Positions 1-30,213 of a stretch of DNA of 30,213 nucleotides are shown in pieces. A program made the translations under genes and the position numbers. How positions within the stretch are numbered: the first letter of the stretch is position 1; each line of letters opens with the position of its first letter. The notes beneath the pieces were generated by a model that was not told where the DNA came from, did no database searches, and saw only the letters and a list, made by a program, of their open reading frames with translations. This DNA is from a virus, in the IMG/VR virus record IMGVR_UViG_3300030117_000046, positions 1 through 30,213 of that record; one strand, given 5' to 3'.

Positions 1-1387
1 CCAAGAGTTCTACAAAAACATCCTCAACCTTTCTGGCGCTAATGTCTTTGTAAGTTTGTATCGTTTGAAACGGCAGGACATCAACTGGGTTTTGAACTGT
101 TGTCAGACCCTCAACTGTTGGACTAAGGGGGTCAACACCTCTTCTGGCTTGAAAAACGTTTCTGGCGGCACGGCCCGTTGGAATCCCCCCTGCGGCCATT
201 TCAGAGCCAAGCAGAGGGACGTAGTATTCCTGCGCCTCAATGATTGTTGCCATTTCGTCATCGTCAATAATCTTTGCTCGACGCCTAAGCTCTAGATTTT
301 CTCTAAAAAAATCTTGTAATTCGTCGGTTGCTTTCTTGAGCTTGGTGTCGCCCATGACTTGTTGATACAATTGATCAAGACGCTCATCAGTAATATCTAA
401 CCGGCGATTTGCTCCAGCATTTCTAAGTGCTTTTTCTCGACGAATAATTGCTGCTTGTCCAATGTCATCCAGATTGTTTGCGTGTCGGCGCAACCATGGC
501 TCATAGGCTTGCTTTAGTTTTAACATGCCGTGGCCGGTCTTTAGCGACTGTAGCCCGGATTGAGGGGAGCCAAGCATAACAGAGATAGAGCCACTAATAT
601 CGCGCTCCGCACCAAGGCCTCCCATGCGTCGGGCAGCTATTCGTATTGGATTCCACTGATCAAACCAACCAGTAGCAATTCTTTGTCTATCTGTTAGCAG
701 CTTGCCAACCGAGTCGTTGCCCACCTCTGATAGAGGGGCCATCTGTATGTCGCTAAATTTTCCTTTTTGGATTCCGCTAACGGGAACCCTTGAGCCTCCT
801 GCAAAGGCGCCACCAAGCGCTGATCCCACTAACTCTATTCCAAGTTCTCTGCCGAGGCCTGTGCCTTGTCGCTCCGACCACGATGCCGCACGCGCAACAG
901 ACAATGGTGACTCAGCTACTGTAGCCCCTATTGCAGAACGAAGCCGTGATCCTCTTGTTAGTCTTTGAATGTCTGCTAGTAACTTTGGTGCTGCCGCTGC
1001 TGTCGTAGCACGCCCCACGCCCAGCGTACCTATGGTGGTCCCAATCTCTCCACCTATACGACCAATAAGCTCTCCAGCCCGACCGGCACCGCCTTGCGGA
1101 TCAAAATAATCTTCAGCCCTAGATTCTGCTCTTTGAGAAGCCTCTTGTATTTCTTCGCCTAGTTCGTCTACGCCCAGCCAATCCAGTATCTGGCCAAAGC
1201 CCTCGCCCAAGCTTGTAACAGACCTAGTCCCACCTAGGCCAAGGCCTGCGGCAAAGTCCCCAAGGGCACCCGCAGGGTTACTTCTACCGCTCCGGCGCCC
1301 CGACCGACCCCGGTTGGTTTCTTCAAGTGCCTCTTCGTGCGACAGCCCTTGTTGACGAAATCGTCTATATCTGTCTATAGCTGACAT
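1..1387 (-). CDS. Large protein, C-terminus beyond left edge; polyvalent/internal virion protein-like
   Basis: Reading the minus strand from an ATG at 1387 gives an uninterrupted frame of 462 codons that leaves the window without a stop. The start lies 5 bases after the TAA of the preceding gene. The N-terminus (MSAIDRYRRFRQQGLS) is charged. It is followed by a long Gly/Ala-rich stretch with hydrophobic segments (about residues 110-240), then a helical, charged region containing a WNPIRIAARRMGG segment and, near residue 390, an EYYVPLLGSEM segment. The 'YVPL' segment and the alternating hydrophobic/helical build resemble the large polyvalent proteins that some short-tailed phages package and eject. 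I recognise no catalytic domain in the visible part. Position at the end of the internal-protein block fits an ejected protein. The reading frame is sure; the function is inference. Confidence 0.8.
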   Translation of the reverse strand, partial: MSAIDRYRRFRQQGLSHEEALEETNRGRSGRRSGRSNPAGALGDFAAGLGLGGTRSVTSLGEGFGQILDWLGVDELGEEIQEASQRAESRAEDYFDPQGGAGRAGELIGRIGGEIGTTIGTLGVGRATTAAAAPKLLADIQRLTRGSRLRSAIGATVAESPLSVARAASWSERQGTGLGRELGIELVGSALGGAFAGGSRVPVSGIQKGKFSDIQMAPLSEVGNDSVGKLLTDRQRIATGWFDQWNPIRIAARRMGGLGAERDISGSISVMLGSPQSGLQSLKTGHGMLKLKQAYEPWLRRHANNLDDIGQAAIIRREKALRNAGANRRLDITDERLDQLYQQVMGDTKLKKATDELQDFFRENLELRRRAKIIDDDEMATIIEAQEYYVPLLGSEMAAGGIPTGRAARNVFQARRGVDPLSPTVEGLTTVQNPVDVLPFQTIQTYKDISARKVEDVFVELL

Positions 1388-1392
1388 GAGGT

Positions 1393-3213
1393 TTACGGTT
1401 GAGGAATTAGCTTATCAAAGCCTGTCCCTACCATCCCGCCATCACTGTACCCCTCCTGCTCTGGTCTATTAAACTGAGCATTAGGGAATTGTGCTTGAAT
1501 TTTGCGAAGCACATATCTAGCTAAAGACCTTCTGGCGTCCCCTGACAATCCTAGTGCCTGAACAGTTTCATTGACTGTAGCTAAGCCAGAGTCAAGAACC
1601 TGTTGAGGCGTGCGCTCGTCGTCAACACCACTTGTTATCACCGCATCTATCCTATCCAGTGTATTTTCATAATCAGACTGACTGAGCCGGTCCTGCATAT
1701 TTGCACTTAACTGAGCCGATTGTAAATCAACATCTAGTTTAGCAAGCTGCAACAACAAGTTTGGATCAATGCCCCTAGCCTCTATTTGAGTCTTAAGCTT
1801 CGCGGCCTCTAGTTGCATTGCAAATTGGGCTTCTTCGTCTGAAATGTTACCAGTAATCATTTCTCTGCGAATATTATCTATTGCAGTTCTGGTGTCCCTT
1901 ACTTGTTGCAGGCCACCCATGGTCAGGTCGTCTAACGAATCTTCAATCGCTTCTGCCCGATCCCTTTGTTGCGACCTAAGATCAAGCAATGACGGAACAC
2001 CTGCCGCAATGCCTCCACCAATCCCACCTTCTTGGAACCTGCCTCGGGATATGGCACCACCCACAATACCAGCCAGCATAGCTAAACGATCTCTTTCGTC
2101 CTGCTCTGGATCAATGCGGCCCTCAATGCGGCTTCTTCGTGCATCAATAAGTTCCTGCATTTGACGTGCTTGCTCTTCTTCAAAAGCAATACGACTTTCA
2201 TCTAAGGTTGTGAGCCGGTCGCGGTTTTGTGTCAGCAAGTCTGCTCGCCCTCTTATCATATCCATCATCTCTGTTTCAGAGGGAAGCGGCTGGCCTTGTT
2301 GCTCTATCATGTCCATAAGCTTGCTTCTGACATTGCTACCTAGACCAATTGAGCCAGAAGAACCAGCGGAACCAAAATTGCCGTAGTCGCCGTAGCCACC
2401 TATATCAAGAAGAATTCCGTCGTCTGCTTCTTCGTCATCACCTGTGAACAATTGGTAGCCACCATATCCTAGCGATGTCGCTAAGGCTGGGCGGGTTGCG
2501 CCGCCAATTAATGTCCTAAGACCTCCGAGCCGACCCGTAGGAGCGTCCTCAAGTCTTGACACCCCTTCACGCATCGGTCGCGGACGTTTGAGCACGTCAG
2601 CAACAGCGTCTCGCATTCTCCTAAACTGTGCCTTTGTAAGCCCAGTAGCCGTACCCAATCGAGGAAGAACCTTGAATTTGTTTAAGGCTCCTCCAGTTAG
2701 TATGCCGGTTCCGATGGCAAGAGCGGGATTTTCTTTAGCAAAGTCGATTAATGGATCAGGAAAGTATGGTACATCGTAGTCGTCTGGGTCTACTGGCTGA
2801 CCACCGTCTTGGTATCCGGGTATTCTTCCGCCATCTGAATAGCCAACGATACCGCCTTCTGCCATTGCTCCCATGGGCATTTGCATAGGCATACCACCTT
2901 GTGGGGGCATACCGCCCTGCATCATTGGAGGGCCTTGCTGTGCCATAGCCATAGCCGCAGGCATGGGCTGTGTCTGTTGCTGTTGTGGAATGCTGCCAAT
3001 GCCCGACAGTGCCCTGCTGATCAGTTGATCTTTGACCGTTCCCTGCGGCATCTGCTGCATCCTAGCTTGATAGGACTCGCGCAGTTGCTGACGCCTCTGT
3101 AACTCTTGAGTGCTCAAATAAGCAGGGTACAGATTAGGGGCGTTAACCTCTTGAATTAGCCTGTCGTCAGGAATGCTCTCTAATTCTTTTTGTAGCTGTA
3201 AAATATTAGGCAT
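1393..3213 (-). CDS. Gln/Met/Gly-rich internal virion-like protein (606 aa)
   Basis: The N-terminal 50 residues (DDRLIQEV, then an Ala/Tyr/Leu segment and QELQRRQQLR) match a helical opening I recall from marine phage proteins in this position. Residues 75-117 are almost only Gln, Met, Pro and Gly. Residues 118-137 carry the repeated peptide pattern AEGGIVGYSDGG and IPGYQDGG, and a copy (GYSDGGMVG) returns near the C-terminus. A hydrophobic segment lies at about 161-176, and the second half is predominantly helical and charged, with probable coiled coils. The start follows the previous stop by 9 bases. It is probably an internal or ejected protein because it shares its Gly-rich peptide with the next gene and precedes the giant frame at the left edge. 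No enzyme domain is recognised. Confidence 0.85.
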   Translation of the reverse strand: MPNILQLQKELESIPDDRLIQEVNAPNLYPAYLSTQELQRRQQLRESYQARMQQMPQGTVKDQLISRALSGIGSIPQQQQTQPMPAAMAMAQQGPPMMQGGMPPQGGMPMQMPMGAMAEGGIVGYSDGGRIPGYQDGGQPVDPDDYDVPYFPDPLIDFAKENPALAIGTGILTGGALNKFKVLPRLGTATGLTKAQFRRMRDAVADVLKRPRPMREGVSRLEDAPTGRLGGLRTLIGGATRPALATSLGYGGYQLFTGDDEEADDGILLDIGGYGDYGNFGSAGSSGSIGLGSNVRSKLMDMIEQQGQPLPSETEMMDMIRGRADLLTQNRDRLTTLDESRIAFEEEQARQMQELIDARRSRIEGRIDPEQDERDRLAMLAGIVGGAISRGRFQEGGIGGGIAAGVPSLLDLRSQQRDRAEAIEDSLDDLTMGGLQQVRDTRTAIDNIRREMITGNISDEEAQFAMQLEAAKLKTQIEARGIDPNLLLQLAKLDVDLQSAQLSANMQDRLSQSDYENTLDRIDAVITSGVDDERTPQQVLDSGLATVNETVQALGLSGDARRSLARYVLRKIQAQFPNAQFNRPEQEGYSDGGMVGTGFDKLIPQP

Positions 3214-3222
3214 TATTTTTTA

Positions 3223-4632
3223 CTAAGGATAATTAATTTGAGGCACGTTTATTGGTCCACCGATTGGGGCTGTGGGCATTCCGCGATTTAGCATTGCTTT
3301 GTTGGGGCCAGTTATGCCCATTTGGGCAACTTTGTTTCCATATCTTGGACCTTGATACGATCCACCACCTTTGGTGTACTGCTGGCCTACGTTTTGTCCA
3401 AAGTTTTGTCCTCGGTTTTGACCGAACCCGCCTGCTCCATATGCCCCTAAGCCTGCAACCGCTGTGCCGAGGTATCGCTGTCCGGCTGATGGTCCAGCTT
3501 GTGCAATGTTTCTTTGTTGTACCATAGTGTTCTGGTACGGAAGTTGTCCCATCGCGCCTAACGCAAAGCCAATGTTTTGACGTTCTTGGTTCATGCGGTT
3601 CTGGAAGTCTTGGTATCCAATGTCAAGCGACTGCTGTTGCATCTGACGGGCACGCTGTCCTGCGTCCATCATCTGACCAAAGCGATTAAATGCCATCTGC
3701 TGTTGCTGTCCACCAAGCGAAGCTAAGCCACCGCCAACGTTCATTAATCCTTGAGATGCAGCCATGCGACGAGCCTGATCTGCGGCAAACGCCTGCTGTG
3801 CGTTCTCAAACGCTCTTTGCTGGCCCATGCCATAGATGTCACCAATCTGTTCACTAGTGCCCATGCGAATCGCCTGCTCGCCAAGACCGTGACGCATGCC
3901 GCCAAAAGCGCCTGCTCTTCCGGCTTGACCGCCAAGACGTTGCATTTGCCTTTGTGCTTCTCGTCTGACCTCTCTTGCTTGAGGATCAACCACGCCTTGC
4001 ATGTAACTAGACATATAGGGTTGTAAAGAGCCGGGCTGACTCTGGTAGCCAACACCGCCGTAGCCACCCATAGCGCCCATCATTGCCTGTTGTGCCGCAG
4101 CCATTTCTGCGGGGCCACCACTCATGCCGTACTGATACATGCCGCGCATAGCAGCAGTTTCGGGTCGGCTAAATCCTGCGAGTCGTTGCCCCCCATATCC
4201 TTGATAAGGCCGCATGCTTTCATTGACAATGCGATCCGTAAGTTGTGCATACGCTGGAGCAACTTCAGGTGACACAAAACTTTCTGTTACCTGTTGCGTA
4301 GATTCATCAATCTCACCGCCTTCTTGGTAGCCGGGTATCTTGCCGCCCATGTTCATGCCCAGTGGTGGCAGTGGGCGCCGAATCGGGCTCCTTCTTTCCA
4401 TCTCACGAACAGCTTCGTCACGAGCCCTGCGAGCCTGAGCAGCTTCTAGCACCTCTCTGTCCCCACGACTCATGTAGTTTGGGTCCATGACTGTATTCAA
4501 GTAAGCTAAAATAGCCCTAAGACCTCTCTTTGGTGGCGCAGGAACATCCATCCGATCTCTAGGACGGGAAATTGTGCCTTGCACTCCCGGTGGCATTTGC
4601 AATAGCCTGTCAAGCGATTCGTCTCGTGTCAT
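3223..4632 (-). CDS. Gly/Gln-rich internal virion-like protein (469 aa)
   Basis: I chose the ATG at 4632 because it sits one base after the upstream stop (TAAGATG). An in-frame TTG at 4647 would add five residues and overlap the upstream gene. Residues 97-106 hold GKIPGYQEGG, nearly identical to a peptide in the next gene. The core (about 120-360) is built of PYMSSYMQGVVDPQ, then helices rich in Gln, Arg and Ala, a GRAGAFGGMRHG segment, and long QQQ-containing helices. This 'PYM..YMQGVVD ... GAFGG.R' arrangement is familiar from marine phage structural proteins. The C-terminal 90 residues are Gly/Asn/Gln-rich and probably disordered. By composition and place it is likely a DNA-ejection or tail-tube-forming internal protein. 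That role is inference. Confidence 0.85.
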   Translation of the reverse strand: MTRDESLDRLLQMPPGVQGTISRPRDRMDVPAPPKRGLRAILAYLNTVMDPNYMSRGDREVLEAAQARRARDEAVREMERRSPIRRPLPPLGMNMGGKIPGYQEGGEIDESTQQVTESFVSPEVAPAYAQLTDRIVNESMRPYQGYGGQRLAGFSRPETAAMRGMYQYGMSGGPAEMAAAQQAMMGAMGGYGGVGYQSQPGSLQPYMSSYMQGVVDPQAREVRREAQRQMQRLGGQAGRAGAFGGMRHGLGEQAIRMGTSEQIGDIYGMGQQRAFENAQQAFAADQARRMAASQGLMNVGGGLASLGGQQQQMAFNRFGQMMDAGQRARQMQQQSLDIGYQDFQNRMNQERQNIGFALGAMGQLPYQNTMVQQRNIAQAGPSAGQRYLGTAVAGLGAYGAGGFGQNRGQNFGQNVGQQYTKGGGSYQGPRYGNKVAQMGITGPNKAMLNRGMPTAPIGGPINVPQINYP

Positions 4633-4633
4633 C

Positions 4634-7387
4634 TTAAGCAATCTCAACGTTCAGGGGTCTGTCTGTTTTGGACCCAGCAATATCAATATCTCTTGCAAGT
4701 TTTTTTATTCGTTTAGCGCCTTCCTCTGTGCTACCGCCGCCAACGTTTCGTACCTGACTAGCGGTTAAGACGTATTCGTTTGGGGCAATTGCGGCACCAA
4801 CTCGAACAGGTCCGCCTTCAGCTAGGTTTCCACGAAACTCCATCTCTACTAAACGGTCCCTGTCATCTTGGTCTTCAACTATTGTGTTGTTACCAGCAGA
4901 CAACATGTCATCCATAAGATTTATAATAAATTCTTCACCAAATGTATTTCTTGCTAGTTCAATAATTTGACGAGACACTTCGCTATTTGGGTTACGCAAT
5001 GCGTTTTTTAAAGCTGACAGCATTTCCATCTGTTCAGGACCAACTTCAGAAAGGTTCGGCTTCATAACAGCTACGCGGTCATCAACAGCGCCGCTGCTTT
5101 CCATGGTGCCGTCCTCAAAGGGTTCGATAAAACCCTCAAACGGAATGTCTTGCGGAGCCATGCCGCCATTAGCGCGACCTTCTAGGGCTCTTGGCGGCGG
5201 CAACATGCGACTAACTGGCATTTGTTGCATAGGCTGTGGCATAAAGTCAGGCGATGGCTGAACTGGTTGCGGCATCTGCATAGGAGGTTGCATTTGCTGC
5301 TCAGCAGGAACCGCTCTCCGTGGCGCTTCTATTCTTGGCCTAGAAAATTTATCTCCGGGGTCAGCAATCATTGGAGGAGGTGGCCCCATTTGCGGTTGGC
5401 CTTGTTGCAAGAATGGCATGTTCGGCATTTGTAGCGGAGCCTGTGGTGCCGCAGGTCCACGGAACATAGAGATTGGGTCTTGCTGTTGTCCGGCAAACAC
5501 AGAGAATGGGTCTTGCCCCAAGAAGGTCTCTGGTTGCCCTGTTTCTAGGGCTTGTTCAGACATCAGCCCGGCACGGTACCATTCTGGAATGTCTGTTATT
5601 TCATACGCTTGAGGCGTGAACTGTCCCGTAGACGAACCAACAACAACCGGCGCTGCCCCTAGATCTCTGTCTCTTTGTGCCAACAACTCTGGATTTTCAT
5701 AACCCGGCATAGAGGTTGGGCTATCGTCATAGGGACTTTCTCCTTCAATCATTGTGCCGTTAATACTAACTATGTCGTCTGAGGGGGTGCCCCTTGCAAT
5801 AGCTCGTATGTTCTCTATTTCAGCCGATTCGTCTGCGTCCCCAAACTCATCTTGAGTTTCAAACCTTTCTGCCATTCTTTTCTGTTCTTCGGTCATTCGG
5901 TCGCCGTAACGGTAACGACCTTCTTCGTACGAAGTGCCCCTGCCTTCTGGCTCTGCACCTCTTGTTGTCCGCTCTTCTGTCCCAGATAGGTCACCGCCGC
6001 CCTCCCTTGGGCCTCGTTCTCTCTGGTCTTCTGGGCGCTCGCGGCGACCTCTGCGGTCTTCACGCGGAGCCGCTCTTCTTTCAACTCTTTCAAAACGATC
6101 TTCAATTTCAGACGTTTCTTCGCGCCGTTCCCTTGACGGGGGTGGCGGAGATGCTGGGTCTGGTCTTACAGGACGATCTATGTTTAGGTCAGGTCGGCGC
6201 CGTATAACAGGAGCGGTATACTCAGGTATTGGGCGTCTGGGCCTGACGGGCTGTAGCATAAAGTCAGGTATACCCATTTCGCCCCCCTCTTCCATCATGC
6301 CACCGCGCCTTCTGCTAGGAATTTGCGCGTATCCCTGCGCCTGCGCCCCGCCACCTTGACGATCAGTGACATAACTGGGCATAACACGCTGAATTTCTTC
6401 GCCACCCCTAGAGCTTACTGGCGCTCCCATCCTGCCCAAGCTGTCTGCGCCCACGCCGCTTAGTGCTTCGCCCAACAGTGGGTAGCCAAGTGACATCATA
6501 GCAGGGTGCTGTGCAACGTTCATAATTTTGTCTAAGGTGCTTAAACCCGAAGCCGCTGTAGCACCTTTTGATGCTGCCGAAGCTGCGCCACCTGCTCCCC
6601 CTAAAGATTGACCAGCTTTTGCACCTATAAATCCTTCTGCACCACCTCTCAAAGCGCCCTTAAGACCACCCCCATCCATTGCCCCACCTATTGCACCAGA
6701 ACCTGCTGCTATAGGAACTGTAAATGCTTGGTGAGGACCGGGAATCATGGAAGCCACAGAAGCAACTTTACTTAAGCCGCGAAAAAATCCACCCAATCCA
6801 TATCCGGGTACATACATTCCACCACCCGCCATGGGGATAGTGTAGATACCACCACCGGCCATCTGTGCGAAATGTGGCATCGTGTAGATACCGCCGCCAG
6901 CATAACCGTCTATCAAGCCACCAGAGGCACGACCCTCTGTGCCCATGGTTGCTGCTAAAAGTCGTCTCCACATGTCAGGAGAAAAGTGCCGAGTGTACTC
7001 GTACATCCCACTGTCTGGATCAGGCCCAGATCTCGGATCTGCTGAAAACCCAAGGTTCGGATCTTCTTCATCTTTCAATATAGCTAAATTAGAACGCCTT
7101 ATTGTTTCTGATACTGAACCCGGTTCTCCGGGGGCAAGCCCGGCTTGACTTCTTGCTAATTCGTGCCGCATGCGTGAGTCTGCCATACGCCTTGCCAAGT
7201 TTCGCTTTCGGGATTTTCCCGTAACCGTATACACAGAATCAACGGGAGTAGTGTATGGCTCACCGTCGATTATTCTTGTGCGGTCTGCCGTACTAAGAGT
7301 GTCTGCCTTAGCAAGAAAATCTTCAGGGTCAACATCGCCGCCGTTAGCGTAGCCCATTTGTTCAGGAAAGTTTGCTCGACTCATCAT
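4634..7387 (-). CDS. Large disordered, repeat-bearing virion protein (917 aa)
   Basis: Four regions are visible. Residues 155-200 hold three tandem GGGIYT-type repeats (GGGIYTMP, GGGIYTIP, GGGMYVPGY). Residues 203-310 are Gly/Ala-rich and hydrophobic, like the membrane-active segments of ejection proteins. Residues 390-510 are an extreme Arg/Glu/Pro segment, certainly disordered. Residues 620-735 are Pro/Gln/Met-rich. Near the C-terminus (856-897) AEGGPVRVG leads into PNEYVLTASQVRNVGGGST and GAKRIKKL. This resembles the 'DGEFVVPADVV..LGNGST..GA..L' signature common in marine phage structural proteins. Two ATG codons stand together at the start, 2 bases after the upstream TAA. Length and repeats suggest an internal or tape-measure-like virion component. 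The exact role is unknown. Confidence 0.85.
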   Translation of the reverse strand: MMSRANFPEQMGYANGGDVDPEDFLAKADTLSTADRTRIIDGEPYTTPVDSVYTVTGKSRKRNLARRMADSRMRHELARSQAGLAPGEPGSVSETIRRSNLAILKDEEDPNLGFSADPRSGPDPDSGMYEYTRHFSPDMWRRLLAATMGTEGRASGGLIDGYAGGGIYTMPHFAQMAGGGIYTIPMAGGGMYVPGYGLGGFFRGLSKVASVASMIPGPHQAFTVPIAAGSGAIGGAMDGGGLKGALRGGAEGFIGAKAGQSLGGAGGAASAASKGATAASGLSTLDKIMNVAQHPAMMSLGYPLLGEALSGVGADSLGRMGAPVSSRGGEEIQRVMPSYVTDRQGGGAQAQGYAQIPSRRRGGMMEEGGEMGIPDFMLQPVRPRRPIPEYTAPVIRRRPDLNIDRPVRPDPASPPPPSRERREETSEIEDRFERVERRAAPREDRRGRRERPEDQRERGPREGGGDLSGTEERTTRGAEPEGRGTSYEEGRYRYGDRMTEEQKRMAERFETQDEFGDADESAEIENIRAIARGTPSDDIVSINGTMIEGESPYDDSPTSMPGYENPELLAQRDRDLGAAPVVVGSSTGQFTPQAYEITDIPEWYRAGLMSEQALETGQPETFLGQDPFSVFAGQQQDPISMFRGPAAPQAPLQMPNMPFLQQGQPQMGPPPPMIADPGDKFSRPRIEAPRRAVPAEQQMQPPMQMPQPVQPSPDFMPQPMQQMPVSRMLPPPRALEGRANGGMAPQDIPFEGFIEPFEDGTMESSGAVDDRVAVMKPNLSEVGPEQMEMLSALKNALRNPNSEVSRQIIELARNTFGEEFIINLMDDMLSAGNNTIVEDQDDRDRLVEMEFRGNLAEGGPVRVGAAIAPNEYVLTASQVRNVGGGSTEEGAKRIKKLARDIDIAGSKTDRPLNVEIA

Positions 7388-7389
7388 AG

Positions 7390-8520
7390 TTATTCGCCGC
7401 GAATCATTCGTAGAATTTCACGTTCTGAAAGCGTAGTAGCTGGCTGTAGTTCATATGGTAAGTCCTGCCATGATCCCATTACGCCGGGCCTGTTTGATGG
7501 GACAAACTGTCGCGTTGTGCGAGGTGCTGGCTTTCCAATGTCTGGCAACACTTCTTTGGCTTGACCCTGTCCGCGTCCGCGACTTTTTACGGGTATGCGT
7601 GCGACTGGCGAACCCTTGCCACCACTAGGGGGTGGCACCATGCGATCCATTGCTAAGAGTTCGTCAAGCACAGATTGCATACCGCCGCCCATTTCTGGCT
7701 CATCAGGGCGAATGTCTCGTGGCATTATTGGCGCTGCCGGTCTGACCCTGTTGTTATTAAAGTCTGCTACTGCTTGTCTGCGTGCCTCTTGCCTTCTTCG
7801 TGCCGCCTCGGCAGAAAGCGTTGCCTCATCAAAGCCTCTTGCTTGTTCGACTAAAGCACGCTCAAGCCTGCTGCGACGATCTTGTGTTCTTGGTGATCCC
7901 GGCACGGCCAAGGTCCCTGCCTCTGCTCTGCCTTCAGCAACCTGTCGTTGCATGCGCTCAAAATTGTCAAGCTCGTCTTGAAGTGTCATCGTTTGGCCTG
8001 CGCCAGCAGGAGCCATTCTTCTTGGGTCTTCTGCACCTTCATAAAGAATATCAGACATTCTGACCATGTCTTCTGGACGCATTGAAGACGGCGTCTGTCT
8101 CAAGGTGTCGTGCCCAAGCATCCGGCCACGCTCCGAGGTTCTTCCATCAGCCTGTATACCGGGCAAGTCTTTGTCTGCGTCAAGAATTGCTGGAAGGGCC
8201 AAGGAGGCGAGTCCTGCAACGCCACCACCTCGCAACAAAGCAGATCTACCTCTCGCTAACATTGGATTTCTAAGCGCAAGACGCGCACCAGCAGAGCCAC
8301 CTCCGAATCCTGCTGACTGAGCAAGTCCGCTTCTTAGGGCTGCGGGGTTTTGGCGAAAGGCTCGAACAATAGCTTCGGTTTCTTTTTGGGGTCGAAACCT
8401 TAAAGAAGGGAACATCTGACGAAGTTGACCTCTGGTCAGGTCAGCGCCAATGCCTTCTCCTCGCATCATTGCAGAGGCAAGTTCAGGATGGTGACGAAAA
8501 ATAATTTCTATAATATCCAT
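7390..8520 (-). CDS. Hypothetical Arg/Ala-rich protein of the internal-protein block (376 aa)
   Basis: I do not recognise a family. The first 60 residues are helical (MDIIEIIFRHHPELASAMM). A Gly/Ala/Leu-rich stretch around 70-112, including GGGVAGLASLALPAIL, could associate with membrane. The middle (190-260) is Arg/Glu/Ala-rich and probably coiled coil. The C-terminus is Pro/Arg-rich and ends TTLSEREILRMIRGE. It starts just after the small beta-rich protein gene and ends 2 bases before the 917-residue gene, so it belongs to the same transcription unit. Composition matches its left-hand neighbours more than the tail genes to the right, suggesting an internal virion protein. This is weak inference. 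Confidence 0.75.
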   Translation of the reverse strand: MDIIEIIFRHHPELASAMMRGEGIGADLTRGQLRQMFPSLRFRPQKETEAIVRAFRQNPAALRSGLAQSAGFGGGSAGARLALRNPMLARGRSALLRGGGVAGLASLALPAILDADKDLPGIQADGRTSERGRMLGHDTLRQTPSSMRPEDMVRMSDILYEGAEDPRRMAPAGAGQTMTLQDELDNFERMQRQVAEGRAEAGTLAVPGSPRTQDRRSRLERALVEQARGFDEATLSAEAARRRQEARRQAVADFNNNRVRPAAPIMPRDIRPDEPEMGGGMQSVLDELLAMDRMVPPPSGGKGSPVARIPVKSRGRGQGQAKEVLPDIGKPAPRTTRQFVPSNRPGVMGSWQDLPYELQPATTLSEREILRMIRGE

Positions 8521-8526
8521 AATTTT

Positions 8527-8877
8527 TTACGATGTTTCTACGCCAAAAAGATTAAATGCCACCTGATCGTGACTTGCTGTTACTGACACGATATCGCCAT
8601 CACTAAGCGTAATACCGATCACTAATGCTGCTGTAGCATTTGCATCTATGCTACGACCCTTACAAATATACTGCCGTGTTGCCAATGGCGCCCCCTTAAT
8701 TCGTATGGCAACATCGTATGTCTTTGCCCCACTACCAGTGTTGCAAATTACTAACGAGCTAACGGTTGTTTGTGACCCGCTAGGAACCGTGTAAAGCGTA
8801 AACAAGTCCGCAGGAACGCTAGTGTTTGTGTTCGTTAGCTGTCCCAAAACCTTTAACGCATCAGACACTGGCACCAC
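8527..8877 (-). CDS. Small beta-rich virion protein (about 116 aa)
   Basis: A single compact domain of alternating beta strands: KVLGQL, LFTLYTVPSGSQTTVSSLVICN, KTYDVAIRIKG, a GITLSDGDIVSVTAS segment and a closing AFNLFGVETS. The 'LYTVPSG...VSSLVICN...GITLSDGD...FNLFGVE' pattern is one I know from phage tail or decoration proteins, often next to the propeller-type tail gene, as here. The annotated GTG at 8877 overlaps the upstream gene by 17 bases. GTG codons at 8874 and 8868 are alternatives, the latter just inside the upstream stop, so the first residues are uncertain. A role as a tail or capsid surface accessory is inferred. Confidence 0.8.
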   Translation of the reverse strand: MVPVSDALKVLGQLTNTNTSVPADLFTLYTVPSGSQTTVSSLVICNTGSGAKTYDVAIRIKGAPLATRQYICKGRSIDANATAALVIGITLSDGDIVSVTASHDQVAFNLFGVETS

Positions 8878-9070
8878 CCATTGTCATAAACTGATACTTA
8901 CGGAGCGACAGTGATGAAGTCGATTCCGTGTGGTCCATTGCTCGTTTTGTTTCTGCCCCTACTGTCCTAAAGTTTTGCTGAATCGTGTACCGAAAAGATT
9001 GAGCTTCGACCGGATCATATTCCTGCGGTGGAACCTCAATATTTAGATACTTGTTTCCGGTATCACTCAT
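8861..9070 (-). CDS. Small hypothetical protein (69 aa)
   Basis: It is coupled to the propeller-like tail gene by an ATGA overlap (start 9070, upstream stop at 9067). The sequence opens MSDTGNKYLNIEVPPQEYDP and continues into an amphipathic helix (EAQSFRYTIQQNFRTVGAETKRA). It ends with a Ser/Met-rich tail. No family is recognised beyond being a typical small gene between tail genes. Tight coupling on both sides supports real translation. Confidence 0.65.
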   Translation of the reverse strand: MSDTGNKYLNIEVPPQEYDPVEAQSFRYTIQQNFRTVGAETKRAMDHTESTSSLSLRKYQFMTMGGASV

Positions 9071-11424
9071 CTCCGACCATCCGTTCTTGCGTCAACCCTA
9101 ATAAAGCCAACACGCCAGCCGTAACCAGCGCCAGAACTCGACACCTTTACTGACGCCTGTCTAGATCTACCACGAATATTTGACTGCGTTGCTGAAGGAG
9201 TAAACGCAGATGATGCAATCTCTGTTTGCGACTCCATTGGGTAGTTGTGTCCGTTGATTGACACAGTAACCTCGTCATCCGAAGACGCATTTAAAAATTT
9301 AATATCGGGAATAATTCTGTTCAGAGACATAAACTGATCACCCTCGCCAAGGTCTATGTCGCCTGTTTCAACATACGATGTAAACGCCGTATCTACATCG
9401 TTCCAACCTGACTCTTGTCTGTATATCACATTAGGATAAATAACTGTGCCCGATCCGCCAGCAGCAGACTCTGTTGATGTAGCATTTGAACCCATTTCTA
9501 GCGTATAGGTGTTAACTCCTGTAACAGTTACAGGGTGCATATTGTTAATACCTTTTTCGTGGAATCCGCCAAATTCTGAAAATGCTTTAAAAATAACTTT
9601 ATCGTTCGTAGACAGTCCGTGTGCAGTGTCTGTTACGGTAACAGACGAAGAGCCACTTGATGTAGCAAATGGATTAGCGCCAAGAGACTTGGTGTTAATT
9701 GATGTCGCCAAGGGGTTGTTAATTAAGAAAGCGTTGTCCCAATCACCCCTAGCCATAGTTCCGAAATACCACACATCTTCGTCGTAGTTATAAACAACGT
9801 AGCGGTCGTTTCTTCCAGAAGATGAAGTAGAAGGGTAGAACCAGAACACTTCGGAAAGGTCTACATTTGTACCTGCAACCACTTTGTAGTCTTGATCGAA
9901 GTTAAAGTCATCAAAGACTGTGCTAAGGACAGGGCATGTAAGTCTTTGCACTGTTCCCGTGTAGCGGTAAAAAGCGCCACGATCCATAAAGAACGTTACA
10001 CCGTTAGCGCTTGCGGCAGCGTTGGGGGAAATCATCGACATTCCCACCCCTACGGTGCTAAAGGCAAAGTAAAACGGATCTCCTGTGTAACGCATACTAA
10101 CGAGGCCAGCATCAGTCCATATTAAAATTTCGCCACGCGCTTTTAAGGCACCAATAATGGTGGAACCAAGAGATAGTTCTTGACCACCAGCGCTATTTGT
10201 AGACAGGGGTTGCCAGTCTGTAGCGTCTTCAGAACTAGACCACCGCACAAGATTTAAATCAATTGTGCTAGACCCAATTGGATTGCATCCAAAACAAATA
10301 ACATGCTTAGCAATTTCGCTTGTCATTACCTGCAAGCATTTTGTTGGCGGGTAATGCGTACCAGCCTTGTATGTTGCAGTAATTCCGGTGCCGCCGCCGG
10401 TTGCTGTTGACGAAGCGTTTGAGCCAAACGTAATCGTAAAGACAGAAAGCGTCACGATTGAAGCAACATCATAGGTGCCATCAATGCTAATTCCGCCAAC
10501 AGAGGGGGCACCTGCAATGGTTACACTGTCACCAGCAGCTAAACCGTGTCCGGCATCGTCGTAAATTTCAACGGTCGGAGACCCTGACGTTGTTGTAATT
10601 GGGTCCGTACCAAGCGTAACTGAAGCCCTTGTTAGATCAGCAAGAGGAACAGCGGCTGTGCTAGTTCCTGCACTTTCATCCCAGTAGTAAACCTTGTTGG
10701 CACGGTTGTTTGCAAGAAGGTCATCTCCGAAAGAATCCATAGACCACAAGCGAATCTTTTCTTCAGGGGTAGATAGCGTTGAGCCCCAAGGTCCACTGCC
10801 CCACGTTCCGGTGCCCCATGCTGTCAGAGACGCGGCGTCAATCGGGCCAGAGTTTATTTCATAAGTAGCGGTAAACGATGAGCCCGCAGCACCTGTGCTG
10901 GTAGCAAAATCGTCTACTAAGACAACGTATTTATTGTTTTCGTCTGTACCTGCCAAGTCGCCTAGGTACGCAATGTAATGTTCGGTATTTAGCGTTGCAG
11001 CAGGTATACCATTTACGGCGCCACTAATACTAGAAAAGGTTACAAAGTCGCCACGCTTTGCCCCGTGGTTGGTGTGCGACACAACAACAAGACCGCTTCC
11101 ATCTGTCGTTGTTATTTGGTTACTACTTATAGAAGCCGTTGATCTTGTTGGCGTAATGTCGTAGTAACCAATGGTGTTGTTAACGTACAGCTTGTTGTTG
11201 GTCCCAACACCAATATAGATCTCGCCGGTTCCGGTAGCCCAATTGAAGATTTTGCGCCCAACGCCAAATATTTTTCCTGACGTATAATTAATCCAGCCGC
11301 CTATCTTCTCTACAAAGCCTTTACGAAACCTGACTTTATCAGAGTCGAACCACGTTCCTTCTGCGGAATACCTTGTTCCGTCAGTAAAAACTCCGGGGCG
11401 AGGCGCAATCTTAAGCAGAGGCAT
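9067..11424 (-). CDS. Large beta-rich tail protein, propeller/stabilisation-like (785 aa)
   Basis: The N-terminus, with PRPGVFTDGTRYSAEGTW followed by DSDKVRFRKGFVEKIGGW, is a signature of a widespread phage tail family. The C-terminal 35 residues (RQASVKVSSSGAGYGWRVGF, then RVDARTDGRR) are its usual ending. Between them, repeated strand-rich segments with WSMDSFGDDLLANN, LVRWSSSEDATDWQP and WTDAGLVSMRYTGDP look like propeller blades. I associate the fold with the P22 gp10-type tail hub that seals packaged DNA, but that is inference. Three similar modules with an HGxxxxD-type core (His-Gly at about 120, 293 and 602) interrupt the blades. The family is often nearer 500-650 residues, so these insertions explain the size. 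The start lies just after the basic-protein stop. Confidence 0.85.
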   Translation of the reverse strand: MPLLKIAPRPGVFTDGTRYSAEGTWFDSDKVRFRKGFVEKIGGWINYTSGKIFGVGRKIFNWATGTGEIYIGVGTNNKLYVNNTIGYYDITPTRSTASISSNQITTTDGSGLVVVSHTNHGAKRGDFVTFSSISGAVNGIPAATLNTEHYIAYLGDLAGTDENNKYVVLVDDFATSTGAAGSSFTATYEINSGPIDAASLTAWGTGTWGSGPWGSTLSTPEEKIRLWSMDSFGDDLLANNRANKVYYWDESAGTSTAAVPLADLTRASVTLGTDPITTTSGSPTVEIYDDAGHGLAAGDSVTIAGAPSVGGISIDGTYDVASIVTLSVFTITFGSNASSTATGGGTGITATYKAGTHYPPTKCLQVMTSEIAKHVICFGCNPIGSSTIDLNLVRWSSSEDATDWQPLSTNSAGGQELSLGSTIIGALKARGEILIWTDAGLVSMRYTGDPFYFAFSTVGVGMSMISPNAAASANGVTFFMDRGAFYRYTGTVQRLTCPVLSTVFDDFNFDQDYKVVAGTNVDLSEVFWFYPSTSSSGRNDRYVVYNYDEDVWYFGTMARGDWDNAFLINNPLATSINTKSLGANPFATSSGSSSVTVTDTAHGLSTNDKVIFKAFSEFGGFHEKGINNMHPVTVTGVNTYTLEMGSNATSTESAAGGSGTVIYPNVIYRQESGWNDVDTAFTSYVETGDIDLGEGDQFMSLNRIIPDIKFLNASSDDEVTVSINGHNYPMESQTEIASSAFTPSATQSNIRGRSRQASVKVSSSGAGYGWRVGFIRVDARTDGRR

Positions 11425-11425
11425 A

Positions 11426-11695
11426 CTACCACTTTACCCTGTTTGCCCAGTAGGCAGCGCTCATTTTGCCCTTTTTAATATTTTTAGCATGACGGGCCTT
11501 AAAGCTTTTGCGCCGGGCTTTGCCTTTTTTTGTTTGAGGATTCTTGCCTGCGCCGCTCACACCTTGTTGACCAAAACGAATTAGCCTTACTTTGTCGCCT
11601 TCTTTTGCAAGTACAGCATGAGACTTTTTTGCTTTAGGAGTGCGCTTGGGTTTGTTGTACCCGCTAAACCTTTCGCCGCGATATGTGATAGCCAT
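11426..11695 (-). CDS. Small basic conserved phage protein (89 aa)
   Basis: A very Lys/Arg-rich protein: MAITYRGERFSGYNKPKRTP, then AKEGDKVRLIRFGQQGVSG, then ARRKSFKARHAKNI and a C-terminal SAAYWANRVKW. The RLIRFGQQGVSG and KSFKARHAKNI ... YWAN.VKW motifs are highly characteristic of small proteins found in many marine phages, whose function I do not know. The charge suggests binding to DNA or to an acidic virion surface. The start overlaps the upstream stop as TGATG, so translation is coupled to the membrane/coiled-coil gene. Confidence 0.88.
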   Translation of the reverse strand: MAITYRGERFSGYNKPKRTPKAKKSHAVLAKEGDKVRLIRFGQQGVSGAGKNPQTKKGKARRKSFKARHAKNIKKGKMSAAYWANRVKW

Positions 11696-11928
11696 CAGTG
11701 ATCCGTTCTCCTTGCGAGTCTTTCTTTGATGTTTGCTGTCTCTGCTTCAACCGATGCAAGGCGCTCGCCATGCGTATCTACTTTTGTTCCAATGCGGTTT
11801 ACAGTGCGTTCAATTTGAGCAAGGGACTGTTTAGCCCCATTTAGTCCTGCCTTTACCCCGCCATAAGCGGCCCCTGCTGCGGCTGGTATGGCAAGTAAAG
11901 ACATTAGAGTAGTCACGTCACTCTCCAT
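11695..11928 (-). CDS. Small membrane protein with coiled coil, holin/spanin-like candidate (77 aa)
   Basis: Residues 7-30 (LMSLLAIPAAAGAAYGGVKAG) form a single plausible transmembrane helix with small residues. Residues 35-72 form an amphipathic coiled coil (SLAQIERTVNRIGTKVD ... RLASVEAETANIKERLARR). This N-in, helix-plus-coiled-coil build is seen in inner-membrane spanins, in some holins and in small tail-associated proteins. The ATG at 11928 overlaps the fiber gene by 11 bases. A GTG at 11916 has a better spaced GGAGAG ribosome site and follows the fiber stop by one base (TGACGTG), so the real start may be there. Function is a hypothesis. Confidence 0.72.
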   Translation of the reverse strand: MESDVTTLMSLLAIPAAAGAAYGGVKAGLNGAKQSLAQIERTVNRIGTKVDTHGERLASVEAETANIKERLARRTDH

Positions 11929-14900
11929 TTTCCTTAGACTCTGCCTTGTTTCTTTCTAGCCTGAAAAGTCCATCGTTGTCAGTTGATTTTGAATCTGTGT
12001 AGTGACTATCGTTTCTTTCAGCAACTACTAGCCATGACACAGTATCCGTGCAGTCACTGTCTTGTGCAGAAATAGTAAGTGTAGAACCTGAAACAGACCC
12101 ACGGACTTGAGTCCAACCTGTTTCGTTCTGCACCCAGACTTGAGGATTGCGGCAAAGAACCGCCCATGTGCCGCTAGTCATTCTTGCAGCCTCATCTAAG
12201 TCAATTGTTGCAGCACCCCCTTGAAGATCGACGCTGCCACGGTACATAAGGTCGGCTTGCGGACCCTCAATGCTTGCATGAGACAGTGTGTGCGTGTCCG
12301 TCATGCTTGGCAAAGGATGGTCAATTCGGAACGTCTTTGTTCCTGCGGTAAGCTCCCCAACCACATTGACTGTGCCACCGCTTGAAATGCTCATTCGAGC
12401 AGTTTCATTGGTGCCAAAAACCATGCCTATTGAGCCAGCATTGTTGTAGATATTCATGTTGCTACCGTCTAGTGCGATAGCACCACTGTAACCATTTCCT
12501 GTAATAGCAAGCTGACCACTTGCACTAGCATCCATTGAGATGTCTTGTGCATCTTTAATTGTAAGTTTGGCATGGGGCGTTGCTACGCCAATACCAACGT
12601 GGTCGTTTCCTGCGTCTGCATAAAAAAGGTTTGCGTCTCCGTTGCCTTCAATACGAAAGTCAACATCAGCAGAAGCTTCGTTGAAGACGGCTCCGGCATT
12701 AACTGTAAGTGTGCCGCCCAGTGTGGTCGTGCCTGACACATCTAGTGTACCGTTTAAATCAACGGCTGTTGCGTTAAGCTCAATCTCATCGGTAGCGTTA
12801 ATATCCAGAACGGTAGCCGAAGGTGCATTAATGTACTGAGACGCATCGTTAAACTGCAAAGCCATTGTGCTATTAAGCAACAAGCCCGTGTCTGCAACAT
12901 GGGTCAAAGTTACATCGTCATCATCACCGAATGATATTACCGCTTCATCTGCCAAGAACAGATCACTAAACTCTAATGAAGCTGTACCTAAGGCAGCGCC
13001 ATCTGACGCATCGGGCACAAACGCTGTGGTAGCCGTGATCGTTGTTCCCTGAATGGTGCTAGACCCTGTAATTGCACCGTCTACTTGTAGCGTAGACGCC
13101 ATATCTACAGCACCGTCAATGTCTACGACATCAAGGTTTGTGGTTCCGTCTACGTCAATGTCACCAGCTACATCAAGTCCTGCTGCACCAGCCAGCACGA
13201 GATCGTCGGCAGACTCATCCCAGAGCATGTACGCTCCGGACGTAGCACCAAAGAACTTTACATCGTATCCAGTATCATCAACCCCGACCGTAACCGTAGA
13301 ATCAATTTGGACCGCACCATCAATGTCTACTGCGTCTAGGTTGGTGGTTCCGTCAATATCAGCGTCTCCAGAAATATCAAGAGAACCGGCATCAAGCTCG
13401 CCCGTTAGTGTAACATTTCTAAAGCTTGCAATGTCCTTGTTGCTATCTACCACAACCGCCTTAGAGGCTGCTACGGTACCGGCGGTTATGCCGTCAAGCA
13501 TTTCTAGCTCGGCTTCTGTTAACTCTGCGCCTGAGCCTAGCGTAAGCGTCCCCGTTACCGTCAGGTTGTCATTAACTGTTACTTCTGATGTGGTGTGACC
13601 TATTGAGACTGGAACGCCTGACGTAGCGGTTCCTATGGTAATTCCGTTTGAGGTATTGGAATTATCTATGTTCAGTGTAGATGTAGAGTCCAGTGAAATA
13701 TTAGAACCGTCTACAACTAGGGTTCCATCTACATCTGTATTGTCTAGGTTGGTGGTCCCATCTACATCTAAATCGCCGTTAAAGTCAGCGTTGCCACCAA
13801 GGGTCAATGTCGTAGCCATGTCAACCGCACCGTCAATATCTACTACATCTAGGTTGGTTGTACCGTCTACGTCTAGGTCACCATTAAAATCTGCATTACC
13901 AGCTAAGGTTAGCGTAGACGCCATGTCAACTGCGCCGTCAATGTCTACGACATCAAGATTTGTGGTTCCGTCTACATCTAAGTCGCCTGCTAAGTCAATG
14001 CCCGCAGCGCCTGCTAAAACTAGATCGTCAGTAGACGTATCCCAAAGCATGTACGCACTAGCGGTGTCTCCAAAAAACTTTACGTCATACCCGGTGTCAT
14101 CTACACCAACTGTAACGGTCGAGTCAATTTGCACTGCGCCGTCAATGTCTACTGCGTCTAGGTTGGTAGTTCCGTCTACATCCAGATCCCCATTAAGATC
14201 AGCATTGCCAGCTACGGTAATGGTGCCAGACACATCCAGTGTGCCGTTTAAATCTATTGCGGTAGCGTTAAGCTCAATTTCGTCTGTTGCGTTAATGTCC
14301 AGTATTGCATTTGAAGGAGCATTGATGTATTGACTGGCATCATTAAACTGGATTGCCATTGTAGAGTTAAGTAGCAATCCGGTATCTGCAACATGTGTTA
14401 GCGTTACGTCGGTGTCTGCACCAAAGCCAAGAACAGCAGCGTCTGACTTGAGGGTAAGGTCGTCGCCAACAATTGCATCAGTCCCGACCGTTAGGCTTGT
14501 CATTAGCTCTAAGTCAGCAAACGCATCTAGTACCGCAGCACCTGATCCCGCACCATCAGTAAAGACTGCTGCAACCTTTCCGTTGCCAATAGTGATGTTG
14601 GCGCCAGAGCCTTGGCTAATAATAATATTGTATGGCCCGGAAGACCCTGAGTCGCCAGTAGCATTCTCAATAAACCACAGTTTATTAACTGTGTTCGGGG
14701 CAATCGTAATTGTGCAATCAGAGTCTAAGTCGCCCGTATACTTAAGAAACATTGCGCGGCCTTCATCGGCGGCGCCATCTGCTATCGTCGTAGTATGAGT
14801 ATTGGCGTTAGTGGTAATTGCTTCTGTACCAGAGCCAAACGCATCTGCAATCAACTCAAGGTTAGTGTTGGTTGACGCTCCCCATGTGCCTTCTTCGTCG

Positions 14901-14947
14901 CCAGTAGCAATTTCCTTTAAACGAAGATTGTTAACGTATGTAGCCAT
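11918..14947 (-). CDS. Tail fiber protein with tandem beta repeats (1009 aa)
   Basis: Residues 1-150 (MATYVNNLRLKEIATGDEEG, then GTWGASTN) are the virion-attachment head common to marine phage fibers. Residues 160-750 are the shaft, made of short beta repeats. DGTTNLD occurs six times (about 258, 326, 361, 396, 532 and 600). Two longer blocks are each duplicated: one around 181-241 and 679-741, the other around 256-345 and 530-620. Residues 783-790 read DHVGIGVA, a typical fiber element. The C-terminal domain has KTFRIDHP, HASIEGP and a closing VSWLVVAERND segment, a conserved receptor-end module. The start overlaps the previous stop (TAATG) behind an AAGGG ribosome site. It probably forms a trimeric fiber contacting the host surface. 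Confidence 0.92.
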   Translation of the reverse strand: MATYVNNLRLKEIATGDEEGTWGASTNTNLELIADAFGSGTEAITTNANTHTTTIADGAADEGRAMFLKYTGDLDSDCTITIAPNTVNKLWFIENATGDSGSSGPYNIIISQGSGANITIGNGKVAAVFTDGAGSGAAVLDAFADLELMTSLTVGTDAIVGDDLTLKSDAAVLGFGADTDVTLTHVADTGLLLNSTMAIQFNDASQYINAPSNAILDINATDEIELNATAIDLNGTLDVSGTITVAGNADLNGDLDVDGTTNLDAVDIDGAVQIDSTVTVGVDDTGYDVKFFGDTASAYMLWDTSTDDLVLAGAAGIDLAGDLDVDGTTNLDVVDIDGAVDMASTLTLAGNADFNGDLDVDGTTNLDVVDIDGAVDMATTLTLGGNADFNGDLDVDGTTNLDNTDVDGTLVVDGSNISLDSTSTLNIDNSNTSNGITIGTATSGVPVSIGHTTSEVTVNDNLTVTGTLTLGSGAELTEAELEMLDGITAGTVAASKAVVVDSNKDIASFRNVTLTGELDAGSLDISGDADIDGTTNLDAVDIDGAVQIDSTVTVGVDDTGYDVKFFGATSGAYMLWDESADDLVLAGAAGLDVAGDIDVDGTTNLDVVDIDGAVDMASTLQVDGAITGSSTIQGTTITATTAFVPDASDGAALGTASLEFSDLFLADEAVISFGDDDDVTLTHVADTGLLLNSTMALQFNDASQYINAPSATVLDINATDEIELNATAVDLNGTLDVSGTTTLGGTLTVNAGAVFNEASADVDFRIEGNGDANLFYADAGNDHVGIGVATPHAKLTIKDAQDISMDASASGQLAITGNGYSGAIALDGSNMNIYNNAGSIGMVFGTNETARMSISSGGTVNVVGELTAGTKTFRIDHPLPSMTDTHTLSHASIEGPQADLMYRGSVDLQGGAATIDLDEAARMTSGTWAVLCRNPQVWVQNETGWTQVRGSVSGSTLTISAQDSDCTDTVSWLVVAERNDSHYTDSKSTDNDGLFRLERNKAESKENGE

Positions 14948-15381
14948 TACTTAACCCTTACAATTGCATTAGATGAATCGGCATCTGGAAACTCTACTGT
15001 AAACGTCGAGCTAGAAACCTCTCTGTCGATTCCAAAATCAAGAACCGCTACAGCCTTGTTTCCATTTGTACTGTTATAAATTAATGCGCCCCTAGCAGTA
15101 AAGGACGCACTAGACCAAGATGTGTCCGCAAAATCAGTAAAACCAATACTGTTAGAAGTTGTTGGCTCTACGTTTGTTAACGTGTTTCCACCTGCTGTAT
15201 AATTAGTGCCCGAACTGCTTACTTCGCCAGTTGTTGTATACACTGTTGTTGATGGGCCTAGTGACGCATCGTCAGTGTACAAAGCAATCTTGAATGTGTT
15301 GCCGCCACTAGCAGAAAAATTATGTACAGCTTTTAAAACTTCGCTTTTAAAAGAGTTGCAAATAGACTGAGTAATGGCCAC
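14947..15381 (-). CDS. Conserved beta-rich structural protein (144 aa)
   Basis: It starts with GTG at 15381 behind a GAGG ribosome site, 2 bases after the upstream stop, and overlaps the fiber start by one base. The sequence SICNSFKSEVLKAVHNF, then FKIALYTDDASLGPST, FTARGALIYN and AVLDFGIDREVSSSTF is a familiar conserved phage protein found beside tail fibers and adaptors. It contains an N-terminal helix followed by strands. I regard it as a virion accessory protein, perhaps linking fiber and tail. No specific activity can be assigned from sequence. Confidence 0.85.
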   Translation of the reverse strand: MAITQSICNSFKSEVLKAVHNFSASGGNTFKIALYTDDASLGPSTTVYTTTGEVSSSGTNYTAGGNTLTNVEPTTSNSIGFTDFADTSWSSASFTARGALIYNSTNGNKAVAVLDFGIDREVSSSTFTVEFPDADSSNAIVRVK

Positions 15382-15383
15382 AA

Positions 15384-16019
15384 CTATACCCTCGGCACGC
15401 GAATCGTACCGTCTCTGTACTCATCGATGGTCATGCGTCCTTCTGCCTGTGTTTTTAACAACCCAAGCGCTTCTTGGTAACGCTGGTTATATGTATTCAT
15501 AAGGTCGGCATCACCCTTCATAAAGGTGTACGCTTCTATTAGGGCACCATAAAGCAATGCGCTGTCAGCGTTTGTTCCAAGCCATGTTGTTGAAGCGGTA
15601 ACGATGCTCGCAGGCTTGTAAAAATAACTTAGCCTATATGCAGAAGTTGCACTTGGCGAAGGGCCAAGGACAAAGTTTGTGCTGTCATAGATTGCATAGT
15701 GTTTAGGAAAACCTTTTACAGAGTCGTCAGGGTACGCCTGAGACATAAAGTTGTAATCTTTGTTAATCAAAAACACTTGATCACTTGCAGAGTTGGTGAC
15801 CGCAAACGACAGCGGCGCCAAAAGATCTGACGGGAACGTTAAGAGTTTGGTCGAAGTTGACAGGTTTCCGTCAACTATTTTTCTGCTAACTGGAAGATTT
15901 ACTGACCGATAAATACGATCTTCGGCTTGTTTTACGAACGTAGGAATATTATTTACAAACGTTGTTTCTGTGTTATCGCAATAAGCCTTAATCGCTGCAA
16001 CTAGCTCTGTATAGTTCAT
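15384..16019 (-). CDS. Head-to-tail adaptor-like protein (211 aa)
   Basis: The opening MNYTELVAAIKAYCDNTET, then VKQAEDRIYRSVNLPVSRK, gives amphipathic helices typical of phage connector or adaptor rings. A central beta region (LLTFPSDLLAPLSF, HYAIYDSTNFVLGPSP, YRLSYFYKP) follows. A C-terminal helix (LLYGALIEAYTFMKGDADLM, then YNQRYQEALG) completes the fold. This is the arrangement of adaptor proteins that bind the portal or the first adaptor ring in short-tailed phages. The start overlaps the upstream stop by ATGA. Position between the first adaptor-like gene and the fiber supports the role. Confidence 0.85.
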   Translation of the reverse strand: MNYTELVAAIKAYCDNTETTFVNNIPTFVKQAEDRIYRSVNLPVSRKIVDGNLSTSTKLLTFPSDLLAPLSFAVTNSASDQVFLINKDYNFMSQAYPDDSVKGFPKHYAIYDSTNFVLGPSPSATSAYRLSYFYKPASIVTASTTWLGTNADSALLYGALIEAYTFMKGDADLMNTYNQRYQEALGLLKTQAEGRMTIDEYRDGTIRVPRV

Positions 16020-16354
16020 GTCGTAGAAATGGTTACAGTTCCAACGTGTGCCCGGACTGTAGTGCCGCCGTCTGTGTCAGCGTTTCCGTTACCCACTGGG
16101 TTCCAAGCAAACAGCCCACGGCTTTCAGTTAACGATATGTCAGGTCTTGGGTTTCTTAGGGATTGCGGGTCCGTGTAGTCCCCGAGCTTTCCTAAAAAGT
16201 TTTGTGGCTGGTCTGCATCCCACACATCCTTGCCAACCAATAAGCCAGTTTTTACACCTGCACGAAACTCAGGCTTTAAATCAGAAAGCTTGTACCTAAA
16301 TCCGGTTCGATCACAAAACCCAAAAGCATGCTTGCCGTTTGCGTATCTGCCCAT
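16016..16354 (-). CDS. Small conserved phage protein with degenerate Cys motif (112 aa)
   Basis: The N-terminus MGRYANGKHAFGFCDRTGFR matches a small phage family whose members, as I recall, read 'CDRCGFRY...' with a second Cys pair and a following 'PQ' segment, suggesting a zinc knuckle. Here only one Cys is present (position 14), so zinc binding looks lost. The remainder (DLKPEFRAGVKTGL, DPQSLRNPRPDISL) follows the family. The C-terminal third is Gly/Thr-rich and probably flexible. It is tightly coupled (TAATG with the previous gene, ATGA with the next) between two adaptor genes, so a connector-completion role is plausible but unproven. Confidence 0.8.
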   Translation of the reverse strand: MGRYANGKHAFGFCDRTGFRYKLSDLKPEFRAGVKTGLLVGKDVWDADQPQNFLGKLGDYTDPQSLRNPRPDISLTESRGLFAWNPVGNGNADTDGGTTVRAHVGTVTISTT

Positions 16355-17037
16355 TAGACGCTCCCGTACCCGCCGGGCACGAACCTAACAGACGACCTGT
16401 CGCGGTCTTCTGACTGTGCTAAATCCCACTGAAACTCATACTCTGCCTTTAGATCAGCCATTCTGTTGTTGGCTTGTGGATACTTCATGGACAGTTGGTA
16501 CGCTAAACCAGCCACCATGCAAGGCAAGAATCGAAACGGTGCATCCATTGTGTATTCACCGTCGTGGCCCACATCCTGAACTCTCCGAAGCTTTTGATAA
16601 ACAAACGTGTAAGCTTCGTCGGGTGTAGGCCAAAAGTAAGCAACAGGAGCCGCACGTTGCTTGTCAATGTAAATATTTACAGGTCTGCCAGATGTATTTT
16701 TGTTTGGCAAGCTTGAATACTGAGACACGCTAATACGACTAAGCTGTTCATCGTTTTGCGTAGCGCCGGAACCCGTTCTGATCCAGTGCTCAATAATATC
16801 AATGGTATCAGTAGGCAGTGTCAGCGTAGCCGTGTCTGCTGTTAGCGAGGTTGATACCTGCTCGACAGTCCAGAAGTTTATGCCTCGGTTTGCCCACTCA
16901 ATCGTTAGTAGGTTTAACGAACGAGTCGCTGTCTTCAGATCGTAACCAGTACGAAGCTGAAGACCGCAGCGCTCAAACGCTTCTTCTGCAATCTCTGTAA
17001 TGTCAAGATCAAATGTAGTAGTGCCAGAGGTGGCCAT
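16354..17037 (-). CDS. P22 gp4-like tail accessory / first adaptor protein (227 aa)
   Basis: The helical start DITEIAEEAFERCGLQLRTG, leading to TATRSLNLLTIEWANRGINFWTVEQ, is the classic pattern of gp4-type head-completion proteins that dock on the portal and begin tail assembly. A beta core follows with DTIDIIEHWIR and FWPTPDEAYTFVYQK. A C-terminal helical segment (FLPCMVAGLAYQLSMKYPQA) and an Arg-rich tail complete it. P22 gp4 is about 166 residues, so this member is longer. A strong ribosome site (GGGAGG) precedes the ATG. It stands first in the adaptor group, upstream of the second adaptor-like gene. Confidence 0.85.
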   Translation of the reverse strand: MATSGTTTFDLDITEIAEEAFERCGLQLRTGYDLKTATRSLNLLTIEWANRGINFWTVEQVSTSLTADTATLTLPTDTIDIIEHWIRTGSGATQNDEQLSRISVSQYSSLPNKNTSGRPVNIYIDKQRAAPVAYFWPTPDEAYTFVYQKLRRVQDVGHDGEYTMDAPFRFLPCMVAGLAYQLSMKYPQANNRMADLKAEYEFQWDLAQSEDRDRSSVRFVPGGYGSV

Positions 17038-17052
17038 CTATCCTCCCTTGGG

Positions 17053-17460
17053 TTAACCGTATTGTTTTTCCAAGACGAGAATAATTGTGTACCTGTCGCC
17101 GCTACTGTGGCCAACCGTAGTAAAAAGAACGTCACCGTTTTTGCCGCCACCGGCATTGTTCGTAAGCGACTGCATATTACTAAAGTCGTAGTGACCAGAA
17201 CTAGAATCAGACACGGTAAAGCAAAGAACATTAGAGCTTGCGTTCCAAAGAATATCAACAGACATGCCTTCTAGGGCATAAAATATTTGTTGAATTTTTA
17301 CTCCAGAACACTCTCTATCTGTTCCCGGTTCTGCGCTAAGCGCCGAAACATCTACCTTTGTAACCGCAGACTCGCCCGAGCCATCAGAAATGTTCGTAAA
17401 CTTCATGACGGCAATTCTGGGGCCATCAGAAAGTGTTTGTGATGTTACTGCATCTGCCAT
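17053..17460 (-). CDS. Conserved beta-rich virion protein (135 aa)
   Basis: The sequence MADAVTSQTLSDGPRIAVMK, then FTNISDGSGESAVTKVDVS, leads into strands around IQQIFYALEGMSVDILWNAS, CFTVSDSSSGHYDFSNMQSL and DRYTIILVLEKQYG. I have seen this type of small beta protein between capsid and connector genes in marine phages, but I cannot give it a precise function. It is probably a head or tail surface protein. It starts 66 bases after the preceding gene, behind a GAGG ribosome site and just downstream of a strong RNA hairpin (17482-17510). Confidence 0.8.
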   Translation of the reverse strand: MADAVTSQTLSDGPRIAVMKFTNISDGSGESAVTKVDVSALSAEPGTDRECSGVKIQQIFYALEGMSVDILWNASSNVLCFTVSDSSSGHYDFSNMQSLTNNAGGGKNGDVLFTTVGHSSGDRYTIILVLEKQYG

Positions 17461-17481
17461 TGTCTTGTCCTCGAAGGGTGT

Positions 17482-17510
17482 GGGGCCACCTACTCAAGGC
17501 AGGTGACCCC
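17482..17510 (-). other. Strong RNA hairpin in spacer between two structural genes
   Basis: On the minus strand GGGGTCACCT pairs with AGGTGGCCCC across a 9-base loop, giving ten base pairs with one G-U wobble. It lies in the 65-base spacer between the stop at 17526 and the ATG at 17460. No T-run follows, so a classic Rho-independent terminator is unlikely. RNase processing, transcript stabilisation or a pause site are alternatives. Confidence 0.6.
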
Positions 17511-17525
17511 ATCCGTTAATTAATC

Positions 17526-18110
17526 TTAGCTGTCTACAAACGGAGTAGCTAAGGTTCCGTCACCCATCAGGAAGGCTTCTACAAACCATGTCGTTGTGTT
17601 GACACCAGTTAGTCTGATAAAGCCACCAGTCAACCAGCCCTGCTCAACCTGACCTAAGTCAATAATATCGTTGGAAGACGCTGGGTGGAAATTGTCAGTT
17701 TCGCCAATTTCTCCTGTGTCAAACAAGAACGCAGTTCCTAAGAAACCATCGGTTCCATCAGTCGTAGCAGTTTTAATCTGCCCGGCGCCGGTAAACGTGG
17801 TTTCGACTAGAAACGTGTAAGTAATTCCAGCCGCCGGAGTCGGAAGCGTAACCACAATTCCTGCGGCACGGTTAAATCCGTACACGGTACCAGAATCGGC
17901 AGCGGTCAGCGTCTTGGTTGCCGCAGTAATTGATTCGTAGTCACTAACGATATTTGCAGCGCCGGTAAGCTTTAGCGTGCCAGTACCTGAAACATTACCG
18001 CTTGTGTCTACGTCAAAATTGGTTGTAAAGGCGCCGGTGCTTGTGCTTTTTGTTACCTGCTCAAGTCCACCTTCGGCCCGCACATTTCCACTAAAGGTTG
18101 TGTCAGCCAC
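17526..18110 (-). CDS. Putative head fiber / decoration-like beta protein (194 aa)
   Basis: GTG start at 18110, supported by an AGAGGG ribosome site 7-8 bases upstream and by the MADTTFSGNVRAEGG opening. The N-terminal 60 residues (GNVSGTGTLKLTGAANI) resemble the short beta repeats of fiber shafts. The rest (SGTVYGFNRAAGIVVTLPTP, then FLVETTFTGAGQIKTAT) forms a strand-rich domain common in phage surface proteins. It stands alone between a terminator upstream and a strong hairpin downstream, which may set its dose apart from its neighbours. A role as a small surface fiber or decoration protein is inferred. Confidence 0.82.
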   Translation of the reverse strand: MADTTFSGNVRAEGGLEQVTKSTSTGAFTTNFDVDTSGNVSGTGTLKLTGAANIVSDYESITAATKTLTAADSGTVYGFNRAAGIVVTLPTPAAGITYTFLVETTFTGAGQIKTATTDGTDGFLGTAFLFDTGEIGETDNFHPASSNDIIDLGQVEQGWLTGGFIRLTGVNTTTWFVEAFLMGDGTLATPFVDS

Positions 18111-18210
18111 AATAATACCCTCTTACGAAAGGATTTGTTTTGGGGTCTCCGTAAGTGTCTGCCGGGACAGTCACCCAAAACTTTAATAAACCCGGAAATA
18201 ATTTATATAA

Positions 18211-18251
18211 TAAAAATGGGGCGAAGGCAGCGTTACCGCCACCCCCGCCCC
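18211..18251 (-). terminator. Rho-independent terminator after major capsid gene
   Basis: On the minus strand GGGGCG (18251-18246) pairs with CGCCCC (18223-18218). A second five-pair stem lies inside (GGCGG/CTGCC, loop TAACG). The stem is followed at once by ATTTTTATTAT. It begins 17 bases after the capsid stop codon, at the end of the head module, so it should reduce transcription into the connector and tail genes. The rest of the 158-base spacer (18111-18268) shows an AT-rich stretch but no promoter I can defend. Confidence 0.75.
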
Positions 18252-18268
18252 AAATACTACTAAAGCGC

Positions 18269-19204
18269 TTAGGCTCCGGGCGAACCCCAGATTCCAAGCG
18301 GGTCCGAAACGCCGAAGCTGTAACGCTCACGCGCCTTGTAGCGAACGTTTCCGGTGTCAAAGTCACCGTCCATGCTCGTTTCCATTGCAACGCGAGTGAA
18401 GTGCTTCATTCCGTTCGGAACGTCGGTCAGCAGGAACCACGCATCTGTATCAGTTAGATAGTGGTTTACAACATGACCTTCGGGAACAACACCCATTACG
18501 CGAACTGCGTTAATGTCGTTGTCCGCCGTCCCCGGACGAAGTTCGCTGTCCAGAATGCGCTTAGCGACAAACTGAAGATCGGGCGGAATGATCATCTTGC
18601 GAGGACGCGAGGCGATCAATAGACCACGCTCATCCGTCCACTTAGCAATCTGAATAACCGCCGCTTCAAGCGAGGTTTCGTTGAGGTCAACCGCCGTTGC
18701 CGGACGGTTGGAGTTTTTACCACCGCTAACGAGCGGGTGACCGTCACCACCTGTGACGCCATCGCCCGACGCAGTGAAGAGGTTAACGCCGTCGCCACTC
18801 TGGTAAGCGTTAGTGAATCCATTGTTAAGCGGGACCACTGCTTTAACCTGCTTCGTGTACGCCATGCCTCGTGCAAGCGCCTTGGTGTAACGAGCAGACA
18901 GAGAGTCATACAGGTTGTCCTCCATGGCCTCTTCGGTAATCGAAAAGCCCATAGCAATCGTTTCATGGTTGTACCGCGCCGTGAACGATTCTTGTGCTGC
19001 ATCATAAGAAATGCCGCTGCCTTCCGGCTTAACCGGGGCAGAGCCAAAGCCCGAAAGCTTTACTTCTTCTTCAAAGGAACGATCCGAGTTTTCCGTCTCA
19101 TAGATCTCGGCATGCTCGTTGTCGTAACCGGCATACTCAAGACCAAACAAAGCGTTAAGTCCCGGTAGTAGTTCCTTAAGAAGTTGTGCGCGTGAAATAG
19201 CCAT
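18269..19204 (-). CDS. Major capsid protein (311 aa)
   Basis: MAISRAQLLKELLPGLNALF opens the N-arm. Next comes a Glu-rich E-loop-like segment (SFEEEVKLSGFGSAPVKPEG) and a helix ITEEAMEDNLYDSLSARYTK that looks like the spine helix of an HK97-fold capsid subunit. Later, LLIASRPRKMIIPPDLQFVA and the C-terminal RERYSFGVSDPLGIWGSPGA are typical of this marine capsid type. The size fits a major capsid protein. A near-ideal AAGGAG ribosome site, part of the upstream stop region, precedes the ATG and suggests very high translation. It follows scaffold and decoration-like genes and is closed by a terminator. The HK97 fold is inference from pattern and context. Confidence 0.9.
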   Translation of the reverse strand: MAISRAQLLKELLPGLNALFGLEYAGYDNEHAEIYETENSDRSFEEEVKLSGFGSAPVKPEGSGISYDAAQESFTARYNHETIAMGFSITEEAMEDNLYDSLSARYTKALARGMAYTKQVKAVVPLNNGFTNAYQSGDGVNLFTASGDGVTGGDGHPLVSGGKNSNRPATAVDLNETSLEAAVIQIAKWTDERGLLIASRPRKMIIPPDLQFVAKRILDSELRPGTADNDINAVRVMGVVPEGHVVNHYLTDTDAWFLLTDVPNGMKHFTRVAMETSMDGDFDTGNVRYKARERYSFGVSDPLGIWGSPGA

Positions 19205-19216
19205 TGATCAATCTCC

Positions 19217-19834
19217 TTACAAGCCAGTGGCGTTGAGGTACTGGTGATTGGAGGCTGAGCCACTCGACGCTGCGTTAAACTTCACGATAACGTCGGGGTA
19301 GGCATCACTTGCAGTTGTGCCAACAGGGGCAAGGCTGTCCGGTCCGTCAACAAAGTCGAGAATCCGAAGAGGAAGCGTGTTCGTGGTTGCGGGCGTGTCG
19401 CCGTCCAAAGCATTCTTGGACTTGCCGATTGCCGTGCTACCAGCGGTTTGAACAACAGACGCATTAAGACCGCGATCTGTAGTGTTCAGTGCTTCATCAG
19501 CCTGCATTTGAAATACAACAAATGGGTCGTCAATAACGTAAGCCATCGCATCAGAGGCGACCGTGGACGCAGGCCACTGCGTATTAAAGGTCTTCTGATT
19601 GGTCGTGCTTGGCGTGTATGAGCAACCCACAAAGATTCCGCAAGTTGTTAGCGCAGTGGTGCCAGTATCCTTCTCAATGTCACCGTCTGCAACAATCTTT
19701 ACGAAATCACCATTAAAGATGGCGGTACCGTACCCACTAGCAATCGGCAGTTGCCGAATCTTGGCCGTATATGAGCCAGAAGCGCTAAGGGTACCGATAG
19801 GCCGCGCACCATAAGGTGTCGCTGAAGTTGCCAT
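19217..19834 (-). CDS. Capsid decoration / head stabilisation-like protein (205 aa)
   Basis: The pattern TPYGARPIGTLSASGSYTAK, IRQLPIASGYGTAIFNGDFV, then a TTCGIFVGCSYTPSTTNQ segment is a well-known beta-barrel-like protein coded just before the capsid gene in many marine phages. The remaining sequence is strand-rich with DPFVVFQMQADEAL and PLRILDFVDGPDSL. Position directly upstream of the capsid gene supports a decoration or cement role, as for lambda gpD-type proteins, though sequence alone does not prove it. The ribosome site is weak (TAGGT) and rather distant. Confidence 0.85.
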   Translation of the reverse strand: MATSATPYGARPIGTLSASGSYTAKIRQLPIASGYGTAIFNGDFVKIVADGDIEKDTGTTALTTCGIFVGCSYTPSTTNQKTFNTQWPASTVASDAMAYVIDDPFVVFQMQADEALNTTDRGLNASVVQTAGSTAIGKSKNALDGDTPATTNTLPLRILDFVDGPDSLAPVGTTASDAYPDVIVKFNAASSGSASNHQYLNATGL

Positions 19835-19878
19835 TTGAATTATTACCTAAGTTGTTTGCGACCAATCAGGATACAACC

Positions 19879-20349
19879 TTAAGAGTTGCCGCCCCCGGTG
19901 GTCACAGTGGTTTTACGTTCGGGCGCGAAAAGCGGCATCCGAGGATCGTTTTCACGCATGAAATTATTGTCTACTGCTTGCATCTGGTCCCGAGCGCGTT
20001 TGGCGTAATACTCTTGCCGTTGTTGCACAAACTCTTCAGGCGCTTTGCAAAGAAGCAAGCCACCGACTTCGATGCCGCCCTTTGCTGCCCACTCAGAGCC
20101 GTGATCGCTCATAATTTGTAACTCGGGATGATCTTCTGCTCGCACTGGTTCCCATCCTTCACGGAACCGTTTAGATGCGTTGGTATTGTCCACTTGTCCA
20201 ACCATGGCTGTCCTTACCCAACGAAAAACCCAACCGTCCTGCGGTTCGGGATCTGGTAGAATGGAAGCTGGCTCCCAGTTCTTTTGGCGCTCACCGCTTT
20301 CGCGAGTGTCGATCCCACTTTTTTCTCTTGGTGCGCGATCCTTACTCAT
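19879..20349 (-). CDS. Conserved head-module protein of unknown role (156 aa)
   Basis: The sequence is helical and charged: a disordered N-terminal 30 residues, then PQDGWVFRWVRTAMVGQVDN, FREGWEPVRAEDHPELQIM, and GIEVGGLLLCKAPEEFVQQR, ending in a basic helix (EYYAKRARDQMQAV). The WVFRWVR ... VGGLLLCK.P pattern is conserved in marine phages between scaffold and capsid genes. A good AAGGAG ribosome site overlaps the end of the scaffold gene. It may be a capsid-assembly or head-interior protein. The role is unknown. Confidence 0.82.
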   Translation of the reverse strand: MSKDRAPREKSGIDTRESGERQKNWEPASILPDPEPQDGWVFRWVRTAMVGQVDNTNASKRFREGWEPVRAEDHPELQIMSDHGSEWAAKGGIEVGGLLLCKAPEEFVQQRQEYYAKRARDQMQAVDNNFMRENDPRMPLFAPERKTTVTTGGGNS

Positions 20350-20350
20350 G

Positions 20351-21367
20351 TCAACTCTCCTTGACTAGCTGTGCCGCATACTGCTGCGGACTGAGACCAA
20401 GACGCTTCGCGATGCGAACTTGGGTTTGCGTCAGCTTCACTGTGCGTGGTGCTCCTCCACCAGAACCTCTCTTAGCTGGAGCTACTACGGATTTTGCCTT
20501 TTGGCGTTGTGCAACGTCGGCGCCTTCACCTTCGTTGAAATAAGAGGGAAATACTTCTCTAACCCTCGAATCAATTAATTGATAATATTCGTCTGTATCT
20601 GGGTCAATACCTTCACTAACGATTTTATCGTGTACTCCATACGCAAAGCTTGTCATTTCGTAGTCATTTCCAAACCACTCATTGCTTTGCTGCCACTCAA
20701 TAGCCTTGGGGTCAGGTTGAGGCACTTGCTGGTCCTCAGCGTACTGCTCAGCATACTGTTGTTGATACGCTTGAGCTTGGGCATCCATCTGTCGTTGTTG
20801 CTGCATGACCGCAGACTTCCAATCGTTTACAACAGCGCTTGAAACATTACCATGATTTGACTCAATCATTTTTGCTTCAATTAAGTTTTTCTGCGCGGTT
20901 GCAATTGCTTCAGTATCGCCTAACTCATTTGCACGCCGAAGCATATCTTCAGCCATAGACACTGCTGCCCTAGCTCGACCCTCTGCCTGTGTATCAAGGG
21001 CGGACTGTGATCTTTTTACAAGCTCTAGCAAGCGTTGGTTTTCTGTATGCAACTGTTGGGTTGCCCGAATAGCCTCCTCTGACATGCGTTCAGCTTGTTC
21101 TTTTGCGCGGCGCTCTTCGTGGTATTCCCATTTTAACTTTTTAATCCGATCCTGTGCGCGGCGCCCAACCTTGGTGATTTCTTTTTCGTCGCCTTCGCTG
21201 CTTTCAGAATCATTTTCTGTATTTGTTTCTGCGTTTACATATGGCCGATCTTCTTCAGGGGTGTCATCTACCACCTCGACTGCAAGATTATCTTCATCTT
21301 GAACCATATCAGCAGGATCTTCTACAGTATTCTTGACGCCAAAAAATGCCTCTTCTTTAGTTGTCAT
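20351..21367 (-). CDS. Capsid scaffold-like protein (338 aa)
   Basis: Residues 1-70 are very acidic and probably disordered. Residues 70-175 form a long coiled coil rich in Glu, Lys, Arg and Gln (KVGRRAQDRIKKLKWEYHEE, then TENQRLLELVKRSQ). Residues 195-225 are Gln-rich. A globular segment follows (WFGNDYEMTSFAYGVHDKIV). The C-terminus is a basic helix-turn-helix (TQTQVRIAKRLGLSPQQYA), like the capsid-binding end of P22 gp8-type scaffolds. Gene order (portal, small genes, chaperonin, scaffold, capsid) fits exactly. No protease motif is visible, so removal by release rather than cleavage is likely. Confidence 0.87.
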   Translation of the reverse strand: MTTKEEAFFGVKNTVEDPADMVQDEDNLAVEVVDDTPEEDRPYVNAETNTENDSESSEGDEKEITKVGRRAQDRIKKLKWEYHEERRAKEQAERMSEEAIRATQQLHTENQRLLELVKRSQSALDTQAEGRARAAVSMAEDMLRRANELGDTEAIATAQKNLIEAKMIESNHGNVSSAVVNDWKSAVMQQQRQMDAQAQAYQQQYAEQYAEDQQVPQPDPKAIEWQQSNEWFGNDYEMTSFAYGVHDKIVSEGIDPDTDEYYQLIDSRVREVFPSYFNEGEGADVAQRQKAKSVVAPAKRGSGGGAPRTVKLTQTQVRIAKRLGLSPQQYAAQLVKES

Positions 21368-21369
21368 GG

Positions 21370-21774
21370 TTATGCCCTTTCAATGCCACGCGGATCTTCG
21401 ACTACCGCCTCAACAGTGTCGTCATTTATAATGCGGAACTCTTTGCCATGGATCTTTAGACGAGTGCCGCTAAATGCGCGGAACACCACCCAGTCACCCA
21501 CTTGGCAGTATGGTCCGTTAGGAAAACGATTTGGGTCAGAGTAAGCGTCTGGCCCCATGCTCATAACCCAGCCTACAACAGTTGCGATAGTTTCTTCGTG
21601 TTGATATTTGGCTGATTTAATAATGCCGCCTTCCGTTTTTTCATCTACCTCTGGAAGGGCAATAAGCATTTTGTAGCCTTTCGGCTCAGGTAGCTGTGAC
21701 GCTTTCCTTTGCGGTGCGTCTTCAGCTTCGACACTCTCAGTGTCTGTGGCCTCTTCGGCCTGAAGCGTGGTCAT
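21370..21774 (-). CDS. GroES-like co-chaperonin (134 aa)
   Basis: After an acidic 30-residue extension, residues 33-125 follow the Cpn10 fold: GYKMLIALPEVDEKTEGGII (first strands and base of the mobile loop), a KSAKYQHEETIATVVGWVMS segment, then GDWVVFRAFSGTRLKIHG and EFRIINDDTVEAVVED. These correspond to the GroES landmarks 'KT-GGI', 'V-GD-V-F-SGT' and 'ILREDDILAVV'. An insertion (SMGPDAYSDPNRFPNGP) precedes the GDWV strand. The mobile loop lacks the usual Ile-Val-Leu tripeptide and reads Ile-Ile-Lys. T4 gp31 is the known precedent for a phage cap that makes GroEL fold capsid protein. A strong GGAGGT ribosome site and its place before scaffold and capsid genes support the same use here. Confidence 0.88.
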   Translation of the reverse strand: MTTLQAEEATDTESVEAEDAPQRKASQLPEPKGYKMLIALPEVDEKTEGGIIKSAKYQHEETIATVVGWVMSMGPDAYSDPNRFPNGPYCQVGDWVVFRAFSGTRLKIHGKEFRIINDDTVEAVVEDPRGIERA

Positions 21775-21860
21775 TAAGACCTCCGTATTGTAAGTGCGCT
21801 ACGAACTAGCGATGCGTCCTGCAACAACAAATAAATATATAAAAAAAATAAAATCAATAC
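21775..21860 (-). promoter_or_regulatory. AT-rich leader before the co-chaperonin gene
   Basis: An 86-base gap in an otherwise packed block. On the minus strand it starts with TTGATT and a T/A-rich run (about 21859-21831), followed by a small stem (CGCTA/TAGCG, 21811-21797) and a strong GGAGGT ribosome site near 21780. TTGATT resembles a -35 element, but no convincing -10 box sits 16-18 bases on. A promoter or mRNA leader for the head module is possible, with low confidence. Confidence 0.3.
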
Positions 21861-22049
21861 TTAGGCATTTTTTTTCCTCGAAGACCTAGCTTTAACCTTT
21901 GCCTTGTCACTTAACTCACCAAAGTGGAACAAGCGCTGGCTTGTTTTTGTGTGAGTCTTGTTTGTATGCAAGTGACCGTTTGGCATTTTGTGCATTCCTT
22001 TGCGCCACACGGTGCCGTCCTTTAAGTAATGGTTTACGCCCTTAGCCAT
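21861..22049 (-). CDS. Small basic conserved phage protein (62 aa)
   Basis: I chose the ATG at 22049, which follows the upstream stop as TAAAATG and gives the familiar opening MAKGVNHYLKDGTVWRKGMH. A longer frame from 22079 would overlap the upstream gene. The core HKMPNGHLHTNKTHTKTSQR, then LFHFGELS, is a strongly conserved motif in marine phages with no known function. The His/Thr-rich middle and Lys/Arg-rich ends suggest nucleic-acid or capsid contact. It is the last of four tiny genes after the portal. Confidence 0.85.
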   Translation of the reverse strand: MAKGVNHYLKDGTVWRKGMHKMPNGHLHTNKTHTKTSQRLFHFGELSDKAKVKARSSRKKNA

Positions 22050-22050
22050 T

Positions 22051-22290
22051 TTATCTATGCCTCTTAGTTTTTTTTGCAATACTTTTTGGTTGCTTTGAAA
22101 ACTGTTTTCCTTTTTTTGTGTCTTCGCGTTTTTTAGCGCTTGTCCTATTGTACTCTTCAGCAGACAAAGCCATAATAGCGCCTTCGGGCAAATAACGTTC
22201 TCCAGTTTTTGCGCTAGGCTTACCGCTTTTGGTCCGCCACTTTTGTTTAGTCCAGCGGTCTAGGCTTGTTTGGCTTTTTTTCTTAGCCAT
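22051..22290 (-). CDS. Small basic protein, second half of a split family (79 aa)
   Basis: The sequence SLDRWTKQKWRTKSGKPSAK, then TGERYLPEGAIMALS, and the Lys-rich end KKGKQFSKQPKSIAKKTK match a small basic family I recall as DUF5872-like, seen in phages and giant viruses. In homologs this segment can follow, in one chain, the 'GQWSARKAQ..A..YK..GGGY' motif that here lies in the gene just upstream. The ATG follows the upstream TAA directly and in the same frame. The function is unknown; DNA or capsid association is a guess. Confidence 0.85.
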   Translation of the reverse strand: MAKKKSQTSLDRWTKQKWRTKSGKPSAKTGERYLPEGAIMALSAEEYNRTSAKKREDTKKGKQFSKQPKSIAKKTKRHR

Positions 22291-22497
22291 TTAATTTCTG
22301 TAGCCCCCGCCCTTAGCCTTGTATTCTTTAGCAAGCATTTGCGCTTTTCGGGCAGACCACTGACCAGCCTTTCCGCCCTTGGTGCCCGCTTTAATTTTGT
22401 TAAAAAGCCGCTTCCTCATCGTAGGCTTAGTGTAGTTACCGGCTTCGTTTACCCGTGACTTTGTCTTACGCTTTCGCGTTGGTTTTTTTGCAGGCAT
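22291..22497 (-). CDS. Small basic protein, first half of a split family (68 aa)
   Basis: The start is taken as the ATG at 22497, which overlaps the upstream stop (TAATG). An upstream in-frame start at 22506 would add three residues. The sequence is Lys/Arg-rich (PAKKPTRKRKTKSRV), followed by AGNYTKPTMRKRLFNKIKAG and KAGQWSARKAQMLAKEYKAK with GGGYRN at the end. The QWSARKAQ motif is conserved in small viral basic proteins. It is separated from the next gene only by one in-frame stop codon. Confidence 0.85.
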   Translation of the reverse strand: MPAKKPTRKRKTKSRVNEAGNYTKPTMRKRLFNKIKAGTKGGKAGQWSARKAQMLAKEYKAKGGGYRN

Positions 22498-22700
22498 TAA
22501 TCCCACTTTGCGTTTGGGTCATTCATTTTTTCTTCAAGATCAAGGATTTCCCTTTCCGCCCAAGCTAGGCCCTCAATCATTCCTACCATCTGTCGGTACT
22601 GCTCGTAATCAGTGCATGAGCCAACCGACATTGCGTCGGCAAGATCGTTCATTTGTTTTCTAAGTTTTTTTCTTAGCGAGCCAAGAACACTGTCGGCCAC
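22497..22700 (-). CDS. Small helical conserved protein after portal (67 aa)
   Basis: GTG start at 22700, with an AAAGGAGAG ribosome site lying across the end of the portal gene. The protein is two helices (SLRKKLRKQMNDLADAM and YRQMVGMIEGLAWAEREILD) with a short loop containing GSCTDYEQ. Proteins of this size and pattern regularly follow portal genes in marine phages. I know no function. It could be a connector or packaging accessory. Confidence 0.82.
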   Translation of the reverse strand: MADSVLGSLRKKLRKQMNDLADAMSVGSCTDYEQYRQMVGMIEGLAWAEREILDLEEKMNDPNAKWD

Positions 22701-22703
22701 TAG

Positions 22704-25190
22704 TTACTCTCCTTTTAGTTGATCCATTGCGTACTTGTAACCTTCTGCTTCAAGTTTGTCTTGTTCAATGCTTGTCTTTGCTTGCAGTTCTGCTTCCTCA
22801 AGTGAAAGCTCTGCCATGTCTACCATCTTATCGGTCTGGATTTTTTCCATTGCAATCTGGGCATCTACGGCATCCTTCTGTTGTTTTGCAGCAAGCTTTT
22901 GTTGTTCAAGGCCCATCTTCGCAACGTCTGCTTGCGCTTTCCGCTGTACGTCTTGCTCACGGATTGCAAGCTCACGCTCACGCTGTTGGATGACCGGATC
23001 TTGTTGCTGCTGAGCCTGCTGTTCTGCCTGTGCTTGCTGTTGCTTCTTCCCGAGTAACTGATCTGCGGCGTCGGCAACAAGCACGCTTAAGCGCTTTTCA
23101 ATATCTGCTGGTAGCGGATCGCCCATTGGCGGCAACGGTACCCCAAGCTCTTGCTCAATCTGGTCCCTTAGCTGGAACCCAAGATGCTCCCTAATGTGTG
23201 CATCAATAGCGGCCATTACAGCGCCACCCATTGGGGAGTTCTGTGTGTCTTGAGCAATCTGTGGATCATTCCTTAGCACCATGTGAACTCGAATGTGCGC
23301 TGTATGATCTTGATACTCGAACGCTTTAACAGGCTTAAGCGTAAGCATGTTTTGATTTTCAGAAACAGGATCTTCAGGCTTAATATCTTCTGGGTTTGGC
23401 ACAATCTTATCTGCATTTGGTATGCCGATTAGTTCCATCATTTGCCTGTGCAGCAGTGGCATGTCATACAGGTCTGGCGACTGCGCTGCAAGCTGTAAGG
23501 CTGCTTGATACTGCATAATGCGCTGCGACAATGTCGATGCGTTCGGGTCTGAAACCGGAATAATGTCTACACGATTATCAAAGTCTTCGACCTTAATATT
23601 TTCGCCTTCTTCTGTTTCGTATGGATATGCAGGCGAAGTGTATTTTTTAATAATTCGTGCAAGAATTTTAAATTCTTTCTTAAGGCTTGCGTGAACCCGC
23701 GCTTGAATGGCTGACTGCACCTTCATTGCACGCTCAAGAATAGCAAGCGTGGTTCCTACAGGTGCGTCCTGCCTCATGTCGTCAATCTTTACGTCAGCCA
23801 TTGACGCAAACCTGCGACCCTCTTCTACAATGTTACCAAGCAGGTTGTATAAAACACCCGAAGGTTCTTTGTAAGGCAAGAACGTAATGTTGTCGCGAAT
23901 AACACCGCCGGGCACATCTACGTCCCTAAACTCTCCGGGCATAATTGGTGTGTCGTCACCCTTGATTCGCAGGCCACGGGTCTTCAAGCCGCCCGGCAAG
24001 TTCGACAATGTTCCTGCGTCAACCAGTTGACGAAGCAAGCTAGTAGCTGATTTTGCTAACCCACCAATCATGTGAATTAGACCAAGGTTATAGAACCCAA
24101 TTCCGGGCACATATCCATAATCAACAAAATGATGAATCTTTTTCCGCATAGGATCGTCTTCGTCCCAGTTGCGGTAGACCGAAAGAATTTTATTTGTTGA
24201 CTTATCAATTGTAATTACGTACGGCAGAGCAATTCCGTCCGGTGACTCAAAACCGGGTAGATCGTAATCAACATGCATTTCAAGGAGTTGGTGGCGGTCA
24301 TCTTCCTGCCCGGAAAACGACACACCAGATATTTCATCGTACTTGTCTTTTATTACGTCTACCGAGTGCTCTGGGTCTCCAAGGTCAACGTCACGATAAA
24401 AGCCACTGACCTGAAGCTTGCGAATATGATTCGAGCTTCTGGTCATTACATGTGTGTAACGCTCTGCACTATCCAGCGAGCTTTCGTCGTACGAAATAAC
24501 AAAGTCTTCTGCTGGCACAAACATGGAGCACGGACGGTCCATGGTTGGGTCATAGTAAATTTTTCTGAATGCGGCGCCGGAAAGCGGCAAGCTAAACAAA
24601 AGCTTTTCTGTTTCTGCGCGATACTCGGTCATTACTTCAAGGAGTTGGTAATTCATGTACTCCTTAACGCGCTCTGCCTGTGCAATTGTATCAGGGGTTG
24701 TAACGCCCCATATGCGTGCCTTTACCGGGCCGCGAGCAGGAAAAATTTCCTGAATGGTTTGTGCCTGAAAACGAACAACCGACTCGGACAATAACGGGTG
24801 GAAGACCCCGCAGGCACCGGGCCATGGTGTCGTCCGGTCTTCCATCTCAAGCCCAAGCAAGTCTAACCCCTCTTTGTAGGACTCCTCCCATTCTTTACGA
24901 CTTGATTTGTCGTCCTCGTACATAGCAACAAGCTTTGACGCACAATGCATCAAATCATCTTCTTCCATGTACTCAGAAAGATTGGCATCAAAAGGCGCAT
25001 CCATTCCACCTAAAAGGGTGTCGGTGCCGCCAAAGTCAATTGTTACGCCGCCGTCGTCATCTTCAATGACTATAACTTCGTCATTGGTTTCCATTCCAAA
25101 TGGGTCTACAACTTCAACACCCATTTCATCTGAGTTTCCAGAAGCACCAATTAGCTCCATCACTGCTTCTAAACTTTTATCAATAGCCAT
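22704..25190 (-). CDS. P22-type portal protein (828 aa)
   Basis: After an acidic N-terminus of about 75 residues, the core carries portal landmarks: WEESYKEGLDLLGLEMEDRT, PWPGACGVFHPLLSESVVRF, FQAQTIQEIFPARGPVKARI and FVPAEDFVISYDESSLDSAE. A later block, GIGFYNLGLIHMIGGLAKSA with LRQLVDAGTLSNLPGG, is typical of the P22 gp1 family. The C-terminal 130 residues are a Gln/Glu/Lys coiled coil, which could form the barrel that reaches into the head in P22. It forms the dodecameric gate for DNA and binds the terminase and the first adaptor. Typical P22 portal is 725 residues; the extra length lies at the ends. The ribosome site is weak. Confidence 0.93.
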   Translation of the reverse strand: MAIDKSLEAVMELIGASGNSDEMGVEVVDPFGMETNDEVIVIEDDDGGVTIDFGGTDTLLGGMDAPFDANLSEYMEEDDLMHCASKLVAMYEDDKSSRKEWEESYKEGLDLLGLEMEDRTTPWPGACGVFHPLLSESVVRFQAQTIQEIFPARGPVKARIWGVTTPDTIAQAERVKEYMNYQLLEVMTEYRAETEKLLFSLPLSGAAFRKIYYDPTMDRPCSMFVPAEDFVISYDESSLDSAERYTHVMTRSSNHIRKLQVSGFYRDVDLGDPEHSVDVIKDKYDEISGVSFSGQEDDRHQLLEMHVDYDLPGFESPDGIALPYVITIDKSTNKILSVYRNWDEDDPMRKKIHHFVDYGYVPGIGFYNLGLIHMIGGLAKSATSLLRQLVDAGTLSNLPGGLKTRGLRIKGDDTPIMPGEFRDVDVPGGVIRDNITFLPYKEPSGVLYNLLGNIVEEGRRFASMADVKIDDMRQDAPVGTTLAILERAMKVQSAIQARVHASLKKEFKILARIIKKYTSPAYPYETEEGENIKVEDFDNRVDIIPVSDPNASTLSQRIMQYQAALQLAAQSPDLYDMPLLHRQMMELIGIPNADKIVPNPEDIKPEDPVSENQNMLTLKPVKAFEYQDHTAHIRVHMVLRNDPQIAQDTQNSPMGGAVMAAIDAHIREHLGFQLRDQIEQELGVPLPPMGDPLPADIEKRLSVLVADAADQLLGKKQQQAQAEQQAQQQQDPVIQQRERELAIREQDVQRKAQADVAKMGLEQQKLAAKQQKDAVDAQIAMEKIQTDKMVDMAELSLEEAELQAKTSIEQDKLEAEGYKYAMDQLKGE

Positions 25191-25201
25191 ATTTTATCTG
25201 C

Positions 25202-27169
25202 CTAGTAGCCAACGCGGCGCCGTATTATTTCTGGAAGATCTGGGTCTGGAAAACCAAACTCAAGTATTTTTCGTTTAAATAAATTTTTGTCATTAACTAT
25301 AAGCTTTAGTTCTTTTAGCAACTCTTCTGCACGCAGAAAGTCGCTTTCTCCGACCGCTACGGCAACCTCTCTACCAAGCTTTTGCATTTCATTGTAGACA
25401 GGAATAACCTGATGTGCATGACTCATTCTTTTTAATTGCAAAGAAAGCCTCATTGAAAATGCTTCATCGTCGGATGCAGCATGTTTAGTCATAAACATTT
25501 TAGCCTTGTCAAGTAACTGTCGTTCATCTTTTGAGAGCGCATGTGTGCCCTCTGCAAGGCCTTTTGCCCACCTTTTCTGAGCATTACCCATATCGTACCT
25601 GTCTGCCATTAGGTCCTGACCTAAATACTTCAGCATGTCGTCAATTGAAGCCTGCAACCCTTCTCTTGTAAACTCAAGATTGTCCTCCGCCCCGTCTGCT
25701 GATTTAAGGCCTACAAACAAAGGGCTCTCTGGGTCAAGGTTTTTTGTCATTTTGTTTGTAAGGTCAGCAGCACCCGTTATAAAGCGATGAAGACCCGTGC
25801 CTTCAAGAGCAAGGTCTAAGTCTGGAGCCGCAATAAACGGATCGTCTGCAAAATAACGAGGATTCCTGACCGGCAACTCGTCACTAAAGGGCATCCCAGT
25901 TATATCAAGGCCCCCCTCGGGAATTTGTCCGGGCTCCCGCATCCGTGACATAATTTTTAGTTCTAATTTTCTTGCTGGCCTAGATTTTAATAATCTTGGC
26001 TCATTTAAAAGAGAGTCTGGTGTTCGAACAACCTTGCGCCGTCCTAGTTGGCGAAGATCTGCCGCAGGAGGATCGTCTGCTCCTATTCTTGCGATAGCAG
26101 AATAATAATCTTCCAAGAACTCAAAATCATCTGAATCTATAATTTCTTTGCGAGCGAGAGTATCACGCAGCGCCATTAACTCTTGCTCGCCTGTAAACCT
26201 TAACGTTGCTCCGACTTCATCAGCAAATCCCGGCAAATCAAGAACCACATCTTCTGGCTCAAGTTCAAATGTACGGATTCCGGGTTTACGGGCTTTGTAC
26301 AATCCTTTCCCTGTTGTCCCTCCCCGCCTTGCCCAAAAATCTGCTGTGCTTTTCATTGGCGAAGTTCCAATAACTGGAGTGTCCAGTCTGTCGTCGCTCC
26401 GATACACTCTAAACTTTCGAGGACCACTAAAGGTTGGGTCTACTTTTTGGGGACGCCCCGTGCCATAGTCGTAGGTCTTCATATAATCTTGAAGAATGCC
26501 TGCAACTCTTTGTGGAATTGTTTCGCGAGCAACAGCATTTAAGTGCCGAAAAACTTGCAAGGCTTCCTCAAAGTCAAGGTCTGTAATTGAATCTACAAGA
26601 CCAGTTTCCTCCCATTGATCCATAAAAGCTCCTATATGAGCACTTCTGTCATAGTCTCCCAATGTCGGATTCCAAAACATTTCTAAGTGTTCGCGCTCAA
26701 GCTCTGGAACGCTTGGGTCGTCTGACCTTGCTAATGCTCGGAGTATGAGGGGCAGTTCTCTTTCTCTTTCTCCTAAGCGTCTACGAGCCGTTTTGTACTG
26801 GACTTCTCCGGGATCTTTTGCAGGGAAGTCGGCAACCGTCATGCTCAGCAACTCTTCTTCACTAAACGGTCCGTCCGGTAAGTCATCTTTTGGTGGTGTC
26901 TTTGGCACAGTAGAAGGGGGCGTATCCATGCCGCTACCGCCTGCAATCCTCCTAAGTGTGCCGCCAGCAACAAACGGCAACGCTAGACCTAGTGCCCCGA
27001 AGCCTATTCTTTGAGCATCCCGTTCCCGTAGACCCATAAGGATGTCGGCAACGTCAATGCCTTCACCTATGCCGGGAAGCATAGACGCGCCAAGAAACGC
27101 GCCCATCTCTGCGGCGCCTTCGGGCCTAAGTATCCGGTTTATCCGGTCAAAAAAATCGTCTTCGTCCAT
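25202..27169 (-). CDS. Modular virion effector candidate with R-S-E ADP-ribosyltransferase-like core (655 aa)
   Basis: Residues 1-75 match the two genes upstream: MDEDDFFDRINRILRPEG, then LPGIGEGIDVADILMGLRER and a hydrophobic LPFVAGGTLRR end. Residues 251-335 look like an arginine-type ADP-ribosyltransferase: VYR (R257), T-S-P-M-K-S-T-A-D-F-W (269-279), a strand segment TFELEPEDVVLDLPGF, and GEQELMAL with E-Q-E at 328-330. This is the R, S-T-S-like and E-x-E order of the R-S-E class. T4 Alt, which is injected with DNA, is a known precedent. The last 70 residues (HQVIPVYNEMQKLGREVAVA and following) match the C-terminus of the 473-residue protein. The region between is helical and unrecognised. 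The domain call is by motif only. Confidence 0.8.
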   Translation of the reverse strand: MDEDDFFDRINRILRPEGAAEMGAFLGASMLPGIGEGIDVADILMGLRERDAQRIGFGALGLALPFVAGGTLRRIAGGSGMDTPPSTVPKTPPKDDLPDGPFSEEELLSMTVADFPAKDPGEVQYKTARRRLGERERELPLILRALARSDDPSVPELEREHLEMFWNPTLGDYDRSAHIGAFMDQWEETGLVDSITDLDFEEALQVFRHLNAVARETIPQRVAGILQDYMKTYDYGTGRPQKVDPTFSGPRKFRVYRSDDRLDTPVIGTSPMKSTADFWARRGGTTGKGLYKARKPGIRTFELEPEDVVLDLPGFADEVGATLRFTGEQELMALRDTLARKEIIDSDDFEFLEDYYSAIARIGADDPPAADLRQLGRRKVVRTPDSLLNEPRLLKSRPARKLELKIMSRMREPGQIPEGGLDITGMPFSDELPVRNPRYFADDPFIAAPDLDLALEGTGLHRFITGAADLTNKMTKNLDPESPLFVGLKSADGAEDNLEFTREGLQASIDDMLKYLGQDLMADRYDMGNAQKRWAKGLAEGTHALSKDERQLLDKAKMFMTKHAASDDEAFSMRLSLQLKRMSHAHQVIPVYNEMQKLGREVAVAVGESDFLRAEELLKELKLIVNDKNLFKRKILEFGFPDPDLPEIIRRRVGY

Positions 27170-27182
27170 TACAATAATTTAG

Positions 27183-28082
27183 TTAGCGACTCCGCAAACT
27201 TTTTATGCCTCCACTAAAAACAGGATCTCTACTGATTATATCCAACACATCGTCGCCATAGGCAACAATTTGTTTTTCGTCGCCCATGAGTAGATCCTTA
27301 ACTAAGGCGCCCGGAATGTCGTATTGGTCATATAAAATGCTCTCAAGCACACCTCGGCCACCTATGTTTGAACCAGTATAACCATGTTCTTCAAAAAACC
27401 TTTGAAACCCTTCTCGTGAACGTTGAGGAACTGGGTTCCCATAAAAAGTTCTCCCGGACTCCAAGTCTGCTACTAAGTCAAAAAGACTCTGCACCTCGTC
27501 CCTTTCGTTTGCAATAAACTCTTTATACAAGTCTTGATATGCTTTTGGTTGACCTTCAAGACTGTGTTGGTGGTATCTTATAAAGTCTGCTTCGGGCGCG
27601 TTTAATTTAACTTTGTATAAGTACCCAAGCGGCAACTCTTCTCCTGCTTCATCAAGTCTTGGAAGTGCCAAGCCCGTATCTGGGTCAAGCTTGGCACCTT
27701 TTTTTGCAAACCCTACACCTCTTCTAATTGCATTAGTAATATAGTGACCAAGGCCTCTGGCTTGTTCCGCGCCTAACTCTGTAAGCTTGTCAATGTCAAA
27801 CTTATCAAACAAATTGGGAGACCCGTGGTACCAATCATCAACAAGGCTACGAATTCCTTTTCCGCCTGCTCTGAGTTGAGCGCCCGAAACAGGTGAAACC
27901 ATTCCTGCTAGTGCTAACGCTCCTCGACCCGGCTCCTTGTTGCGAATAGCCATAAGAAGATCTGCCGCGTCAATACCAGTACTGACGCCCGGAGTCATTG
28001 TTGCACCAAGAAGTGCTCCTGTTTCAGTGGCACCCTCCGGGTTTAGCAGTCGATCTATTCGGTCAAGAAATTCCTCGTCCAT
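27183..28082 (-). CDS. Modular virion effector candidate with H-Y type ADP-ribosyltransferase-like core (299 aa)
   Basis: ATG at 28082 (TGATG with the upstream stop) is preferred over an in-frame TTG at 28085, because the sister proteins also begin MDE. Residues 1-75 are the shared module (FLDRIDRLLNPEG, TPGVSTGIDAADLLMAIRNK). From residue 84, WYHGSPNLFDKFDIDKL, then GLGHYITN, LGYLYKVKLNAPEADFI, HGYTGSNI and EKQIVAYGDDVLDI follow the order of the ADP-ribosyltransferases found in polyvalent proteins. His86 of YHG and Tyr114 would line the NAD pocket. Unlike its two sisters it lacks the C-terminal module. It probably modifies a host target if delivered. Substrate is unknown. Confidence 0.8.
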   Translation of the reverse strand: MDEEFLDRIDRLLNPEGATETGALLGATMTPGVSTGIDAADLLMAIRNKEPGRGALALAGMVSPVSGAQLRAGGKGIRSLVDDWYHGSPNLFDKFDIDKLTELGAEQARGLGHYITNAIRRGVGFAKKGAKLDPDTGLALPRLDEAGEELPLGYLYKVKLNAPEADFIRYHQHSLEGQPKAYQDLYKEFIANERDEVQSLFDLVADLESGRTFYGNPVPQRSREGFQRFFEEHGYTGSNIGGRGVLESILYDQYDIPGALVKDLLMGDEKQIVAYGDDVLDIISRDPVFSGGIKSLRSR

Positions 28083-29503
28083 CAATCAAACCCGATCTCG
28101 GTTATTTTTCTTAGAAAGAGTTTCTCATTATCAGAAATTTCTTTTAACCGCTCAAGCAATCTTCTTGCTTTATTAAAGTTTCTTTCTCCAACAGCTATTG
28201 CTGCATCCCTAGAAAGTTTTTGCAATTCGTTAAAAACAGGAATTTTTTTGTGCTCGTCTGCGTATTCTTGCAAGGCAGCGTAAGCCTGTTTTTTGTACTG
28301 ATCTAACGGAATACCCGCAGACCTAGCGTTACTTGCTAAATTTTCTGCAAATTCTCTTTCAAACCCATAAGGATCATTTAACCGCCTTAACATGTGGTCT
28401 AGTTTAGGTGCAACATCACCGTGCATTATCCTAAGAAAGGTTGGACGACTGTATCCAGCCCCCTTGCCCGCTCCTACCGCACGGCCTAGGTGATCTGTTA
28501 AGCGGTGAGTCAAATCACCAGTGTGCTCAACGACAGGGCTCATAACGCCCGAAACTAACCTTTGCGCTCTAAGCATTGCTTCTTCAGGGTCAGCACGTTG
28601 TATCGGTGCTATTTTGCGAAACTCAAGCAATTCATCATCGGTCGCCTGCCGCGCTCCAGACAAAAATAAATCGCGTTGAGATATATTTATTTGAGGAGAC
28701 CGAGGTGAAGGGTCAAGGGCCATTCTCATGTAAGCATCGGTTCTACGGCTTGCCTTTGGCTTTTTAAAGAAAAAGCTACGAGGCAGTTTCATTTCATGGG
28801 GATAGCCGTGCAAAAAATCAGCCGCGTGAACACCAGTCGCCCTATCGCCAGCAATCCCTGCCGCTCTGTATAGCCCAGCGTGTGCTTTTTCAAAATCTTC
28901 TATTACGGCTCTCCCTAAGCTTCTTATCCCCCTGTGACCAATATTGCGTGGCTTGCTTAAGTTCATCGCTTCTGCCACCAACTGTACTCTCGGAAACAAA
29001 TCCAACTGACCCGTTTCTTCTATAAGTTCTGGGTAGAAAGTTGTCTCAAGGTCTAATTCACGGGGCTCTATTGCTACCTGTACTTTTGCCTCGCCACCAA
29101 TAGGATAGTAACGCGCCCTTCGCATCCTATCATCTAATTGACCGGGATCTGCATGAAAAAGACGTGGCCCCCCCTGTGAGCCCATCCTTATAGCAAGGTC
29201 GTCCTGTATTTCATAAGTTGGTTTTATACCAAGAAATTTTGCCTTTGGCTTGCTTAGCTTGTCAGATACAGCCCCACCAACCTTCCTAAGCGTACCGGCC
29301 CCAACGAACGGCAGGAGTGCAGCAAGGGCGCCAGCCCCCGTTCTTACGGCATCTCTGTTGCGTAGGCCCATAAGAAAGTTTCCGATATCCATACCTGTTC
29401 CCAAGTAGGGAGTACGCTCAGCAGCAAGGGTGGCACCCATCTCTGCTGGAGTTTCCGGCGACAGAAGCCTGTCTATCCGATCAAGAAAACTTTCTTCGTC
29501 CAT
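28082..29503 (-). CDS. Modular virion effector candidate with unrecognised core (473 aa)
   Basis: Coupled to the terminase by TAATG. Residues 1-75 (MDEESFLDRIDRLLSPETP, then GTGMDIGNFLMGLRNRD and LPFVGAGTLRKVGG) and the last 60 residues (KKIPVFNELQKLSRDAAIAV and following) match the 655-residue protein. The middle differs: RLFHADPGQLDDRMRRARYY, AKVQVAIEPRELDLETTF, and a GHRGIRSLGRAVIEDFEKAH segment that faintly recalls the CoA-binding loop of GNAT acetyltransferases. That resemblance is too weak for a call. No Arg or His-Tyr ADP-ribosyltransferase signature is visible. Position beside the terminase is unusual for a structural gene. Confidence 0.8.
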   Translation of the reverse strand: MDEESFLDRIDRLLSPETPAEMGATLAAERTPYLGTGMDIGNFLMGLRNRDAVRTGAGALAALLPFVGAGTLRKVGGAVSDKLSKPKAKFLGIKPTYEIQDDLAIRMGSQGGPRLFHADPGQLDDRMRRARYYPIGGEAKVQVAIEPRELDLETTFYPELIEETGQLDLFPRVQLVAEAMNLSKPRNIGHRGIRSLGRAVIEDFEKAHAGLYRAAGIAGDRATGVHAADFLHGYPHEMKLPRSFFFKKPKASRRTDAYMRMALDPSPRSPQINISQRDLFLSGARQATDDELLEFRKIAPIQRADPEEAMLRAQRLVSGVMSPVVEHTGDLTHRLTDHLGRAVGAGKGAGYSRPTFLRIMHGDVAPKLDHMLRRLNDPYGFEREFAENLASNARSAGIPLDQYKKQAYAALQEYADEHKKIPVFNELQKLSRDAAIAVGERNFNKARRLLERLKEISDNEKLFLRKITEIGFD

Positions 29504-30213
29504 TAGTAATACGCTGCCCTACGCTGTCGATAAAACTCTTCTTCTTTTTCGTCGCTCTCAATTGAAATAAAGCCACCCTGACGAAACCGGAGTAACGCCT
29601 GCGTGCCCGAGTCCACCAAGTCGTCGTGGTCTCCAGCAGGAAAGGCAGCGAATTGCTCAATGACTTCGTCTGCCCAGCGTGTTTTAGGTGCCCAAACCAA
29701 TCCTGATGAAAATAAGTCAGAGACTGCGTTTACGCGAGCAACTTTGTCTCTTCCGCGACTAGGTGTGTACTCATTTACAGGAATGCCCATCCTCCGCAAC
29801 TCAAAGATCAAGGGTGAACCAGACGCCTTAGCCTCAACAATAAACGCATCTGGCTCAAACTCCTTGTACATATCAAAGGCACGCGCTTTCAGATCTGGAA
29901 ACTCCAAACGTTCCTGCAATGCGTCCAGTAAAATTATGTTTGAGTTCCCATCTTCGTCGTAGAACACGCCCCATGTTGTGCAGGCGCTGTAATCTGCGGT
30001 TTCCTTAGCAAGGAACGCTGTATCCCACGACTGAATCACAAACTCACAGCGTGGTGGAGATTTTTTGTCCCACTCTTTCCACCATTCGCGCTTGATCAGC
30101 GCTCCTTCCTCTGATGTGGGGTCTTGTTGGTACTGTGCAGACCACTTCGGCACCGGAAGCTCTGACTTTAGTGCCTCCAACTGATCGATGGGCCAGAATC
30201 CGGGCCATAAGGG
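29503..30213 (-). CDS. terL: Terminase large subunit, C-terminal nuclease part (partial at right edge)
   Basis: The frame is open to the window edge: eleven codons (PLWPGFWPIDQ) precede the first possible internal start (a TTG at 30180), so the N-terminal ATPase lies outside. The visible 236 residues contain WSAQYQQDPTSEEGALIKRE, a hallmark linking ATPase and nuclease parts. The nuclease has SWDTAF, VEAKASG and HDDLVDS, the three acidic metal-binding motifs of RNase H-like packaging nucleases. It cuts concatemeric DNA and docks on the portal. The small subunit is presumably to the right. The stop overlaps the next start (TAATG). Confidence 0.95.
   Translation of the reverse strand, partial: PLWPGFWPIDQLEALKSELPVPKWSAQYQQDPTSEEGALIKREWWKEWDKKSPPRCEFVIQSWDTAFLAKETADYSACTTWGVFYDEDGNSNIILLDALQERLEFPDLKARAFDMYKEFEPDAFIVEAKASGSPLIFELRRMGIPVNEYTPSRGRDKVARVNAVSDLFSSGLVWAPKTRWADEVIEQFAAFPAGDHDDLVDSGTQALLRFRQGGFISIESDEKEEEFYRQRRAAYY

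Follow-up and report, generated by a model that had tools for sequence, protein, structure and literature searches.

A short glycine-rich motif recurs on otherwise unrelated virion-type proteins encoded downstream of a phage tail hub

Results

Gene content of the window

The window analyzed here is the entire IMG/VR virus record IMGVR_UViG_3300030117_000046, a linear fragment of 30,213 bases. On the minus strand, a terminase fragment is followed by portal, capsid, and tail genes and then by a region encoding proteins with a short glycine-rich peptide, in the following referred to as tag; the genes for the tagged proteins come after the gene for a 785-residue tail hub (Table 1). Named relatives of the portal protein (27–43% identity) were from the Pelagibacter phages HTVC027P and HTVC023P, phage 023Pt_psg01, the Roseobacter phages CRP-901 and CRP-902, and others. 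The relatives of the window phage are presumably short-tailed.

Three further regions were noted, all on the minus strand. Three tandem ORFs at 25202–29503 (655, 300, and 473 amino acids) have an N-terminal domain of approximately 80 residues in common (49–56% identity, E 4e-16 to 1e-23). In addition, 62 residues near the C-terminus are common to the first and third, and the middle one gave a sub-threshold match to an ADP-ribosyltransferase (ART-PolyVal). No relative of these ORFs was found among the loci compared. A 1009-residue tail-fibre-like protein (11918–14947) contains repeated 'DLDVDGTTNLDxVDIDGAV' units and matches at its N-terminus a PHROG of unknown function. The homologues of a 134-residue protein (21370–21774) in HTVC027P, HTVC023P, and CRP-901 are annotated as co-chaperonin GroES.

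Table 1. Tail hub, tagged proteins, tag copies, and modules in the window
Feature	Positions	Strand	Basis or relation
Tail hub, 785 residues ('stabilization protein' type)	9067..11424	-	Annotations of relatives: 'stabilization protein' or 'virion structural protein'
917-residue tagged protein; five half-tags and C-terminal tape-measure-type module	4634..7387	-	
N-terminal tag of the 917-residue protein, GYANGG (residues 12-17)	7337..7354	-	
Tag array of the 917-residue protein, GGLIDGYAGGGIYT...MAGGGIYT...MAGGGMYVPGYGLGG (residues 156-200)	6788..6922	-	
C-terminal hook-like module of the 917-residue protein, LAEGG...PNEYV...helix (residues 855-908)	4664..4825	-	Structure model and profile
474-residue tagged protein (469 residues from ATG at 4632)	3223..4647	-	Putative relative of PHROG 4287 'DNA ejection protein'
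Tag of the 474-residue protein, GGKIPGYQEGG (residues 101-111; IPGYQEGG = 104-111)	4315..4347	-	
606-residue tagged protein; 'LPDxxL' module at the N-terminus, PQ-rich linker, two tags in tandem, a middle that varies, and a tag at the C-terminus	1393..3213	-	
N-terminal module of the 606-residue protein (residues 3-65)	3019..3207	-	Iterative HMM
Tag copy 1 of the 606-residue protein, GGIVGYSDGG (residues 120-129)	2827..2856	-	
Tag copy 2 of the 606-residue protein, GGRIPGYQDGG (residues 128-138; IPGYQDGG = 131-138)	2800..2832	-	
C-terminal tag of the 606-residue protein, GYSDGGMVGTGFDKLIPQP (residues 588-606, including EGYSDGG at 588)	1396..1452	-	
Incomplete next gene, of which 462 residues lie in the window; half-tag MAAGGIPTG (residues 397-405; 173-199)	2..1387	-	

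Tag copies in the window and in relatives

An earlier note on this DNA had described the peptide IPGYQ(D/E)GG in the 606-residue protein and in the 474-residue protein, there counted from the later start codon as 469 residues, together with related GYxxGG or GGGxY peptides in the 917-residue protein. Both observations were confirmed. The two IPGYQ(D/E)GG copies are alike in 26 of 32 bases, and the 917-residue protein contains GY..GG at residues 12, 161, and 195 plus three AGGG[IM]Y peptides (AGGGIYT twice, AGGGMYV once). Not named in the note were two more copies in the 606-residue protein, five [MFYL]A.GG peptides in the 917-residue protein, and one in the incomplete next gene; among the 31 window ORFs examined, [MFYL]A.GG was absent from every other one.

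Residue shuffling gave expected GY..GG numbers of 0.025 for the 606- and 0.036 for the 917-residue protein, each with three observed, and in neither case was this number reached in 5000 shuffles. The single copy in the 474-residue protein (0.066 expected) had a P value of 0.065 and is therefore not significant on its own. When the three proteins were compared by BLAST, the best match between the 606- and 474-residue proteins covered 17 residues at the tag (E 0.003), and no relation of note was found among the three outside the tags.

In close relatives, the three genes occur in unchanged order and the tags are kept, often in tandem 9 to 10 residues apart. GG....Y..GG is invariant in all seven homologues of the 474-residue protein, with 100% identity of the tag core versus a mean column identity of 41% for the N-terminal flank (first ~90 residues). 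In the 606 family, GG.VGY..GG of tag copy 1 is invariant in 5/5 homologues, which also keep the G...GG and IPxP frame of the C-terminal tag; the middle region varies in length and sequence. A tblastn search with the three proteins against named phages gave no match, and neither did one with a composite tag peptide, for which low-complexity filtering is a possible cause. According to the earlier note, a frequency no higher than expected for glycine-rich sequences, with no conservation in relatives, would refute the tag. The opposite was observed: the frequency exceeds this expectation, and the tag core is invariant in the 474 (7/7) and 606 (5/5) families. The proposal that one short tag is carried by otherwise unrelated, neighboring virion-type proteins is thus supported by conservation in relatives and by a frequency far above that given by glycine-rich composition.

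An iterative HMM detected the N-terminal module of the 606-residue protein in 30 proteins of the fetched loci, 25 of which also contain G[YF]..GG; loci L005, L007, L008, L010–L013, and L043, which repeat contigs already included, were left out of this set. In many phages, this module ('LPDxxL...P..YL...EL.RR..LR') lies ahead of the tag; a mid-chain position between two tags was seen in some proteins (L075, L151).

Motif definition and distribution in IMG/VR

Searched as a degenerate DNA pattern, IPGYQ[DE]GG was found in 32 IMG/VR contigs, in 30 of them inside a called ORF, and the reversed peptide in none. GGIVGY..GG was present in at least 120 contigs versus five for its reversed form, and lay inside a called ORF in 116 of the 119 loci read. 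Gene calls in the loci were mechanical (longest non-overlapping ORFs, no annotation). Two positions left free by the search were conserved among 138 distinct examples, with M, F, or Y three residues before the first GG (98/138) and A two residues before it (93/138). On this basis, the tag is an instance of a recurrent short motif of roughly the form [MFY]-A-x-G-G-[IV]-[VA]-x-[YFL]-x-x-G-G, often repeated every 8 to 10 residues.

Motif-independent analysis of tail hub loci

Eighty IMG/VR loci (the best 80 of 595 confirmed matches) were fetched by the tail hub gene alone, ignoring the motif; only 37 of them extend at least 3 kb downstream of the hub. In the 256 downstream proteins, the core GG[IVLM]..[YFLM]..GG occurred 31 times (in 24 proteins) versus 1 in reversed and 0.64 in shuffled sequences, the half-tag [MFYL]A.GG[IVLM] 52 times (in 33 proteins, some of them near-duplicates, e.g. 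L183/L236) versus 5 and 4.5, and the full motif 17 times versus 0 and 0.02. The corresponding observed, reversed, and shuffled numbers in 627 upstream proteins were 2, 2, and 1.8 for the core, 7, 7, and 5.6 for the half-tag, and 0 throughout for the full motif; in the 80 hub proteins themselves, none of the three was above background. The looser G[YF]..GG was in moderate excess upstream (47 versus 27.5 expected), and this short form alone is therefore not specific. A GG–GG spacing of 8 formed a local peak in downstream proteins only (66 versus 11.7 expected). Downstream half-tags were present in 18 of the 37 loci that extend 3 kb or more beyond the hub (reversed pattern: 3), and in eight of these loci two or more proteins carry them. 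The motif is real at the protein level, is conserved within its families, and clusters in genes that follow the tail hub.

Assignment of the tagged proteins

The 474-residue protein matched PHROG 4287 'DNA ejection protein' (residues 116–412, profile positions 7–320 of 392, E 2.8e-16), to which it is related as judged from this profile match. The match begins after the tag, which is thus not part of the PHROG 4287 model. A PDB search with the 474 family gave no match, and the AlphaFold model of the protein was poor (mean pLDDT 39). Searches of PHROG, Pfam, and the PDB with the 606-residue protein gave nothing notable, and neither PHROG nor Pfam gave a tape-measure match over the body of the 917-, 606-, or 474-residue protein.

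For the tagged proteins, 77 of 102 representatives were scanned against PHROG; the 25 longest were left out, seven of which were scanned separately. Among the matches listed (25 of 37 families), six of the 77 were named DNA ejection protein. Further names listed were lytic tail protein, transglycosylase, endolysin, internal virion protein with endolysin domain, tail injection transglycosylase, tape-measure proteins, and a few tail-fibre names; many had no name. The longer representatives included one clear tape measure and one ejection protein. Where a PHROG name was obtained for a tagged protein, it was thus in most cases of the ejection, tape-measure, or lytic tail type. Length-matched untagged controls from the same loci (n = 77) gave portal, terminase, hub, primase, and tail names (25 of 96 families listed). 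Only two of the 33 half-tagged hub-locus proteins matched any PHROG, both 'DNA ejection protein'. The tag is accordingly concentrated in ejection and tape-measure genes as compared with other virion genes, with exceptions; Pfam matches to an outer-membrane barrel, a surface antigen, and a Gly-rich domain were obtained with one member each, as expected for chance or host genes.

The tag was absent from gp20–24 of phage SU10 (gp24 being cut at the stretch end), PaP3, phiM5, and HTVC023P in the stretches read; a small PaP3 protein that is not encoded by the ejection genes carries one half-tag. Two tagged proteins were found in the cultured phage DSL-LC04. According to the respective publication (PMC9509320), SU10 gp20–24 are internal proteins lost on genome release and were experimentally found to be ejected. 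Since these four phages do without it, the tag is one lineage-bound solution rather than a universal signal. The suggestion that the tag marks ejected proteins fits those tagged families to which PHROG gives a name. Ejection does not require the tag, as the untagged SU10 proteins show, and the tag is not confined to ejected proteins, given the outer-membrane and Gly-rich-domain matches.

The C-terminal hook-like module

Many downstream genes encode a second element of the form '..GGRLLRGPGDGVSDSIPA..LADGEFVIPA..V..LGNGST.AGA..LY.MMD'. Its signature [GN]E[FY][VI] was present in 32 of the 256 downstream proteins (0 reversed), 1 of 627 upstream proteins, and 1 of 80 hubs. One of the 32 matches (L177) is probably due to chance; the module alignments comprise the other 31 and the window. 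Both elements occur together in 12 downstream proteins of the 80-locus set if P or Y is also allowed after GG. The GE[FY]V module often forms its own gene of ~200–330 residues upstream of the tagged gene (L144:1679-2656, L099:548-1417, L063:1272-1922), as if the element can be split off or fused.

Of the three tagged proteins, only the 917-residue protein has this module. A profile built from the 31 modules without the window matched it at residues 865–908 (E 2.8e-9), and also matched the tape measures of DSL-LC04 (E 1.5e-20) and JBD25 (E 6.9e-6). The same profile gave no significant match to lambda gpH (E 9.7), HK97, D29, 80alpha, or T1, and N15 was not among the matches; the reversed-sequence control had nothing below E 0.4. 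A profile including the window matched the PDB tape measures 8zdo_S (E 2.6e-9, two repeats) and 8rk3_A (E 0.025, residues 999–1056). The former is from mycobacteriophage Douge, as stated in PMC13033339; the latter is taken to be the JBD30 tape measure, its length of 1158 agreeing with the residue numbers in PMC11445458. As judged from these profile matches, the C-terminus of the 917-residue protein is a module that is also carried by tape-measure proteins. It is predicted to fold into a beta-hairpin followed by a helix (residues 855–908, mean pLDDT 74.5); fold searches with this model gave no match at E below 0.001.

Discussion

How phages choose and hold the proteins that are ejected ahead of their DNA is poorly understood; ejection proteins diverge fast, and most have no family name. 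The protein classes treated here and the tape-measure hook are known; no earlier account seems to exist of the tag or of its occurrence on unrelated ejection proteins. Among the open PMC papers searched, we found no description of the tag peptides, or of a Gly-rich motif shared among tape measures or ejection proteins, an absence that is no proof.

Our tentatively preferred reading is that the tag is a recurrent short motif of internal/ejection and tape-measure proteins in many tailed phages, where it acts as a docking or tether element. Within linkers that are otherwise flexible, the tags would be flexible points of docking or tethering, through which ejection proteins may be attached to one another or to the tail channel or hub during assembly. 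Tagged proteins could then stay anchored while they are extruded, as has been proposed for the C-terminal hook of tape measures. The tags would probably anchor ejection proteins in the delivery channel, and the 785-residue hub is a candidate docking partner. The idea of docking gains from the tape-measure hook module with which the 917-residue protein ends. Tags of different proteins encoded in one genome did not resemble each other beyond expectation (22 loci, P 0.176; L001–L005, L007, L010–L013, and L043 left out), and there is accordingly no sign of co-evolution with a genome-specific partner.

The main rival to docking, though an unlikely one in our estimate, is a flexible Gly-rich spacer, i.e. 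an extensible linker that threads the portal or tail channel and has no specific partner, the likeness of the tags arising from alternating turns and small hydrophobic stickers. It is in line with this that the tag lies in low-confidence coil (pLDDT ~32) between N- and C-terminal helices in the model of the 474-residue protein, that it adjoins PQ-rich linkers of variable length, and that within-genome co-variation was not found in the 22 loci. However, a spacer does not easily explain invariant tag columns amid a hypervariable linker, nor why residue order matters (5 contigs for the reversed motif versus at least 120) and why hydrophobic and aromatic positions are fixed with a spacing peak at 8.

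A further-reaching version, in which the Gly-rich peptide is a portable 'ejection address' re-used on unrelated proteins, appears improbable to us. Such an address would be common to short-tailed ejection proteins and long-tailed tape measures, and would recruit its carriers into the ejected column and tether them to the delivery channel.

We consider it more improbable still that the proteins are cut during assembly by a phage or host protease, at the tag or close to it, although tape measures provide analogies. In PMC10038345, T5 pb2 is described to be cleaved after R1127, between a hydrophobic stretch and a peptidase, and lambda TMP to be cleaved as well; the authors of the JBD30 study predict a cut at 1066 beside the hook (PMC11445458). 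The T5 cut after Arg is unlike the tag, which has no invariant charged residue and in which the residue before the first GG varies (D, G, S, E, K, Q, and others). Fixed scissile-bond residues other than Gly were not found in the tag; a cut inside the GG pairs may be conceived. Multiple tag copies would cut a protein to pieces. In a scan of 15 window proteins, no head-maturation-type protease gene was conspicuous; the match of the capsid protein to fused capsid-protease families is, in our judgement, confined to their capsid part. Cleavage at the tag, one of the roles suggested in the earlier note, therefore has little support, with no invariant cleavable residue pair, no protease recognized nearby, and only the analogy with the lambda and T5 tape measures, which are cleaved in a similar general region.

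An origin at the DNA level, by recent copying or gene conversion between neighboring genes or as a recombination joint for module exchange, is very improbable. The 26 of 32 alike bases and a codon identity slightly above expectation (67/171 versus 55.4, z 1.9, 22 loci) are compatible with it. In the window, however, codons of identical residues agree in 6 of 9 cases versus ~3.2 expected from codon usage, which is weak, the peptide recurs across very different phages, and conservation is at the protein level. Recent duplication was rejected on these grounds.

Even less credible is a glycine zipper (GxxxGxxxG) for membrane insertion, a pattern that GGIVGYxxGG fits. In a set of 189 distinct tags, compiled with the same loci left out as in the within-genome comparison, 168 contain D, E, K, R, Q, or N, and only one lies in a 19-residue window with a GRAVY of at least 1.6. 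This match (L163:9374-11533) is truly hydrophobic (ALVGGIVGYFIGGPVGAT) and the only transmembrane-type case, and with a hydrophobic context in 1/189 tags the zipper was rejected. Chance likeness in Gly-rich proteins, to which the 474-residue protein taken alone (P 0.065) would conform, is refuted by the shuffle, reversed-sequence, hub-locus, and whole-collection controls.

If the motif holds, it allows ejection proteins to be located in marine phages that lack annotation and provides a concrete link between the ejection proteins of short tails and the tape measures of long tails; with ~13 residues, the peptide would also be a small, testable element for binding studies and mutagenesis.

Compared with known systems, the SU10 ejection proteins are likewise encoded downstream of the tail genes and differ by the absence of the tag. 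In the C-terminal region of the tape measures lambda gpH and N15 gp16, [FY]A.GG elements flank ...RGEFVF..., with a GG–GG spacing of 6 instead of 8; among seven well-studied or near-relative tape measures, half-tags close to the C-terminus were found only in those of lambda, N15, and JBD25. The lambda tape measure is ejected and cleaved. The likeness to lambda and N15 was seen by eye only, and lambda gpH was not upheld as a clear relative, its E value of 9.7 with the window-free profile not being significant. Another close counterpart is the tape-measure hook of JBD30, Douge gp16, DSL-LC04, and JBD25, which has a profile in common with the C-terminus of the 917-residue protein. In JBD30, residues 1022–1066 are predicted by the authors to form a hook of two helices and a beta-hairpin that was proposed as baseplate anchor (PMC11445458), and the matched region overlaps this predicted hook. 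In many copies of the module, a GG element directly precedes it. Unlike in these hook systems, the 917-residue protein is no tape measure by library match, and it carries standalone tag repeats elsewhere in its chain.
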